The position numbers were made by a program, and so were the translations under genes. Below are positions 1-64,000 of a stretch of DNA of 64,000 nt, one piece after another. Below the pieces are notes generated by a model, which saw only the letters and a list, made by a program, of their open reading frames with translations, did not search any database and was not told the DNA's origin. Origin of the DNA: Hydromonas duriensis (lineage in GTDB: Bacteria; Pseudomonadota; Gammaproteobacteria; Burkholderiales; Burkholderiaceae); assembly GCF_004363775.1 (NCBI RefSeq), contig NZ_SNZE01000012.1, forward strand, positions 1 through 64,000, read 5' to 3'. The stretch's first letter is position 1. Each line of letters starts with the position of its first letter.

Positions 1-905
1 CTCTTTGAGTTGGGGGTTTTTTATTGACTTCATCATGTATTCTCATTCAATAGGAAAAATATATAAAATCTTATTGGCATACCTCTCAGGCTAAAGCTCT
101 AGCCTTTCACCTGGCCTCATCATGGAGTTTTCGTCATGATAGTTGGGCAGGGGAAAGCCTGTTTAAATTTTTCGGTGTCGATGATTAGGCGCATTTTGTT
201 TTTTACGATAAAGTCATGCGGAAAGTCATTGTTCGAAGAGTGTGTGGGTGTGTCTAGTCCGTTGCGTTGAATGAAACAATACGGGTCTTTTTTCAATCAA
301 TACAAGTTGTTAAACCCAAGCTCTCGCAAATGTGCACGTGCTGCAAATTCATTCTCATTGCCAAACGTCGTACTTGTTTGACTGGTTGGATGCTGGGGTG
401 TTACTTGCTTGGGAACATGTATGGTTGGTCAGCTTTTATCGTTCTAACAAGCAGTTGCACTCAGCAAAAGGCGGCCACAATGAGCCTTGATGCTTTGAGT
501 TACAAATAGCATCTTCTTTAAGGTCTCCGAGACACTTTGGCGCATATCAGTCCCATTGATCGTTCACGAGTTTTTACGATATTTGTAGTGCTATCCGTTA
601 TGTTTTTATCTATCTGAGCGATTTTTCAATATTTTGCTGCACATGTGCTAATAAATTCACCACATTATCTGATATGGTCTATGAGTAATGCCGTGTAGTC
701 AGTGCTGCTTAGATTTCTCGGGAGCTTTTGTCGTCTAAAACGGGATAGGCATAAGCGATACTAAAAGCACTGAACTAAGGATTTTGCTCCTGTATTTCGT
801 TTGACTTTTGTGCTGTACGTGATATCTCCTGTAAACGTGTCGGCCTTTAATATGCGATGTTTCAACTTCAATTATGGCTTGAAATAGCCAGTGCAATACG
901 TTAAG
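1..905. other. Gene-poor left end, no convincing CDS
   Basis: No gene family is recognisable here. A plus-strand frame at 267-509 has no plausible domain or ribosome binding site and is probably chance. On the minus strand one frame is open from about 428 down to 300 (43 codons), meets a TGA at 297-299, and continues open for 58 more codons to a stop at 120-122. It could be a decayed gene, but open runs of this length also occur by chance. The region may be the eroded edge of something lying to the left of the window. Confidence 0.4.
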
Positions 906-979
906 TTAAACTTGTTCAACTTTTAATTGATAGGCTGAAACTTCTAGATTGAATCCGTCAATGGATTGACCATTAATAA

Positions 980-1004
980 AAAAACCAGCATAAAGCTGGT
1001 TTTT
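980..1004 (-). terminator. Intrinsic terminator after the NlpC/P60 gene
   Basis: A perfect 10-bp stem (AAAAACCAGC at 980-989 with GCTGGTTTTT at 995-1004) has a 5-nt loop and runs into T residues on the minus strand. It lies just downstream of the stop codon of the minus-strand gene ending at 1024. Confidence 0.8.
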
Positions 1005-1023
1005 TGTTGTGATGCGCACAAAA

Positions 1024-1554
1024 CTACATGCCCAATGGCGCATTAGATTTGAAATCATTACTTTGAGAGCCTGAAGCACTAACGCGACGTGCGCCGTTAA
1101 AACGTGATTTCCAATAAGGCGAATCAACCCTGTCAAAGCGTACGCTTGAACCCGTGCGCGGAGAGTGAAGAAATGTACCGTTGCCCACATAAATGCCAAC
1201 GTGAGAATAGGCAAAGCCACGGGTGTTAAAGAACACCATATCGCCAGGACGCATGTCAGCAACATCAGTGATTTTTTCGCCGACTTGGCTTTGAGCCGAA
1301 GCGACACGGGGCAAGCTCACTCCTACCGCATTTTTAAATACGTATTGGACATAACCGCTGCAATCTAAACCTGTCGTGGGAGATGTGCCACCAAAACGAT
1401 ATTTGACGCCAACCAAATCCATGGCGCGTGAAAGTAATTTTTGAGAAAAAGAGTCATCGGCCAAAGCGGATGTGCTACTTAAAGCCAAAGATGCAGTGAT
1501 TACCAAGCCAACTACGGCTCGGACTGTGTGCTGTAAATTCAATTTAAAAAACAT
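1024..1554 (-). CDS. Secreted NlpC/P60 family cysteine endopeptidase (peptidoglycan hydrolase)
   Basis: 176 aa. A signal peptide spans about residues 1-32 (hydrophobic core, then STSALA). One NlpC/P60 (peptidase C40) domain follows. The expected catalytic residues are visible: Cys65 in LDCSGYVQYVF, His118 in YSHVGIYVG, and a third polar residue, His130, in FLHSP. Family members cleave the D-gamma-glutamyl-meso-diaminopimelate bond of peptidoglycan stem peptides in the periplasm. There is no LysM, SH3 or other wall-binding domain, so this is the short single-domain type (Spr/MepS-like), although no lipobox Cys is present. It has its own consensus promoter upstream and a terminator downstream, so it is probably monocistronic. 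Confidence 0.9.
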   Translation of the reverse strand: MFFKLNLQHTVRAVVGLVITASLALSSTSALADDSFSQKLLSRAMDLVGVKYRFGGTSPTTGLDCSGYVQYVFKNAVGVSLPRVASAQSQVGEKITDVADMRPGDMVFFNTRGFAYSHVGIYVGNGTFLHSPRTGSSVRFDRVDSPYWKSRFNGARRVSASGSQSNDFKSNAPLGM

Positions 1555-1683
1555 GTAAAACCTTTTTTGTCAAACAATTGACCGCAAAGTGTTGTCTCAA
1601 ATACGCGTTCAATTGTGTTGGCATCAGGGAAAGGCTCGTTGTAAGTATAGGTAACCTGAATGCTTGATTGTAAACCAACGCGC

Positions 1684-1712
1684 ATTCTACATGTATAATT
1701 CCCTACTGTCAA
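1684..1712 (-). promoter_or_regulatory. Sigma70-type promoter for the NlpC/P60 gene
   Basis: Read on the minus strand there is a perfect TTGACA (-35, 1707-1712), a 17-bp spacer and TAGAAT (-10, 1684-1689). The predicted start lies about 120 nt upstream of the gene beginning at 1554. Confidence 0.65.
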
Positions 1713-1730
1713 TAATGGATAGGTTGTTTT

Positions 1731-1789
1731 GAAAATAAAGAAAAATATGGATTCAAATGGGTTTATTTATATCCATTTGCTTTATTTTC
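1731..1789 (-). terminator. Long stem-loop downstream of yggX, probable terminator
   Basis: Outer arms GAAAATAAAG (1731-1740) and CTTTATTTTC (1780-1789) are perfectly complementary. Inner arms CAAATGG (1754-1760) and CCATTTG (1773-1779) stack directly on the right arm, leaving a 13-nt bulge on the left. T-rich runs flank both sides. It lies 12 bp beyond the yggX stop. Confidence 0.5.
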
Positions 1790-1800
1790 AAAAAAATCAA

Positions 1801-2073
1801 CTATTGCGCTGGAGGGACGTAGCCTGCTGCCGCATCCGCACCGTCGCCAAAAAAGAATGCTTCGGCCTGTTTGAGAAGGTATTGGCGTGCGCGTGGGTCA
1901 AGCATGGATAAACGGTTCTCATTGATGAGCATGGTTTGATGCTTTAGCCATTGCGCCCAAGCTTCTTTAGATACGGTTTCAAAAATGCGTTGACCGAGTG
2001 CGCCTGGAAGAGGGGGGAATTCTAAACCTTCGGCTTCTTTGCCGAGGCGGATGCAGTTAACAGTACGTGACAT
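1801..2073 (-). CDS. yggX: Probable Fe(2+)-trafficking protein YggX
   Basis: 90 aa. The start at 2073 gives the family N-terminus [17 protein letters not shown], preceded by GAGAG as ribosome binding site; the frame stays open further upstream but without family similarity. The conserved near-N-terminal Cys7 and the FPPLPG and GQRIFE segments are present, followed by the helical part with [14 protein letters not shown] and the LDPRARQYL motif. YggX proteins are small cytosolic factors implicated in iron handling and protection of Fe-S clusters from oxidation. It lies 49 bp after argA on the same strand and is probably co-transcribed with it. Confidence 0.93.
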
Positions 2074-2122
2074 AAAGCTCTCAAAAAGGGAATCGGTTAA
2101 AGGTTGAAGTAAAAATAAAAAA

Positions 2123-3460
2123 TCACATGATTTTTTTGATAAAAATTTGTGACTTGCGTTGCCAATTGTACATGCGTTTTTTGTCGGCTGGCAAATCGTC
2201 GACATGACCTGCGGCGAAACCATGTTTTAAAAACCAATGGGCTGCCCGTGTTGTGAGCACAAAGAGCTCTTTAAATCCTTGTTTGCGTGCGCGTTTTTCC
2301 ATGTGCGCCAGCATGCGTTCGCCTAAGCCCATGCCTTGCATATCGGGGTCAATTGAGAAGCAGGCCATCTCGGCCATTTTATCTTCTGGAAATGGATATA
2401 GTGCAGCACAGCCCAGAATCACATTGTCATGTTCAATGACGCTGAAGAAAGGCAACTCAGTTTCAAGCTTTTCACGCCCGCGGGCCACGAGGGTGCCGTT
2501 TTCTTCGAGCGGTGTAATGAGTTGCAAAATGCCGCCCAAATCGTCAAATGCCGCTTCGCGCAGGGTTTCAAGCAAATTTTTTGTAATCATCGTGCCGACG
2601 CCGTCGTGCTGGAATAGTTCCAGCAACAAAGCACCATCGGTGTCAACAGGAACGATGTGCGCACGAGGTACGCCGCTTTGGACGGCAATCCATGAAGCAC
2701 TTAGGCATTGGCGTAAAAAGTACCCTAAAGGCATTTGCTCCGACATGGCGCGCGCTTGTTCGACATCGAGTTCAGGGATGGTCGCGTTGTCTTCGCCAAC
2801 GAGGTTGTCGTGTGACAGTAAAATCAATTTGTCGGCGTGCAGTTGACTGGCGACGGCCGCAGCGACTTCAGGGGTAGATAGGTTAAACACTTCACCTGTG
2901 GGCGAGAAACCGAGTGGCGAGAGCAGGACAATTTGTCCTTGTGCCAATTGGCTATTAATGGCTTCGCGGTTAATTTTTCGCACCACGCCCGTATGTAAAA
3001 AATCAATGCCGTTGAGTACGCCCACGGGTTTTGCTGTGATGAAGTTACCCGACACCACGTTAATGGAGGAACCCGCCATGGGGGTGTTGGGCAAGCCCTG
3101 AGAAAACACCGCTTCGATTGATAAGCGCAGTGCGCCGCAGGCTTCTTTGACCGCCTCTAGGGTTTGTGCGCTTGTGATACGCATGCCGTTGGCAAACTCG
3201 CTGTTGATGCCGCGTAAACTCAATTGACTTTCAATTTGCGGGTGAGCACCGTGCACCAGTACGATGCGCATGCCCATTGCCTTTAGCAAGCTGACATCGA
3301 ACACCAAGTCTTCCAGCCGCCCTTGTTCAATCAGTTCTCCACCAAATGCAATGACAAAGGTCTTGTCACGAAATGCGTGCACATAAGGTGCGACACCACG
3401 CAACCATTGGACGAAAGGAGTGGGGTTGTTAATCAACGAGGCTGGATGGGTGCTGGACAT
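2123..3460 (-). CDS. argA: Amino-acid N-acetyltransferase (N-acetylglutamate synthase)
   Basis: 445 aa from the ATG at 3460; the longer frame to 3517 has an unlikely leader. The N-terminal two thirds is an amino acid kinase-like domain ([43 protein letters not shown]). The C-terminal third is a GNAT acetyltransferase domain ([18 protein letters not shown] and [16 protein letters not shown]). This is the classical ArgA architecture. It transfers acetyl from acetyl-CoA to glutamate, the first committed step of arginine synthesis, and is normally feedback-inhibited by arginine through the kinase-like domain. It is followed by yggX; no other arg gene is in the window. Confidence 0.96.
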
Positions 3461-3732
3461 GGTGTAAAAATGAGGGGCAATTGGATAAACGCTGATTGTA
3501 CCGCAAAAATAAAACAAAACTTTTTAAAATAAATATCAACTCAAAACCTTTTGATTCAGTGTCTATTGGGGTTGGGCGTGGATAAGGTACGTTACGCGAC
3601 TTGAATATTTAATGATAACCTTAACGGATGCTCTCGTTTATAATCAAGCCCGATTGTTTGATTGATGGTTTGATATTTGCCGACTTCTGCAGCCGCTCAT
3701 CGTTTGATGGGCTTTTCTTTTTATATTCAAAA

Positions 3733-4668
3733 ATGAATTCACATACGACATACACCGCGAGCCAACGTCAAACCGCTTTGATGTGGGCATTGATAGGCGC
3801 TTTGTGCTTTTCGAGCAAAGCCATTTTAGCCAAACTCATGTACCGCGAAGGGGCCGATGGCGTCGATGTGTTGACCTTGCGCATGATTTTTTCGGTGCCT
3901 TTTTTCATTGCGATTGGTTTTTGGGCGCGTCGCACTCGACCTTATCGCATGACTTTTAGTGATGTGTGGCAAGTGTGTGTGGTTGGGTTGTTTGGGTATT
4001 ACCTAGCGAGTTTGTTTGATTTTTTGGGCTTGCAATACATCACGGTTGGATTGGAGCGTTTGATTTTGTTCTTAACACCGTCCATGGTCTTGGTGATATC
4101 CAAATTCACTTTGAAAAAACACATTGATATTAAGCAGTGGTTGGCAATGGTCTTGGCATACGCGGGGATTGTGCTGGTGTTTTGGCATGAATTGGATGTG
4201 GGCGGGTCGAACATCGCGCTTGGTTCAACATTGATTTTTGCCAGTGCCTTATCGTATGCCGTCTATTTATTGATGTCGGGTGAATTGGTGCGCCGCTTGG
4301 GGGCGATGCGTTTGGTGGCGTATGCGATGGTGGTTTCTACGGTGTTGTGCGTTATGCATTACTTAGTGCTGCGCAATTGGCAGGGTTTGTTGGGTAAAAA
4401 CTCGGTCGTGTATGGCTTGTCTCTGCTCAATGCCGTATTGTGTACGGTGACGCCTGTGGTATTGACCATGCTGGCGGTCTCGCGTTTAGGCTCGTCGATT
4501 GTGTCACAGGTGTCTATGATTGGACCCGTTGCGACAGTGGGCATGGGTTATATTTTTTTAGGTGAACCCATTACCTTGACTCAGACAGCGGGTACGGCTT
4601 TGGTGATGACTGGTATTTTTTTAGTGGGTAAGGTGGCCGCTCAGAAGCCAAACAGTGCGGCAAAATGA
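3733..4668 (+). CDS. EamA/DMT-superfamily transporter
   Basis: 311 aa with about ten hydrophobic segments arranged as two EamA repeats, typical of drug/metabolite transporters. The ATG at 3733 begins MNSHTTYTASQRQ and places the first membrane segment (ALMWALIGALCFSSKAILAK) near residue 15. The upstream extension of the frame to 3628 is not typical, so I prefer this start, although the ribosome binding site is weak. The substrate cannot be told from sequence; family members export amino acids, sugars or nucleosides. The charged tail after the last helix is short. It stands alone between divergent argA and rimO. Confidence 0.85.
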   Translation: MNSHTTYTASQRQTALMWALIGALCFSSKAILAKLMYREGADGVDVLTLRMIFSVPFFIAIGFWARRTRPYRMTFSDVWQVCVVGLFGYYLASLFDFLGLQYITVGLERLILFLTPSMVLVISKFTLKKHIDIKQWLAMVLAYAGIVLVFWHELDVGGSNIALGSTLIFASALSYAVYLLMSGELVRRLGAMRLVAYAMVVSTVLCVMHYLVLRNWQGLLGKNSVVYGLSLLNAVLCTVTPVVLTMLAVSRLGSSIVSQVSMIGPVATVGMGYIFLGEPITLTQTAGTALVMTGIFLVGKVAAQKPNSAAK

Positions 4669-4791
4669 GTTAAAGCCCTATAAAATGACGGTCAACGGTT
4701 GTCCACGACAAATAGATAAACGTGGTCAAAACATTCAAATTTGAAATCGGGGCAACAATCCATCGTTTGCCCCGTGTTATTGCGAGTACAC

Positions 4792-6153
4792 ATGATGAGT
4801 CAAAACACTTCTGCACCTAAAATTGGTTTCGTTTCTCTCGGCTGCCCTAAAGCCTTGGTTGATTCGGAAGATATTCTCACAAAGCTAAGAACCGAAGGCT
4901 ACAGCATTTCGCCGTCGTATGAAGATGCTGATTTGGTTGTGGTCAACACCTGTGGCTTCATCGACAGCGCGGTACAAGAATCGCTTGATGCCATTGGTGA
5001 AGCCTTGCACGAAAACGGTAAAGTCGTGGTCACGGGGTGTTTGGGTGCGCGCACAGACGGCAATGGTGACAACATGGTTCGCGCCATGCACCCGAAAGTG
5101 TTGGCGGTGACTGGGCCACATGCGAGTAATGAAGTGTTGGATGCTGTGCACTTGCACTTACCTCGGCCACATGAGCCATTCATTGATTTGCTGCCACCGC
5201 AGGGCATTAAACTCACGCCGAAGCATTATGCGTATTTAAAAATTTCCGAAGGCTGTAATCATCGCTGTACATTTTGCATCATTCCATCGTTACGCGGCGA
5301 CCTCGTGTCGCGCCCGATTGGTGACGTGGTGCGAGAAGCAGAAAAACTGGTTAATTCTGGGGTCAAAGAATTGCTCGTGGTTTCGCAAGACACCAGCGCG
5401 TATGGTGTTGACGTGAAATATCGCACGGGATTTGTCAATGGTCGTCCTGTGAAAACACATATGCAAGAGCTGGTTGGTGAATTGGCACAACTTGGCGCAT
5501 GGGTGCGTTTACATTATGTCTATCCGTATCCGCATGTCGACAACGTCATTGAGTTGATGAATCAAGCCGCGGTGAATGGTCACGGTCGAGTTTTGCCATA
5601 CCTCGATGTGCCTTTTCAACACGCCCATCCACGAGTTCTAAAAGCCATGAAGCGCCCAGCGAATGGTGAAAAGGTGCTTGAGCGTATCCAAGCGTGGCGT
5701 GCGGCCTGCCCTGACTTAACCATTCGCTCCACCTTTATCGCAGGCTTTCCATCTGAAACAGAAGCGGAGTTTGAATACCTACTCGACTTTTTGGATGAAG
5801 CACAACTTGATCGTGTTGGTTGCTTCGCCTATTCACCCGTGGATGGAGCGGTGGCGAATCAAATTGAGGGCGCGTTGCCAGAAGAAGTGCGCGAAGAGCG
5901 CACCGCGCGATTCATGGAAAAACAACAAGGCATCAGCACCGCTCGCTTGGCTAAAAAAGTGGGCAGCGTACAAACCGTCTTGATTGATGAAGTTGATGAA
6001 GACGGTGCCATCGCCCGCTCGATGGCGGATGCGCCTGAAATTGATGGCGTGGTGTATATTGATTACACCGAAACGCCGTTGCAAGTCGGGCAATTTGTTG
6101 ATGTGAAAATTCACGCCAGCGACGAGTACGATTTGTGGGGCGAGCTGGTTTAA
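4792..6153 (+). CDS. rimO: Ribosomal protein S12 methylthiotransferase RimO
   Basis: 453 aa. Domains in order: N-terminal UPF0004/MTTase domain ([17 protein letters not shown]), radical SAM domain with the CxxxCxxC cluster motif at Cys155, Cys159 and Cys162 (CNHRCTFC), and a C-terminal TRAM domain ending [10 protein letters not shown]. It uses two 4Fe-4S clusters and SAM to add a methylthio group to the conserved Asp of ribosomal protein S12. The residues [11 protein letters not shown] and the DEYDLWG ending distinguish RimO from the tRNA enzyme MiaB. A tandem ATG at 4792/4795 is taken as start; a TTG at 4741 would add an unsupported leader. Confidence 0.97.
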
Positions 6154-6163
6154 AAAACGAGAC

Positions 6164-6187
6164 GGGTGCAACTTGAATGTTGCAACC
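6164..6187 (+). terminator. Possible terminator after rimO
   Basis: GGGTGCAAC (6164-6172) and GTTGCAACC (6179-6187) form a stem with one mismatch and a 6-nt loop. It is followed by a short T-rich stretch between rimO and the next gene. The weak T run keeps confidence low. Confidence 0.4.
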
Positions 6188-6227
6188 TGTTTCATTGCAA
6201 TTTATCTAGGGGCTTTGTCAAAACGTT

Positions 6228-7436
6228 ATGAAAAAAATATCCGTTGCATGTGCAGTGCTTTTAAGTTGTTTGACTGCTTCAATCGCCGTTGCCAAAAATC
6301 CCTATCCTGTCGCGGGTGTGTGTCACGGCCTGCCTAAAGTTGATGTGAGCACCATCGCAAATACATGTTTGGCGGTTGTGGCCAGCGATTTAAAAATGCC
6401 GCGTGGCGTCTTACCGCTCTCGGATGGGGATATTTGGTTGACTGAAATGGGCTCTTGGGAGCGAGGTCGTGGTCGTCTCAGTCGCGTGCAAAAAAATGAC
6501 AAAGGCTATGAGCGCACCACCATTTTGGACGGTTTGGATCGGCCACATGGTTTGGCATTAGGGCCTGATGGTTGGATTTATGTGGCAGAGGCAGGACGGA
6601 TATTGAGAGTAAATCCCAATGTGACCGTGTTTGACAAACGCAATGGCTATGAAATTGTTATGGATGACCTGCTCAAAACAGGATTACACCCGTTGAAACA
6701 AATTGCTTTTGATGCAAAAGGCGATTTATACATCAGCATGGGGGCGCAAACCGATCATTGCGAACGCCCCCAAGCGTCTGGTGGTGGCGTTGAGTTCCCT
6801 TGTCAAGAAACACAAGGCGCACGTGCGACCGCTGCGATTTGGAAAGTGAATTTGCGTGAAGGAAAGCGCATCGAAGTGTTCGCAAGAGGCGTGCGCAATG
6901 CCATGGGCGTGACTTTTTCAGCCAAAGGCGATTTGGTTGTGACTGAAAATGGACGCGACAACATCAGTCGGCTCGATAAAAAACTCAACGATGCCACATT
7001 GCCACATGATGCGCTGATGGTGGTTACCCCTAAAGCCGATTACGGCTGGCCTTACTGTTACGATGGCAATCGCCTCAATCCCGAGTATCGCTCATACAGT
7101 CGGGCGTGCATCGGTAAAGCAAAACCCAATGTTTTGCTGCCTGCCCACAGTGCGCCGCTCGGCATCATGCGCTATGCAAATGATGGTGTGATAACAGCGC
7201 TACGGGGACAATATTTAATCGCGCTGCATGGCTATCGAGACACGGGTCATCGTTTGGTGGCGATGCCTGCATCAGGTCAATTGTCGGGGAAAACATCGGA
7301 TGTTGTTAGTCGATGGGGCGCGCGAGGCGACCAGCCCATGGGCGCACCCGTTGATTTGAAAGCCTCACCTTCAGGGCTTGTTTACATGACTGATGACCGA
7401 AACGATGCGTTGTTGGTTTTGTCAAATCAGCTGTGA
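6228..7436 (+). CDS. Secreted PQQ-type sugar (sorbosone/aldose) dehydrogenase-like protein
   Basis: 402 aa with an N-terminal signal peptide (about residues 1-22, ending SIAVAKN). The rest is a six-bladed beta-propeller of the glucose/sorbosone dehydrogenase family: GVLPLSDGDIWLTEMG, then HGLALGPDGWIYVAEAGRILRV, DAKGDLYISMGAQTDHC, FARGVRNAMGVTFS and KADYGWPYCYDG. Known members are soluble periplasmic quinoproteins that oxidise aldoses, but many relatives are uncharacterised. Several Cys residues suggest disulfides in the periplasm. No PQQ synthesis gene is in the window, so whether it is an active quinoprotein is unknown. It probably stands alone; the next gene is convergent. Confidence 0.8.
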   Translation: MKKISVACAVLLSCLTASIAVAKNPYPVAGVCHGLPKVDVSTIANTCLAVVASDLKMPRGVLPLSDGDIWLTEMGSWERGRGRLSRVQKNDKGYERTTILDGLDRPHGLALGPDGWIYVAEAGRILRVNPNVTVFDKRNGYEIVMDDLLKTGLHPLKQIAFDAKGDLYISMGAQTDHCERPQASGGGVEFPCQETQGARATAAIWKVNLREGKRIEVFARGVRNAMGVTFSAKGDLVVTENGRDNISRLDKKLNDATLPHDALMVVTPKADYGWPYCYDGNRLNPEYRSYSRACIGKAKPNVLLPAHSAPLGIMRYANDGVITALRGQYLIALHGYRDTGHRLVAMPASGQLSGKTSDVVSRWGARGDQPMGAPVDLKASPSGLVYMTDDRNDALLVLSNQL

Positions 7437-7505
7437 AGCCATGAGACATGAGTGCCTCTTAAACCTAATTTTTATTGAATAGGCGGGAATACGCGGCTCT
7501 CAAAG

Positions 7506-8165
7506 TCATGGCTGCGCTAACTGGATGAACTCATCTAAATCAAAAAACTGCAATCCTGCAATCACCTTATCGGCTTGAGTTAAAACCGAGGGCTCGCCAA
7601 TGCCTATGGCGAACATGCCTGCGCTTTTTATGGCTTGTATACCCGCTACGGCATCTTCGACACCGATGCATTCGGAAGGGGATAAGCCGAGTTGTTGTGC
7701 ACCTTTAAGAAAAATTTCTGGGTCTGGCTTGCCATTGATGACGTCGCGTGCATCCACGATGGTATCGAATAAGTCGGTGACACCCAAACGCGCCAATATG
7801 GTCGAGGCATTTTTGCTGGCGGATGCCAAGCCTGTGCGCAGGCCCGCAGCTCTTATGGACTCGAGTGCGGCGCGCGCGCCGGGCAATAAATCCGCAGTGC
7901 TCATGTCAGCGATGAGCTCAACGTATTCATCATTTTTTTGCGCCGCGTGAACTTCTTTTTCCGCGTCGCTGAGGGTTAAGCCGCCGTGTTTAAGAATCAA
8001 GTTGAGCGAGTCCATGCGTCCAACTCCTTTTAATGTTTCGTTGAAAGCATGGTCAATATCGAACCCAAGGCGATGAGCGAGCTTTTGCCATGCGATGAAG
8101 TGAAATTTGGCGGTGTCGGTGATGACGCCGTCGAGGTCGAAAATAAAAGCTTTGATGGATGACAT
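7506..8165 (-). CDS. pgmB: Beta-phosphoglucomutase (HAD superfamily)
   Basis: 219 aa. HAD motif I is FIFDLDGVITDT (nucleophile Asp10, acid/base Asp12), with the cap-domain HFIAWQKLA and KGVGRMDSL segments typical of beta-phosphoglucomutase. SASKNAS (motif II region), KPDPEIF (motif III) and GVEDAVAGI (motif IV) follow. The enzyme converts beta-glucose 1-phosphate to glucose 6-phosphate through a 1,6-bisphosphate intermediate. It lies 53 bp after the GH65 phosphorylase on the same strand; such a phosphorylase releases beta-glucose 1-phosphate, so the two form one catabolic unit. Confidence 0.93.
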   Translation of the reverse strand: MSSIKAFIFDLDGVITDTAKFHFIAWQKLAHRLGFDIDHAFNETLKGVGRMDSLNLILKHGGLTLSDAEKEVHAAQKNDEYVELIADMSTADLLPGARAALESIRAAGLRTGLASASKNASTILARLGVTDLFDTIVDARDVINGKPDPEIFLKGAQQLGLSPSECIGVEDAVAGIQAIKSAGMFAIGIGEPSVLTQADKVIAGLQFFDLDEFIQLAQP

Positions 8166-8218
8166 GGTTCCCTCTTGTGTGCGTGTGTTTTAGATTAACT
8201 ACTTGATTTTGAAGCGAA

Positions 8219-10540
8219 CTAAATGCGAACCACTGTATCTTGAGCTGCAGTGATTTGCACGGGCATGCCTTTGTGCTCAATATCCAAAGTCGCGCCCTCA
8301 AGCAAGCGGTATGTGGCTTCGCTTTTGTCAATGCGGACTTGCAGTAGGCAATTTTTGATGCGCACATTGAATTGGTAATGTGTCCATTGCTTGGGTAAGA
8401 AGGGTGAAAATTTAACTTGCTTGCCAAATGTGCGTAGACCAGCAAAGCCATAAACCACTGACATCCAAGAACCCGCAAGCGCGGCCGCGTGTACGCCGTG
8501 TTGTGTGTTGTGGTGCAGGTTGTCTACATCTAAACGTGCAGTTTGCATGAAGTAATCATAGGCTTTGTCGGTGTAGCCAACTTCTGCCGCCATGATTGAA
8601 AAAATACAAGATGAGAGCGACGAGTCATGTGTGGTGATGGCTTCGTAGTAATCGTAATTGCGTTTTTTTTGTTCTACACTAAATTCGTGACCCAACAAAA
8701 GCAAAGCCAGGACAACATCGGGTTGTTTACACACTTGGTGGCGGTAAATGACCAGAGGGTGAAAATTTAATAATAAAGGGTATTTGTCGCGTGGCGTATT
8801 GGCAAAGTCCCACAAGGGCTTTTCAAAAAAAGCATCGTCTTGCGCATGAATGCCGCGCTTGGCATCGAAAGGCATTTTCATGTGGGCGGCTGCGTCTTGC
8901 CATATTGCTATTTCTTCAGATGTCAGGTCAATTTTGGTGCGCAGTTCGTGCAATTTTTCGGGGTGGTCTTTGGATAACCATGCGACCAAATTGACCGCGT
9001 ATTGCAAGTGATGGCGAGCCATGGCATTGGTAAAAAGGTTGTTATTGACGAGAGCGGTGTATTCGTCTGGGCCTGTGACGGTATAGATGCCGAACTGTCC
9101 TTGTTCATCAAATCGCCCGAGAGCAGGCCAAATGCGTGTCGTTTCAAACACCATTTCCGCGCCGTGCTCAAGCAAAAAGCTACGGTCATCCGTGACATCG
9201 TTGTATTGGCGAACGGCGTAAGCGATGTCCGCGTTGATGTGGTATTGAGCCGTTCCCGCTGGAAAATACGACGAGCATTCAGGGCCTGTAATCGTGCGCC
9301 AAGGATAGAGCGCGCCTTTGGTGTGCGACATTTCACGCGCCCGCGCCCGTGCTGCGTCTAAGGTGCTGGCACGGTACTCAAGCAGTCGACGCGCAATGTC
9401 GGGGCGGGTGTGCAAGAAAAATGGCAACACATAAATCTCTGTGTCCCAAAAATAATGACCGTCATACCCCGCACCCGTCACGCCTTTGGCCGCGATATTG
9501 GTTTTGCCATCTCGTCCAGCCGATTGCAAGAGATGAAATTGACCGAACCGCATGCCCTGCTGCAAAGAGTCATCTCCACCAATTTCAACATTTGCATTGA
9601 GCCAAAATTCATTTAAATAAGCCTCTTGTTCGGCCACTAAACCATCAAAGCCGATTGTTTTTGCTGTGTCTAATGAGTGTTTGGCGACGCGGGTCATGTC
9701 GTCCGAGTCCACGGTTTGGCTGGTGATGTATGCCCCAAATTTAACCACGCTGATGGCTTGGTTTGCCTCAGCAATTTTTGCGAACACAACATTGGTTTGT
9801 TGTTCATCGTGAGCCAGCCTTGTTGGCGTTTGGTCGTGAGTGACGCTGCTGACAACTTTCAAATCGCTGTGGTGCGTGCCGTGGGTAAACGCAGCAAAAT
9901 CCTCACTCGATTCAAAAGCAATATAGTCCAAACTACCGCCAAGTGATGCGCCCACACGAGGGTCGTCGCCTGCCATGAGTGCGCGTGGTAAATTGGTGAT
10001 GCTTGATGTGATACTGATGTCCCCTGTAAAGTTCAACGGTGTCAGTGCGTAGCGAACGGCGACAATGGACATGTGTGTAAAACTCACCAAACGCTCACTA
10101 AGGATACGAATTTTTTGCCCGCTTGGGCTGGTCCACACGAAGCTGCGGGTCAATACCCCTGTTTGAAAATCAAGTTGACGGCTGTAATCGCTGATGCGGC
10201 CAAGGTTTGCGTCAAAAGGGATGCCGTCAATGCTGAATGTCATACCTGTCACATTAGGCACGCGAACAATAAACTGATTGGTGTGAGCAAAGCCATAGGC
10301 GGCTTCTGGATACACAATCGGCTCGCTTTCATAAAAACCATTGATGAACACGTCATTTTGCATCGTGCCCGCCCAAAGTTCACCTTCTTCTTGCGCACCG
10401 CGTACGCCAATTTGCCCATTGCCTAAGCAAAACAGTGTTTCATGCAACGCAGCTTGTGCGCTGTCAAATGAAGACTCTCGAATGCCCCACGGCTCGACGG
10501 CGATATGAGAATGACTGCTGTGTTGAGCGTTGTGGTGCAT
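8219..10540 (-). CDS. GH65 disaccharide phosphorylase (maltose/trehalose/kojibiose type)
   Basis: 773 aa, the usual length of family GH65. An N-terminal beta-sandwich (EPWGIRESSFD near residue 16, LGNGQIGVRG near 39) leads into the (alpha/alpha)6 barrel. FWDTEIYVLPF is at 364-374, LYPWRTITG near 411, and GTAQYHINADIAYA at 429-442. The general acid Glu493 is in TGPDEYTALVNNN. The phosphate-site segments YRHQVCKQPDVV and HDSSLS (638-643) are present. The family cleaves alpha-glucosyl disaccharides with phosphate and inversion to beta-glucose 1-phosphate. The exact disaccharide is not decided by what I can see. It is followed by pgmB, which uses the product. No sugar transporter lies beside it. 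Confidence 0.9.
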   Translation of the reverse strand: MHHNAQHSSHSHIAVEPWGIRESSFDSAQAALHETLFCLGNGQIGVRGAQEEGELWAGTMQNDVFINGFYESEPIVYPEAAYGFAHTNQFIVRVPNVTGMTFSIDGIPFDANLGRISDYSRQLDFQTGVLTRSFVWTSPSGQKIRILSERLVSFTHMSIVAVRYALTPLNFTGDISITSSITNLPRALMAGDDPRVGASLGGSLDYIAFESSEDFAAFTHGTHHSDLKVVSSVTHDQTPTRLAHDEQQTNVVFAKIAEANQAISVVKFGAYITSQTVDSDDMTRVAKHSLDTAKTIGFDGLVAEQEAYLNEFWLNANVEIGGDDSLQQGMRFGQFHLLQSAGRDGKTNIAAKGVTGAGYDGHYFWDTEIYVLPFFLHTRPDIARRLLEYRASTLDAARARAREMSHTKGALYPWRTITGPECSSYFPAGTAQYHINADIAYAVRQYNDVTDDRSFLLEHGAEMVFETTRIWPALGRFDEQGQFGIYTVTGPDEYTALVNNNLFTNAMARHHLQYAVNLVAWLSKDHPEKLHELRTKIDLTSEEIAIWQDAAAHMKMPFDAKRGIHAQDDAFFEKPLWDFANTPRDKYPLLLNFHPLVIYRHQVCKQPDVVLALLLLGHEFSVEQKKRNYDYYEAITTHDSSLSSCIFSIMAAEVGYTDKAYDYFMQTARLDVDNLHHNTQHGVHAAALAGSWMSVVYGFAGLRTFGKQVKFSPFLPKQWTHYQFNVRIKNCLLQVRIDKSEATYRLLEGATLDIEHKGMPVQITAAQDTVVRI

Positions 10541-10930
10541 GAGTCTTCCTTTATTTAATCAGGTTATTTTATTAAAATATATTGATTCTACAATAAATAT
10601 TTTTGGGTTGTAAGTTAATTGTATGGGTGTCGGAGTGAAAGCACAGGGCGATGCACATGCTATTGTGAACATAAGTGTATCAATTAAAAATTTATTTTGT
10701 ATTATCATGATTCAAAAGGATTTAACAGGATTCAAAAGTTAAAGCACATTTATTGGGTGTGTATATCAGTCAGCATCGTTGTTGATTATTCGTGATGGTC
10801 CTGCCGTTGATGTTTTTCACAAAATATCTTTCGTGGTGCGGAACAACTCCTCAAGTGTTAACGTATTTATGGCTTGGCTTGAGAATCATTTTCAGCTCAA
10901 CGTTTGTAGAAAAAATAAGAAAGAGTAACC
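10541..10930. other. Divergent intergenic region between the GH65 gene and sdaA
   Basis: About 390 bp, AT-rich, between two divergently transcribed genes, so it must hold both promoters. Near the GH65 start a minus-strand TTGTAG with TAAAAT 16 bp further on is a possible promoter. I recognise no riboswitch, small ORF or RNA gene. Confidence 0.4.
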
Positions 10931-12331
10931 ATGGCTGTTTCAGTATTTGATTTGTTCAAAATAGGTATTGGCCCTTCAAGTTCGCATACCGTCGGCCCTA
11001 TGCGTGCGGCAAAAATGTTTGCTGAATCTTTGCAAAAAAACGAATGGTTGGCGCAGACGAACCGAGTGCGCGCGCAAATGTATGGCTCGCTCGGTTTGAC
11101 AGGCGTCGGGCACGGCACAGATAAGGGCGTTTTGCTTGGTTTGTTGGGTTACTCGCCTGATACCGTGCCGATTGAAACGGTGCAGGATGAGCTGGATAAA
11201 ATCGCTCTTGACCAGCGGATTTTTTTGTTGGGGACGCATGAGGTTGGCTTTAGCCTGAAACACGATTTAATCTTACACCGCCGCCAAGCCTTAGCCGAAC
11301 ACCCTAACGGCATGAAATTCACGGCTTATGATGCAGATGACAACGCGATTGTTGAGCGTAAATATTTATCGGTCGGCGGTGGCTTTGTCGTGACTGTGGG
11401 TATGGATCCAGCCCCCGTGCTCGAAGCATACAATGAGGTCAAATACCCATTCGCCAGCGCAAAAGAGTTGCTTGCAATTTGTGAACGAGAGCGCCTTACG
11501 ATTGCGCAAGTCATGTTGGCGAATGAGCAGACATGGCGCAGTGAAGCCGAAGTGCGAGAAGAGCTTATTAAAATTTGGCGCGTCATGCAAACATGTGTGG
11601 CCCGCGGCTGCGGCATTGACAATCCAGATGCAACAGGCTATCTCCCAGGTGGCTTGAATGTGAAACGCCGTGCCGCCGAGCTTTACACGCAGTTGACCAA
11701 GCACGCCGAACGTGCACTCGCCGACCCTTTGTCGGTGATGGATTGGGTGAATTTATACGCCATCGCGGTCAATGAAGAAAATGCAGCAGGCGGGCGTGTT
11801 GTGACCGCGCCGACCAATGGTGCAGCGGGTGTCATTCCTGCGGTGTTGCATTATTACGAACGCTTTACCCCAAATGCACGTCCGAATGATAACGAAGGAA
11901 TCATTACCTTTTTGCTCACTGCAGGCGCGGTTGGGATTTTGTACAAACTCAATGCCTCAATTTCAGGAGCGGAAGTCGGCTGCCAAGGCGAAGTGGGTGT
12001 TGCGTGTTCGATGGCGGCGGCGGGTTTAGCGGCGGCGCAGGGCGGCAACACAGCGCAAATTGAAAATGCCGCAGAAATTGGCATGGAACATAATCTCGGT
12101 TTGACATGCGACCCCGTTGGCGGCTTGGTGCAAATCCCTTGTATAGAGCGCAACGCCATGGGGGCAATCAAAGCAGTGAATGCCGCTCGCATGGCGCTGC
12201 GAGGCGATGGTGCGCATCATGTGTCGCTCGATATGGTCATCAAAACCATGCGCGATACGGGCGCAGACATGAAGAGTAAATATAAAGAAACCGCCAAAGG
12301 CGGCTTGGCGGTTAATATGGTGGAATGTTGA
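10931..12331 (+). CDS. sdaA: L-serine ammonia-lyase, iron-sulfur dependent
   Basis: 466 aa, single-chain type with the beta domain first ([21 protein letters not shown]) and the catalytic alpha domain after it. Three cluster cysteines are visible: Cys351 ([10 protein letters not shown]), Cys393 (LTCDPVGG) and Cys404 ([10 protein letters not shown]). Their spacing of 42 and 11 residues matches the known 4Fe-4S-binding family. The [22 protein letters not shown] and [10 protein letters not shown] segments are conserved. The enzyme deaminates L-serine to pyruvate and ammonia. It is monocistronic as far as can be seen, transcribed away from the GH65 gene. Confidence 0.96.
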
Positions 12332-12474
12332 GTGCATCATTCAATAACCCATGCGGCGACTGCATGTATGAAGACGTGTAAAATGTACCCTTGTCATGAG
12401 GTGTCGTGAGGCATTGAAAATCATGGTGAATGAGCAGAAGCTAGATTATTTACATGGTTAAAAAGGACTCTGTT

Positions 12475-12837
12475 ATGAAAAAAATAGTATTGATTGTGTC
12501 GGCGTTTATGTTGGTTTGTGGGGTTCAAGTTGCTTCGGCCAAAACGTCTACACTAACCCTGTCTGCGGGTAAAGCCGTGCATTATCAATGTGATAATGGC
12601 GCACGAGTCAGCGGCATTTACTACAACTTATCCGACAATAGTTTGAGCTTTGTTAAACTTACATTCAACAAAGAGCAATATACTTTGCCCAGCGTGGTCG
12701 CGGCCAGTGGGGTGCGTTACAGTGATGGGCGCATGCTTGAATGGTGGGAACATGCTGGCGAAGTGCTATTTAATCAGGAAGTGAACAACTCGTCTTCGTC
12801 TGCTGTTGTTTGTAAGGAAGTTGCGACGCATCGTTAA
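12475..12837 (+). CDS. Secreted MliC-family (C-type lysozyme inhibitor-like) protein
   Basis: 120 aa from the ATG at 12475, chosen because an AGGA box lies 7 nt upstream and the product begins with a clean signal peptide (MKKIVLIVSAFMLVCGV, ending VASA near residue 22). The mature part carries the MliC/PliC signature: HYQCDNGARVSG, a lone-strand pattern, then ASGVRYSDGRMLEWWEHAGEV, where the invariant SG-x-RY and WW sit. Two cysteines could form a disulfide. Relatives inhibit host or predator lysozyme by inserting a conserved loop in the active site. No lipobox is seen, so it should be periplasmic. The family call rests on the motif only. Confidence 0.75.
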   Translation: MKKIVLIVSAFMLVCGVQVASAKTSTLTLSAGKAVHYQCDNGARVSGIYYNLSDNSLSFVKLTFNKEQYTLPSVVAASGVRYSDGRMLEWWEHAGEVLFNQEVNNSSSSAVVCKEVATHR

Positions 12838-12941
12838 TTTGAACGCATCAATGGGTCGTGAACATACCAGCGCATGACAAGCAGCAACCACGGTTTTTAA
12901 AATCGCGTAAAATGCACAAATATGGATTGAGGACAAAAGTG

Positions 12942-12974
12942 CAGCTTGGCGGTAAATGAAGCTGACCGCTTTTT
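12942..12974 (+). promoter_or_regulatory. Possible pseudoknot or switching hairpins in the mliC-gst gap
   Basis: CAGCTT (12942-12947) can pair with AAGCTG (12959-12964). GGCGGT, which lies in the loop of that stem (12948-12953), can pair with ACCGCT (12965-12970), directly 3' of it. This is the arrangement of an H-type pseudoknot or of two mutually exclusive hairpins. The second stem is followed by TTTT, so it may simply terminate mliC transcription. Confidence 0.35.
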
Positions 12975-13040
12975 AATAGCCAACATCAATTCGTCAATAG
13001 TCAAAAGCCCTGCTCAAGATTGGGTAAAAATTTAATATTG

Positions 13041-13075
13041 AAAAGCGGATTTAGCAGAATCGCTTTTTATTTTTT
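13041..13075 (+). terminator. Terminator-like hairpin immediately upstream of the GST start
   Basis: AAAAGCGGATT (13041-13051) pairs with AATCGCTTTT (13058-13067) with one bulged G, and is followed by TATTTTTT. The T run abuts the AAGGA ribosome binding site of the GST gene, so the hairpin sits in that gene's leader rather than near the end of the preceding gene 200 bp away. Confidence 0.5.
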
Positions 13076-13086
13076 AAGGAAAACAC

Positions 13087-13716
13087 ATGAAGTTGTATTT
13101 TTACGCAGGGGCATGCTCGCTCGTTCCGCATATTGTTGCTCGTGAGTTAAATTTAGATGTGACCGCACTTGCTGCGCCACGTCCAGACGACGCAGGCCGA
13201 GCAGAATATTTAGATAAAGTCAATCCGCTGGGTGCAGTGCCTGCTTTGCAGTTGGATGATAATCGTGTGTTGACGCAAAACTTGGCGATTGTTGAGTACT
13301 TGGCTGCTCAAGGTCAAGCGGGCATTGTGTATCCACAGTTGGGTACGTTTGAGCATGCACAAGCCTTGCGCTGGTTGTCGTTTGCCAATTCGGATTTGCA
13401 CCCAGCATTTAAACCATTATTTGCACCGCAACGTTTCACCACAGACGAGGCGAGTTTTGACTCAGTGAAAGACTTGGCGAAAGACCGTGTTTTGGACTTA
13501 TACGCTTACCTGAACACAGAGTATCAAGGTAAAGATTGGATTGCGGGCAACCAGTATTCAGCGGCAGACGTTTATATTTATGTGACCTATCGCTGGGCCA
13601 CTCGCATGGGCTTGGATGTATCACCTTTTGCCAACCTTCGTGCCATGGCTGACCGCATTCAAGCTCGTCCAGCCGTAGTTAAAGCCTTGGCCGAACAAAA
13701 CCAACCTGCCATCTAA
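13087..13716 (+). CDS. gst: Glutathione S-transferase, bacterial beta class
   Basis: 209 aa. The thioredoxin-fold N-terminus is MKLYFYAGACSLVPH with Cys10, the residue that forms the mixed disulfide with glutathione in beta-class enzymes. NPLGAVPALQ supplies the cis-Pro loop, and TQNLAIVEYLA binds the gamma-glutamyl part. The C-terminal helical domain includes WIAGNQYSAADVYIYVTYRW, the N-capping segment of the family. It is a cytosolic enzyme of detoxification or oxidative-stress defence; the physiological substrate is unknown. The ribosome binding site AAGGA lies at 13076-13080. It precedes hemC on the same strand by 21 bp. Confidence 0.93.
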   Translation: MKLYFYAGACSLVPHIVARELNLDVTALAAPRPDDAGRAEYLDKVNPLGAVPALQLDDNRVLTQNLAIVEYLAAQGQAGIVYPQLGTFEHAQALRWLSFANSDLHPAFKPLFAPQRFTTDEASFDSVKDLAKDRVLDLYAYLNTEYQGKDWIAGNQYSAADVYIYVTYRWATRMGLDVSPFANLRAMADRIQARPAVVKALAEQNQPAI

Positions 13717-13737
13717 AATTTATCACTTCTTTCATTG

Positions 13738-14676
13738 ATGACCCCTTTAAAAAAAATCACCATAGCCACGCGCGAGTCACGACTTGCGTTGTGGCAAGCC
13801 CATTTTGTCAAAGCCGCACTTGAGCATCATCACCCAAGTTTGACCGTAGAACTGCTTGGAATGACAACGCGTGGAGACCAAATTTTAGACCAAAGCTTAT
13901 CGAAAATTGGTGGCAAAGGTTTATTTGTTAAAGAATTGGAAACCGCTTTGCAAGAAGGGCGTGCTGATTTAGCGGTGCACTCGCTCAAAGATGTGCCGAT
14001 GGTGTTGCCAGAGGGTTTTACGCTCGCATGCGTGATGGCTCGAGAGGATGCGCGCGATGCTTTTATTTCAAATAAATACAGTGCTTTAAATGAGCTACCC
14101 GAAGGGGCGGTTGTGGGCACGTCCAGTTTGCGCCGTGCGGCGCAACTGCGCGCCCGCTTCCCTCATCTGAGTATTGAATCCTTGCGTGGTAACCTTGATA
14201 CGCGATTGCGAAAATTAGATGAAGGGCAGTACGACGCGATTTTGCTCGCCGCCGCAGGTGTTAAGCGTTTAGGCATGGGAGAACGCATTAAAGCATTATT
14301 GTCTTTGGATGATGCGTTGCCCGCTGCGGGGCAAGGTGCTTTAGGGATTGAAATTGCCAATGGGCGCGATGATGTCGCGGCTCTGCTCGCACCGCTGCAT
14401 GATGCGGATACATTTGTCTGTACGGCGGCTGAACGCGCGGTGTCGCGTGCGCTGGGTGGCTCGTGCCAAACCCCTTTAGCAGCACATGCGATTTTAGAAC
14501 ATCAAGAACTTTATTTACGCGCCAGCTTGGCTTTGCCCGATGGTTCGCGTGTGTTGACTGCACAAGCCCGAGGTGAACGCAGCCAGCCAGAATCGCTCGC
14601 TCAAGGGGTGGTGAATCAACTGTACATGCAAGGGGCTCAGTCGATATTAGATGCGTTGCTTGCGTCGCCGCATTAG
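13738..14676 (+). CDS. hemC: Hydroxymethylbilane synthase (porphobilinogen deaminase)
   Basis: 312 aa. The ATG at 13738 is preferred over the TTG one codon earlier. Visible motifs: [71 protein letters not shown]. Cys243, the dipyrromethane cofactor attachment site, is in [13 protein letters not shown]. It polymerises four porphobilinogens to hydroxymethylbilane. It is the first gene of a hemC-hemD pair followed by hemX-hemY. Confidence 0.97.
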
Positions 14677-14689
14677 TTGGTCGTCAAAC

Positions 14690-15460
14690 ATGCGCACTGT
14701 TGTCTTGACTCGTCCTCAGCCTGTGCATGATGGCGTCTCATCTTTTTTGAGTCAGCGACATGTCCCGCTCTTGTCCTTGCCAACTTTGCATGTCGGTTTG
14801 CGCATCCATCCTGAATTTGAGTCTCATCTCCAACACAATTGGAACGCTTATCATGGCGTGATGTTTGTCAGTCAACACGCCGTGCAGTTTGCGGCGCAAC
14901 GCTTACAGGCTTTAAATTTAAACTGGCGCACTGAGCTTTGGGCGGCTGCGGTGGGTCAAACGACGGCGGTTAGCGTGCAAAGAGCGTGGCCTCATGCTCA
15001 GGTGATTTGTCCAGCAGTCAATGAAATGCCCGATTCAGAACGCTTATGGTCAACCTTGCAGTCGCAAACAGCGGACTGGGCAAGCCAACGTGTCCTGATT
15101 GTTCGGGCACAAAATGGCCGCGATGCTTTTCTCAATTGGTTACGAGGGGCGGGCGCAACGGTGGACGTGTGGTCGTGCTACCAACGCGAAAACTTGAGCT
15201 GGTCCGAGTTGCAATATCATGCTTTTGTTTCAGCTTTGCATCAAACGGGGGTGGTGTTGTCCATCACCAGTCAAGAAGGTTTAAATTCGCTGTTGAACAA
15301 TCTTCAACACTTAAACGAGCGGGATAAACATACACTGTTACAGCAACCCGTTTTAACCTTGCACCCCAGCATTGCAACGCATGCGCGCAAGTGTGGGTTT
15401 GTAAGTGTTCACGTTGCGCCGATTGCCGAGCTTGGCGCACACTTGGCTCAGTTGGCATAA
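14690..15460 (+). CDS. hemD: Uroporphyrinogen-III synthase
   Basis: 256 aa. The start MRTVVLTRPQ at 14690 gives the usual family N-terminus. Sequence is divergent, as usual for HemD, but the two-lobe pattern is visible: GVMFVSQHAVQFAAQRL near the first lobe, VLIVRAQNGRDAFLNWLRGAGA in the middle, YQRENLSW, and VVLSITSQEGLNSLLNNL near the end. It closes and inverts ring D of hydroxymethylbilane. It starts 13 bp after hemC. A strong hairpin follows the stop. Confidence 0.9.
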   Translation: MRTVVLTRPQPVHDGVSSFLSQRHVPLLSLPTLHVGLRIHPEFESHLQHNWNAYHGVMFVSQHAVQFAAQRLQALNLNWRTELWAAAVGQTTAVSVQRAWPHAQVICPAVNEMPDSERLWSTLQSQTADWASQRVLIVRAQNGRDAFLNWLRGAGATVDVWSCYQRENLSWSELQYHAFVSALHQTGVVLSITSQEGLNSLLNNLQHLNERDKHTLLQQPVLTLHPSIATHARKCGFVSVHVAPIAELGAHLAQLA

Positions 15461-15498
15461 TCACCCAATACACCGTAATCCGTTTAAATCCTTGACTG

Positions 15499-15526
15499 AA
15501 AACGCGCAGCTGGCGCGTTTTGTTTT
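15499..15526 (+). terminator. Intrinsic terminator between hemD and hemX
   Basis: AAAACGCGC (15499-15507) pairs perfectly with GCGCGTTTT (15513-15521) around a 5-nt loop, followed by GTTTT. It suggests that hemXY expression is at least partly separate from hemCD. Confidence 0.65.
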
Positions 15527-15582
15527 ACAATGGACTGTAAGACAAATCCTCCGAATGAGTCGGAGCAATCAAGAGGATCATT

Positions 15583-16731
15583 ATGGACAGCCAACAAAAC
15601 ATCACCCCTAACACACCCGCCAAAAAAGAAGGGTCTTTCAAACGCAAGTTGATTTGGCTGTGCGTGGTCGGCATTGTCAGTGGTTCGGGTTATTTGGCCT
15701 ATCAGCAAGGCGCATTGGACGGTTATTTACCGACGATGCTGAAAGCACACAAGGAAAGCGCGGCGCAAATAAAGTCTGCTGCTGAATCGCAAGCTCCTGC
15801 AGCTTCCGTCGCATCGCCATCATCAGATGCACAAAATGCGGATGCGCCCGCAACTTCGGCTGCACAGCCTGCTGCGACAGCGACGGATTTACAAGCAGCA
15901 TTGGTGCAGCAGTTGCAACAACAAAGTCGTGGTAATGAGGTGGTCAACTCAAATATGGCGGCCGCCCCGATTGTACTGGCGATTAATGGCGCTCCCGCCA
16001 ATGCATTGCTGACCGCCTATGACGCTCAATGGCAATGGGCCGGCATCCAGCAAGATTTTACTCAGCGCGCCGATACAACGTTGACCTTGCAAAATGTACA
16101 AAACCTCAAAGCACAATTACAAGCGGTACATGAACCTGCCTTTGGCCCTGCTTTAAGCGCACTCGCGCAAGCAGAAAGTCAGCTGAAATTGTGGAGTAGC
16201 GTCCCTACGGCGACTTACTTGAGCGATTTACAGCGTGCATTGGTTGCCGTAGAGCAACTGGATGTCAAGACGAATGCACAAAATGCTGAAGTCAATCCTG
16301 CCGCTTTATCATGGTGGGAACGCATCATTGCCAGTATGAAAAATGTGGTCGAGATTAAGAAAATTGACAGTGCAAAAGAAGCACAAATGCTTAATCCTGC
16401 GACGGCCGCGCTGGTGAAACAAAGTATTCTTGCGCGATTGATGAGTGCGCAATGGGCGGCGCAAACGGGACAATGGCCTCTGGCACAAGCGAATGCCGTT
16501 GCCGCGCAGACTATGGCCGTGCAGTGGTCCGACCCCACTGCTTTATCCGCGCCACAGGCATTGATTGATAACAAAGTTTTCCCCGCCGCGCCTGATTTCT
16601 CCGCTGTGACCACCGCGCTGCAACAAGCCCGTGCACAATTAACCAGCATAATGCGTGCTCAACAAACTGCCCCTGCTGTCCCTGCGACACCAGCACCTTC
16701 AAGCACGCCTGTCCAAAAAGGTGGTGCATAA
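15583..16731 (+). CDS. hemX: HemX-family membrane protein (not a demonstrated methyltransferase)
   Basis: 382 aa. A short basic cytosolic tail precedes one membrane helix at about residues 25-42 (LIWLCVVGIVSGSGYLAY). An Ala/Ser/Gln-rich, low-complexity linker follows (about 60-105), then a periplasmic helical domain with the HemX pattern (VQNLKAQLQAVHEPAFGPAL and SWWERIIASMKNVVEIKKID). HemX is often annotated as uroporphyrinogen III C-methyltransferase because of fusions elsewhere, but no methylase domain is present here. Its role is unclear; it is thought to act with HemY at the membrane in tetrapyrrole metabolism. The stop overlaps the hemY start (TAATG). Confidence 0.88.
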   Translation: MDSQQNITPNTPAKKEGSFKRKLIWLCVVGIVSGSGYLAYQQGALDGYLPTMLKAHKESAAQIKSAAESQAPAASVASPSSDAQNADAPATSAAQPAATATDLQAALVQQLQQQSRGNEVVNSNMAAAPIVLAINGAPANALLTAYDAQWQWAGIQQDFTQRADTTLTLQNVQNLKAQLQAVHEPAFGPALSALAQAESQLKLWSSVPTATYLSDLQRALVAVEQLDVKTNAQNAEVNPAALSWWERIIASMKNVVEIKKIDSAKEAQMLNPATAALVKQSILARLMSAQWAAQTGQWPLAQANAVAAQTMAVQWSDPTALSAPQALIDNKVFPAAPDFSAVTTALQQARAQLTSIMRAQQTAPAVPATPAPSSTPVQKGGA

Positions 16732-17918
16732 TGAAACAATTTATTTGGTTTATTTTCTTTCTAGCAGCCGCTGCGGGCATAGCCTATGGCTCACGTTACT
16801 ACCCAGGAACGGCGCAATTTATTGTGGCCTCTCATCAAATCAGCATGTCGATTTATGTGTTCGCGATTCTGTTTTTAATCTTGATTGTGTTGTTTTCAGT
16901 GATTTGGCGGATGTATCGTGCGACCATGGGTTTGCCCTCGCGCTGGCGTGATTCGCGGGCAAAGAAAAGAGAATATCGCTCAATTGCTGCGGTGCAAACG
17001 GCCACCATCGCTTTACATGAAGGTCGTTGGGCGCATGCGCATAATGCGGCAAAGGTGGCCGCCAAGTTACCTCAATCAGCGGGCTTGGCCGCTTTGATAG
17101 GTGCAGCGAGTGCGCATGCACAAGCAAAACCTGCAGAGGCACTTGCATGGCTGGCGCAATTGGATGGCAACGATGTTTTCTCGGATGCCAAATATTTGCA
17201 ACAAGCCGAAATGGCACTCAAGACCAATGACAGCAGCCTCGCATTGACGGCTCTCGATAAAGCATCGGCCACCGTGCGCAAACACAGCTTGCGTTTTAGA
17301 GACTTGCAAATTCAAGCGCATGCCCAATCAGGTCATTGGCATGAAGTGTTGCAGTTGGCGAAAGACAAAAAATGGGGCGTGGCTCAAGGCATAAAAGACC
17401 AGTGGTTCATTCAAGCGACTTTGGGTTTAGTTAAAGACGAGGCCGTATCTGCAACATATTTGCGCGGTATTTACAAAGACATGTCGCAAGGCGTTCGTGC
17501 CCATGACGAAGTGTTATCGGCCTATGCTCAAGCCATGATTACTCGTGGCGAAAAAGCCGAGGCTCGTCGTGTGCTCGAAGAGGCGCAACGTGACAATTGG
17601 CGACCTGATTTATTGAAAGCTTATGTGGCCGCCGCAGATGAAAACAGTGTAACCGCCCAGTTGAAAATGATAGAAGTGTGGGAAAACCAGCGTAACACAG
17701 AAGGTAAAAAAGATGCACAATTACTGTGTGCTGCGGGTCTGTTGTGCCTAAAAGCCCAGCTTTGGGGGCGCGCCAAAGCTAATTTTCAAAACAGTCTCAA
17801 CATTACCCCCAGCATACAAGCGCACTTTGGTTTGGCTCAAACTTATCGAGCAGTGGGTGATGCATCCAATGCGCAGTTAGAAGAGGCCAAAGCCGCGGCT
17901 TTGGCGGTGGGTGTTTAA
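16731..17918 (+). CDS. hemY: HemY-family TPR membrane protein
   Basis: 395 aa. Two N-terminal membrane helices (IWFIFFLAAAAGIAYG and IYVFAILFLILIVLFSVIW) precede the GLPSRWRDSRAKKREYRSI basic loop. Helical TPR repeats then run to the C-terminus (for example EALAWLAQLDGNDVFSDAKYL and AKANFQNSLNITPSIQAHFGLAQ). This matches the HemY family of gamma- and betaproteobacteria, unrelated to the protoporphyrinogen oxidase of the same name in Bacillus. It is thought to organise late haem steps at the inner membrane. It is translationally coupled to hemX by a one-base overlap. Confidence 0.92.
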   Translation: MKQFIWFIFFLAAAAGIAYGSRYYPGTAQFIVASHQISMSIYVFAILFLILIVLFSVIWRMYRATMGLPSRWRDSRAKKREYRSIAAVQTATIALHEGRWAHAHNAAKVAAKLPQSAGLAALIGAASAHAQAKPAEALAWLAQLDGNDVFSDAKYLQQAEMALKTNDSSLALTALDKASATVRKHSLRFRDLQIQAHAQSGHWHEVLQLAKDKKWGVAQGIKDQWFIQATLGLVKDEAVSATYLRGIYKDMSQGVRAHDEVLSAYAQAMITRGEKAEARRVLEEAQRDNWRPDLLKAYVAAADENSVTAQLKMIEVWENQRNTEGKKDAQLLCAAGLLCLKAQLWGRAKANFQNSLNITPSIQAHFGLAQTYRAVGDASNAQLEEAKAAALAVGV

Positions 17919-18007
17919 GTATTTTTCATTGCTCCATACATATAAAATGCGTCACTTGATTAAATAGATTCAATAACAAAAGCACTCAAGTGAGCCAAAA
18001 GTCTGAT

Positions 18008-18053
18008 AGCAGGGTGTCAATAACGACAATTTATTACACAGTTGACACCCGCT
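18008..18053. repeat. Strong inverted repeat downstream of hemY
   Basis: AGCAGGGTGTCAA (18008-18020) is complementary to TTGACACCCGCT (18042-18053) except for one bulged A, with a 21-nt loop. No uninterrupted T run follows, so it may be a weak terminator of hemY or an operator-like element. Confidence 0.6.
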
Positions 18054-18397
18054 GTCCATCTTCATCATTTTAGTTTTATCTCTTGATTTAATCTTAACTT
18101 CTCCTTAGTTGCTGCCCTATGACTTGAGGTATGGACCTTTATTGTCATTTAACTGTACTCGCCAGTCCATTCCTATGAGAAATTTTTGCAATTTTTTAAT
18201 AAGTTTGAGCTGTGTTTTTTGTGAGTCATCTCTTTTTCTTAAGAGTTTCATACGAATAGCTAAGTAGTCTACCTTTGAGTCAATTTCGTCTGTTTATAAA
18301 AACGGTGACTAGACGATGATTTGTGACGTGTCTTTTCAAAATAAAAGCCAATAAACAATAACTAAACAGCCCTGAATGACTTTCAACTTAAGGCTTG

Positions 18398-18425
18398 TTG
18401 TCAAAATGTCAAAACAACATATAAA
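18398..18425 (+). promoter_or_regulatory. Possible promoter of the polysaccharide cluster
   Basis: TTGTCA (18398-18403), a 16-bp spacer and TATAAA (18420-18425). AT-rich surroundings raise the chance of a coincidental match. Confidence 0.4.
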
Positions 18426-18678
18426 TAAAATTTAAAAAAAACAAAAAATAGCAATTGTTTATGCTAGTATCTATACGTAGTGTTTCTGTTATTTTTATTT
18501 CTTTTAATCTTTGCTTTAATTTATGGATTTATTGTGTTTCGACTCGTTAAGAGCGAAGAAAGGTGGGCTTGAGCTGTTTATTTTGTAGAAAGCCAACTGG
18601 CTATCTATTCAATTTTTATTTCTTTTGGCTTAGAGGCTGATAACTAATTGTAATAATTAATAAATATGGGGAAACGCG

Positions 18679-19971
18679 ATGAACTTTTCTGACTTTCGCA
18701 TTGGTGTGGTGGGTTTGGGTTACGTTGGATTGAATTTGGCTGTGCAGCTTTCTAAGCATTTCTCTGTTGTTGGCTGTGATTTAAACGAAACACTGGTGAA
18801 GCAATTAAAAGATGGGGTGGACTCAACCAAAGAAGTTGACTTAGAAGATTTGAGAAATACATCCCTTGTCTTGACATCTCGGTTTGATGACTTAAAAAAT
18901 TGTAATTTTTTTATCGTGGCTGTGCCCACGCCAGCGACTAATGATGGTGCGCCTGATTTGTCTTATGTCGAAAGTGCGACGAAAAGTATTGCTGAGATTT
19001 TGAAAAAAGGCGATATCGTGGTCTATGAGTCCACCGTTTACCCTGGTGTCACGGAAGATTTTTGCGTGCCCATTTTGGAGTCCAAAGGGTTGGCTCATTT
19101 AGTCGATTTTAATGTGGGCTACTCTCCAGAGCGTGTGAACCCAGGCGATAGACATCACACCTTGACCAATGTGGTTAAGATTGTTTCGGGTGACAACAGC
19201 GATTCACTGGAAACGATTAGTTGGGTGTATGAAAAAATAGTCACAGCGGGGGTTTATCGTGCGAAGACCATTAAAGTCGCCGAAGCAGCTAAAGCGTTGG
19301 AGAATACACAGCGTGATGTCAATATTGCGCTGATAAATGAACTCAGTATCTTTTTTAATAAAGTTGGAATCGATACGCGAGATGTGATTGAAGCGGCGGG
19401 CTCAAAATATAATTTCATGAAGTTTTACCCCGGTCTGGTCGGAGGACATTGCATTGGGGTGGATCCGTACTACATCATTTCAAAGGCTAAAAAAGTGGGT
19501 TTGAATGTCCACATTTTAGAAAATGCACGAGAAGTGAATGAAAACTACAGCATTTATGTGTTCCGCGAAATGCTAAAAAAAATGTTGAAACAAGAGAGCT
19601 GTATCGGCGCAGCTAGAAAAATGCGGGTGTTGGTTTTAGGTTTAACGTTTAAGGAAAATGTACCTGACATTCGCAATTCTAAAGTGTTTGACATCATTCG
19701 CTTGATGGACGAGTTTTCAATCGAGTATGAAGTTTTAGATCCGCAAGCAGATGCTGAAATGGTCTTGGCACATTATGGTGTCTCAATTAATCCTCAGGTT
19801 GAGGACAACAGTTTTGATGCTGTTTTGTTGGCGGTGTCGCATCAAGAGTATGTTGAGGCAGGCTGGTCTCTTGCTAAAAAATATTTGCGCAGTGACGATG
19901 GTTCGGTTTTTGATTTGAAGGGTATTTTGTCGGTCGAAGGGGCCTGCTCATATAATCTTTGGAGACCATAA
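18679..19971 (+). CDS. UDP-N-acetylhexosamine 6-dehydrogenase, TviB/WbpA type
   Basis: 430 aa. Domains in order: N-terminal Rossmann NAD-binding (IGVVGLGYVGLNLAVQL), the VAVPTPATNDGAPDLSYV and YESTVYPGVTEDFCVP segments, and the central dimerisation helix (KVAEAAKALENTQRDVNIAL). Catalytic Cys258 lies in GLVGGHCIGVDPYY. The UDP-binding C-terminal domain has LGLTFKENVPDIRNSK. The YSPERVNPGD, ENTQRDVN and GGHCIGVDPYY segments resemble TviB/WbpA (UDP-GlcNAc or UDP-GalNAc to the uronate) more than UDP-glucose dehydrogenases. It is the first gene of a four-gene unit; its stop overlaps the next start. It should supply an activated amino-uronic acid for the synthase downstream. The exact sugar is inferred. 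Confidence 0.85.
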   Translation: MNFSDFRIGVVGLGYVGLNLAVQLSKHFSVVGCDLNETLVKQLKDGVDSTKEVDLEDLRNTSLVLTSRFDDLKNCNFFIVAVPTPATNDGAPDLSYVESATKSIAEILKKGDIVVYESTVYPGVTEDFCVPILESKGLAHLVDFNVGYSPERVNPGDRHHTLTNVVKIVSGDNSDSLETISWVYEKIVTAGVYRAKTIKVAEAAKALENTQRDVNIALINELSIFFNKVGIDTRDVIEAAGSKYNFMKFYPGLVGGHCIGVDPYYIISKAKKVGLNVHILENAREVNENYSIYVFREMLKKMLKQESCIGAARKMRVLVLGLTFKENVPDIRNSKVFDIIRLMDEFSIEYEVLDPQADAEMVLAHYGVSINPQVEDNSFDAVLLAVSHQEYVEAGWSLAKKYLRSDDGSVFDLKGILSVEGACSYNLWRP

Positions 19972-21194
19972 TGTTAGACTGGCTCACGGGTGTTCTTATT
20001 ATTTTCGCAATGATAGTCTCTTGTTACCCTGTGCTGATGTACACAAGTGGGCTTTTCATCAATTTGTATTGCAAGCGTTTTGATGTCAAGAGAGACTATT
20101 CCTATAAGCCCACGGCGAGTGTGATTTTATCCTGCTTTAATGAAGGGCATACCGTGTACGAGACCATCAAAAGTCTAAGGATGTCTGATTATCCTCAGGA
20201 TAAATTGCAGATTTTAGCCTTTGATGATTGTTCTAAGGATGACAGTTTTGAATGGATAAAAAAGGCAGCGCAAGACTTTCCTAATGTTGTGGCCACATTA
20301 AATGAACGCAATAAAGGCAAGGCGCATACTTTTTTGGATGGCTTGGATTTGTCTACAGCAGAAGTCGTTGTAGGGGTCGATTCAGATTGTATTTTTGATG
20401 AACATGCCATTTCTGAGTTGATGGCTTGCTTTACGGAGCCAAATATCTGCGCGGTTGGTGGTCGTGTTGGTATTTCGAATGCCGATGAAACTTGGCTGAC
20501 GCGTTGCCAAGCTGTTTATTATGCCTTGTCGTTTTTGGTTTTAAAGTCGCCTGAGAAGTTGTTTCGAAAAGTCCAGTGTTTGAGTGGTCCTTTGGTTGCT
20601 ATTAAACGCGAATGTTTTGATGCGGTCAGAGAGCAGGTCGAGAAAAGAAACTTCTTAGGCATTAGAGTGACGAACGGCGAGGACAGGGCTTTAACTCAGA
20701 TTTTATTGAGAAATGGTTATTCTACTTACCTCAACACAGATGCTGTTTGTTGGACAGCCGTACCCAGCAATATTTCAGGCTATTTGAGCCAGCAATTAAG
20801 ATGGCGTCGTTCCGCAGTTGGCCAATGGTTAGATGCACTGGCTCGCTTTCCCATCATGTTCAAAAACAACACTTTTTTGTGTGCATTTTTTAGTTTAATG
20901 CCGATTTTTGTGATGTTTAGTTGGAATGTGCTTTTTATCACATCGGGTTTGATGGGGCATTTATTGATTGTGCTTATCAAAATTCTTCTTTTTCACATGT
21001 TGCTCTCACCCATATTGGCGCTGGCATTTTTCTATATGAGTAAACATCATCTGAAACGAGAACGTGTGGCGAGTATTGGCGTTCTGACGTGGAGTTTAAT
21101 CATAATGAGTTTGTGGTTTCCATTCAGTGCATTGTTTGTCACGTTGTTTGCATTGTCAACGTTAGATGATGGTGGTTGGGTTACAAGAGCATAG
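19971..21194 (+). CDS. Processive GT2 polysaccharide synthase (hyaluronan synthase/NodC/Alg8-like)
   Basis: 407 aa. An N-terminal membrane segment (about 5-33) precedes a GT-A catalytic domain: ASVILSCFNEGHTVYETI, LAFDDCSKDD, VGVDSDC with the metal-binding DxD at 137-139, the base region NGEDRALT (ED at 237-238), and the processivity motif QQLRWRRS (274-281). Three or more C-terminal membrane helices follow, and the protein ends DDGGWVTRA, recalling the W-G-T-R motif of hyaluronan synthases. Such enzymes polymerise UDP-sugars and thread the chain through the inner membrane. The start at 19971 overlaps the dehydrogenase stop (TAATG), implying translational coupling. The product polymer is not known. 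Confidence 0.85.
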   Translation: MLDWLTGVLIIFAMIVSCYPVLMYTSGLFINLYCKRFDVKRDYSYKPTASVILSCFNEGHTVYETIKSLRMSDYPQDKLQILAFDDCSKDDSFEWIKKAAQDFPNVVATLNERNKGKAHTFLDGLDLSTAEVVVGVDSDCIFDEHAISELMACFTEPNICAVGGRVGISNADETWLTRCQAVYYALSFLVLKSPEKLFRKVQCLSGPLVAIKRECFDAVREQVEKRNFLGIRVTNGEDRALTQILLRNGYSTYLNTDAVCWTAVPSNISGYLSQQLRWRRSAVGQWLDALARFPIMFKNNTFLCAFFSLMPIFVMFSWNVLFITSGLMGHLLIVLIKILLFHMLLSPILALAFFYMSKHHLKRERVASIGVLTWSLIIMSLWFPFSALFVTLFALSTLDDGGWVTRA

Positions 21195-21242
21195 GCAATA
21201 TTTGTAATCTTTTAATGAAGTTTTTTGAAAAGGGGAACGGAG

Positions 21243-22277
21243 ATGAACGTTAAAAATCTCAAAGGCATGAATATTCAAAAAACATATCTCAAGATTTATC
21301 GAGGTTTTGGTTTTTTTCTGCTCTTGTCATTGCTGTCTTTAATTGTATGGTACATTTTTTTAGTCTTGCTTTTTTTGAGCAATCGAAGCTGGGCGATGCC
21401 TTTGATTTTGTCGACCACGCAAGAAAAAGTGATATGGAATTTTGCCCAAATTATATCGCTTGAAAAAGAAATCAATAAGCTTAAGCTCAACAAGGAAAAC
21501 TTGGGCAATGAGTTGGCTTTTAAAAAGAGAGAGCTGGGAACGAGTGAAATACTTCTTAATCGCGTAGAGATGAGCCTTGCGAATCAGGCAAAAATTTATC
21601 AAGCTGAAGCTCAAACAATGAAAAAAGATTTAACCTCTTTTCAATTGGCAGGAGCTGGAGGCGCACGCAATGATGCTTTAACAAAAATAAAAAAAGAGTT
21701 GAATGCGGGCTTAATTACCAAAGAGCAGGCCGCAAATTATCTTTCCACTCAATACGATACCATTCGTAAAACTCATCAATCCAATAGTGAAATTCAAGCC
21801 AAGATAGACAGTGCTAATACTTTAGGTGGTGGTGCTTTGAGTGCTGATGCCATGATTTTGGAGGCGCAAAAAACAGACCTCGAACAAAAAGTTGAAAGGA
21901 CTGCTTTAGAAGTAAGCTCGGTAGAAAATGAATTAAAACTCACTGAAAATAGTATTAATGACTATTCACATGTCATCGATGGTTTTTATGACAATATTTA
22001 CTACGATGCGAAAGACCGAGTCATCAATGCGGCATTTGTTCCTTATGACAACATAGATGGCGTGGAGGAGGGCGATCCTGTTTATGGTTGTGCATTAAAA
22101 GTTATTTTTTGTTCAAAAGTTGGCGTTGTGACCAAAGTGTATGGTGCAGAGGAGACTTCTTTCCACTACTTGTTTAAAACAGAAATAAAAGGAAAATTTG
22201 TATCCGTTCAGTATAACGACAATTCGTATGCCGATGCGGGCTTAGTGTTCATTGGCCGTAAACCGCTGTTCTTTTGA
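21243..22277 (+). CDS. Membrane-fusion-like (HlyD/Alg44-like) periplasmic adaptor
   Basis: 344 aa. The start at 21243 has a GGAACGGAG box just upstream; a TTG at 21225 is less likely. A basic N-terminus and one long hydrophobic segment (about residues 22-52) anchor it in the inner membrane. A Lys/Glu/Leu-rich stretch from about 60 to 250 is predicted coiled coil, arranged as a hairpin with a glycine-rich turn (LAGAGGARND). The C-terminal 85 residues are beta-rich (FVPYDNIDGVEEGDPVYGC, then GVVTKVYGAEETSFHYLF), like the barrel of HlyD-type adaptors. Two Cys may form a periplasmic disulfide. No PilZ domain is present. It would bridge the synthase to an outer-membrane channel. Assignment rests on architecture. 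Confidence 0.6.
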   Translation: MNVKNLKGMNIQKTYLKIYRGFGFFLLLSLLSLIVWYIFLVLLFLSNRSWAMPLILSTTQEKVIWNFAQIISLEKEINKLKLNKENLGNELAFKKRELGTSEILLNRVEMSLANQAKIYQAEAQTMKKDLTSFQLAGAGGARNDALTKIKKELNAGLITKEQAANYLSTQYDTIRKTHQSNSEIQAKIDSANTLGGGALSADAMILEAQKTDLEQKVERTALEVSSVENELKLTENSINDYSHVIDGFYDNIYYDAKDRVINAAFVPYDNIDGVEEGDPVYGCALKVIFCSKVGVVTKVYGAEETSFHYLFKTEIKGKFVSVQYNDNSYADAGLVFIGRKPLFF

Positions 22278-22287
22278 TTTGGAGAAC

Positions 22288-23382
22288 ATGATGAAAAAAA
22301 CAGCATTATTGATTTGCATCATTGCAGCGTATATAAGCAATGCCGCGGCGCAGGAACCTAATAAAGAAAAAGGGGATTTTTGTCGTTACGTTAAAACAAA
22401 ATCTGCTGCTGAGCAAGTGACTCTGAACTCGCCGAATGTCGTGTTTGATATCACCACCGATGGCAGTGAGAGCGCAGGCACTAAAAATACGGTTTTTTTA
22501 GGCCTCTCAAAGAATTTAGCCGATTTGAATAAGGCGAAGTACACCCATCGTTTAGCCGATACCGAGTGTCAACTCTATGAGCTTAATGATTCTATAAAAG
22601 ATGTACTTGGGTTGAGTTTACAGTCGATTGAAAAAGGGTCTTTGAACTTTAAAAAGCAAGAGATACAGCGAACGATGCAAGCGTTACAAAAGCATTTTAA
22701 TGTGACAAGTGCCAAGTTCAAAGCCCAAAATGCAACGCTTGTAGATGTGTACGACGTGCAGTCGTTGATAAAAAGAGTCAGTATCCTTGGACTTGAAAAT
22801 GATTTAGAAATAGAGAAGATTCAACAAAACGCATCATGGCCTGAGGACGCTTCATTGAATGTCTTGATAAAGAATCTTGCTCAACTTGAGTCAGACAAAT
22901 ACGACATTTTGAATCAAATACAAAAGCAAGGAAATTGGAGTTTATCTCTTCAAGCAGGTGTAAAGAAAACAGCGAACAACTCAGACGCCATTTCTTTATC
23001 AGGCGGTCGTTTTTATGGTGCGCTCACCGCGAGCTATAACTTAGGCTCTGCAAAAAGCAGTCAATTGCTAGATGAGTCAAAAGATTATTATATGCTTTGG
23101 AAGGGCGAGGACAACAATGGGTACTTTAAGCAGTTGGGGTATTTATCCAATGAGGTCATGAAGACGCGGGAGATTGAAGAGAAGAAACTGGCTATATTGA
23201 ATAAAGATGCTCAAAATAGCGACAATTTAGAGGCCATTTTGAAAAACTTTGACAGCAGTGAGGCTGAGAATTTCAAGCTAAAAGTCCTCTACAATAAATT
23301 GATGAACAATATTGATAGAGAATATTTGAAGTTTAAAATACAACGTCTAAACGAGCTGGTGAAAGAAATTGGAGTGGAGTAG
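22288..23382 (+). CDS. Divergent TolC-like outer-membrane channel candidate
   Basis: 364 aa from tandem ATGs at 22288/22291 preceded by GGAG. A signal peptide spans about 1-22 (ALLICIIAAYISNAAAQ). The mature part alternates long helices with two short beta hairpins (NVVFDITTDGS with NTVFLGLSKNL; NWSLSLQAGVKK with RFYGALTASYNLGS), the repeat plan of TolC-type proteins. The segment NATLVDVYDVQSLIKRVSIL resembles the TolC helix pattern around the dVL-x-aQ motif. It is shorter than TolC (about 430-490) and seems to lack the first helix. It lies 10 bp after the adaptor gene and ends the cluster at a bidirectional terminator. If not a channel, it is a periplasmic coiled-coil partner. Confidence 0.5.
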   Translation: MMKKTALLICIIAAYISNAAAQEPNKEKGDFCRYVKTKSAAEQVTLNSPNVVFDITTDGSESAGTKNTVFLGLSKNLADLNKAKYTHRLADTECQLYELNDSIKDVLGLSLQSIEKGSLNFKKQEIQRTMQALQKHFNVTSAKFKAQNATLVDVYDVQSLIKRVSILGLENDLEIEKIQQNASWPEDASLNVLIKNLAQLESDKYDILNQIQKQGNWSLSLQAGVKKTANNSDAISLSGGRFYGALTASYNLGSAKSSQLLDESKDYYMLWKGEDNNGYFKQLGYLSNEVMKTREIEEKKLAILNKDAQNSDNLEAILKNFDSSEAENFKLKVLYNKLMNNIDREYLKFKIQRLNELVKEIGVE

Positions 23383-23425
23383 AGCATTCGCAACACGGGC
23401 ATAACTTTATAAATGCTTGTGTTGA

Positions 23426-23476
23426 AATTAAGCCCGCTTTTTAATTGAAACTTTCGATTAAAAAGCGGGCTTAATT
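23426..23476. terminator. Bidirectional terminator between the polysaccharide cluster and puuB
   Basis: A perfect 20-bp inverted repeat (arms 23426-23445 and 23457-23476, core AAGCCCGCTTTTTAAT) has an 11-nt loop. It lies between convergent genes and has T-rich arms on both strands. Confidence 0.85.
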
Positions 23477-23486
23477 GTTTGTCTCA

Positions 23487-24773
23487 TCAAATTCCAAATT
23501 TATCGCGCAAACTGTAATATGTTGCACCGATGGCAGTGAACGGAACGCGGAACAATCGACCACCAGGGAATGGGTAGTGCGGTAATTTAGCGAACGCATC
23601 AAAGCGGTCACGTTGACCCATAATGGCTTCAGACAACACTTTCCCCGCAAGATGGGTGTAAGTGATGCCGTGACCTGAGCAACCTTGCGAGTAGAAAATA
23701 TTGTTGTGTTCGCCCAAAGTGCCGACTTGCGGTAGGCGAGATACCGTGAGTAAAAAGTTCCCTGTCCATGCAAAATCAATTTTCACGTTTTTCAACTGCG
23801 GGAATGTTTTGAGCATTTTTGGACGAATAATTGCTTCGACATTGGCAGGGTCTCGTGCACCATAAATCACGCCACCGCCGTACAATAAACGGTTGTCGCC
23901 CGTTAAGCGGTAGTAGTCGAGCAGGTAGTTACAGTCCTCAATGCAGTAGTCATTCGGAATTAAGCTCTTGGCCAATTCTTTTGGCAGCGGTGCTGTCGTG
24001 ACCACTTGAGTGCCGCAGGGCATTGATTTGGCGGATAGTTCGGGGACGAGATTACCCAAGTAGGCATTGCCCGCCACGACCACGATACGGGCGTTGACTC
24101 GACCATTTTCAGTCACGACCACAGGTTTCGAGCCACGTTCGATACCGATAACAGGGCTTTGCTCATAAATTTTACCGCCTAAAGACTCGATGGCGGCCGC
24201 TTCGCCGAGGGCGAGGTTGAGTGAGTGAAAGTGACCGCCGCTGTGGTCGATAGAGCCGCCGATGTACACATCAGAAGCGACGATTTCAGACATTTGTTTT
24301 TTGTCGAGCAGTTCAACTTGATTATGCCCGTGCTTTGCCCACAAATTACGTTGATGCTCCAAGTGGTGCATTTGTTTTTTAGTGAATGCGGCAAAAACCC
24401 CACCATTTTTCAGGTCGCATTTGATGTCGTATTTGGCAATGCGTTCGCGGATGATGCGGTTGCCTTCAAAAGCCATTTGTCCAAAAACTTTTGCGCCGTC
24501 CACGCCGACCTGTTTTTCGATGGTATCAATGTCACGGCTGTAGCTGTTGACGATTTGACCGCCGTTGCGACCCGTTGCGCCGAAGCCAATTTTGGCAGCT
24601 TCGAGGATGGTGACTTTGAATCCGTTTTCAGCCAGAAACAGACCTGTTGATAAGCCTGTATAACCTGCGCCGATGATACAGACATCAGTGTCGATTTCAC
24701 CTTGCAGGGCTGGGCGTGCTGGTGAGGGGTTGGCGGTGGCCGCGTAATAAGTGGGTGCGTGTTGAGTTGTCAT
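23487..24773 (-). CDS. puuB: Gamma-glutamylputrescine oxidase (FAD-dependent)
   Basis: 428 aa DAO-family flavoprotein. The FAD-binding Rossmann motif is CIIGAGYTGLSTGLFLAENG (residues about 32-51), followed by GFGATGRNGGQIVNSYSRD and near the end the second FAD contact GCSGHGITYTHLAGK. LLYGGGVIYGARDP is typical of PuuB/OrdL. It oxidises gamma-glutamylputrescine to gamma-glutamyl-gamma-aminobutyraldehyde with release of ammonia and peroxide. It is the last gene of the putrescine cluster, 84 bp after puuC. A paralogue lies at 51397-52686. Confidence 0.9.
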   Translation of the reverse strand: MTTQHAPTYYAATANPSPARPALQGEIDTDVCIIGAGYTGLSTGLFLAENGFKVTILEAAKIGFGATGRNGGQIVNSYSRDIDTIEKQVGVDGAKVFGQMAFEGNRIIRERIAKYDIKCDLKNGGVFAAFTKKQMHHLEHQRNLWAKHGHNQVELLDKKQMSEIVASDVYIGGSIDHSGGHFHSLNLALGEAAAIESLGGKIYEQSPVIGIERGSKPVVVTENGRVNARIVVVAGNAYLGNLVPELSAKSMPCGTQVVTTAPLPKELAKSLIPNDYCIEDCNYLLDYYRLTGDNRLLYGGGVIYGARDPANVEAIIRPKMLKTFPQLKNVKIDFAWTGNFLLTVSRLPQVGTLGEHNNIFYSQGCSGHGITYTHLAGKVLSEAIMGQRDRFDAFAKLPHYPFPGGRLFRVPFTAIGATYYSLRDKFGI

Positions 24774-24857
24774 AATTAAAAGTAAGTCTACATCACAGGG
24801 GTTAAAAAGGTTTTTAGCTAAACCATGAGGGGATTGCAGTTGATATGTGCAGTCAAC

Positions 24858-26354
24858 TTAATAATCAATCTTAATCCAAGTCGTTTTTAGCTCGGTGTAT
24901 TTGTCTAATGCGTGCAAGGATTTGTCACGCCCATTGCCCGATTGTTTGTAACCGCCGAATGGCACGGTGATGTCATCATCGTTGTATTGATTGACGTGAA
25001 CAGTACCTGCTTTAATGGCGCGCGCGACACGATGGGCTTTAGAAATGTCGCGCGTCCATACCGCGGCTTGCAAGCCATATTCGGTGTCGTTGGCTAACGC
25101 GATGGCCTCGGCTTCGGTTTCAAAGGACATGGCGGACAGTACGGGGCCAAAAATCTCTTCGCGGACGATGGTCATATGCGGTTTGGCTACGAAGATGGTC
25201 GGTTCAATGTAGTAACCGCCTGTTTCTGCGCGCGTTCGTGAGCCACCAGCGATTAGTTCGGCACCTTCTGTCTTACCGCTTTCGATGTACTTTAAAACCG
25301 AGTTCATTTGGATGTCATCGACAATGGCACCCATGGTGGTGTTGCCTTCAAGCGGGTCGGCGGGTGTGAACGATGCCACGTATGTGGCAACTTTAGCCAT
25401 GAATTCATCTTTAATTGAGGCTTCAACGTATAAGCGTGTGGGCGCGTTGCAGCTTTCTCCTTGGTTGTAAAACACACTGCCTGCGGCTGCGGCTGCGGCT
25501 TCATCGAGATTGGGCGCATCGGCGAAAACGATGTTGGGCGATTTGCCCCCCAACTCCATCCAAGCCCGCTTTAAATTGCTGTTGGCCGCAGCCGACATGA
25601 TGCGTTTGCCCACGGCTGTTGAACCCGTGAATGCGATGCAATCCACATCCATATGTTCTGCCAATGCCGCGCCTGCTTCGTGGCCGTAACCTGGCAAAAC
25701 GTTAAACACGCCCGCAGGAATGCCCGCTTCAAGTGCCAGTTCGGCTAAACGTAAGGCTGTTAATGGTGATTTTTCAGAGGGCTTGAGAATTACTGAGTTC
25801 CCCGTTGCTAGAGCGGGTGCGATTTTCCAGCTGGTCATTAACAAAGGATAGTTCCAAGGCACCACCGCAGCGACGACGCCGACAGGTTCGCGCGTGATTA
25901 ATGCGAGCGAGTCGCGGGGGGTTGGGGCCACTTCATCATAAACCTTGTCGATGGCTTCGCCAAACCAGCGCACTGTATTTTGGGCAGCACTGACATCGAC
26001 CGCGAGTGCGTTGGATACGGGTTTGCCCATGTCCAAGGTCTCGGTCACTGCAAGCTCATGTGCGTTCGCTACGATTAAGTCGGCAAATTTAATTAAAATT
26101 TCTTTGCGTTTTTTGGGTGATAAATGCGCCCAACGACCATCTTCAAATGCGGCACGAGCGACTTTGACCGCAGCGTCTACATCGGCTTTTTTGCAACGAG
26201 CGGCATCGGTGAGTTTGGAGCCATCAATCGGGCTGATGCAATCAAAGGTTTCGCCATCAATAGCGGGTACGCGTTGTCCGTTGACAAAGGCGCGACCATC
26301 AATGCCTGCTTGACGTAAGGCGGTGGCTTTTTCTTTCCAGTTTATTTGAGACAT
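24858..26354 (-). CDS. puuC: Gamma-glutamyl-gamma-aminobutyraldehyde dehydrogenase
   Basis: 498 aa aldehyde dehydrogenase. Cofactor and catalytic motifs are visible: VPWNYPLLMTSWKIAPAL, KPSEKSPLTAL, FTGSTAVGKRI, the general base Glu in WMELGGKSPNIVF, the nucleophile in FYNQGESCNAPTRL, and EEIFGPVLSAM near the C-terminus. In context (puuB next, putrescine uptake upstream) it should oxidise gamma-glutamyl-gamma-aminobutyraldehyde to gamma-glutamyl-GABA with NAD(P). A terminator at 26468-26496 separates it from potI, so puuC-puuB probably has its own promoter in 26355-26467. Confidence 0.9.
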   Translation of the reverse strand: MSQINWKEKATALRQAGIDGRAFVNGQRVPAIDGETFDCISPIDGSKLTDAARCKKADVDAAVKVARAAFEDGRWAHLSPKKRKEILIKFADLIVANAHELAVTETLDMGKPVSNALAVDVSAAQNTVRWFGEAIDKVYDEVAPTPRDSLALITREPVGVVAAVVPWNYPLLMTSWKIAPALATGNSVILKPSEKSPLTALRLAELALEAGIPAGVFNVLPGYGHEAGAALAEHMDVDCIAFTGSTAVGKRIMSAAANSNLKRAWMELGGKSPNIVFADAPNLDEAAAAAAGSVFYNQGESCNAPTRLYVEASIKDEFMAKVATYVASFTPADPLEGNTTMGAIVDDIQMNSVLKYIESGKTEGAELIAGGSRTRAETGGYYIEPTIFVAKPHMTIVREEIFGPVLSAMSFETEAEAIALANDTEYGLQAAVWTRDISKAHRVARAIKAGTVHVNQYNDDDITVPFGGYKQSGNGRDKSLHALDKYTELKTTWIKIDY

Positions 26355-26467
26355 GATGTTCCTCTTTGTATTTTATATATTGTGCTGATTATAAAGGCGT
26401 GCTGGGGTTAGCACCATCAAAAGCGTAAAGTGGACTTTATAGGCTGATTTAAGTGGTTCTTAAACAA

Positions 26468-26496
26468 AAAAGCGCAAGTTCTGGACTTGCGCTTTT
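26468..26496 (-). terminator. Intrinsic terminator after potI
   Basis: A perfect 12-bp stem (AAAAGCGCAAGT with ACTTGCGCTTTT) has a 5-nt loop and a T run on the minus strand, 16 bp beyond the potI stop. Confidence 0.8.
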
Positions 26497-26512
26497 AGGT
26501 TAATACGGGGGG

Positions 26513-27337
26513 TTAAGTCGCGTCACGAAAAGCCGCTGCAATTTCGGCATTGCGCTTTTTCTCACGTTTTTGTAACCAAATGCTGCCCGCAATCAATGAG
26601 GCGCTGACAAGGAATACTATGACAGCACCGAGGGCGTTCAACAGCGGTTTTGCACCTTGACGCGCATTGTCGAGAATCACGTTGGGTAAAGGTTTAACAC
26701 CTGGGCCACTTAAAAATTGTGAAATCACAACGTCGTCAAATGAAATGGTGAATACCAATAACCATGCTGAAACCAAAGATTGGGCAATCAGCGGCAAGGT
26801 CACCAAGAAAAAGGCTTCTAATGGTTTCGCACCCAAATCTAAAGCGGCTTCTTCGTATGATAATGATAACTCTGAAAAACGGGCTTTAATGACCACGCTG
26901 GCGTAGGCAGCACCGAGCAGCGAGTGCCCGAAAATAATCATCATGTAGCCGCCTTCTAGTTTAAACAAAGACTTGAAGACCAGTAACAATGACAAACCCA
27001 AAACCACCTCTGGCATCACCAAAGGCGTATTGGCCATGCCGCTGAACAAGGTTTTGCCTGCAAAACGTTTATAGCGTTGCAATACGAAGGCAATCATTGT
27101 GCCGATGATGACGGACATCAGAGCCGACGCGGTGGCAATTTTAAGGGATACAAATAGCCCATCAAACACTTCAGGCGTTTTAATCAGCGCAACATAGCTT
27201 TCGATTGAAAAGCCATTCCACTTGGTCGGACGACCTTTGTTAAAAGAGAAAACAACCAATATGAAAATCGGCAAGTATAAAAACGCATACACAAAAGCCA
27301 TCCACGAGCGGGCAAACCAACGATGTTGATTGTTCAT
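26513..27337 (-). CDS. potI: Putrescine ABC transporter permease, PotI type
   Basis: 274 aa with six hydrophobic segments (the first is FVYAFLYLPIFILVVFSF). The permease EAA loop is EEAALDLGAKPLEAFFLVTLPLIAQ, the contact site for the ATPase. VISQFLSGPGVKPLPNVI is typical of PotI/PotC. It forms the inner-membrane channel with PotH. Its start overlaps the potH stop by 4 bp (ATGA). Confidence 0.92.
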   Translation of the reverse strand: MNNQHRWFARSWMAFVYAFLYLPIFILVVFSFNKGRPTKWNGFSIESYVALIKTPEVFDGLFVSLKIATASALMSVIIGTMIAFVLQRYKRFAGKTLFSGMANTPLVMPEVVLGLSLLLVFKSLFKLEGGYMMIIFGHSLLGAAYASVVIKARFSELSLSYEEAALDLGAKPLEAFFLVTLPLIAQSLVSAWLLVFTISFDDVVISQFLSGPGVKPLPNVILDNARQGAKPLLNALGAVIVFLVSASLIAGSIWLQKREKKRNAEIAAAFRDAT

Positions 27338-28230
27338 TTTAATTCTCCTGCTTGTTCCTCGTATTTATTGAGAATCATCATCGGTACAATCACCAGCAAG
27401 ATGATGGTAATTGCCAAAGCCGAAGCCAAAGGCCAGTCCGCATTTTGGAAGTATTCATCGGCCAGTACACGTCCAATCATCAAAATTTCTGCACCACCCA
27501 ACAGTTGTGGAATGACATATTCGCCGACGCAAGGGATGAAAACGAGCATCAAACCCGCAATAATCCCCGCTTTCGACAAGGGGACGGTGACCAAGAAAAA
27601 TGTCTTAAATGGTGTAGAGCCTAAATCCGCAGCAGCCTCCCAGTAACGCGGGTCGATTTTAGACAGCGTTGAATACAGAGGCAAAATCATGAAGGGTATG
27701 TATACATACACCATTCCAAACATCATCGAGAAAGGCGTGCCCATGACGTGCAGCGGGTCTTGAATCAAGCCAAAGCCTTGTAAAATCCCGCTGATGGTCG
27801 TGACTAAAAAACCTGAGTCGTTGAATAACACTTTAATGGCGTACACGCGAATCAGCATGGAAATCCAAAAAGGCAGCATGACAAATAACAATAATGTTGG
27901 CTGTAGTTCTTTGCGTGCGCGAGCCATGAAATACGCGAATGGATAGCCAATGATTAAGCACCAAAAAGCGGTCATGGCGGCATAATAAAGCGATGATAAG
28001 TAGGCGCTGCGATACGTGCCACCGTTGACAATGTCTTGCCAAATGGGAGCAAAGTTGTTTTTCAAAAACCAGCCGCCTTGACGGTAGATTTTATAAAAGC
28101 CACCGCCTGGTTCCATTTCTGAAATGCCCACTTGGAAGAGGTACAAAAACGGCAACAGCAGCATCACCAGTAACCAAAAATAAGGTAGGCCAATGACCAA
28201 CCATTTACCGCGAGGAGTTTTGATATTCAT
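27334..28230 (-). CDS. potH: Putrescine ABC transporter permease, PotH type
   Basis: 298 aa from the ATG at 28230 (MNIKTPRGKWLVIGLPYFW); the frame extends further but without similarity. Six membrane segments are visible. The EAA loop is WEAAADLGSTPFKTFFLVTVPLSKAG, and FIPCVGEYVIPQLLGG is the conserved PotB/PotH segment. It is the partner of PotI, lying 11 bp after potG and overlapping potI by 4 bp, as expected for a tightly coupled transporter operon. Confidence 0.92.
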   Translation of the reverse strand: MNIKTPRGKWLVIGLPYFWLLVMLLLPFLYLFQVGISEMEPGGGFYKIYRQGGWFLKNNFAPIWQDIVNGGTYRSAYLSSLYYAAMTAFWCLIIGYPFAYFMARARKELQPTLLLFVMLPFWISMLIRVYAIKVLFNDSGFLVTTISGILQGFGLIQDPLHVMGTPFSMMFGMVYVYIPFMILPLYSTLSKIDPRYWEAAADLGSTPFKTFFLVTVPLSKAGIIAGLMLVFIPCVGEYVIPQLLGGAEILMIGRVLADEYFQNADWPLASALAITIILLVIVPMMILNKYEEQAGELK

Positions 28231-28241
28231 GACGCCGCTCC

Positions 28242-29369
28242 TTATTGATAAGATGGCGCAATGGGTACAATGGCATCCGATGTCCAAGAGACATATACCG
28301 CATCTTCCCAAGTGAGTTTTTCATCGGTGAAGCGTTCGGTGTTGGCTATTTGGACTTTAATCATCTTGCCCGTGTTATCCAGCTGAATGTGGTACAAGGT
28401 GTCTGAACCGTAATACGCCATTTCTTTAATGACGCCATGACATTGATTGCCACGTTGTTCAGGTGCGTTGCGCGACAGCTCCATCTTTTCAGGACGGATG
28501 GCAATTGTCAGCTTGCCGCCCAATTCACCTGCAATGGCGTGGTCAATGACGTGAAGCGCATCTTCTGTTTGTACTTCTGCATGTGTTGGGGTCTCGACTG
28601 TAATTTCACCGTCTTGGAATAAATTGACGTTGCCAATAAAGTCCGCAACAAATTCGGTCTGGGGCATTTCGTAAATTTCACGAGGTGAGCCGACTTGTAA
28701 GAAACGCCCTTCTGACATAACCGCAATGCGCGAAGCCATCGTCATCGCTTCCTCTTGGTCGTGCGTCACCATGACACAGGTCACACCCACTTTTTCAATA
28801 ATGTTGACCAGCTCAAGTTGGGTTTCTTCACGCAATTTTTTATCCAGCGCACCGAGCGGCTCATCGAGCAAAAGCAACTGTGGCTCTTTCGCCAAACTAC
28901 GCGCGAGGGCAACCCGTTGTTGTTGACCGCCTGATAGCTGATGCGGTTTACGTTTAGCGTATTTACTCAATTGGGTTAATTTGAGCATGTGTTCAATTTT
29001 ATTCGCAATGACGTCTTTGGGTAAACCATCACGGCGCAAGCCAAAAGCGATGTTGTCCCATACGCTTAAGTGAGGGAATAATGCATAAGATTGAAACATC
29101 ATGTTGATTGGGCGTAAATAAGGCGGAATGGCCGTGATGTCTTTGTCTTCGAGTAAAATTCGACCAGAGGTAGGGGTTTCAAAACCTGCAAGCATGCGCA
29201 GCAGCGTGGATTTGCCACAGCCTGAACTGCCGAGCAGGGCAAAAATATCACCTTTGCCGATGTCTATCGATACTTTGTTAACCGCGATGTGGTCGCCAAA
29301 TTTTTTCTCCAAATTTTCGATGCTTAAAAAAGACGGATTGGAGGATTGTTTTGGGTTTTGAGCCGACAT
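28242..29369 (-). CDS. potG: Putrescine ABC transporter ATP-binding protein, PotG type
   Basis: 375 aa. Walker A GSSGCGKST, Q-loop FQSYALFPHL, signature LSGGQQQRVALARSL, Walker B LLLLDEPLGALD and H-loop VMVTHDQEEA are all intact in the first 230 residues. The C-terminal part is a TOBE domain (LTIAIRPEKMEL) typical of spermidine/putrescine ATPases. It powers PotH/PotI. It follows potF by about 106 bp with a strong terminator between, so transporter ATPase and permeases may be expressed at a lower level than the binding protein. Confidence 0.93.
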   Translation of the reverse strand: MSAQNPKQSSNPSFLSIENLEKKFGDHIAVNKVSIDIGKGDIFALLGSSGCGKSTLLRMLAGFETPTSGRILLEDKDITAIPPYLRPINMMFQSYALFPHLSVWDNIAFGLRRDGLPKDVIANKIEHMLKLTQLSKYAKRKPHQLSGGQQQRVALARSLAKEPQLLLLDEPLGALDKKLREETQLELVNIIEKVGVTCVMVTHDQEEAMTMASRIAVMSEGRFLQVGSPREIYEMPQTEFVADFIGNVNLFQDGEITVETPTHAEVQTEDALHVIDHAIAGELGGKLTIAIRPEKMELSRNAPEQRGNQCHGVIKEMAYYGSDTLYHIQLDNTGKMIKVQIANTERFTDEKLTWEDAVYVSWTSDAIVPIAPSYQ

Positions 29370-29435
29370 GATGAACTCCTTGATAATGCGCGAGATGGAT
29401 TATTTTTTAAAATAATTGTTTAAAGGGCAATAATG

Positions 29436-29468
29436 CAAAATCCCTTGAATTGTATTCAAGGGATTTTG
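29436..29468 (-). terminator. Strong hairpin between potF and potG
   Basis: A perfect 15-bp stem (29436-29450 with 29454-29468, core AAAATCCCTTGAA) has a 3-nt loop, directly after the potF stop. Partial termination here would give the usual excess of binding protein over membrane components. Confidence 0.75.
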
Positions 29469-29475
29469 TGAGGGC

Positions 29476-30630
29476 TTATTTGCCTGTTTTGAATTTGCGG
29501 AATGCTTCGTTCACCGCTTTGTTGGCTTCAGGCGATGCAGGCAGACGGCGTGGCGCCATTTGCGCCAAGTTTTCAGCCGTCAAGAAAATCGTTTTGTTAT
29601 CGGCTTTGGACTTATCAACGAATTCTAATGCGGCTTTGTTGGCTGTCGCATAACCCAGTTTGTTGGTGATTTCAGCACCGACTTTAGGGTCAAGAGAGTT
29701 GTTAATCCAAGCATAAGCATTTTCTACGTTCTTCGCATCTACTGGAATCGCCATGGTGTCAAAAAACACAATGCCGCCATGACCCAAAAGAACTTTAATG
29801 TCTTTGTTGCCTGAGCGTTCAGCCGCGGTGTTTACGTCACCAGACCAAGCCAAAAAGGCACAGAAGTTGCCATCAGCAATTTCGTTGATGACGCTCGAGT
29901 CGCCGAACTTACGCACATCGGGGCGTACTTTTTTAAGCATATCTAAAGCCGCATCGTAGTCCGCTACATTAGTACTGCTGGCATCTTTACCAATGTATTG
30001 TAAAGCGGCAGGCATGACTTCCGTTGGCGAGTCAAGCATGAAAATGCCACATGATTTGAGTTTGTTGGTGTAGGTCGGATTAAACACTAAGTCAAATGGG
30101 TTTTCTGGCATGGGTGTGTCACCCAACGCTTTTTTGACTTTTGCTTCATTGATGCCCACGCCTGTGAAACCCCACGCCCAAGGAACGAGATATTGATTAC
30201 CTGGATCCATTTTTGCAATTTGTGCGATTAAAGCAGGGTCTAAGTTTTTCAGATTGGGGATTTTGCTTTTATCGAGTTTTTGGTATTTACCCTGTTTGAT
30301 TTGTACTTCGGCCCAAGCGGCACCTGGCACGACCACATCGTAACCTGAGTTGCCCGCAATAATTTTTGCATTCAGAGCTTCGTCGGTTTCAAAAGTATCG
30401 TAATTGACTTTCAAGCCCGTCAGTTTTTCAAAATTGTCCTTCATGCCATCAGGAATGTATTCAATCCAGTTGTACACGTTGACAGAACCTGAGAGTTTTT
30501 GAGTGGATGGTGTTGCACCCGCATCTGTTGCGGCAGGGGCAGCTGATTTTGGATCATCACCGCCACAAGCAGTCATGATTAAACCAGCGAAAATAGATAG
30601 GCCGAAATGGCGAATGGTTTTTGTGTTCAC
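29476..30630 (-). CDS. potF: Putrescine-binding protein, PotF/SpuD type, probable lipoprotein
   Basis: 384 aa. The N-terminus has a signal sequence ending LIMTACGG; Cys22 would be the lipidation site, although the lipobox is not ideal. The mature protein is a family-1 periplasmic binding protein of the spermidine/putrescine group: VNVYNWIEYIPDGM, YDVVVPGAAWAEVQI, YLVPWAWGFTGVGIN, FLAWSGDVNTAAERSG, FFDTMAIPVDAKNVENAYAWIN. It captures putrescine for PotGHI. Long intergenic DNA upstream (30631-30893, partly terminator) probably carries its own promoter. Confidence 0.92.
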   Translation of the reverse strand: MNTKTIRHFGLSIFAGLIMTACGGDDPKSAAPAATDAGATPSTQKLSGSVNVYNWIEYIPDGMKDNFEKLTGLKVNYDTFETDEALNAKIIAGNSGYDVVVPGAAWAEVQIKQGKYQKLDKSKIPNLKNLDPALIAQIAKMDPGNQYLVPWAWGFTGVGINEAKVKKALGDTPMPENPFDLVFNPTYTNKLKSCGIFMLDSPTEVMPAALQYIGKDASSTNVADYDAALDMLKKVRPDVRKFGDSSVINEIADGNFCAFLAWSGDVNTAAERSGNKDIKVLLGHGGIVFFDTMAIPVDAKNVENAYAWINNSLDPKVGAEITNKLGYATANKAALEFVDKSKADNKTIFLTAENLAQMAPRRLPASPEANKAVNEAFRKFKTGK

Positions 30631-30848
30631 GAGGGTCTCCTAAAGTGAAAAACATTAACATCAATAAAAACCTGCAATAAGGCTGGCACGTGGCGGACGC
30701 TCTTTTTACCGAAGGTCAATCAATTAAATTCGATTACACTCACTCAAACAAGGTATTCCAAAAAAGAAAATTTGTAATGACCTAAATGTTTTCAATGTTC
30801 AAGCGTTATGGTACTGTTTTAAAAACAAAGAAACAAGAGAAAAAAGGC

Positions 30849-30886
30849 AAAGCAGGCTTTACACGGTAGTGTGTGAAGCCTGCTTT
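30849..30886 (-). terminator. Terminator after the SpuC-type transaminase gene
   Basis: AAAGCAGGCTT (30849-30859) pairs with AAGCCTGCTTT (30876-30886). The inner ACAC/GTGT bases extend the stem. It lies 8 bp beyond the stop at 30894. Confidence 0.75.
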
Positions 30887-30893
30887 AGTTGTA

Positions 30894-32276
30894 TTAAATA
30901 ATCTTTTTTTCTTTCAAATCCGATAAGGTGGCGTCTAATGCTTTACGCGCCAAGCCAACGAGTTCGTCTATTTCGGCGTGACTGATGACCAGTGGCGGCG
31001 CAATAATCATTCGGTCGCCGACTGCACGCATGACCAAACCGTTGTCAAAACAATGACCACGGCAAATCATGCCAACATTGTCTTTTTCGTCGAAGGCTTC
31101 GTTTTTGGTTTTATCTTTGAGCATGATTAACCCCGCCACCATGCCTTCAGATTGAGCGTCGGTAACCAAGGGGTGGTCGTTTAGGCTGGCCCATGCTTTT
31201 TTCAAATAAGGTGCGGTGTCGTTTTTGACGGTGTTGACAATATCTTGCTCTTTCATCAATTTAATATTAGCGACTGCGACGGCACAAGCCACTGGATGCC
31301 CAGAGTAAGTGTAACCATGGTTAAAATCGCCGTCTTTGTATAACACATCGACAACACGGTCACTGACCATTGCGCCGCCGAGTGGTAAATAGCCTGACGT
31401 GACCCCTTTGGCAAAGGTCATGAAATCAGGTCGAGTGCCCATGGTTTCGCAACCGAACCATGTGCCTAAACGACCAAAGCCGCAAATCACTTCATCGCTG
31501 ATGAGCAAAATGCCGTATTTGTCACAAATGCGTTGAATTTCCGGCCAGTAGGTTTTGGGGGGAATAATCACGCCACCCGCACCTTGCACAGGTTCACCGA
31601 TGAATGCGGCCACTTTATCTGCGCCCACTTCTTTGATTTTATCTTCCAGCCAACCTGCAGCAATCAAACCAAACTCATCTTCGGATACGCCGAGTTTTAG
31701 ACCATTTTCACGATAGTAGGGTTGGTCGATGTGAACGATGCCAGGAATGGGCAAATCGCCTTGTTCGTGCATCGAGGTCATGCCGCCAAGCGATGCGCCT
31801 GCGACGGTTGAACCATGATAGCCATTTTTACGACCAATGATGGTTTTGCGTTGCTTTTCACCTTTCAAATCCCAGTAGCGACGTACCATGCGCAAAATCG
31901 TGTCGTTCGATTCTGAACCTGACGAACTGTAAAACACATGATTAAATTGTGGCGGGGTGATTTCTGCTAATAAAGCCGACAATTCAATCGCAGGTTCAAC
32001 GGACGTGTTGAAAAAGCTGTTGTAGAACGGCAAGATGTTCATCTGCGCCGTGGCGGCGTCAATTAAACTTTTTTGCCCATAACCCATGCTGACACACCAT
32101 AAACCCGACATGGCATCAAGAATTTTGTTTCCTTCTGAATCCCATACATAAACGCCTTCACCGCGCGTGATGATGCGTGCGCCTTTTTTGGCTAAATCAA
32201 CGTGGTCGGTGAATGGATGTAAGTAGTGAGCTGAATCTGCTTTTTGTAATGCGGCGGTTTTTGCGCTAACGGTCAT
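30894..32276 (-). CDS. spuC: Putrescine (polyamine):pyruvate aminotransferase, SpuC type
   Basis: 460 aa class III aminotransferase. Visible: YSSSGSESNDTILRMVRRYW, GYHGSTVAGASLGG, LISDEVICGFGRLGTWFG (PLP-ring Asp), and the Schiff-base Lys in MTFAKGVTSGYLPLGG, then GYTYSGHPVACAVAVAN. The family moves an amino group from putrescine or related diamines to pyruvate, giving 4-aminobutanal. It sits inside the putrescine cluster between puuA and potF, so the cell appears to have a transamination route beside the gamma-glutamylation route. Substrate is inferred from family and context; beta-alanine:pyruvate activity is an alternative. Confidence 0.87.
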   Translation of the reverse strand: MTVSAKTAALQKADSAHYLHPFTDHVDLAKKGARIITRGEGVYVWDSEGNKILDAMSGLWCVSMGYGQKSLIDAATAQMNILPFYNSFFNTSVEPAIELSALLAEITPPQFNHVFYSSSGSESNDTILRMVRRYWDLKGEKQRKTIIGRKNGYHGSTVAGASLGGMTSMHEQGDLPIPGIVHIDQPYYRENGLKLGVSEDEFGLIAAGWLEDKIKEVGADKVAAFIGEPVQGAGGVIIPPKTYWPEIQRICDKYGILLISDEVICGFGRLGTWFGCETMGTRPDFMTFAKGVTSGYLPLGGAMVSDRVVDVLYKDGDFNHGYTYSGHPVACAVAVANIKLMKEQDIVNTVKNDTAPYLKKAWASLNDHPLVTDAQSEGMVAGLIMLKDKTKNEAFDEKDNVGMICRGHCFDNGLVMRAVGDRMIIAPPLVISHAEIDELVGLARKALDATLSDLKEKKII

Positions 32277-32392
32277 AATCCTCTCCTTTGGGTAATTGAT
32301 AATGAAGTGTACAAGAGCTTTTCATCGCGTGGTGAATGGATGGGGGGTTAATTTGAAAGTGGTTTTTAGGTGTAATAAAGATGCCAATAAAA

Positions 32393-32415
32393 AAGCGGCA
32401 GATGAGCTGCCGCTT
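32393..32415 (-). terminator. Terminator after puuA
   Basis: AAGCGGCAG (32393-32401) pairs with CTGCCGCTT (32407-32415) around a 5-nt loop. The minus-strand transcript continues into a T run. It lies about 30 bp past the puuA stop. Confidence 0.75.
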
Positions 32416-32444
32416 GTTCAGAGTGCATTTTTATTGCGTTTGAT

Positions 32445-33812
32445 TTATACATTTAACAACAAGTTTTCGCGCTCCCACGGGCTAATCACACGCATAAATT
32501 CTTCGTATTCAGCCTCTTTCACTGCCAAATACACTTTGACGAATTCGGGGCCGAGCACTTCGTGTAACTCTGGGCAGTCCGTTAATGCGGTGAGTGCCTC
32601 ACCCATGCTGCGAGGGAGTTCAAAACCCATGCCGTTGATTGCACCGACGGCTTCGGCTTGGGGTTCAATTTTGTATTTCATGCCCAAATAACCGCACGCC
32701 AAGGTCACTGCTAAAGCCACGTAAGGGTTGGCATCTGAACCAACCACGCGGTTTTCAACGCGGCGGTTTTGAGGTGAGGAGTCAGGCACACGCATGCCCA
32801 CGGTACGATTTTCACGCGCCCATTGCACGTTAATGGGGGCTGCGGTGTGTTTGGTGATGCGACGATACGAGTTCACGTAAGGCGCAACCAAAGCCATGGC
32901 CATTGGCATGTATTTTTGTAAACCACCGATGTAGTGCATGAATCTTTCGCTGTGCGTACCATCTTCGTTGCTGAAAATGTTTTTACCTGTTTTGGCATCT
33001 ACGATGGACTGGTGGATGTGCATGGCAGAGCCAGGTTCATCTTGCATCGGTTTTGCCATAAAAGTAGCGAACATGTCATGACGAATGGCCGCTTCACGCA
33101 AGGTGCGTTTGAAGAAGAAGACTTTATCGGCTAAATCCAGCGGTGCGCCGTGTAAGAAATTAATTTCCATTTGACCCGCGCCCCATTCGTGAATCAGGGT
33201 GTCCACGTCCAAATCCATCGCTTCGCAGTAGTCGTAAATGTCTTCGAACAAGGGGTCAAATTCGTTCACGGCATCAATCGAGTACGATTGACGTCCCGCT
33301 TCTCGTCGACCATTGCGGCCAATCGGCGGTTGTAAAAGCTGGTTGGGGTCTGGGTTGCGGGCGACCAAGTAGAACTCTAATTCAGGCGCCACAATGGGTT
33401 TCCAGCCTTCAGCCGCAAACAGCGACTCCACTCGGCGTAAAACGGAGCGCGGAGCGAACTCAACTAAAGTGCCGTCCATTTTGAAACAGTCATGCAAGAC
33501 TTGGGCGGTTGCATCATTTGCCCAAGGCACGAGACGAACGGTGGTTGGGTCTGGACGCAATTCCATGTCCATGTCCGTCGGGGCGATGATGTCATCTAAA
33601 ATATTGTCTTCAGGGTATTCGCCCGTGACGGTTGAGCCAAAAATGGCTTCGGGCAAGCGCATGCCGCGTTCTTCGGAAAATTTATTACGCGGAAGTATTT
33701 TTCCTTTTGCAATGCCTGTGAGGTCAGGTACTAGGCATTCGACTTCAGTCACGCGGTTTTCGTCTAACCAGCGCTCCATTTCGTTGAAAGTAGTGAATTT
33801 TTGGAAAGTCAT
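32445..33812 (-). CDS. puuA: Gamma-glutamylputrescine synthetase (glutamine synthetase family)
   Basis: 455 aa. An N-terminal GS beta-grasp (VTEVECLVPDLTGIAKGKILPR) and the catalytic GS domain are present: VAPELEFYLVARNPDPNQL (metal-binding Glu), EWGAGQMEINFLHG, GSAMHIHQS, and NRRVENRVVGSDANPY. It ligates glutamate to putrescine with ATP, the entry step of the Puu pathway. It is distinguished from housekeeping glutamine synthetase by the KILPR segment and the absence of the adenylylation-site tyrosine motif of GlnA. It follows puuD by 120 bp. Confidence 0.9.
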   Translation of the reverse strand: MTFQKFTTFNEMERWLDENRVTEVECLVPDLTGIAKGKILPRNKFSEERGMRLPEAIFGSTVTGEYPEDNILDDIIAPTDMDMELRPDPTTVRLVPWANDATAQVLHDCFKMDGTLVEFAPRSVLRRVESLFAAEGWKPIVAPELEFYLVARNPDPNQLLQPPIGRNGRREAGRQSYSIDAVNEFDPLFEDIYDYCEAMDLDVDTLIHEWGAGQMEINFLHGAPLDLADKVFFFKRTLREAAIRHDMFATFMAKPMQDEPGSAMHIHQSIVDAKTGKNIFSNEDGTHSERFMHYIGGLQKYMPMAMALVAPYVNSYRRITKHTAAPINVQWARENRTVGMRVPDSSPQNRRVENRVVGSDANPYVALAVTLACGYLGMKYKIEPQAEAVGAINGMGFELPRSMGEALTALTDCPELHEVLGPEFVKVYLAVKEAEYEEFMRVISPWERENLLLNV

Positions 33813-33842
33813 GATGTCTCATCCTTATTGTTTTAGGCGTAC

Positions 33843-33887
33843 TCATACGGATTCTGTCAAAACCAAGTTTTAATAAAATCCGTATGA
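33843..33887. repeat. Inverted repeat between puuD and puuA
   Basis: TCATACGGATT (33843-33853) is perfectly complementary to AATCCGTATGA (33877-33887), with a 23-nt loop, midway between puuD and puuA. It may be an operator or an RNA hairpin in the puuA leader. Confidence 0.55.
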
Positions 33888-33932
33888 CCATGCCCGTGTT
33901 TGGCTTCTGGATAGAAGCGGGGTAAAAAACGT

Positions 33933-34700
33933 TTAAATCTGTGCCGCAAAGCGTCGGCAGGCCGCACCAAAAGCGTCAAAAATAGCCCGTGAGTCGGGAT
34001 GCTCGTGCATTTTCCATTCGGGGTGCCATTGCACCGCCAACCCAAAGTTGGGATGCTCCGCAATGTGAAATGCTTCGACCAAACCATCGGGAGCGTGAGC
34101 TTCAGCGACCAAACCTTCGCCTAAACGGTTGATGCCTTGTCCATGTAATGAATTGACGGTGGTTTTGTGTTTGCCCAAAATGCGATGAAGTAAGCCGCCG
34201 TCCACCAATTGCAAAGGGTGAGCAGGACCATATTGCTCCTCTAAATCAAGGCTTTTGTCCTCGCGGTGGTCGCCAAAGTCCTCTAGCTCATGCACCGCTT
34301 GGTGCAGGGTGCCACCAAAAGCCACATTGATTTCTTGAAAGCCACGACAGACACCTAAAATCGGGATGCCTCGTTCAACGGCCGTTTTAATTAGAGGTAA
34401 GGTCACGCCATCGCGCAATGGGTCTTGCGGCAAATGCGGCTGGGTAATGTCTTCGCCATATAAGGTCGCATTTACATTTGAAGGCGAGCCTGATAAAAAT
34501 ACACCATGAACATGGTCTAGCAAAATATTGACATCCAGTTCCGCGCCCATGGCTGGAAAAAATAAAGGCGTGCATTGGCTGCCATAAAAAACAGCATCTG
34601 TATATTTACGTTGCACCGTGTGAGAAGGGTGAAGCCCAACCAAATTGCTACACGCAGGAATCAAAACGATTGCATCGCGCTTGATGGCGGTGGTGTTCAT
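33933..34700 (-). CDS. puuD: Gamma-glutamyl-GABA hydrolase (class I glutamine amidotransferase-like)
   Basis: 255 aa. Nucleophile Cys in ILGVCRGFQEINVAFGGTLHQ, and the His-x-Glu partner in VQWHPEWKMHEHPDS. VFLSGSPSNVNATLYGED matches the peptidase C26/PuuD group. It hydrolyses gamma-glutamyl-GABA to GABA and glutamate, the last Puu step. It is first in the minus-strand cluster and divergent from the MocR-type regulator. No GABA transaminase or succinate semialdehyde dehydrogenase gene is in the window, so the fate of GABA is coded elsewhere. Confidence 0.92.
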   Translation of the reverse strand: MNTTAIKRDAIVLIPACSNLVGLHPSHTVQRKYTDAVFYGSQCTPLFFPAMGAELDVNILLDHVHGVFLSGSPSNVNATLYGEDITQPHLPQDPLRDGVTLPLIKTAVERGIPILGVCRGFQEINVAFGGTLHQAVHELEDFGDHREDKSLDLEEQYGPAHPLQLVDGGLLHRILGKHKTTVNSLHGQGINRLGEGLVAEAHAPDGLVEAFHIAEHPNFGLAVQWHPEWKMHEHPDSRAIFDAFGAACRRFAAQI

Positions 34701-35000
34701 GCAGCGAGAGTCTCCAATAATGATGGTATTTTATAGATACGCGACTAAAAAACGAGGGTGAGCGCGTACCGCACTGAGTATAGTTTAGCACTGCTTATTC
34801 GGACAGTGCCACTTAAACGGCAAAATTAAGACCACTTCAACAAAAAATGGTTTAAACTTCTAGCAAAAAAAACGATAAAAGCTCAACCATTTTTTGTGGT
34901 TGTGTTGATAAATACGTGAGTCCAGTTGCTCAATAGGGTGAGGAATAAATAAAGCCGTATCACGCGGACACAATCATCAAAGTGATTAGGAGAATATAAA
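34701..35000. promoter_or_regulatory. Divergent control region puuD / MocR-type regulator
   Basis: 300 bp between divergent genes. It contains a perfect 13-bp inverted repeat, ACAAAAAATGGTT (34840-34852) with AACCATTTTTTGT (34885-34897), centre-to-centre about 45 bp (a little over four helical turns). That is a plausible operator pair for the regulator transcribed rightwards and for the putrescine cluster transcribed leftwards. Confidence 0.5.
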
Positions 35001-36509
35001 ATGCGACGAACGCCTTTAGCTGAACTTTTACAAAACGAGTTGGAGCGTCAGGATTTTCATCCGCGTCTCCCTGGTTACAAACGAGTATATGAGGCCATTC
35101 GGAGTGCCATTGTGAATCGCCGTTTGCCTGCGGGCAGTAAGTTGCCCAGCTCGCGGGATTTAGCGCACGAGTTGGATGCTTCGCGCAATATGATTGTTGC
35201 TGCGTATGACCAATTACAAGCCGAGGGGTATGTTTGCAGTCAAACGGGGAGCGGTACGTATGTGGCGGATGCGTTGCCAGATGGTTTTAGTGAAGACTCA
35301 ACCTTGGTTAAGCGTGCTGCGCCTAAGTCCAAGGGCAGTGCTTTAGTGCTGTCTAAGCGGGGTGCGCGATTAACCCAAGAAAAAGGTGTGGAAAATTACG
35401 AGGTTCAACCATTTGCGCTGCGTGGCAAAATGGATTTGTTGAATTTTCCAATTAAAACTTGGCAGCGCGTTCAAAATCAAGTGTGGCGACGCGAAGACAT
35501 TCAACTGTACGACTATGATAGTGATGGTGGTTATTTCCCTCTGAAAAAAGCGGTTGCGGATTACTTGCGGGTCTCGCGTGGCGTGTCTTTATCCCCTGAG
35601 CAGGTTTTGATTACGGCGGGCACGCAGCAGTCCATTGATTTGATTAGCCGCATGTTGGCGGATCAAAATGATGTCGCTTGGGTAGAAAACCCGTGTTATT
35701 GGGGGGCTTGGAGCTCGATGTATGCCAACGATTTGAGCATTCGCCCCATTAATGTGGATCATGATGGCATGAATCCGTCCGCAGCCGATTTAAACAGCCT
35801 GCCGCCTAAGTTTATTTATGTCACGCCGTCTCATCAGTATCCAACGGGTGCGGTCATGTCTTTGGCGCGACGCAAGCAGCTGATTGAGTATGCCCAGCGG
35901 GTGGGGGCATGGCTGTTGGAAGATGATTATGACAGCGAGTTTCGTTATTCAGGTCGACCCATTGCATCGTTGCAAGGTTTGGCGACAGAGGCGGGGATTG
36001 ACCGTGTGTTGTATATGGGGACGTTTTCTAAGGTGATTTATCCAGGGATTAAGTTGTCTTATTTGGTGCTGCCAGAACCATTGATTGGCGCATTCAAAAC
36101 AGCGTTGTATGATTTGTATCGCCCTGGGCAATTGCATTTACAAGCAGCGTTAGCGGAGTTCATCGAGCAAGGTCACTTCACGACGCACATCCGACGGTTG
36201 CGCCAAGCCTACGCCCAACGGCGCACCTTGTTATTGGCGGTGTTGGAGAAAAATTTAGCGGGCAAAATTCAACAAGTGGTCGTTGATGCGGGCTTGTTGT
36301 TTTTGATTCGTTTACCGCCGCATATTGATGATTTGGCATTGGCTGCAGAATGCCAAGCTCAAGGCCTGTCTGTTCGTGCGTTGTCACGCTATTACATTGG
36401 GCCCACCGAAGCGCGGGGCTTGGTGGTTGGCTTCGCTTATGTTGATACCAATGACTTGGTCGATTGCGGCCAGCGTTTGGGACTGTTGATTAAATCCGTG
36501 CTCTCTTAA
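35001..36509 (+). CDS. MocR/GabR-type transcriptional regulator of the putrescine cluster
   Basis: 502 aa fusion. An N-terminal GntR winged helix (RVYEAIRSAIVNRRLPAGSKLPSSRDLAHEL, about residues 28-58, and AYDQLQAEGYV) is linked by a basic, Ser/Lys-rich segment to a class I aminotransferase-like domain. The probable PLP lysine is Lys344 in MGTFSKVIYPG, and LLEDDYDSEFRY carries the ring-binding Asp. Regulators of this type (GabR, PdxR) sense PLP or an amine through an external aldimine. Its divergent position next to puuD suggests it responds to putrescine, GABA or a gamma-glutamyl intermediate; this is inference. The classical PuuR is absent from the window. Confidence 0.88.
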   Translation: MRRTPLAELLQNELERQDFHPRLPGYKRVYEAIRSAIVNRRLPAGSKLPSSRDLAHELDASRNMIVAAYDQLQAEGYVCSQTGSGTYVADALPDGFSEDSTLVKRAAPKSKGSALVLSKRGARLTQEKGVENYEVQPFALRGKMDLLNFPIKTWQRVQNQVWRREDIQLYDYDSDGGYFPLKKAVADYLRVSRGVSLSPEQVLITAGTQQSIDLISRMLADQNDVAWVENPCYWGAWSSMYANDLSIRPINVDHDGMNPSAADLNSLPPKFIYVTPSHQYPTGAVMSLARRKQLIEYAQRVGAWLLEDDYDSEFRYSGRPIASLQGLATEAGIDRVLYMGTFSKVIYPGIKLSYLVLPEPLIGAFKTALYDLYRPGQLHLQAALAEFIEQGHFTTHIRRLRQAYAQRRTLLLAVLEKNLAGKIQQVVVDAGLLFLIRLPPHIDDLALAAECQAQGLSVRALSRYYIGPTEARGLVVGFAYVDTNDLVDCGQRLGLLIKSVLS

Positions 36510-36593
36510 GTGGGTCTCAGCATGAATTTGTATTTCAAGCTAGAATCAGTGCTCGTTGAACCCCTTACCGATGAGGACTTTGAGTAAAACCGT

Positions 36594-37505
36594 ATGATGC
36601 CCAAAAATTACCCCACCATAGATCAGTTCGTTGGCAATACGCCTTTGGTTAAAATCCAGCGTATCGGCGCAGAATTGCTGTCCGCTCGTCAAAATATTTT
36701 ATTGGCGAAGCTTGAAGGCAATAATCCAGCGGGTTCGGTTAAGGACAGACCCGCCTTGTCGATGATTTTAGAAGCCGAGCGTCGTGGCGACATTAAAGCG
36801 GGTGACACTTTAATTGAAGCAACCAGTGGCAATACGGGCATCGCGTTGGCGATGGTGGCGGCAATGCGTGGTTATAAGATGATTCTCATCATGCCCGATA
36901 ATTTGAGTGTCGAGCGTCGATTGTCGATGCAAGTGTATGGGGCTGAATTGATTTTGACGCGAGCAGAAGATGGCGGCATGGAATATGCGCGTGATTTGGC
37001 CTTGCGTATGCAAGCTGAGGGTAAAGGCAAAGTGCTTAATCAGTTCGCCAATACAGACAACCCATTGGCGCATATTCGCACAACAGGGCCAGAAATTTGG
37101 CGTGATACGGATGGCGAGGTGACCCATTTTGTCAGCGCAATGGGCACAACTGGAACGATAACGGGTGTCAGCACCTATCTAAAGTCAAAAAACTCAAATA
37201 TTCAAATTGTCGGTGCGCAGCCAGCCGAAGGCTCGAGTATTCCGGGGATTCGTAAATGGCCTCCTGAATACATGCCCGAGATTTTTAATGCCAGCCTTGT
37301 CGATAAAGAAATTTTAGTTGAGCAGTCCGATGCTGAACGAATGGCGCGTCAAATGGCGACAGAGGAGGGCATTTTTGCAGGGGTGTCTTCGGGCGGAGCG
37401 TTGTGGGCAGCGTTAGAAGTCGCTAAAACAGTTCAAAATGCAACCATCGTTTTTATTGTATGCGACCGTGGCGATCGTTATTTGTCCACGGGCGTGTTTG
37501 GCTGA
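36594..37505 (+). CDS. cysM: Cysteine synthase B
   Basis: 303 aa fold-type II PLP enzyme. Schiff-base Lys50 lies in GNNPAGSVKDRPAL; the substrate loop is EATSGNTGIALAMVAA; the PLP phosphate cup is AMGTTGTITGVS; and the C-terminal part is GVSSGGALWAAL. ARG-rich and ERRLSMQVYGAELI features fit CysM, which uses O-acetylserine with sulfide or thiosulfate, rather than CysK. Tandem ATGs at 36594/36597. It is convergent with plsX. Confidence 0.92.
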   Translation: MMPKNYPTIDQFVGNTPLVKIQRIGAELLSARQNILLAKLEGNNPAGSVKDRPALSMILEAERRGDIKAGDTLIEATSGNTGIALAMVAAMRGYKMILIMPDNLSVERRLSMQVYGAELILTRAEDGGMEYARDLALRMQAEGKGKVLNQFANTDNPLAHIRTTGPEIWRDTDGEVTHFVSAMGTTGTITGVSTYLKSKNSNIQIVGAQPAEGSSIPGIRKWPPEYMPEIFNASLVDKEILVEQSDAERMARQMATEEGIFAGVSSGGALWAALEVAKTVQNATIVFIVCDRGDRYLSTGVFG

Positions 37506-37565
37506 TTGTTTTTTTAGGCTGGCTTTAGGCTGGTAAATTCAGAGCGGGTTTCAAAGTTCGACGAC

Positions 37566-38615
37566 TTAAACTTTGTTGTTCATTTGGAGTAACATCTGTG
37601 TTGTTTTATTCAGCATGTCGTTTGCCACAGCATCATATGCCCGTTGTAAAGCGAATCCAAACGCGTATGCGTCCGCACCGCCGTGGCTTTTAAATACAAC
37701 GCCACGTAACCCCAGCAATGCGGCACCGTTGTAACGGCGATTGTCAATTTTGTCGCGAAAAGCATTCAAAGCGGGCATGGCTGCAGCCGCTCCTGCGCGT
37801 CGCCACCATGTTTGTGTCAGCTCATCCATCAGCCGAGTGCGAATCATTTTGGTTAGGCCTTCTGCGGTTTTAAGCAACACGTTACCGACGAAACCGTCAC
37901 AGACAATCACGTCCGTTCCACCCATAAAAATAGAATCGCCTTCAACATTACCGATGAAGTTGATGGGCGTATCTTTCAATAAAACGGCTGCTTGTTTGAC
38001 CACCTCATTGCCTTTGATGTCTTCATGGCCAATGTTTAACAAGCCCACTCGTGGAGTGCTGATGTTTTGGGTGGCGGAGACCAACGCGCTGCCCATGAGG
38101 GCAAATTGTTGCAGATGTTCTGCGGTGCAGTCCACGTTTGCACCCAAATCAAGGACCGTTGTGCCCGTATTGTCAAGATTAGGCATAATCGAAGCAATTG
38201 CAGGACGGTCAATGTCATCTATGGTTTTGAGGACAAAACGTGCAATGGCCATGAGCGCACCCGTGTTGCCTGCGGAGATGGCCGCTTGTGCGTCACCATC
38301 TTTGACTTGATTGATGGCCACGCGCATGGAGGAGTCTTTTTTGCGGCGTAATGCCACTTCGACTGCGTCATCCATTGCAACCACTTCGCAGGCGTGAACC
38401 ATGCGAATGCGTGGATGGTTAATTAGATTTTTAGCTTGAACATGAGCGCGAATCTGCTTCTCATCGCCGACAAGGATTAAACGGGCATGCGGATGACTGT
38501 TTAAAAAGGCTTCGCAAGCGGGTACGGTCACTGTTAATCCTGTGTCACCCCCCATCATGTCAACCGCCAATGTGATGATAGGGTGCGTATTCGAGGATAA
38601 GAGATTTTGATTCAT
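37566..38615 (-). CDS. plsX: Phosphate acyltransferase PlsX
   Basis: 349 aa from the ATG at 38615 ([24 protein letters not shown]). The frame runs to 38660, but the shorter start fits the family better. DMMGGDTG near the N-terminus, [30 protein letters not shown] and [16 protein letters not shown] are signature segments. It makes acyl-phosphate from acyl-ACP for phospholipid synthesis at the inner membrane. It is normally followed by fabH; here the next gene is convergent cysM, so the fab genes are elsewhere. A hairpin lies between rpmF and this gene. Confidence 0.95.
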
Positions 38616-38649
38616 CAGTGATCCGATTGTTTTTTGATACAATGACAAA

Positions 38650-38669
38650 AAGCTGGTCAATGCCAGCTT
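38650..38669 (-). terminator. Terminator/attenuator between rpmF and plsX
   Basis: AAGCTGG (38650-38656) pairs with CCAGCTT (38663-38669). On the minus strand the stem ends in TTTTTG. Partial termination would let L32 be made in excess of PlsX. Confidence 0.55.
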
Positions 38670-38727
38670 ATATGTCGCTTCAAACGTTTACAACGAAAAA
38701 GCCACTTGCAGTGACTGTGCTTGACAA

Positions 38728-38910
38728 TTATTCGTCGTTTTTCGTTTTCATCACTTTTTTGCCACGGTAAAAACCGTTAGGGCTGATGTGATGACGCAAA
38801 TGCACTTCGCCAGTGACTGGCTCAACCGCAGTAGCAGGACCTGTTAAAAAGTCGTGCGCACGGTGCATGCCGCGTTTCGAAGGTGATTTTTTGTTTTGTT
38901 GAACTGCCAT
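38728..38910 (-). CDS. rpmF: 50S ribosomal protein L32
   Basis: 60 aa, typical length, beginning [20 protein letters not shown] and containing the [17 protein letters not shown] segment of proteobacterial L32. The zinc-binding cysteines seen in some bacteria are absent, as usual in this group. A GGAG box precedes the start. It normally follows yceD in one operon; here yceD is 1.1 kb upstream, beyond an oppositely oriented gene. A good promoter is present directly upstream. Confidence 0.97.
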
Positions 38911-38937
38911 TTCAATTCTCCTAATTGGGAATTGAGT

Positions 38938-38966
38938 ATTTTAGACAACTTTACGTCATTTGCCAA
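38938..38966 (-). promoter_or_regulatory. Sigma70-type promoter for rpmF-plsX
   Basis: On the minus strand: TTGGCA (-35, 38961-38966), a 17-bp spacer and TAAAAT (-10, 38938-38943), about 30 bp upstream of the rpmF start. It would let rpmF be transcribed independently of the displaced yceD. Confidence 0.65.
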
Positions 38967-39116
38967 GACTTATTTTGAATGACAGGACAAATGAGGGTGT
39001 CTTGCGGGGATTATGCGACAGTACATGCCTTTTTATCCGTTGAGCTGGGCGTGTTCGTGTGCATATAGTCTTGCCGATAGGTGGTGTATGTGTTTTTTGA
39101 ATTAGGAGTGGCTTGG

Positions 39117-39986
39117 ATGAAACCTTTTGCAACACGTCTATTCTTGATGTTGTTTGGGCTTGCAATGTTGATGCCATTTGAGTCACAAGCTGAACTTAAG
39201 CGCTCGTTTACAGTGTATGCGTTTCTCCCGTGGGGGAGCGGTACGGTAGGTTATATGACTGAATTGACGTCACTAGAAAAAGATTTAAAAAAAATGGGTA
39301 TCCAGCCGATTTGGGTGGTTTATGAACCGCATTTTAGTAGCCCGTGGGGTGGTCAGCCGACGAGCCAAGTGAAGGTGGTCAATGAAAGCAAGCAAACATT
39401 GGTCATTGACGAAGAGAAAATTAAAACGGTGGCTTTGAATGCTTTGCGCCATCCAGACATTCCAGTGTCTTTTGATACTGAGTTTGGTTCTCGATTTAAA
39501 CCAGAGACGGTTAAGTCAGGCGTTCTCGAAATTATCAGATTGTTCAAGAAGTACAATAATAAAAGCAAAGTCGGCGTGTATGCCGTTGCGCCCCAAGTGA
39601 TTTATGCGTGGCAAGAAGACGCGGCGGCTAAAATGCAAATACTCAATCGAGAATATCGAGATGTGGCCAATGCCGTCGATTTTTTTAGCCCCATGATTTA
39701 CTATCGTTACAATATTGACTTGCCCTCATGGGAAAAAGCTGCTGAATATTCGATAAATGCTGCCAAAAGTTATCGCATGGATAAGCCCATTATTCCATAT
39801 GTGTCATTCGACTATAACGACCATAGCGAGGTCTCGGAGCAAGATGCTAAAAAAAGGATGACCTTTCTTTATGAGCATGGGGCTGCGGGCTGTATTGTTT
39901 GGGGTAGCAGTAAAGACAAAAGTTTTTTTGACCGACGTTCAGGCTGGAGCAAAGCCATGGTGGACTTTGCTGCGGCTCATCGGTGA
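39117..39986 (+). CDS. Secreted TIM-barrel protein, possibly hyaluronidase-like (GH56-like)
   Basis: 289 aa. The ATG at 39117 has AGGAG 8 nt upstream; an in-frame start at 39081 is less likely. A signal peptide spans about 1-25 (ends ESQAELK). The mature part reads as an (alpha/beta)8 barrel: FTVYAFLPWG, PIWVVYEPHF, VSFDTEFGSRFKPE with Asp120 and Glu122 in a D-x-E pair, KVGVYAVAPQVIYAW, VDFFSPMIYYRY, PIIPYVSFDYN, and near the end GCIVWGSSKDKS. The D-x-E pair and the late WGSS recall GH56 hyaluronidases, but I cannot confirm the family. Another glycosidase or deacetylase barrel is possible. It interrupts the yceD-rpmF operon on the opposite strand. Confidence 0.5.
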   Translation: MKPFATRLFLMLFGLAMLMPFESQAELKRSFTVYAFLPWGSGTVGYMTELTSLEKDLKKMGIQPIWVVYEPHFSSPWGGQPTSQVKVVNESKQTLVIDEEKIKTVALNALRHPDIPVSFDTEFGSRFKPETVKSGVLEIIRLFKKYNNKSKVGVYAVAPQVIYAWQEDAAAKMQILNREYRDVANAVDFFSPMIYYRYNIDLPSWEKAAEYSINAAKSYRMDKPIIPYVSFDYNDHSEVSEQDAKKRMTFLYEHGAAGCIVWGSSKDKSFFDRRSGWSKAMVDFAAAHR

Positions 39987-40012
39987 TGTTCGCTTCGTTG
40001 ACCGATTCAAAC

Positions 40013-40543
40013 TCATGATTTGAGTTTGGATAATACCGAAAAAGGCGTGATTTTTTCGCCCGAAGATGTGGGCAAGGCTTTATCACAGACGGTATGGGTA
40101 ACGCTATGTGGCAAGCTTAAAATCACCTCGTCTTCCAGCAAGGCAAAAATATCAAAACTTTGGCTGCCCACGATTTTTTCGGGGAATTCGTCACCTGCTA
40201 GGATGGCGTTGATTTCATCTTCTTCGTTATCAAGTTCAGCCTCGCTATGCACCAAGTGCAATAGGTTATCCACGTCAATTGTTTGAGTCATCTCTTCAAG
40301 GCAACGTTGGCAGACCATGTGTAGCTCACCATTGATGATGATGTGCAACATGGGGTGTTGTGCATCATTGGTAAAGCCTGTGACTCGATAGGTCAAAGCC
40401 CCCGTTTTTTGGCTAAGTTCTGGGTGTAAGCGAGTCAAGTCTGCGATGCGTAATTCACCTTCAAGCGTCTCGTTGTGTTTGGCTAAAGCAAATACATCGT
40501 GCGGCCAGTGTTGGGTCGTGTTCGGGGTGGTTTCTGTGTTCAT
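40013..40543 (-). CDS. yceD: YceD-family (DUF177) protein
   Basis: 176 aa. The conserved DUF177 centre is visible: a beta strand and MVCQRCLEEM (the C-x-R-C-L motif), then an acidic stretch DNEEDEINAILAG, and EDEVILSLPHSVTH. YceD proteins are implicated in 23S rRNA maturation or accumulation. The family usually lies directly before rpmF, with yceF divergent on the other side. The yceF side is kept here (maf-type gene at 40658), but rpmF has been separated by the inserted gene at 39117-39986. Confidence 0.88.
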   Translation of the reverse strand: MNTETTPNTTQHWPHDVFALAKHNETLEGELRIADLTRLHPELSQKTGALTYRVTGFTNDAQHPMLHIIINGELHMVCQRCLEEMTQTIDVDNLLHLVHSEAELDNEEDEINAILAGDEFPEKIVGSQSFDIFALLEDEVILSLPHSVTHTVCDKALPTSSGEKITPFSVLSKLKS

Positions 40544-40657
40544 TTTTTGAGTCTTTCATTCTTAATGCATTTTTAATGCGCTCGCTTATTTAAACGCTTG
40601 GCGATAATCTTTGCGATAATACCGCTTTTCCTTTTTGCGCACAATCGCGCTTTTGAT

Positions 40658-41260
40658 ATGACAACTTCCACGCCGCCGCTTATTCTTGGTTCATCGTCCA
40701 AATACCGTCAAGAATTATTGACGCGTTTGCATTTGCCTTTTGTTGTTGTGAGTCCGAATATTGACGAAACACCTCAAGAGAATGAAACGCCGACAGATAC
40801 CGCCTTGCGTTTAGCACTTGAAAAGGCGCGCGATATTGCGAAACTGCATCCTGATGCACTGATTATTGGTGCGGATCAAGTGGCGACGGTGGATGGCGTG
40901 CAGCTGGGCAAGGCAGGTAATCATGCCAATGCGCTCAAACAGCTACAAATGATGCGTGGTAAAACGGTGCAATTTCACAGTGCGCTGTGCCTGTTTGATG
41001 CTCGCCGACAGACTTATGATTTGCGCGACATCGTGACACTTGCAACGGTACGTGATTTGAGCGATGAAGAGTTGTCCAATTATTTGCATATTGAACAGCC
41101 GTATGATTGCGCGGGTAGTGCAAAAGTTGAGGGGCTGGGAATTAGTATTTTAGAAAAAGTGGAGTCCGACGACCCAACGGCTTTGATAGGTCTTCCATTA
41201 ATCGCATTAACCGATATGTTGCGCGCTGCAGGCGTGGTCTTTTATAGGGCTGAGGCATAA
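40658..41260 (+). CDS. maf: Maf-family nucleotide pyrophosphatase, YceF type
   Basis: 200 aa from the ATG at 40658 (MTTSTPPLILGSSSKYRQELL); a TTG at 40598 would add an unsupported leader. Maf signatures: LGSSSKYRQELLTRL, VVSPNIDETPQENETP, LIIGADQVA (catalytic Asp), QLGKAG, and CAGSAKVEGLGI. These house-cleaning enzymes hydrolyse non-canonical nucleoside triphosphates. The position divergent from yceD matches yceF, the 7-methyl-GTP-preferring paralogue. It is followed one base later by a methyltransferase gene. Confidence 0.9.
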   Translation: MTTSTPPLILGSSSKYRQELLTRLHLPFVVVSPNIDETPQENETPTDTALRLALEKARDIAKLHPDALIIGADQVATVDGVQLGKAGNHANALKQLQMMRGKTVQFHSALCLFDARRQTYDLRDIVTLATVRDLSDEELSNYLHIEQPYDCAGSAKVEGLGISILEKVESDDPTALIGLPLIALTDMLRAAGVVFYRAEA

Positions 41261-41261
41261 C

Positions 41262-41990
41262 ATGGCTAAGTTTGGTACTTTATATTTGATTCCAAATACT
41301 TTGGGTTCGCATGACACCCTGTCTGCGGTTTTGCCGATTGAAGTTCAGCGCATTGCGGCGAGTTGTCGGCATTTTGTGGTTGAAAACTCTAAGGTGGCGC
41401 GTCAATTTCTTAAAGCCGTGGGGATTTCAACGCCGCTGCAAGAGGTGTCTATGGCTGAATTAAATGTCAACACCCCCGATGCGGACATTAAGGCGTTGCT
41501 GACCCCTTTATTGGCAGGGCAAAATGTCGGCTTGATTTCTGATGCGGGCTGTCCTGCTGTGGCCGACCCAGGGGCAAGGCTGGTGGCTGTCGCGCATGCA
41601 GCGGGTATTTCGGTTCAGCCATTAGTTGGTCCATCCTCCATTTTATTGGCTTTGATGGGCAGTGGCTTAAATGGGCAAAAATTTGCCTTTCATGGTTATT
41701 TGCCCATTGACGTTGCGCAACGCCAAACAGAGTTAAAAAAATTAGAGCAAGAGTCCCGTATCGCTCAACAAACTCAAATGTTCATCGAAACCCCTTATCG
41801 CAACATGCAATTGCTTGAGGCTTTGTGTAAAACATTAAATCCGCAGACCAAATTATGTGTGGCTGCCGACTTGACCTTGCCGAGCCAATTCATTTGTATG
41901 CAGAGCATTGAGCAGTGGCGTAAACAGAATCAAAATAAAACCTTACCCGATTTGCATAAACGACCGACACTGTTTTTATTTTTGGCATGA
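41262..41990 (+). CDS. RsmI-like SAM-dependent methyltransferase (tetrapyrrole methylase fold)
   Basis: 242 aa. TP-methylase fold with GTLYLIPNTLGSHDTLSAVLP at the N-terminus, VGLISDAGCPAVADPGARLV and VGPSSILLALMGSGLNGQKFAFHGYLP in the middle, and MFIETPYRNMQLLEAL. These resemble RsmI (16S rRNA C1402 2'-O-methyltransferase), but the protein is shorter and lacks the C-terminal extension. It probably belongs to the RsmI-like family common beside maf genes in betaproteobacteria, whose substrate is not established. One base separates it from maf, so the two are co-transcribed. Confidence 0.82.
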   Translation: MAKFGTLYLIPNTLGSHDTLSAVLPIEVQRIAASCRHFVVENSKVARQFLKAVGISTPLQEVSMAELNVNTPDADIKALLTPLLAGQNVGLISDAGCPAVADPGARLVAVAHAAGISVQPLVGPSSILLALMGSGLNGQKFAFHGYLPIDVAQRQTELKKLEQESRIAQQTQMFIETPYRNMQLLEALCKTLNPQTKLCVAADLTLPSQFICMQSIEQWRKQNQNKTLPDLHKRPTLFLFLA

Positions 41991-42209
41991 GTTGTTTGTA
42001 ACGCCTTGTTTAATTTAAAAATTTTTTAAGCGGTTCAAAAAATAAATTTTCATCTATATAAATTTATTTTCATTAAAATCCTGTTTTTCTGCCAATTACT
42101 CCCGCAATTCCTGCGCATTTTTGCCGTAATCTTGCGCCAAGTTCAAAAAATGATTTGAACGGTTATAGATGTTTTAATTGTTTATTCAATTCGCACAGGA
42201 GCATAAAAA

Positions 42210-42680
42210 ATGGAACGTAAAGTTAAAATGATGGTTGCGGGTCTTGCCGCTGTTGTTGGCTTGGGCATGGCAGGTTTGGCCGTGGCCAAGGATGATGGTC
42301 ATGGCATGATGGGTCACAAAGGCATGAAAATGGGTGGCCCGATGGGTGAGGCGGCTGTGGCGGCGTGCGCGAACCAAGCGGAAGGTGCAAACGTCATGCT
42401 AGAGCATCCAAATTGGGGTAAGATCGACGCGGTATGTACCAAAACACCAGATGGCAAAATCGCGGCGATGCCTGCCAAAATGGTTGAGCACATGAAAGCA
42501 GCACAAGCGGCTTGTAGCGGTAAGAAAGAAGGCGATAAAGTGACAATCGCCAGCCCGATGGAACAGGGTAAGATGGTTGAAGCGACTTGCAAAAAACATG
42601 GTGATGTTTTGGCTGCACACCCAGCACATAAAGGCAAAATGGGACATCATGGCGATATGATGCCGCCACCAGCACAATAA
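42210..42680 (+). CDS. Met/His-rich secreted protein, possible metal binder
   Basis: 156 aa; an AGGAG box lies upstream of the ATG. The signal peptide is about 1-26 (MMVAGLAAVVGLGMAGLAVA). The mature protein starts with a Met/His/Gly stretch (DDGHGMMGHKGMKMGGPMG) and ends with another His/Met-rich tail (HKGKMGHHGDMMPP). Between lie four Cys in two pairs (AACANQ, AVCTK, AACSGK, ATCKK) around AAMPAKMVEHMKAAQ. I do not recognise the family. Met/His clusters at both ends suggest periplasmic copper, silver or nickel binding; this is inference from composition. It stands alone, with an AT-rich 219-bp upstream region. Confidence 0.75.
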   Translation: MERKVKMMVAGLAAVVGLGMAGLAVAKDDGHGMMGHKGMKMGGPMGEAAVAACANQAEGANVMLEHPNWGKIDAVCTKTPDGKIAAMPAKMVEHMKAAQAACSGKKEGDKVTIASPMEQGKMVEATCKKHGDVLAAHPAHKGKMGHHGDMMPPPAQ

Positions 42681-42782
42681 TTAAACGAATCGTTCTTCAC
42701 GTTTTGTTGAAATTTTTTGCTGACATGAGGGGGCGCGCTTGATGCTGCAAATGAGGAGCGGCTCCTTAAAAAATCAGCAACT

Positions 42783-42813
42783 AAAAAACACCCGACTTGT
42801 ACGGGTGTTTTTT
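42783..42813. terminator. Bidirectional terminator
   Basis: AAAAAACACCCG (42783-42794) pairs perfectly with CGGGTGTTTTTT (42802-42813) around a 7-nt loop, between the convergent Met/His-rich gene and the PLD-family gene. Confidence 0.85.
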
Positions 42814-42845
42814 TATACGGTGACGGATGGGCACGCATTCAATCT

Positions 42846-43448
42846 TCAGTGAAGATTAAATGCTTCAGCTTTTTGTGCGTGTTTAAGCCAGTTGCTCACA
42901 TAGCGACGCATCACCTCAGGGGCGTTGCGAATGAACAGCGTGTTTTCGGCATTTTTGCTTGAAGCCGTGACCGTGAAGTTGTATGAGCCTGTAATGAGCG
43001 TGGCGTTGTCGGTGTTGGGGTCTATTAGAATGATTTTGTTGTGGGCGTTTGTGTAAGCTGTTTCCAGTTTGACAGGAATGCCTGCTTGTACCAAAGCCAC
43101 CGCATCCGAACCTTTTGCGGTTTGCATGCGTTCTGCATCCAGTAAAACCCGAACATTGACTTTGCGACGATGAGCCGTGATGAGCGCGTTCGTGATTGTA
43201 TTGTCGGTGAGTAAATACGCCTGCACTAAAATTTGCTTTTGTGCCGAATTTAAATGTCGAACAATGGCCTGTTGAACGTCATCGTCTGGACTAAAAAGCA
43301 CCGAAATATTCGGCGCAGTTTGGGCACGGCTGATCTGTGTTGTTTTGGCTGGCTCAACGGTTGTCTTGGCTTGAAGGGGTGGCGTCGTTAGACAGACCGT
43401 CCCCATTAAGATAGTCAACACCCGTCCGAATAATTTTCCGCTGCTCAT
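42846..43448 (-). CDS. Secreted phospholipase D-family (Nuc-type) nuclease/phosphodiesterase
   Basis: 200 aa. Signal peptide about 1-27 (ILMGTVCLTTPPLQA). One HKD motif is present: His136, Lys138 and Asp143 in AHNKIILIDPNTDN, followed by LITGSYNFTVTASSKNAEN. A single HKD in a short protein is typical of the Nuc family, which dimerises to build the active site and can cleave DNA. Periplasmic or secreted nuclease is likely. Its start codon lies directly against the stop of the upstream rsmB-like gene, implying coupling to purN-rsmB. Confidence 0.85.
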   Translation of the reverse strand: MSSGKLFGRVLTILMGTVCLTTPPLQAKTTVEPAKTTQISRAQTAPNISVLFSPDDDVQQAIVRHLNSAQKQILVQAYLLTDNTITNALITAHRRKVNVRVLLDAERMQTAKGSDAVALVQAGIPVKLETAYTNAHNKIILIDPNTDNATLITGSYNFTVTASSKNAENTLFIRNAPEVMRRYVSNWLKHAQKAEAFNLH

Positions 43449-45020
43449 TTAGGCAATGCGCTTCAGGCAGGCCGCAAAAAAACCATCGGTGTGATGCAGG
43501 TGTGGCAACAGTTGTAACATGCCATCCGTTACCGCGCCTTCGGGCAAGCTGATGTTTTGCACCGCTAAAGCCTCATTGACATCCACTAAAGCATAATTTG
43601 GGTGCGCCGCTAAAAACGCTTTCACCACGTCTTGATTTTCAGTGGGTAAAACGCTGCATGTGGCATACACAACCGTGCCACCAATTTTAACGAGTTTGGC
43701 GGCGCTGTTTAAAATATTGGTCTGGATGTTTGATAGACGGGCAACGCTGTCCACGCCGTGACGCCACTTTAAATCAGGATTGCGGCGCAACGTGCCCAAA
43801 CCACTGCAAGGCGCATCGATAAAAACACGGTCAAGCTTGCCGTATAACCGTTTCACACGCACATCGGTTTCTGAGTCAATCGCCACCGCTTGTACATTTG
43901 ACAAGCCGCTGCGAGCCAAGCGCGGCTTGAGTTTTGCCAAGCGGTGAGCCGCCGTGTCAAACGCGTACAAACGGCCAGAATTGCGCATCATTGCACCAAT
44001 GGCTAAAGTTTTTCCACCTGCGCCCGCACAAAAATCCGCAACCATTTCGCCCCGTTTCGCGCCCAATAAATGGGTCAACAATTGACTGCCTTCGTCCTGC
44101 ACTTCAATTGCGCCGCTGGTGAATATATCGGTTTTTTGTAAAGCAGGTTTACCATTTAAGCGCAGACCGAGGGGCGCAAGTGCACAGGGGGTGCTCTCTA
44201 GCTCTGCATGTTGAAGCGCAACTTGTACGGCTTCGCGAGATGATTTGATGGTGTTGACGCGAATATCGAGAGGAGCCGAGGTATTCAACGCTTCGGCCAG
44301 AGGTAAAGCGGCTTCGCCGTAGGCGGCGGTTAATTGCGCCAACCACTCGTCGCTCATGTTGCTGCGTACCGCCACAGGCAAGGCACTGATGTCTACGCTT
44401 GAAACTTGCGATAGCCATGTCCATTCATCTTCAGCGATTGCCGCTTGCAATGCGGTTTCGGTTGTACATGAACGAGCCGCCAATAAAACCAGTCGTCGTT
44501 CTAAAGTGCCGCCCCCGCTTTGTGCGAGATGCGACAACACCCGTTTTTGACGCAGCACGGTGTAAATCGTTTCGGCGACAATGTGGCGGTCGCGAGCGCC
44601 CAGCTCACGATGTTCGCGTAAATGACGAGAGACCAGTTTATCGGCAGCCATGTCGAACTTTAGGATGTCAAGCAACAAGACTTGAGCACTCCACAGACAC
44701 TGCGCCAAGCGGTCGCCTTGAGGGCTTGAAGCCTCGATGCGCACCACAGTCGGTGACAATCCCGCTTGCGCGCGTGTTGAGCGTGGTTTTTTTGTCGTTG
44801 CGTCGCTGATTTCACCACGCGCCGCGTTCAAGGCCGCTTGTCGGGCTGCTAAAGCGGCTGCGCTGACCGAAACACCATCGGCGCGGATGTGTAAACCACC
44901 TGCGGCCACACGGGCTTGTGCTGCTTTTTCTGCAAGTTCTTGAGCCAAGCGTTCTTTTTTGCTGGGTTTTTTGCTATAGCTTTTTTTCTTGCTGATTTTA
45001 GTATCGTCACTGCTGTTCAT
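43449..45020 (-). CDS. rsmB: 16S rRNA m5C methyltransferase, RsmB/Sun family
   Basis: 523 aa. An Ala/Lys-rich N-terminal extension of about 90 residues (KKKSYSKKPSKKERLAQEL) precedes an NusB-like helical segment (AADKLVSRHLREHRELGARDRHIVAETIY). The Rossmann methyltransferase follows: VQDEGSQLLTHLLGAKRGE, DFCAGAGGKTLAIGA (SAM site), IDAPCSGLGTLRRNPDLKW and VYATCSVLPTENQ, carrying the two catalytic Cys. Family members methylate a cytosine of 16S rRNA (C967 for RsmB). It lies 15 bp after purN, a common betaproteobacterial neighbour. RsmB is the likeliest assignment; a paralogue with another rRNA target is possible. Confidence 0.87.
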   Translation of the reverse strand: MNSSDDTKISKKKSYSKKPSKKERLAQELAEKAAQARVAAGGLHIRADGVSVSAAALAARQAALNAARGEISDATTKKPRSTRAQAGLSPTVVRIEASSPQGDRLAQCLWSAQVLLLDILKFDMAADKLVSRHLREHRELGARDRHIVAETIYTVLRQKRVLSHLAQSGGGTLERRLVLLAARSCTTETALQAAIAEDEWTWLSQVSSVDISALPVAVRSNMSDEWLAQLTAAYGEAALPLAEALNTSAPLDIRVNTIKSSREAVQVALQHAELESTPCALAPLGLRLNGKPALQKTDIFTSGAIEVQDEGSQLLTHLLGAKRGEMVADFCAGAGGKTLAIGAMMRNSGRLYAFDTAAHRLAKLKPRLARSGLSNVQAVAIDSETDVRVKRLYGKLDRVFIDAPCSGLGTLRRNPDLKWRHGVDSVARLSNIQTNILNSAAKLVKIGGTVVYATCSVLPTENQDVVKAFLAAHPNYALVDVNEALAVQNISLPEGAVTDGMLQLLPHLHHTDGFFAACLKRIA

Positions 45021-45035
45021 GAGTGTCTTTCAATG

Positions 45036-45686
45036 TTAAATGGTGTCGCTGATGTAAAGCTGTGTGCGCACATCGCGGACACGAATACCGTTATCGTTCC
45101 AATCAATCAGCCCGTTCACCCACCAGTCCAATACCTGCGGGTAAATCAAATGTTCCGTGGCTAACACGCGCTGGGCTAACGAGTGTTCGTCGTCATCCGC
45201 GAGTACGGGAACAGCGGATTGCAGCACAATTGGCCCGTGGTCAAGTTCGGCGGTTACACCGTGCACCGTCGCACCGTGTACTTTAACGCCTGCCGTCAAC
45301 GCCGCCGCGTGTGTGTGTAAACCTTTGAAATTGGGCAAAATCGAAGGGTGAATATTAAACATGCGCTTGGCATAGTGTGTTGTAAATGCAGGGGTCAAGA
45401 TGCGCATGAATCCTGCTAAAAAAACCACATCAGGTGCGAACTCATCAATGATGTGTTGCAATTGTGCATCAAACGCCTCGCGGTCGGCGAAGTCTTGGTG
45501 TTGAACCACGCGAGTAGCGATGCCTTGTTCTTGCGCAAACACCAAACCTTGAGCATCGGCTTTGTTGCTAATAACAGCAGCCACGCGCGCAATATTTTGG
45601 GCTTCCCAATTATTGTTTTGAACATGTCGCACCAGTGCACGCATATTGCTACCGCCGCCTGAAATAAGGATGACAATATTTTTCAT
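45036..45686 (-). CDS. purN: Phosphoribosylglycinamide formyltransferase 1
   Basis: 216 aa. MKNIVILISGGGSNMRALV is the phosphate-binding start. Formyl-folate and catalytic segments are FAPDVVFLAGFMRILTP, NIHPSILPNFKGLHTH (catalytic Asn-x-His) and HGATVHGVTAELDHGPIV (catalytic Asp). It uses 10-formyltetrahydrofolate in the third step of purine synthesis. First gene of a three-gene minus-strand unit. Confidence 0.96.
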   Translation of the reverse strand: MKNIVILISGGGSNMRALVRHVQNNNWEAQNIARVAAVISNKADAQGLVFAQEQGIATRVVQHQDFADREAFDAQLQHIIDEFAPDVVFLAGFMRILTPAFTTHYAKRMFNIHPSILPNFKGLHTHAAALTAGVKVHGATVHGVTAELDHGPIVLQSAVPVLADDDEHSLAQRVLATEHLIYPQVLDWWVNGLIDWNDNGIRVRDVRTQLYISDTI

Positions 45687-46018
45687 AGGGCATGTGAATG
45701 CGCGTCAAGGCGCATTTAAACTGTAAAGCGCCATTGTAACAAGAAAGTGGGTGATGTCATTCAAAACCATGATCGCTGAAAATAGATAAAAAAGTATCAA
45801 ACATCGTTAATAATGTGTAGAATTTTTGCAATGCAACATCGAAACATCGATTCGTTTGGTACAAAAGCGACACAATGTTCACACAACCCCTTTATTTTTT
45901 TATAACAGCATGTTTAAATGAAACGGTCGTTCGCTTGAGGGTGTTGGATAATGACCAATAAATGATGGACTCAAGCGTTGCACTTAATTTTAATAACCAG
46001 ACCTTAGGAGACTATACG
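45687..46018. other. Intergenic region between purN and the porin gene
   Basis: 332 bp between divergent genes. No small ORF stands out. It contains the porin promoter at 45878-45906; the resulting leader is about 105 nt, long enough to be a target for small RNA control, as is usual for porin mRNAs. Confidence 0.5.
45878..45906 (+). promoter_or_regulatory. Sigma70-type promoter for the porin gene
   Basis: TTCACA (45878-45883), a 17-bp spacer and TATAAC (45901-45906). Confidence 0.6.
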
Positions 46019-47299
46019 ATGAAGAAAACCCTTATTGCCTTAGGGCTTTTAGGCGCATATGGTGCGGTACACGCAGAATCAAGTGTCACTTTATACGGTA
46101 ACATTAATGTGGCCGTGACTAAAAAAGGTGATGCAGGCGTCACTTTAAAAGCGCAAGAATATCGTTATGCCAGCCACATTGGTGTGACAGGTAAAGAAGA
46201 TTTGGGCAACGGTTATTCTGCTATTTTCAAATTAGAGGGTGAGCTGGAGCCAGACACAGGCTCGGGTGTCTATGGTGCTGACAAGAAAACTTTTGGTTTT
46301 AACCGCCATTCGTATATTGGTTTAGTAACCCCATTTGGTGCTTTCCGTTTCGGTCGTTCAACCACGCCATTTGTTAATATGTGGATAGGCGGTGGCTTTG
46401 GTGAAGGTCGTGGCATTGGCGAGTTTACAGGCGGTTTGGCTGGTACGGGTCTACGTACCACTCAGCCAGAAGTCGGTGCGCGTTGGAACAATGCGCTGTT
46501 TTATGATGTGAAAAAAGGCGGTTTTGCGGCTGGTTTTGCAGTAACGACAAAGGGGTCTGAATCGATCGTCCCAACGACGGTGGGTGCGTCATCTGTGGTG
46601 ACGAGCGTTGATAATGAAGGTGCATCGGGGACGAAATCAGCTTATGGTGGATATGCTCGCTATGAAGGTAAAGCGGGTATGTGGGGCTATAAAGTAGGTG
46701 CTGCTTATCAAGTTGATAATGGCTCGACATATTCTGGTTATGTTTCACCTGCACTGGTTGGTGCCAATCTGAAAAATGCGCCTGCTGAAGCTAAAAATGC
46801 GTGGATTGTGGCCAGTGGCTTGAGTTATGGTGCTGCTAAATTTGATATTGGCTATGCAAAAGCGAAAATCGATAATACGGACATCACAAACGCGAACCTG
46901 CTAAGAGGCAAGAGCAAAACGCTATTTGCGAGCTTGGGCTATGATTTGAGCGCTCGCGACCATGTGTATTTTTCGTATGGTAAGTACAAACGCAACAATG
47001 ACTATACATTCGCAACGGGTCGCACAGGGGTGAACATCACCAGTGTGGGCGAAGTTTCAGGCGAACAATACAGTGCGGGCTATGAGCACCAATTGAGCAA
47101 GCGTACAGTGGTTTATGCAAACATTCGTAAGGTCACAAACGTGACCAATAGCTGTAGCGCAAACCTCTTAGGCTCATCTTTGTCTGAATCATCACCTTAT
47201 TACAAACCAACTTGCGGTGCAGTCAAGGATCGCGTACAAGCACTACTTGATGTCGAGAAAGGTTGGTCTTACGATGTGGGTGTCTCTCATAAATTTTAA
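46019..47299 (+). CDS. Outer-membrane porin, betaproteobacterial general porin family
   Basis: 426 aa. The ATG at 46019 follows an AGGAG box; the frame extends upstream without signal. Signal peptide about 1-20 (TLIALGLLGAYGAVHA). ESSVTLYGNINVAV is the first strand of Gram-negative porins, followed by the KEDLGNGYSAIFKLEGEL, FNRHSYIGLVTPFGAFRFGR and VGARWNNALFYD segments. It ends in KGWSYDVGVSHKF with the C-terminal Phe needed for outer-membrane insertion. It is expected to form a trimeric 16-stranded channel. Monocistronic, with its own promoter and terminator. Confidence 0.95.
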   Translation: MKKTLIALGLLGAYGAVHAESSVTLYGNINVAVTKKGDAGVTLKAQEYRYASHIGVTGKEDLGNGYSAIFKLEGELEPDTGSGVYGADKKTFGFNRHSYIGLVTPFGAFRFGRSTTPFVNMWIGGGFGEGRGIGEFTGGLAGTGLRTTQPEVGARWNNALFYDVKKGGFAAGFAVTTKGSESIVPTTVGASSVVTSVDNEGASGTKSAYGGYARYEGKAGMWGYKVGAAYQVDNGSTYSGYVSPALVGANLKNAPAEAKNAWIVASGLSYGAAKFDIGYAKAKIDNTDITNANLLRGKSKTLFASLGYDLSARDHVYFSYGKYKRNNDYTFATGRTGVNITSVGEVSGEQYSAGYEHQLSKRTVVYANIRKVTNVTNSCSANLLGSSLSESSPYYKPTCGAVKDRVQALLDVEKGWSYDVGVSHKF

Positions 47300-47323
47300 T
47301 CAATCGTTAATGCTTTGATGCTT

Positions 47324-47355
47324 AAGCCCTCGTGAGTTTTTAAACACGAGGGCTT
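47324..47355 (+). terminator. Porin terminator
   Basis: AAGCCCTCGTG (47324-47334) pairs perfectly with CACGAGGGCTT (47345-47355), followed by TTTGTT. Confidence 0.8.
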
Positions 47356-47463
47356 TTGTTATGTGCCACAGTGGAGTGTATGTTTTTGCCACCTGCGGCA
47401 TAAGCGGTCTAACACGAGAGATGATAAAATCAGCACTTTCAAATATTTTTAAAGTAAATCATT

Positions 47464-47925
47464 ATGTTAGAACTGACGCACACTTTATCCGTAAACCCTC
47501 CGAATCAACCCGTTCTAAGCATAGACTCATTGTGGTCGGGCCTGCTCTTGCGCATTTTAGAACCCATGCGCTTTACTGTCGGCTTAGATGGCGCGGATAT
47601 TTTGGAGCGAAGTGAGTCGCGTTATCGTCGCGCTCTGCACTTTGGTGAGCATGTGGTGCATGATGTGGTCAATGTGAATCATAATAAATCCGTCGAGTTT
47701 GTTACGGATGCGACCGAAAAATCGCCTTCTGGGCGGTTGTTGATTGAAATTGAAAATCGCAATCCAGACGAGTTGCGGTTGAAGTTTTTTTACACGACCC
47801 AGTTTCCAGAGCCTTCAAATGATGAGGAGCGCGCTTTACTTGAAATGATAAAAAATGCGTATATGGCGGCGGATATGGACATGATTCGCATCATTAGAGA
47901 ATATGCTGAGATGACCAAGCACTAA
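47464..47925 (+). CDS. START/SRPBCC-fold protein, DUF1857 (AtaL-like)
   Basis: 153 aa. It starts MLELTHTLSVNPPNQPVLS and has the segments SLWSGLLLRILEPMRFTVGLDGA, ILERSESRYRRALHFG, SVEFVTDATEKSPSGRLLIEIEN and LKFFYTTQFPEP, a pattern I associate with the DUF1857 branch of the SRPBCC superfamily. Such proteins form a helix-grip cavity for a small hydrophobic ligand; no activity is established for bacterial members. No signal peptide, so cytosolic. It is upstream of maeB on the same strand with about 100 bp between. Confidence 0.65.
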   Translation: MLELTHTLSVNPPNQPVLSIDSLWSGLLLRILEPMRFTVGLDGADILERSESRYRRALHFGEHVVHDVVNVNHNKSVEFVTDATEKSPSGRLLIEIENRNPDELRLKFFYTTQFPEPSNDEERALLEMIKNAYMAADMDMIRIIREYAEMTKH

Positions 47926-48023
47926 TTTTGTCTTTTCTTGTTTTTTGCTATGCTGATTGTGTCAGTCGTTGCCATGTGGCGTAGAATACTTGAAAACAAA
48001 TAACTTACAAGGAGAAAGCCATC

Positions 48024-50333
48024 ATGGCGCGCCCCATCAATGAACAATTCCGTCAAGCTGCACTTGATTATCATGAGTTTCCGCGTCCCGGCAAAATTTC
48101 TGTTGAGCCGACTAAAAACATGACCAACCAGCATGATCTCGCTTTGGCGTATTCCCCAGGCGTGGCGGCGGCATGTGAAGAAATTGTGGCCAATCCTGCC
48201 AATGCGGTACGTTATACAGCGCGAGGCAATTTGGTTGGTGTGGTGACGAATGGCACGGCTGTACTTGGTTTGGGTAATATTGGTCCTTTAGCAAGTAAGC
48301 CCGTGATGGAAGGCAAGGGCGTTTTATTCAAAAAATTTGCGGGCATTGATGTCTTTGACATCGAGCTAAATGAGCCAGACCCTGATAAATTGGTCGACAT
48401 CATTGCCGCGCTCGAGCCGACTTTTGGCGGCATTAACTTAGAGGACATCAAAGCACCAGATTGTTTTTATGTCGAGCGCAAGTTACGTGAGCGCATGAGC
48501 ATCCCTGTGTTTCATGATGACCAACATGGCACGGCCATTGTGGTGGGAGCGGGCATTAAAAATGGTTTGGATGTCGTTGGTAAAGACCTCACCAAAGTCA
48601 AGTTGGTGACTTCGGGTGCAGGTGCGGCCGCACTGGCGTGTTTGGATTTGCTGGTCGATTTGGGGATGCCTTTAGAAAACATTTGGGTCACGGATATTGA
48701 AGGCGTCGTCTATAAAGGCCGCACGACGCTGATGGATGAGGATAAAGCGCGTTTTGCACAAGAGACCGAGTTGCGCACTTTGGCCGAAGTTATTGAAGGT
48801 GCGGATGTGTTTCTTGGCCTGTCGGCGGCGGGCGTTTTGAAACAAGAAATGGTGCTGAAGATGGCGGACAATCCGCTTGTTTTTGCGCTGGCCAATCCAA
48901 CGCCTGAAATTTTGCCAGAGCTGGTTAAAGAGGTTCGCCCCGACGCCATTATCGCGACAGGGCGCACCGATTACCCGAACCAAGTGAACAACGTATTGTG
49001 TTTCCCGTTTATTTTCCGAGGTGCATTGGATGTCGGCGCGCGGACGATTACGCGTGAAATGGAAGTCGCCGCGGTTAAAGCTGTGGCGGATTTGGCGAAA
49101 CAAGAGCAGTCCGATGTAGTCGCCTCGGCGTATGGCATTCAAAATTTGAGCTTCGGTCCAGAATATTTAATTCCCAAACCATTTGACCCGCGTTTGATTG
49201 TCAAAATTGCCCCAGCCGTGGCTCAAGCCGCGATGGATTCTGGCGTAGCGACGCGTCCAATTGCTGACATGGCGGCCTATGCTGAATCGTTGCAGCAGTT
49301 TGTGTATCACAGCGGCACATTCATGAAGCCCGTGTTTGCTTTGGCAAAACGCAATACCAAGGAACACGGAACTCGCGTTGTCTTTGCTGAAGGCGAAGAT
49401 GAGCGTGTCTTGCGTGCGGTGCAAGTTGTTGTTGATGAAAAAATTGCAAAGCCGATTTTGGTGGGACGTCCGAAAGTGGTCGAGGAGCGTTTAGAACGTT
49501 TTGGTTTGCGTTTAAAAATGGGCGAAGATTTTCAAATCATCAACCCTGATTTTGATGAGCGCTATCACGGTTACTGGCAAGCGTATCTCGCGCTGACCGA
49601 ACGTCAAGGCGTGACTAAAAATGTTGCTCGTCTTGAAATGCGCCGAAGAGGTTCGCTCATTGGCAACATGATGGTGCGCATGGGCGACGCCGATGCGATG
49701 ATTTGCGGCACCAATGGCATGAACGATACCAATATGAAATACATTGACCAAGTGATTGGGCATAAAGACGGTGCGACGGTGTACGCCGCCATGAATGGAT
49801 TAATGCTACCAGGCCGCCAAGTGTTCTTGGTCGACACGCATGTGAATTATGACCCCACCGCAGAGCAGTTGGCCGAAATCACTGTACTTGCGGCGCAAGA
49901 GATGCACCGCTTGGGTTTTGTGCCGCGTGTGGCACTGCTGTCGCATTCAAACTTTGGGACGAGTGATTCGCCATCTGCGCTTAAAATGCGCGCAACTTAC
50001 AATATTTTGCGGAAAATTGCGCCGAACTTAGAGGTTGATGGTGAAATGCACGGTGATGTGGCTTTGGATGTCGTGATGCGCAAGGAGATTATGCCGAATT
50101 CAACGCTTAAAGGTGAGGCCAACTTATTGGTATTGCCCAACATTGATGCGGCCAATATTGCTTATAATTTGCTCAAAACGGCGGCAGGTCGTAATGTGGC
50201 TGTGGGGCCGATTCTACTGGGCGCAAATAAACCTGTTCACGTACTCACGTCATCGACGACCGTGCGCCGAATTGTGAATATGGCCGCGTTATCAGTGGTG
50301 CAAGCTAATTTTGGCAGTGTTCAAGCCGATTAA
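48024..50333 (+). CDS. maeB: NADP-dependent malic enzyme with C-terminal phosphotransacetylase-like domain
   Basis: 769 aa, the length of MaeB. The N-terminal half is malic enzyme ([50 protein letters not shown](P) motif [24 protein letters not shown]). From about residue 430 comes a PTA-like domain ([64 protein letters not shown]). It decarboxylates malate to pyruvate; the PTA-like part is known to bind regulators such as acetyl-CoA rather than to be a full transacetylase. A GGAG box precedes the start. Confidence 0.95.
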
Positions 50334-50345
50334 AAAGTGAAAGAA

Positions 50346-50846
50346 ATGATGATGAAGCGCATTCAAAATGGGCGTTTAATGTTAAGTTGTGTGCTGGTGT
50401 CGAGCATATTGGGCATGTTGAGTGCGTGCACGCAGCAAGCCAAGCCTGAGCCCGCACATTCGAGTCTCTCGCCGAATGCCGCTGGACTGACTCAAAACTC
50501 ACCGCCTAAAGAGACCAAAAGCAGCAATGCGTCATCAGCAGAAGGTTTTGCCTATATTGATGTGCGTGCATTACCCAAAGAAGCGCAAACCGTGATTGGA
50601 CAAATTAAAGCGCGCGCCTCTTTTCCTTACCAACAAGATGGGCAGGTGTTTGGCAATCGTGAACGCATTTTGCCCGCTCAGCCTCGTGGTTACTACCACG
50701 AATACACAGTGCCGACGCCAGGCGCAAACAACCGAGGAGCGCGGCGCATCGTTGCAGGAGGTGGTTCAACGGGAGATGTGGCGACGGGTGGAGAGTATTA
50801 CTACACCGCCGACCATTATCGTAGTTTCATGCGGGTGAAAGAATAA
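50346..50846 (+). CDS. Lipoprotein guanyl-specific ribonuclease, RNase Sa/barnase superfamily
   Basis: 166 aa from the ATG at 50346; ATGs at 50349/50352 or a GTG at 50337 are equally possible. The signal sequence ends GMLSACTQ with lipidation Cys28. A Ser/Pro/Asn-rich linker follows to about residue 65, then a microbial RNase domain: ALPKEAQTVIGQI, FPYQQDGQVFGNRERILP, GYYHEYTVPTPGANNRGARR, DHYRSF. Catalytic Glu119, Arg134 region and His157 match RNase Sa. It would act outside the inner membrane, anchored to a membrane. It starts 12 bp after maeB and is followed by its probable inhibitor. Confidence 0.9.
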   Translation: MMMKRIQNGRLMLSCVLVSSILGMLSACTQQAKPEPAHSSLSPNAAGLTQNSPPKETKSSNASSAEGFAYIDVRALPKEAQTVIGQIKARASFPYQQDGQVFGNRERILPAQPRGYYHEYTVPTPGANNRGARRIVAGGGSTGDVATGGEYYYTADHYRSFMRVKE

Positions 50847-50862
50847 TAAAGAGGGGGTGGCT

Positions 50863-51270
50863 ATGACCGACCGTTTAAACGTGCTGTGGACTGATGTCGC
50901 AGGCAAGATGAGTGACATCACGCCAGATCAGCTGGGTACTTATTTGACACTATGTGTCGATGAGCTGGGCAGTGATGTGACTGTGCTGGATTTGCGTAAG
51001 CTGCAAGGACAGCCAGAAGTCATGCACACTTTGGCGCAACGCCTACAATTCCCATCATACTTTGGTGGTAATTTAGATGCCTTGTTTGACGTGGTCAGCG
51101 AACGTGTGACTCAGCCCGCTGATTCACACACCGCTCCGCCGCAGACATGGTTGTTTAAAAGCAGCGTTGCGCAAGAAAAAATGCTATTTCCTGTGGCGGA
51201 CACCTTACGAGATGCCCTCGCGGGAGCCACGGGCGTTGCAGTAACCGTGCTGTGGCTCGTTTATGCTTAA
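50863..51270 (+). CDS. Barstar-family ribonuclease inhibitor
   Basis: 135 aa from the ATG at 50863, preceded by GAGGGGG; a GTG two codons earlier is the alternative. The barstar core is LDLRKLQGQPEVMHTLAQRL followed by FPSYFGGNLDALFDVVSE, the segment that plugs the active site in barnase-barstar. No signal peptide, so it is cytosolic and should neutralise RNase that fails to be exported. It lies 16 bp after the RNase gene. Confidence 0.9.
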   Translation: MTDRLNVLWTDVAGKMSDITPDQLGTYLTLCVDELGSDVTVLDLRKLQGQPEVMHTLAQRLQFPSYFGGNLDALFDVVSERVTQPADSHTAPPQTWLFKSSVAQEKMLFPVADTLRDALAGATGVAVTVLWLVYA

Positions 51271-51396
51271 TGGCTATTTAAGGCGGATATAGCAGCCAGT
51301 GTTTGTCTTTTTGTTACAAAGTGGAACTTTTTTAGAATGATGTTGTCATGGATACTGCATGCTCAACAATAATTTTAAATTTTAAAGAGACTGCTT

Positions 51397-52686
51397 ATGA
51401 ACAATCAACGCCTGCCTTCCTATTACACCGCCAGCCTTGGGCATGACACTTATTATCCAGAGTTGAGCCAACATGTGCATGTTGACGTCGCTATTATTGG
51501 TGGAGGCTTCACTGGCCTGAATACCGCACTTGAACTGGCTGAACAAGGTAAGAAAGTTGCCTTAATTGAATCAAAAAAAATTGGCTGGGGGCAGTCAGGA
51601 CGCAACGGCGGGCAAGTTACGGGCAGTTTGTCGGGGGAAGGTGCCATGCGCCGACAATTGCAAAAAAGGATGTCGCCCGCTGAGGCTGATGACTTTATTT
51701 GGTTTTTGCGTTGGCATGGACACGATGTGATTCAAAATCGCGTGCGTCGATATGGCATTGATTGCGACTTAAAATATGGTCACCTGCACACCGCTTATAA
51801 ACGCAGCCATCTCAAAGAATTACAAGCAGAATATGAATTGGCTCAACAACGCGGTTTACACGATGCGGTGCAATTGATTGAGCATAAAGACATGGGGGCT
51901 TTCATTAACACCCCGCTTTATTTTGGTGGTTTGTACAACAAGAAAAACATGCACTTGCATCCACTTAAACTATGCGTCGGTGAAGCCAAAGCGCTTGAAC
52001 AATTGGGTGGTCTGATATTTGAACACACCAAGGCCGAGCGCATCATTCACGGCAAGCAGCCCCAAATTCACACCGCCAAAGGCAAAATCACTGCCGAACA
52101 CATCATGATTGCGGGGGATGTCTATCACAAATTGGAGCAACATAAATTAGGCGGCTTGATTTTCCCTGCTGCTGGCGGCATTGTGACCACTGCCCCGTTG
52201 GGGGCGCTGGCGTATGATATTTTACCCAAAGATGTTGCGGTATATGATTGTCGCTTTGTGTTGGACTACTATCGGCTTACTGCGGATGGACGGCTTTTGT
52301 TTGGCGGTGGTGCCAACTATTCGGGCAAAGAGTCTCGCGATATTGCCGCCGAATTGCGCCCCCACATTGAACGCACCTTTCCACAGCTCAAAGGCATAGA
52401 CATCGAGCATCAGTGGAGCTGCAATATGGGTATTGTCATCAATCGCGTGCCTCAGTTGGGTAAACTCTCTGAGAATGTGTGGTATGCGCAAGGATATTCG
52501 GGGCATGGCGTGGCGACTTCTCATGTGGTCGGCGAAGTCATGGCAAAAGCCATTTCAGGGCAGATGGATAGGTTTAATACGTTTAATCAGTTTAAACACA
52601 TCAAAGTACCATTGGGTGATTGGTTGGGTAACCAGATGCTTGCTTTGGGTATGCACTATTATTTGTTTATGGAACGGTTTCATTAA
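51397..52686 (+). CDS. FAD-dependent oxidoreductase, second PuuB-like protein
   Basis: 429 aa, DAO family. FAD motif AIIGGGFTGLNTALELAEQG, then GWGQSGRNGGQVTGSL, LLFGGGANYSGKES, and GYSGHGVATSHVVGEVM. Same architecture and length as the PuuB at 23487-24773 but clearly different in sequence, so a paralogue and not a recent duplicate. The substrate is probably an amine, perhaps another gamma-glutamylated polyamine. It is not in a polyamine operon; it has its own terminator, and the gene before it is barstar. Confidence 0.83.
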   Translation: MNNQRLPSYYTASLGHDTYYPELSQHVHVDVAIIGGGFTGLNTALELAEQGKKVALIESKKIGWGQSGRNGGQVTGSLSGEGAMRRQLQKRMSPAEADDFIWFLRWHGHDVIQNRVRRYGIDCDLKYGHLHTAYKRSHLKELQAEYELAQQRGLHDAVQLIEHKDMGAFINTPLYFGGLYNKKNMHLHPLKLCVGEAKALEQLGGLIFEHTKAERIIHGKQPQIHTAKGKITAEHIMIAGDVYHKLEQHKLGGLIFPAAGGIVTTAPLGALAYDILPKDVAVYDCRFVLDYYRLTADGRLLFGGGANYSGKESRDIAAELRPHIERTFPQLKGIDIEHQWSCNMGIVINRVPQLGKLSENVWYAQGYSGHGVATSHVVGEVMAKAISGQMDRFNTFNQFKHIKVPLGDWLGNQMLALGMHYYLFMERFH

Positions 52687-52711
52687 AAACCATACCGACC
52701 GAGGTTTAAAT

Positions 52712-52737
52712 AAAAAGCATCCTAATGGATGCTTTTT
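52712..52737. terminator. Terminator after the second PuuB-like gene
   Basis: AAAAAGCATCC (52712-52722) pairs perfectly with GGATGCTTTTT (52727-52737) around a 4-nt loop, between convergent genes. Confidence 0.85.
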
Positions 52738-52799
52738 GTACAATAACAGTCGTTAAGTATGAAAAGTCGTTAGGTAGACCTTAAATACTTAATTTCAAC

Positions 52800-53933
52800 T
52801 CAATTAAAAAACTCTTTCACCTTATCAAACCACGACTTGCTTTGAGGGCTGTGTTTGTCGCCATTTTTTTTAAGGCTTTCATCTAATTGGCGCACCAAGT
52901 CTTTTTGTTCGCTGGTTAATTTAACGGGCACTTCAACGGTGACGTGCACATATAAATCACCGATGGTCGAAGCGGAGCGAACATGAGGCATGCCCTTGCC
53001 ACGCAAACGGAATGTTTGTCCTGTTTGAGTGCCCTCGGGAATGTTCATTGATGCGCCGCCATGCAAGGTTGGTACTTCAATTTCACCACCAATGGCGGCT
53101 GTGGCAAAAGATAAGGGTACGGTGCAGTGCAAGTCTGTGCCATCACGCTCAAATACAGCATGCCGCTTGATGTGAACCTCTACAAACAAGTCGCCCGCAG
53201 GGCCGCCATTTAAACCAGGTTCGCCGCTGCCCGCGTTGCGGATGCGCATGCCGTCTTCGATGCCCGCTGGAATATTGACTTCCAATGTCTTATTGGATTT
53301 GATTTTGCCTTGACCGCCGCATGGTTTGCAGGGTTTCGGGTTGTGTTGACCCGTGCCGTGACACGTTGGGCAGGTTTGTTGCACAGAGAAAAAACCTTGC
53401 GACATGCGCACTTGACCTTGACCTTGGCAAGTGGGGCAGGTTTCAGGTTTGCTGCCTGCTTCAGCACCAGAACCGTGACACGTTTCGCAATTATCCCAGC
53501 TCGGTACTCGAATTTGTGTGGCTTTGCCTTTGGCCGCGTCTTCCAAAGAAATTTCCATGGTGTAGCGTAAGTCGGAACCACGATAGACCTGAGGCCCACG
53601 CTGTCCACCACGTCCACCCATGCCGCCGAAAATGTCACCAAAAATATCGCCGAAGGCATCGCCAAATGGATGTCCGCCGCCAAAGCCACCGCCGCCCATG
53701 CCATTGGGGTCAACGCCCGCGTGACCGTATTGGTCATACGCCGCGCGTTTTTCTGGGTCGGATAGCATCTCGTATGCTTCTTTGACCTCTTTAAATTTTT
53801 CTTCCGCTTCAGGCTGCCCTTGATTGCGATCGGGGTGGTATTTCATCGCTAATTTGCGATAAGCCTTTTTGATGTCGTCATCCGACGCGTTACGTGCAAC
53901 GTCTAGGACATCGTAAAAATCTCTTTTTGCCAT
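52800..53933 (-). CDS. dnaJ: Chaperone DnaJ (Hsp40, type I)
   Basis: 377 aa. J domain (residues about 1-70) with the HPD motif in [10 protein letters not shown] Gly/Phe-rich linker follows ([20 protein letters not shown]), then four CxxCxGxG zinc repeats ([32 protein letters not shown]) and the C-terminal substrate-binding domains. It delivers unfolded proteins to DnaK and stimulates its ATPase. dnaK and grpE are not beside it, unlike the common grpE-dnaK-dnaJ order. Confidence 0.97.
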
Positions 53934-54152
53934 GGGTTTCTCTTGAAATGTGTCGAAAAATGAACTTTTGGTTCTTTAAAATAGGGTTTTGTGCCAATGC
54001 AAGGTTTTTACAACGTATCGTCCTTGCCGCACAACTCAGTAGACAGAGAATGGGGGCGACTTTTTAAATTTCAACAGCACGCGGTGTTTATTGTCAGCAC
54101 ATGTATGAGCGCACGCGACAAGGTGCTGCTGTTTGGGTGGACGAGGCAATTT

Positions 54153-54497
54153 TTAGTGTTGCACCGTGTTGAGTGGGGCGCCGCTCTTATCTTGTACCAA
54201 AATCCATGGGCGAACCACCACCGTCCACAGAACCGCCTGACGATGATACCAGTCGGCGGCTTGATTGTCAGATACAGCGGTAAACAGACCGCTGTCCATC
54301 CATTGTTTAATGCGCTTCGCGTCGTCAATGCCGATGGCGTACGCCACATCGACTAAATCCAGCTCGGGCGCGACCACATGGACGAGGCCTTGGGCGAAAA
54401 ATCGTTGTAAGTCTGTCCAAGCCATTTCGGCTGTTTCAAGATTCAGCTTGGCGTGCAACAGTTCAAGTTCTTCTGGGAGTAAATCAGGATTGGGCAT
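54153..54497 (-). CDS. DUF2288 family protein
   Basis: 114 aa. ELLHAKLNLETAEMAWTDLQRFFAQG and VVAPELDLVDVAYA are the family core, followed by IKQWMDSGLFTAVSD and WTVVVRPWILVQ. Small, acidic, cytosolic and probably helical; function unknown. It lies 25 bp after the pyrX stop on the same strand, so it may be the last gene of the pyr transcript. Confidence 0.8.
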   Translation of the reverse strand: MPNPDLLPEELELLHAKLNLETAEMAWTDLQRFFAQGLVHVVAPELDLVDVAYAIGIDDAKRIKQWMDSGLFTAVSDNQAADWYHRQAVLWTVVVRPWILVQDKSGAPLNTVQH

Positions 54498-54522
54498 AAG
54501 GTTTGTCGAATGAAATGTATGT

Positions 54523-55812
54523 TCAAATGGTTGTGTATACCACGCGTCCAGCCGCTAAGGTGGTGCATACTTGTACGGGCAATTCTAAGCCAAGGTAAGG
54601 GGTGTTCGCATGGTGTCCACGCACAGTGGTGGCATCAAGGACTTGGTGAGCCTCGTCGTCAAACACAACGATGTCCGCCACAGTGCCTGCCGTCCAAGTG
54701 GGGGATTTCAGACCAAGAATCGGATACGCTCGACTGACCGCCGCGGCCAAGGTGTGTGAAATATCCACATGCTCTTCCGTCGCCAATTGTGCCAGCAGTG
54801 AAATCAGCCATTGTGTGCCAACTGAGCCTGCTTGTGATTGGCCAACGGGCAGTTGTTTGGCATCAAAGTCAACGGCAACGTGGTCCGACACCACCGCATC
54901 AATCGTGCCATCCAGCACCCCCGCGCGCAAAGCACTGCGGTCGCTGCTGCTTCTTAAGGGCGGGTTGAATACGTATTGGTTATTAAAGTAGCCCATGTCG
55001 GTATCCACCAAATGCAAATGGTGCATGTTCACGTCGCAAGTGATGTTTAATCCTTGAGTTTTGGCGTGACGAATCAGCTCAACCGCACGCGCTGAAGAAA
55101 TACGGGCAATGTGTACCTTGGGTGCTTGCGCCCCCATGCTGTATAGCAATTCAAACAGTGTTTGTAACGCCACCGTCTCGGCGGTAACAGGCACACCTGC
55201 CAGCCCCAAACGCGATGCGTAAGCCCCACTTGCTGCAAAGCCGCCACCCAAGTAAAAATCAGTTGCGCGCAGCCAAACAGGTAGTTTAAAGCTGGCGGCG
55301 TATGACAGTGCGCGTTGTAAAATTTGCGTGTTTTGGATGGGCTCATCCGCTTGAGTGAACGCAAAACAACCATGTTCAGCCAGCGTCATCAGCTCGGCCA
55401 ACTGTTCGCCGTTCAGTCCTTGTGTGAGCGCACCCAAGACATGCACCTGAGCCAAGCCCAAGGCCGCACTTTTATTGCATAACACGTCAATCAGTACAGG
55501 CTCATCTAAAATGGGGTCGCCATCAGGTAGGCAAGCCACATGGGCGACGCCTCCCGCCACCGCTGCTGACAACACGTCGTGCATGACATCGCGACGATTG
55601 CCACCTTTTTCGGTGAGACGCACCGCCAAATCAGCCAGTGCAAAACTGGCTTTTCGGCCGCCAGCATCTAGGGTTGTGGGTGTTGTGAAATGTTCGGGGG
55701 CTTGATTGATGCCAACGATGGTGTCGCCACTGATGTAAATGTCGCTGGTCGTGCTGTCGGTGTGCGTTGCATGAACGAGTCGCGCATTGCGAATAATAAT
55801 GTTGGAACTCAT
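54523..55812 (-). CDS. pyrX: Non-catalytic dihydroorotase homologue (PyrC', partner of PyrB)
   Basis: 429 aa, dihydroorotase/amidohydrolase fold. The metal-binding H-x-H after the first strand is missing: the equivalent segment reads [13 protein letters not shown], and the distal metal Asp region reads [13 protein letters not shown]. Other features are kept: [29 protein letters not shown] and [14 protein letters not shown]. This matches the inactive PyrC' subunits that assemble with PyrB into a dodecameric aspartate transcarbamoylase in pseudomonads and relatives. Start overlaps the pyrB stop by 4 bp. Confidence 0.88.
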
Positions 55813-56831
55813 GCCGCGTGTCCTCCTGACAAAATGGCCATCACCGCCATGCGCACAGCAATGCCAAAACTCACTTGTGGCAAAATCACGGCTTGTGAAC
55901 TGTCCGCTACTTCTGAAGCGATTTCGACCCCGCGGTTAATTGGGCCAGGATGCATCACAATTGCATCTTGAGCCGCGTGCGCCAGCTTGTCGAGGGTCAG
56001 CCCGTAGTGTTTAAAATACTCCGCTTCACTGGGCAATAATGCGCCATGCATACGCTCTTTTTGTAAACGCAACATGATGACCACATCGACATCTTTTAAG
56101 CCTGCGGCCATGTCGTGATACACATGCACGCCCATTTCACGTAAGCCGCTTGGCAATAAGGTTTGAGGGCCAATCACGCGCACTTCTGGAACGCCTAATG
56201 TGGTCAACGCGTGAATGTCGGAACGCGCGACGCGAGAGTGCAACACATCCCCGACAATCGCCACGCGCAGTTGAGTGAAGTCTTTTTTATAGTGGCGGAT
56301 GGTGTACATATCAAGCAAGCCTTGGGTCGGATGTGCATGTCGACCATCGCCTGCATTGACGATATGAATGTCTTTTTTGCCCAGCTTGTTCAGGTGTTCA
56401 GCCATCAGGTACGGCGCACCGCTTTGGTTGTGGCGCACCACGAACATATCGGCGTGCATCGCCGCCAGATTATCCATTGTATCGAGCAGGGTTTCGCCTT
56501 TGCTGGTTGAGGAGGTCTGCATGTCCAAATTCACCACATCAGCGGACAAGCGTTTGGCTGCAATTTCAAAAGTCGTTCGAGTGCGAGTTGAGTTTTCAAA
56601 GAAAATATTAAAAACGGATTTGCCTCGTAACAAAGGCACTTTTTTGACATCGTGGTTGTTCAGCGATAAAAACGACTCGGCCGTGTTGAGGATGTGCATC
56701 AACATCTCTCGTGACAGCCCTTCGAGTGTCAATAAATGCTGCAAACGGCCATCAGACGTGAGCTGAGGATTGCGGGCGTTGCGCAGGCTCGCCCATGGTA
56801 CGGCGGGCGGGGTGTAAGTTGAGTTGCTCAT
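55809..56831 (-). CDS. pyrB: Aspartate carbamoyltransferase catalytic chain
   Basis: 340 aa. Carbamoyl phosphate site [19 protein letters not shown], then [30 protein letters not shown], and near the C-terminus [15 protein letters not shown] for aspartate binding. The N-terminal extension of about 20 residues is typical of class A enzymes that need PyrC'. It catalyses the first committed step of pyrimidine synthesis. It overlaps both pyrR and pyrX by 4 bp. Confidence 0.96.
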
Positions 56832-57406
56832 ACGTTCACCTCCGCTGGGTGAGTTTCAACTTCTTCAACAACCTCACGGCGCGGTACTCGGAAGCAAAAT
56901 CGGTTTGACGCATCACGTTCAAGCACCAATTTATAGGCGGCATCAAACTCCGTCTGCCCGCCCACAAACTGAGCAGCCACGGGCAGTTCACGACCACCGC
57001 GGTCAAATAACACCGCCAAATCAACCTGCGCAGGACGACCAAAGTCAAAAATTTCATTTAAAGCCGCACGCACGCTGCGACCACTATTCAAAATGTCATC
57101 ACACAAAATCACGTCTCGGCCATTTAAATCAATCGCAACATCGGTGGTTTTAACGTTTGTACTGATACCTTTGGTCGCAAAATCATCCCGATAAAAAGAA
57201 ATGTCAATCGTGCCTAAAGGCTCGCTTATGCCTAAGTCCGCATGTAAACGCTCTGCCAGCCATGCGCCCCCTCGATGGATGCCAATAAAAATTGGAGTTT
57301 GTACACACGTCGCCATGTGCGCACGCAAGTGCGCGAGCAGCTGAATGTATAAATGCTCAGCATCAGGGATGACGCTGGTGGGGGTCGTAAACACGGGTAA
57401 GGTCAT
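56828..57406 (-). CDS. pyrR: PyrR-type phosphoribosyltransferase / pyr regulator
   Basis: 192 aa from the ATG at 57406; the frame extends to 57454 without similarity. PRPP motif [18 protein letters not shown], the [15 protein letters not shown] hood, and DISFYRDDF. The family combines uracil phosphoribosyltransferase activity with RNA-binding attenuation in Gram-positives; in proteobacteria a regulatory role is less certain. First gene of pyrR-pyrB-pyrX. Confidence 0.92.
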
Positions 57407-57586
57407 ATTGAATCCATAAAAAATCGATTGAATGACGATGCACATCATTAACAATCGACATTTTATCGTAATTTGCGGGGTGGATAATCGACTTTGTTGG
57501 ATGGTCGAACGAAAGACAAGAACTGCATAAGTTGAGTTGAGCGATTAAGCATTGAGGACATCATAGAAAAGTAATATCTTTAATAA

Positions 57587-57615
57587 AAAAGCACCCAATT
57601 ACTTAGGGTGCTTTT
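57587..57615 (-). terminator. Terminator after the DUF808 gene
   Basis: AAAAGCACCC (57587-57596) pairs perfectly with GGGTGCTTTT (57606-57615). The minus-strand transcript runs into a T run. Confidence 0.8.
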
Positions 57616-57647
57616 GGTTAGCCAAAGCGGCGGCTCAATGAATGGCG

Positions 57648-58571
57648 TTATTTTGTAAAAAATACTTTAGTCAATAACTTGACCGTCAATAAAACAACAG
57701 CTCCCGCGATGAAGCCGACACCTAAATTAAGGGCTGTTTCAGTAAGAAAATGACTCATGCCACTCATGTTGGCTGTCATGTTTTGGACGAAGTGATGCAA
57801 AAATGGTAAGCCGTGCGCAATGATGCCGCCGCCAACCATAAACATTGCTGCAGTACCAACGACGGTTAGAGTTTGCATCAATCTTGGCGCGAACCACAAT
57901 AAAAAAGCCCCTGTTTTGCGAGAAGCCGCATTTTTAATGCCTTTAAGTGAGGACAGATAAAATCCAACATCATCCATTTTGACAATGCCTGCCACCAGCC
58001 CGTATACCCCCACCGTCATAATAACGGCGATGGCAGATAAGACCGCGAGCTGATTGACAAAAGGTTCAGCAGCCACAGTGCCCAATGTAATCACAATGAT
58101 TTCAGCGGATAAAACAAAATCGGTACGAATCGCACCTTTGATTTTATCTTTCTCAAACTGAACCATATCGACGTCTTCGTTTTCAATCGCTTTAATCAGT
58201 TCATCATGATGAGCGTCATCTTCGTGCTTGCTGTGCAAAAGCTTGTGTGCAACTTTTTCAAAACCTTCAAAGCACAAATAAGCACCGCCAACCATCAATA
58301 AAGCCGTCAGCACCCACGCGGGTGCAAATGCGCTCAAGGCCAACGCCAAAGGTACTAAAATGAGTTTGTTGACAAATGAACCTTTGGCCACCGCCCAAAC
58401 AACGGGCAGCTCGCGCTCGGCATTGACTCCAGCCACTTGCTGTGCATTCAATGCCAAATCATCACCCAAAACGCCCGATGTTTTTGTCGCTGCAACTTTA
58501 GTCATCGCGCCCACATCGTCCATAATCGTTACGATGTCGTCTAATAGTGCCAGTAAGCTTCCGCTAGCCAT
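57648..58571 (-). CDS. DUF808 family (YedI-like) inner-membrane protein
   Basis: 307 aa. It begins ASGSLLALLDDIVTIMDDVGAMTKVAATKTSGVLGDDLALNA in family fashion (segments ALLDDI and KTSGVLGDDLA are diagnostic). About seven hydrophobic segments follow, with an Asp/His/Glu-rich cytosolic loop near residues 110-140. Function is unknown. Own terminator; probably monocistronic. Confidence 0.88.
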   Translation of the reverse strand: MASGSLLALLDDIVTIMDDVGAMTKVAATKTSGVLGDDLALNAQQVAGVNAERELPVVWAVAKGSFVNKLILVPLALALSAFAPAWVLTALLMVGGAYLCFEGFEKVAHKLLHSKHEDDAHHDELIKAIENEDVDMVQFEKDKIKGAIRTDFVLSAEIIVITLGTVAAEPFVNQLAVLSAIAVIMTVGVYGLVAGIVKMDDVGFYLSSLKGIKNAASRKTGAFLLWFAPRLMQTLTVVGTAAMFMVGGGIIAHGLPFLHHFVQNMTANMSGMSHFLTETALNLGVGFIAGAVVLLTVKLLTKVFFTK

Positions 58572-58735
58572 AATTGTCCTTAAAATTACATAAATATGGC
58601 TGATTTTATCATAGCCCTTTCGTTTCTCGCTCGGTTTAAAAAAACAAAAAGAGTTAAGTTTGTTAAGTGAAGGTGAAGTGATATTGGTCAGCTTCTTGTA
58701 ATAAGTATCAAATAAATTTTAGATTCTTCGTTGAG

Positions 58736-58765
58736 TTGACAACCGAATGCGTTTTGAAGCATTAT
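58736..58765 (+). promoter_or_regulatory. Probable promoter of the EF-hand gene
   Basis: TTGACA (58736-58741), an 18-bp spacer and CATTAT (58760-58765), with a leader of about 35 nt before the start at 58807. Confidence 0.55.
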
Positions 58766-58806
58766 GGACATAGGGCATTTGCCCTTTTTCTGAATGGAGT
58801 TTATAC

Positions 58807-59043
58807 ATGAAGACAGTTCTCACCCCAAAACATGGATTTGCGGCTTTATTGGCGAGCATGGCTTTGGTGAGTACCAACACCTTTGCGGCCACCTTTGCGG
58901 ATGCAGATAAAGATGGTGATGGTGCTTTGACATTGTCAGAACTTAAAGCAGCAGGCATGGACGAGTATGCCGCCAATTTTAAAAATTTAGACACAGATAA
59001 AGACGGCAAAATTTCCAAAGCTGAATTTAAAGCCAATAGATAA
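58807..59043 (+). CDS. Small secreted EF-hand protein
   Basis: 78 aa. Signal peptide about 1-27 (ALLASMALVSTNTFA). Two canonical 12-residue EF-hand loops: residues 34-45 (DKDGDGALTLSE) and 62-73 (DTDKDGKISKAE), each with Asp at positions 1, 3 and 5, Gly at 6 and Glu at 12. It should bind two calcium ions as a single EF-hand pair in the periplasm. The partner is unknown. It is flanked by a promoter and a terminator. Confidence 0.85.
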   Translation: MKTVLTPKHGFAALLASMALVSTNTFAATFADADKDGDGALTLSELKAAGMDEYAANFKNLDTDKDGKISKAEFKANR

Positions 59044-59086
59044 AAAGAACAACATATAAAGCGCGATATGCGCCTAATTTTGATAC

Positions 59087-59121
59087 AAAAACCCTGCACA
59101 TCCATGATTTGCAGGGTTTTT
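59087..59121 (+). terminator. Terminator after the EF-hand gene
   Basis: AAAAACCCTGCA (59087-59098) pairs perfectly with TGCAGGGTTTTT (59110-59121). Confidence 0.85.
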
Positions 59122-59235
59122 GTATGCTCGCGCCAGCAAACACATGCCTCAAAATAGTTCGAATCCTGTAAACTGGCGAAGTATTGCGCGATAATCGTCA
59201 TGCGCAAAAATATTATTCAATTTTTAAAGTAATTC

Positions 59236-60990
59236 ATGAGCAAAACCCTCAAAATCACCGCGCGTATTGAATCCGCCGAGCGAACACGTCAACCGTTGCG
59301 TGGACGTAACCGCAATAATCAAAGTGCCACACCTGTTCGCCCCGCGAAGACCGAAACACAAGCACCACGCCGCGAATACGGCGACCGTCCGAAGCGAGAC
59401 TTTGGCGACGCACCTGCCCGTAGTTTTAATGACAAACCGCGCCGTGATTTTGGAGATAAGCCACGCGGCAACTTTGGTGACCGCAGCGAGCGTGCACCCA
59501 GACGCGAGGGTGAACGTGACACTCCTCGCCGCGAATACGGCGACCGTCCGAAGCGCGACTTTGGCGACAAACCGCGCCGTGATTTTGGCGATAAGCCACG
59601 CGGCAACTTTGGTGACCGCAGTGAGCGCGCGCCCAGACGCGAGGGTGAACGTGACGCACCACGCCGCGAGTATGGCGACCGTCCGAAGCGCGACTTTGGC
59701 GACAAACCGCGCCGCGATTTTGGAGATAAGCCACGCGGCAACTTTGGTGACCGCAGTGAGCGCGCGCCCAGACGCGAGGGTGAACGTGATGCACCGCGTC
59801 GTGAATACGGCGACCGTCCGAAGCGCGACTTTGGCGACAAACCGCGCCGTGATTTTGGAGATAAGCCACACGGCAACTTTGGTGAACGCAGCGAGCGCGC
59901 GCCCAGACGCGAGGGTGAACGTGATGCACCTCGCCGCGAATACGGTGACCGTCCGAAGCGTGACTTTGGCGACAAACCGCGCCGCGATTTTGGAGATAAG
60001 CCACGCGGCAACTTTGGTGACCGCAGCGAGCGTGCACCCAGACGCGAGGGTGAACGTGACACACCTCGCCGCGAATATGGCGACCGTCCGAAGCGTGACT
60101 TTGGCGACAAACCGCGCCGTGATTTTGGAGATAAGCCACGCGGTAACTTTGGTGAGCGCAGCGAACGTGCCCCCCGCCGAGAGGTTGAGGTTGTGTTGCG
60201 AGAACCTTCGGCTTACGCGGCTTCTCGTGGTCGTGAGCCGCGAGCGACCGACCGTGATCCGAATGCAGGCATTCGGTTGTCAAAGTATTTGACTGAAACA
60301 GGCGTGTGCTCTCGCCGAGAGGCGGATCATTACATTGAAAAAGGCTGGGTCACGGTCAATGGCAAACGTGCTGTTTTAGGGCAACGAATCGTACCAACCG
60401 ATCATATTCAGTTGGCGCGTCAATTGACGACTGCGCAAGAAAAACGCATGACCATTTTAATTCACAAACCTGTTGGTTACGTCTCGGGTCAAGCCGAAGA
60501 TGGGTATAGCCCAGCGGTGAATTTAATTGAGCCGAGCACGCGTTGGGAGGGCGACGACACGCCACATGAATTGGAAAATATCCATGTGCGGGGCATGGCG
60601 CCCGCGGGGCGTTTGGACATTGACTCCACAGGGTTGTTGGTGTTGACGCAAGATGGTCGCATCGCAAAAGCGTTGATTGGCGATAAAAGTGAAATTGATA
60701 AAGAATATCTCGTGCGCGTTGAGGGCGACTTGGATGACGAGGGCTTGGCGTTGTTGAATCACGGTTTAGAGTTGGACGGCGTGCCTTTGCGTCCCGCTCA
60801 GGTGACGTGGCAAAACAAAGACCAATTGCGTTTCATCTTAACCGAAGGTAAAAAACGACAAATTCGCCGCATGTGTGAACTGGTTGGCTTGCATGTGGTC
60901 GGTTTGAAGCGCATCCGTATTGGCAAAGTTACTTTAGGTGATTTGCCTTTGGGACAGTGGCGTTATCTCCGCGAAGACGAGACATTCTAA
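59236..60990 (+). CDS. rRNA pseudouridine synthase (RsuA/RluB/RluF family) with a repetitive N-terminal extension
   Basis: 584 aa, about twice the family core. Residues 1-45 are basic. Residues about 46-315 are six near-identical units of 45 residues (the first has 53) rich in Arg, Asp, Gly and Pro with FGDKPRRD-like sub-repeats. The enzyme follows: an S4 RNA-binding domain (IRLSKYLTETGVCSRREADHYIEKGWVTVNG) and the pseudouridine synthase domain with catalytic Asp in GRLDIDSTGLLVLTQDG and the KRQIRRMCELVGLHVVGLKR end. The IRRMCE and LPLGQWR segments resemble RluF most, but RluB cannot be excluded. The repeat is probably a disordered RNA-binding tail. Confidence 0.87.
   Translation: MSKTLKITARIESAERTRQPLRGRNRNNQSATPVRPAKTETQAPRREYGDRPKRDFGDAPARSFNDKPRRDFGDKPRGNFGDRSERAPRREGERDTPRREYGDRPKRDFGDKPRRDFGDKPRGNFGDRSERAPRREGERDAPRREYGDRPKRDFGDKPRRDFGDKPRGNFGDRSERAPRREGERDAPRREYGDRPKRDFGDKPRRDFGDKPHGNFGERSERAPRREGERDAPRREYGDRPKRDFGDKPRRDFGDKPRGNFGDRSERAPRREGERDTPRREYGDRPKRDFGDKPRRDFGDKPRGNFGERSERAPRREVEVVLREPSAYAASRGREPRATDRDPNAGIRLSKYLTETGVCSRREADHYIEKGWVTVNGKRAVLGQRIVPTDHIQLARQLTTAQEKRMTILIHKPVGYVSGQAEDGYSPAVNLIEPSTRWEGDDTPHELENIHVRGMAPAGRLDIDSTGLLVLTQDGRIAKALIGDKSEIDKEYLVRVEGDLDDEGLALLNHGLELDGVPLRPAQVTWQNKDQLRFILTEGKKRQIRRMCELVGLHVVGLKRIRIGKVTLGDLPLGQWRYLREDETF
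59371..60186 (+). repeat. 135-bp tandem repeat, six units, within the pseudouridine synthase gene
   Basis: Units begin at 59371, 59530, 59665, 59800, 59935 and 60070, so the period is 135 bp except for the first unit, which is 159 bp and carries an extra insertion. Units differ by only a few mostly silent bases, implying recent expansion or ongoing recombination. Because the period is a multiple of three, several antisense frames stay open across the array; these are by-products. Confidence 0.95.
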
Positions 60991-61041
60991 ATGTGTGAGT
61001 GATTTTTAAATTTAAACACTAATTTTTATGTAGGAAAAAAC

Positions 61042-62094
61042 ATGACTTGGATACAAACAGCCATCCAAACCATTAACGCTGATTATCAACGTTCGGCGGA
61101 TACGCATTTGATTCGATTGCCACTCGCCGCATTTCCCGATATTGATTTTTATTTTAAAGATGAATCGACTCACCCAACAGGCAGTTTAAAGCATCGCTTA
61201 GCGCGCTCTTTATTTTTGTATGCGCTGTGTAATGGCTGGATTCAGCAAGACACCACTGTGATTGAATCATCCAGTGGTTCAACGGCGGTATCTGAAGCAT
61301 ATTTCGCGCGATTATTGGGGTTGCCCTTTATCGCTGTGATGCCACGCAGCACCAGTGCGGATAAGATTCAAGCGATTGAGTTTTATGGCGGACAGTGTCA
61401 CTTTGTCGAGCACGCCGCCGACATCGTGCCCACCTCACAACGACTGGCGCAAGAGATGAACGGTCATTTTATGGATCAGTTCACTTACGCTGAACGTGCG
61501 ACCGATTGGCGTGGCAATAACAATATTGCCGAGTCTATTTTCAAGCAAATGTCTTTGGAAGCGCATCCGATTCCACGTCACATCGTCATTGGGGCAGGGA
61601 CGGGCGGCACCAGCGCGACCATTGGTCGTTATGTGCGCTATGAGGGTTACGACACACACGTATGCGTTGCCGACCCTGAGCACTCAGTTTTTTATCCGTA
61701 CTGGAAAACAGGCGATGCCTCACTCACATCCGAATTTGGTTCGCGCATTGAAGGGATTGGTCGCCCGCGTGTCGAGCCGTCGTTTGTACGCACATTAATT
61801 GATGATATGGTCGCTGTGCCCGATTGCGCAAGTATCGCGTCTATGCGCGTATTGTCAACGCTGCTCAATCGACGTGTAGGCCCGTCAACTGGCACCAATT
61901 TTTATGCCGTCTTGCAATTGGCGCAAACGATGCGTGAACGTGGTGAGACGGGTTCAATTGTCACATTGATATGTGATTCGGGAGAGCGTTATCGCGCGAC
62001 CCATCATTGTAAAGAGTGGCTGCAATCGGGCAGCTTGCTCAGCGCTGTTGAGCAGCAAGAAAAAGAGATTCAACGCATTGTGGCTTCGGCTTGA
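61042..62094 (+). CDS. PLP-dependent cysteine synthase-family enzyme, Cds1-like (possible L-cysteine desulfhydrase)
   Basis: 350 aa fold-type II PLP enzyme. Schiff-base Lys50 is in [17 protein letters not shown]. The substrate loop is [19 protein letters not shown], the phosphate cup [19 protein letters not shown], and [11 protein letters not shown] is near the C-terminus. The SLKHR (not SVKDR) and SSSGSTAV segments set it apart from CysK/CysM and recall the Cds1-type cysteine desulfhydrases that release sulfide, pyruvate and ammonia from cysteine. The reaction is inferred from similarity. It lies about 50 bp after the pseudouridine synthase gene and is different from cysM at 36594. Confidence 0.78.
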
Positions 62095-62178
62095 TTGTCA
62101 TCGTTCGCTGTCGCTTGTTGTTGATTTTTGTAGCGAAAGAGCATCCCCGCCTTTAACCCGCTGTTTAACTTCTCATCC

Positions 62179-62217
62179 AATCGCCTACGCGGCCATGTGT
62201 TGCTTGCGTAGGCGATT
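62179..62217 (+). terminator. Inverted repeat after the Cds1-like gene, probable terminator
   Basis: AATCGCCTACGC (62179-62190) is perfectly complementary to GCGTAGGCGATT (62206-62217) with a 15-nt loop. Only a short T stretch follows, so termination is plausible but not certain. Confidence 0.55.
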
Positions 62218-62565
62218 TCAAAAAATCGAGTTTGATAAGAATTAATATAAAAAACTCAAACGTAGAGCCAAGTAAAAAACCGTAGTTTTATTCGCCATCA
62301 CCATCATGGTATGCACTATGTGCGACTGTGTATGGGCGAGTTGCGTGCGATTCATTTGTCAATTTCATTTATTTTAAGATACTTTTTACCTTACTTGATG
62401 TTTTTTGTGTTTTGTAAAGTGTAGGCGTCACTCATGTTACCGCGCTAAAAGGTAAGTCAGCTCTAACGCGCATGAAATATTTATCATTAAAAAACCCGGT
62501 TGGTTAACCCTTTATGCAAAACAAGCAAAGATAAATAATAAATTTAAATAAAAAGTAAAAAACAT

Positions 62566-62593
62566 TTGACAATAAGTAAAAACACGTTAAAAT
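62566..62593 (+). promoter_or_regulatory. Sigma70-type promoter for the autotransporter adhesin
   Basis: Perfect TTGACA (62566-62571), a 16-bp spacer and TAAAAT (62588-62593). Confidence 0.65.
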
Positions 62594-62739
62594 CAAAACC
62601 AAATGTGGATAATACTTATATTTCATTATTTAGTTGGTTTTCGTTTTTTTGTTGTTTATAGGGAGGCACGCACGGTATTTTTAGGGCGGTTGCTTTTTTC
62701 AATTTGTTTTTGGTTTCTAAATTGGATGGAGAGTGCAAA

Positions 62740-64000
62740 ATGAATAAGAACTATAGAAGCATTTACAATGAGTTCATCGGTGCATGGGTGGCTGTGAGTG
62801 AGGTCGCTAAGAGTGGAGGGAAAAAAACGGGGGCTGTTTTATCCCCAGTCACGACAAGGTTGCGGTTGAGTGTCGTCATTGGAGCGTTGCTGTCGGGTGT
62901 CATTGTCTTTACGTCCGCACCCGTGCAGGCGCAGTTTACAAACGGCTTTGGTTCGGCAGCTGCAGGCGGTGTTGCGATTGGGCCAAGTGCATCTTTTACT
63001 CCGTTAGCATCAACTAGCGCAGTCGCGATTGGTCCCGATGCGACCGCAAGTGCTAACAGTGCGGTGGCGATTGGTGATACGCCAACCGCTACAGGTGCGC
63101 ACTCAATTGCGATAGGTAATCATGCTTGGACTGCTGGGCAGGGGACTATCACAATTGGTGGTGGTTCAAGTGGATTACAGACCGAATCGATTACGATTGG
63201 TTGGACCGCGAAAAATAATGGGATTGGGGCAATTGCACTGGGTGGGACAGCGACAGCTTTGAGCACCGATAGCATCGCGATTGGTCGGGAATCAAGTGCG
63301 TCAGGGCTAGGGACTGTGGTGCTTGGTTCGAAGTCAGAAGCAGTTCAAGCTGGTGCTGTTTCAGTAGGTTACAATGCTGGTGGTTATGGATCGAGTTCTA
63401 TAGCCATCGGCTCTACGGTAACTGCTCTGAGCTTGTCTAGCATGGCTTTAGGTAGCAATACGTATGCGTCAGGTCAATGGTCAATTGGGGCTGGTACATC
63501 GACAACAGCTAGTGGTGCAAGTTCAATTTCTATTGGACCGAACGGGCTTGCATCGGGTGATTCTTCTGTTGCACTAGGAGTGCGTGCCTTTTCCTCAGGA
63601 CTTGGTTCTATTGCGTTTGGTCGTCGCGCTTCCGCTTCGCAGGATGGAGGGGTTTCGATTGGCACTCTTAGTCAAAGCACAGGTTTAAGTGCAATTGCAT
63701 TCGGTGCAACGGCAACGGCAGCGGGAGCTAACTCTTTAGCTATAGGCTCATTTGCTAAAGCAACGGCCGATCGTTCAATTAGTATTGGCTACCAAAATAC
63801 AGTTTCAGGTTCTGGCTCGGGTGCAATTGGTGACCCAACCACCATCACGGGCAATAATTCATATTCTTTGGGTAATGACAATAATATTACTGTCGATAAC
63901 ACGTTTGTCATTGGCAGCAACGTCAGCGTCACCGCAGCGGGTAACACCGTTAACGGTAATGTTATTTTAGGCAACAACTCCGCCGATAAACAATTCGTAC
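62740..64000 (+). CDS. Trimeric autotransporter adhesin (YadA-like), 5' part, cut by the window end
   Basis: At least 420 codons, open to the window edge, so the C-terminal anchor is not seen. GGAGAG precedes the ATG at 62740. The N-terminus is an extended signal peptide of type V secretion (MNKNYRSIYNEFIGAWVAVSE), with a second hydrophobic core (SVVIGALLSGVIVF) and cleavage near Ala64 in PVQAQF. The passenger so far is a YadA-head repeat domain: roughly two dozen copies of an S-x-A-I-G type motif (VAIGPDA, IAIGNHA, IALGGTA, IAIGRES, VALGVRA and so on) spaced by about 14 residues. A neck/stalk and a four-strand membrane anchor should follow outside the window. Likely role: surface adhesion or autoaggregation. 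Confidence 0.92.
   Translation, partial: MNKNYRSIYNEFIGAWVAVSEVAKSGGKKTGAVLSPVTTRLRLSVVIGALLSGVIVFTSAPVQAQFTNGFGSAAAGGVAIGPSASFTPLASTSAVAIGPDATASANSAVAIGDTPTATGAHSIAIGNHAWTAGQGTITIGGGSSGLQTESITIGWTAKNNGIGAIALGGTATALSTDSIAIGRESSASGLGTVVLGSKSEAVQAGAVSVGYNAGGYGSSSIAIGSTVTALSLSSMALGSNTYASGQWSIGAGTSTTASGASSISIGPNGLASGDSSVALGVRAFSSGLGSIAFGRRASASQDGGVSIGTLSQSTGLSAIAFGATATAAGANSLAIGSFAKATADRSISIGYQNTVSGSGSGAIGDPTTITGNNSYSLGNDNNITVDNTFVIGSNVSVTAAGNTVNGNVILGNNSADKQFV

Follow-up and report, generated by a model that had tools for sequence, protein, structure and literature searches.

Four closely spaced genes lie on the forward strand at positions 18679-23382 of a 64,000-nucleotide stretch of Hydromonas duriensis DNA (the window). 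All of the open reading frames are found where the initial annotation had placed them, and the one-base overlap that it described between the dehydrogenase and synthase genes is present as a TAATG junction, with the synthase ATG at 19971. For genes 2-4, the list of open reading frames gives upstream TTG starts. The ATG starts are preferred here, because a GGAG- or GGGGA-type Shine-Dalgarno sequence stands just upstream of each. The unit is preceded by an AT-rich region of about 760 bp. Promoter-like sites across 17900-23600 are no more numerous than in shuffled sequences (15 versus 13.0). A terminator-like hairpin follows the channel gene. According to Pfam, the four products include no ABC, RND or MFS transporter and no ABC domain of type I secretion.

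Table 1. Features of the four-gene unit and its flanks in the window.
Feature	Position	Strand	Basis
Presumed regulatory/promoter region	17919..18678	+	AT-rich intergenic, no ORF >=90 aa, GC 0.318
UGD, UDP-HexNAc-type nucleotide-sugar 6-dehydrogenase (predicted), 430 aa	18679..19971	+	Pfam, NCBIfam
GT2 processive synthase (predicted), 407 aa	19971..21194	+	Pfam, NodC model, PDB hyaluronan synthases, motifs, hydropathy
Putative adaptor (protein 3), 344 aa	ATG 21243..22277	+	AlphaFold2, Foldseek, alignment of 11, hydropathy
Putative outer-membrane-factor-like channel protein (protein 4), 363-364 aa	ATG 22288 or 22291..23382	+	AlphaFold2, Foldseek, VIA, alignment of 11
Terminator-like hairpin, 20 counted pairs, 7-base loop	23428..23474	+	

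The first two products are recognizable enzymes. In the dehydrogenase, PF03721, PF00984 and PF03720 all exceed their Pfam cut-offs, and the match to TIGR03026 reaches 374 bits (cut-off 189.8). The enzyme had been called TviB/WbpA-type. TviB is indeed the best of 12 models, but its 421 bits fall under the equivalog cut-off of 592; the UDP-glucose dehydrogenase models AglM, TuaD and PRK15057 score 151, 116 and 47 bits. By these scores the dehydrogenase appears nearest to the UDP-HexNAc types. The second product carries a Pfam GT2 domain without PilZ, hydrophobic segments at both ends (hydropathy), and the motifs DSD (137-139), GED (236-238), QQLRW (274-278) and WVTR (403-406). Hyaluronan synthases of the PDB (7sp6, 8smm) match it from the DSD motif to the W-G-T-R/S region. 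NodC is the best NCBIfam model at 140.7 bits, far under its cut-off of 550, and the PgaC model gives 115.3 bits, below a cut-off of 422.3. DSDC, GED and QQxRW are kept in all 13 synthases of the family, and WGTR occurs in 10 of the 13, the window enzyme having WVTR in its place. Sequence comparison thus places the synthase as hyaluronan-synthase/NodC-like, a membrane-embedded GT2 enzyme that is presumably processive, as first proposed. Given such a synthase and a dehydrogenase closest to UDP-HexNAc types, an N-acetylhexosaminuronate-containing polymer can fairly be inferred as the product. The amino-uronic-acid polymer of the initial annotation stands to that extent, but the two enzyme types do not fix the exact sugar.

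Proteins 3 and 4 have no detectable sequence homology to MFP/OMF families. Neither has a Pfam family above cut-off or any NCBIfam assignment, and phmmer/hmmsearch against PDB sequences returned only unrelated helical proteins, e.g. ribosomal S20 and Nup62. Profile-profile comparison (hhalign) with OMF and EmrA/AaeA gave a best probability of 4.2% and was negative both for protein 3 with EmrA/AaeA and for protein 4 with TolC and five OMF open reading frames of this genome. At E<=1, Pfam HlyD/biotin-lipoyl is listed for none of 11 adaptor members and PF02321 for none of 11 channel members; the latter signature detects 13 stretches elsewhere in the window genome. A sub-cut-off Pfam match of protein 4 to PilO was rejected, since it spans no more than residues 122-189 and occurs in one of 11 members. 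With AlphaFold2 models built on five sequences, the Foldseek matches at E<=0.001 are EmrA and OMFs and not unrelated families, in agreement with the adaptor and channel roles first assigned.

The model of protein 4 contains two beta-beta-helix repeats, with correctly ordered strands of 9-14 residues (50-58, 66-76, 217-230, 241-250) and long helices between them. All 39 Foldseek matches at E<=0.001 are OMFs of the TolC/OprM type (best 2.9e-10), with low query-normalised TM-scores of 0.28-0.43. VIA comparison with CusC gives a Z of 15.7, an rmsd of 10.6 and 335 aligned residues. Protein 4 is shorter than the matched OMF chains, which have 402-493 residues. Cys32 and Cys94 (numbered from 22288) are invariant in the alignment of 11. 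A TolC-like fold is well supported by the model, and the helix/hairpin plan of the initial annotation fits it, but the signal peptide described with that plan was not flagged by a 19-residue hydropathy scan at a threshold of 1.6. The N-terminus looks signal-like when the sequence is read.

Protein 3 had been described as an inner-membrane coiled-coil adaptor with a C-terminal beta domain. This domain plan recurs in its model (pTM 0.44), in which one N-terminal membrane helix, also evident from hydropathy, is followed by an alpha-helical hairpin forming a long antiparallel coiled coil and then by the beta domain, where Cys283 and Cys290 are invariant (alignment of 11). EmrA is the sole Foldseek match at E<=0.001 (E 3.6e-4; query-normalised TM-score 0.30). 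The modest pTM weighs against the assignment, as does the lack of an evident lipoyl domain. Also on the negative side, the 50 VIA-align rows shown contain coiled coils and other helical proteins and no adaptor, though they leave room for one. Together the model and its match lend moderate support to an EmrA-like adaptor, a weaker case than that for the channel.

The same gene set was sought in other genomes. The adaptor led to 13 distinct loci, and all 13 have the four genes grouped on the same strand, though in five gene orders; adaptor and channel genes are direct neighbours every time, in either order. One of these loci is a second complete copy in the window genome. Searches with the adaptor and with the channel, each over 200 family genomes, returned the same 9 loci in 8 genomes. 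At the level of the order, 6 of 399 genomes matched; besides the window genome itself, G398 matched in full and four others weakly and in part. The phylum search over 398 genomes gave 11, comprising the same two genomes and nine with weak, partial matches that span 46-135 model positions (E 9.2e-7 to 0.006). The weak partial matches of both searches were taken as chance. One of 17 genomes in the genus of G398 has the unit. A non-exhaustive scan of species genomes with two short peptide patterns confirmed 4 of 109 stretches, and plasmid records contain one unit. Named strains of Ralstonia, Cupriavidus and Paraburkholderia carry the unit too. In a blastp comparison with the locus L005, the window shares nothing at E<=1e-8 except the four unit genes; the surroundings of the unit thus differ between the two. 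Across 12 loci the identity matrices of adaptor, channel and synthase correlate at 0.90-0.94, and those involving the dehydrogenase at 0.54-0.69. All four genes are under purifying selection in relatives, with dN/dS of 0.008-0.108 in three pairs, a fourth being saturated; no pair includes the window. Recurrence at all 13 loci together with these ratios indicates that the four-gene unit is not a product of chance.

Accessory and regulatory genes vary around this core. A GH16-like gene is found in 6 of the 13 loci and GH18 in 5, in relatives only, and the window has no match to GH16, GH18, EAL or GGDEF. GH18 was rejected as a core partner on account of its presence in 5 of 13 loci and its absence from the window genome. 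Four relatives (L022, L060, L011, L023) have EAL or GGDEF genes next to the unit, and c-di-GMP may therefore matter there; Pfam confirmed the GGDEF, EAL and GH18 neighbours. In the window genome itself, neither GGDEF nor PilZ has a match anywhere, whereas the control searches were positive in 5 of 14 genomes for PilZ and in 8 of 14 for GGDEF. The earlier statement that a c-di-GMP receptor, a TPR scaffold and a 16-18-strand porin are missing holds genome-wide for GGDEF and PilZ only, and for TPR and large beta-barrel porins among the four products (Pfam). The model of protein 4 has four strands. Pfam likewise detects no periplasmic polymer-modifying enzyme among the products.

Several known systems share parts of this design. 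Hyaluronan synthases (PDB 7sp6, 8smm) and NodC have the same GT2 core and motifs; they are not known to work with an adaptor and an OMF. TolC/OprM/CusC OMFs and EmrA-type adaptors resemble proteins 4 and 3 in predicted fold, but they lack detectable sequence homology to them, and the partner proposed here is a polymerase rather than an ABC, RND or MFS pump. The XcsAB-TolC model of cyanobacterial cellulose export (Maeda et al. 2018, as treated in the cited part of review PMC12430437) also proposes a GT2 synthase, an HlyD-like adaptor and a TolC-like channel as a continuous conduit. XcsA, in contrast to the synthase of the present unit, has PilZ, and it makes cellulose. The XcsAB-TolC genes are scattered in T. 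vulcanus, and synthase and adaptor form one operon in two other cyanobacteria. In that part of the review, synthase, adaptor and TolC do not share one operon, the model is without experimental validation, and the question is raised whether operon-organised clusters work alike. Here the channel and a sugar-nucleotide enzyme lie inside one unit, and adaptor and channel are without a Pfam match. GT2 enzyme, predicted adaptor and TolC-like channel are present and linked; a joint conduit of the XcsAB-TolC kind is predicted.

Rhizobial BgsBA, a mixed-linkage beta-glucan synthase, places a GT2 enzyme beside a protein with an HlyD-like domain, a likely exit channel, but the BgsA C-terminus binds c-di-GMP and the product is a glucan; as the operon is described as bicistronic in the part of PMC9495663 cited, bgsBA would include neither a channel gene nor a dehydrogenase. 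Bacterial chitin synthase clusters contain GT2 genes, some beside porin or efflux genes, and secretion of chitin EPS has been proposed. Those of PMC5122149 come mainly from Gammaproteobacteria, where DUF1501/DUF1800 genes and an epimerase cluster with them, and the sections cited describe no adaptor/OMF/dehydrogenase unit. A chitin synthase origin of that kind was rejected on the grounds of these partner genes and other taxa. The alginate system Alg8-Alg44-AlgK-AlgE similarly couples a processive GT2 to a membrane-anchored partner and makes a uronic acid polymer. Its PilZ c-di-GMP receptor, its periplasmic modifying enzymes, its TPR lipoprotein and its beta-barrel porin (PMC9734138) have no counterpart in the present unit. 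The cited portion of that source takes control by c-di-GMP, a TPR protein and a porin of the beta-barrel type as the defining traits of synthase-dependent export. PMC7112194 names five synthase-dependent EPS, and the main text, so far as cited here, has neither TolC nor HlyD. A gene-for-gene match to a described EPS locus was sought as well; none with this gene set appeared among the titles and abstract openings searched, subscription papers being mostly outside the search.

The unit probably encodes a dedicated tripartite machine of synthase, adaptor and channel for polysaccharide synthesis and export. The following mechanism is proposed. (i) The dehydrogenase would supply UDP-N-acetylhexosaminuronate. 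(ii) The GT2 enzyme would polymerise this precursor, alone or alternating with UDP-HexNAc, and thread the chain across the inner membrane. (iii) The coiled-coil adaptor would sit next to the synthase, held there by its one membrane helix, and would bridge the periplasm through contacts with its partners. (iv) Protein 4 would trimerise to form a 12-strand outer-membrane barrel and a helical periplasmic tunnel, through which the chain may exit. (v) Chain elongation would provide the drive, so that no ABC, RND or MFS pump is needed.

Were the synthase instead to make short, NodC-like oligosaccharides, exported by the adaptor/channel pair, the cell would be secreting a signal or glycan rather than a matrix polymer. 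NodC as best NCBIfam model is consistent with this, and the GH18 or GH16-like neighbours in several relatives could trim chains. Set against it are the clear homology to long-chain hyaluronan synthases, which reaches the W-G-T-R/S region, the lack of GH18 in the window genome, and the lack of an acyltransferase or deacetylase, which are Nod factor enzymes, among the four products (Pfam). Oligosaccharide export is thus considered unlikely. There is also little probability that proteins 3 and 4 keep the synthase close to a porin encoded elsewhere, serving as periplasmic tethers or chain-length regulators, with protein 4 not itself forming the pore. The want of a sequence link to OMF families, the moderate confidence of the adaptor model and the short length of protein 4 speak for such roles; the correctly ordered strand-strand-helix repeats, the uniformly OMF-type Foldseek matches and the constant adjacency of adaptor and channel genes speak against them.

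The order algD-alg8-alg44 likewise runs dehydrogenase, GT2, membrane-anchored co-protein. Alg44 moreover contains PilZ and HlyD_3 domains (cited part of PMC4594306), and a variant alginate-type system could have its c-di-GMP receptor, TPR protein and porin elsewhere in the genome. With PilZ and GGDEF undetected genome-wide and an OMF-like protein in the cluster at 13 of 13 loci, such a variant is quite improbable. Efflux and type I secretion are where EmrA-like and TolC-like folds are most familiar, but an exporter of protein or small molecules with incidental linkage to the synthase has a very slim chance of being correct: no transporter is among the products, and the same GT2 and dehydrogenase genes accompany the pair through five gene orders at all 13 loci.

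The preferred interpretation is a conduit of synthase, adaptor and channel for a polymer that contains N-acetylhexosaminuronate; the literature searched gives no description of one. A TolC-like route for a polysaccharide has so far only been modelled, for cyanobacterial cellulose (cited part of PMC12430437). The block-wise recurrence of the four genes makes the synthase-adaptor-TolC question directly testable. The chances are about even that this tripartite machine is an undescribed, operon-encoded and c-di-GMP-independent polysaccharide secretion system of Burkholderiales, in which a hyaluronan-synthase-like polymerase replaces the pump and two new protein families make up the adaptor/TolC-type conduit. 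If so, it would be, to our knowledge, the first case of a synthase, an adaptor and a dedicated outer-membrane tunnel travelling as one mobile unit. The outer-membrane-factor fold would then serve a wider range of cargo, and two protein families would be added.

The two enzymes of the unit point to the synthesis of an amino-sugar polymer. Protein 1 carries three Pfam domains above cut-off that identify it as a nucleotide-sugar dehydrogenase. Of the 12 NCBIfam models compared with it, TviB scored best at 421 bits, under its cut-off of 592, followed by TIGR03026 (374) and a pair of models for UDP-ManNAc dehydrogenase (222 and 199); those for UDP-glucose dehydrogenase, AglM (151), TuaD (116) and PRK15057 (47), scored lower. 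The probable substrate is read as a UDP-N-acetylhexosamine, a class that does not fix the exact sugar. Protein 2, at 407 aa, is a GT2 synthase in which Pfam detects no PilZ domain. Its best curated models, NodC and PgaC, both score far under cut-off, and hyaluronan synthases are its best solved relatives: a 12-member profile of the synthase family aligns to them from the DSD motif to the C-terminal W-G-T-R/S region. DSDC, GED and QQxRW are present in all 13 synthases. The final motif reads WGTR in 10 of 13; the window protein and the two relatives nearest to it have WVTR.

The four genes lie on one strand and are closely packed. The stop codon of the dehydrogenase overlaps the start of the synthase by one base (TAATG), and 48 bp separate gene 2 from gene 3. 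Gene 4 has two candidate ATG starts, which put the spacer after gene 3 at 10 or 13 bp; the later start was used for comparison across loci. A purine-rich Shine-Dalgarno stretch precedes every start, a terminator-like hairpin of 20 pairs closes the unit, and some 760 bp of AT-rich DNA without any ORF of 90 aa lies upstream.

Protein 4 (363–364 aa) is the candidate channel. Its N-terminus reads as signal-like, and a hydropathy scan flagged no segment in it. The structural case for proteins 3 and 4 is built on alignments of five sequences. The AlphaFold2 model of protein 4 (mean pLDDT 78, pTM 0.61) consists of two repeats of strand-strand-long-helix. All 39 Foldseek matches at E<=0.001 are of outer-membrane-factor (OMF) type (best 2.9e-10) and include TolC, ST50, OprM, OprN, CusC, SilC, VceC, CmeC and MtrE; six are titled only 'a membrane protein from Pseudomonas aeruginosa', which we take to be OprJ/OprN-type channels. 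VIA-align places 29 OMF entries on top, from CusC (Z 15.7, rmsd 10.6, 335 aligned) down to Z 11.0, and designed helical bundles after them at Z 8.9 and below, on a scale where common arrangement alone can give helical proteins a Z of about 13. Because the rmsd is high and TM-scores are low, the model appears to match OMF topology, not the exact shape. With four strands per chain, a trimer would form a TolC-style 12-strand barrel. None of the 11 relatives has PF02321 listed, although this family matches 13 stretches elsewhere in the window genome.

In protein 3 (344 aa), a single N-terminal membrane segment is followed by a long coiled coil, with a beta domain at the C-terminus. No Pfam family scores above cut-off in the window protein, none of the 11 family members has an adaptor family listed by Pfam, and there is no evident lipoyl domain. 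For its AlphaFold2 model (mean pLDDT 73, pTM 0.44), the periplasmic adaptor EmrA is the only Foldseek match at E<=0.001 (3.6e-4, probability 1.00, TM 0.30), and a second aligner lists coiled coils and other helical proteins. Assignment as a periplasmic adaptor is consequently likely, not proven. Two cysteine pairs are invariant in 11 sequences, Cys283 and Cys290 in the beta domain of the adaptor and Cys32 and Cys94 in the channel-like protein, which suggests periplasmic disulfides.

The unit recurs. Searches with the adaptor were positive in three of six genomes of the genus, the window genome included, and in eight of 200 family genomes, spread over three of 25 genera. The order added one full match (399 genomes), the phylum no additional one (398 genomes), the species-genome collection four loci, including Paraburkholderia, Cupriavidus and Ralstonia, and the plasmids one positive, Paraburkholderia sp. 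PGU19. The search in the other direction agreed fully: in 200 genomes of the family, sampled by the same procedure and with identical listed handles, the channel profile picked out the same eight genomes and nine loci as the adaptor profile. All four genes occur together on one strand in 13 of 13 distinct loci, though for the window and L005–L007, which seeded the profiles, profile matches hold by construction. Loci L008 and L021, repeats of L006 and L011, were left out. Five gene orders occur: dehydrogenase-synthase-adaptor-channel (window, L005, L006, L010); synthase-adaptor-channel-dehydrogenase (L007, L042); adaptor-channel-dehydrogenase-synthase, with a GH16-like gene ahead of the synthase (L009, L022, L060); dehydrogenase-adaptor-channel-synthase (L011); and dehydrogenase-synthase-channel-adaptor (L023–L025). 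Adaptor adjoins channel in every one of the 13.

Coordinates of the unit and of neighbouring features at related loci
Feature	Locus	Coordinates	Strand
Four-gene unit	window	18679-23382	+
Adaptor, with beta domain	window	21243-22277	+
Channel	window	22288-23382	+
Second unit	L007 (G000:C11)	7536-12059	
Two RTX-type-repeat proteins	L005	4292-6755	
GH18	L009	6126-7514	opposite
GH18	L011	11486-12559	opposite
GH18	L023	7280-8356	opposite
GH18	L024	10393-11469	opposite
GH18	L025	6987-8063	opposite
GH16-like, adjoining adaptor gene	L024	9648-10412	
GH16-like, adjoining adaptor gene	L025	8044-8793	
GH16-like, adjoining adaptor gene	L023	8337-9239	
EAL, directly upstream of adaptor gene	L022	7463-8695	
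EAL, directly upstream of adaptor gene	L060	6461-7780	
Cache-GGDEF	L011 (Ralstonia)	12822-14366	
Cache-GGDEF	L023	5470-7014	
GAF-EAL, beside Cache-GGDEF	L023	4202-5413	

Between any two of adaptor, channel and synthase, pairwise identity across 12 loci correlates at 0.90–0.94, versus 0.54–0.69 when one of the two is the dehydrogenase, so the latter may be exchanged more freely. In three pairs of relatives, dN/dS is 0.008–0.108 for all four genes; a fourth pair is saturated. The window genome holds a second unit, L007, which by sequence comparison is not a recent duplication, since its gene order (synthase first, dehydrogenase last) differs and each protein is 18–48% identical to its window counterpart. 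Outside the unit, L007 has a single ORF with a counterpart in the window at E<=1e-8 (31% identical, at another place in the window), and L005, from the window's genus, has none. Differing surroundings and low GC (0.401, versus a mean of 0.475, sd 0.024, in 4.7-kb windows of the region) suggest that the unit moves as a block. The strain with the Paraburkholderia copy L060 came from the bug Physopelta gutta and has this copy on a 1.44-Mb plasmid (NZ_AP023182.1), a hint of plasmid carriage and of association with a host. In L005, two RTX-type-repeat proteins adjoin the unit, PF00353 being confirmed for the first only.

Canonical c-di-GMP control is unlikely in the window genome because neither GGDEF nor PilZ finds a match there; the same searches found GGDEF in 8 of 14 control genomes and PilZ in 5 of 14. 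This does not extend to all relatives. In the Burkholderiaceae loci L022 and L060, EAL-domain genes adjoin the adaptor gene, and turnover of c-di-GMP may therefore affect the system there; L011 and L023 have a conserved Cache-GGDEF gene close to the unit.

Pfam-confirmed GH18 genes adjoin the unit in five of 13 loci and GH16-like genes, by phmmer, in six of 13, counts in which absences are soft, as flank lengths vary and the L006 contig is only 5.2 kb. The GH18 neighbours are conserved, several with a lipoprotein-like start by reading, and are possibly secreted enzymes acting on the polymer; the window genome has none. Of four loci scanned with Pfam, GH16 is above cut-off in L009, barely so in L060, below it in L022 and absent in L024. 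Pfam matches nothing in the L024 protein at E<=0.01, so the GH16-like proteins of L023–L025 may form a divergent family. GH18 enzymes act on N-acetylhexosamine chains, in agreement with the dehydrogenase and synthase types. The inferred product is either a homopolymer of N-acetylhexosaminuronate or a copolymer of HexNAc and HexNAcA.

Synthase-dependent systems are defined, in PMC9734138, by a glycosyltransferase, a c-di-GMP-binding protein, modifying enzymes, a TPR protein and a porin; of these the unit has the glycosyltransferase only. Synthases are paired with HlyD-like domains in BgsBA (PMC9495663) and Alg44 (PMC4594306), as outlined there, and some bacterial chitin synthase genes adjoin porin or efflux genes in an account that proposes chitin EPS secretion (PMC5122149). 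By sequence, neither the adaptor nor the channel of the unit can be placed in the MFP or OMF families. The literature searched yielded no published description of the four-gene set. The nearest idea is XcsAB-TolC for cyanobacterial cellulose, which the review PMC12430437 calls unvalidated and for which no single operon holds synthase, adaptor and TolC together. Our verdict is that the unit would work like this proposed route.
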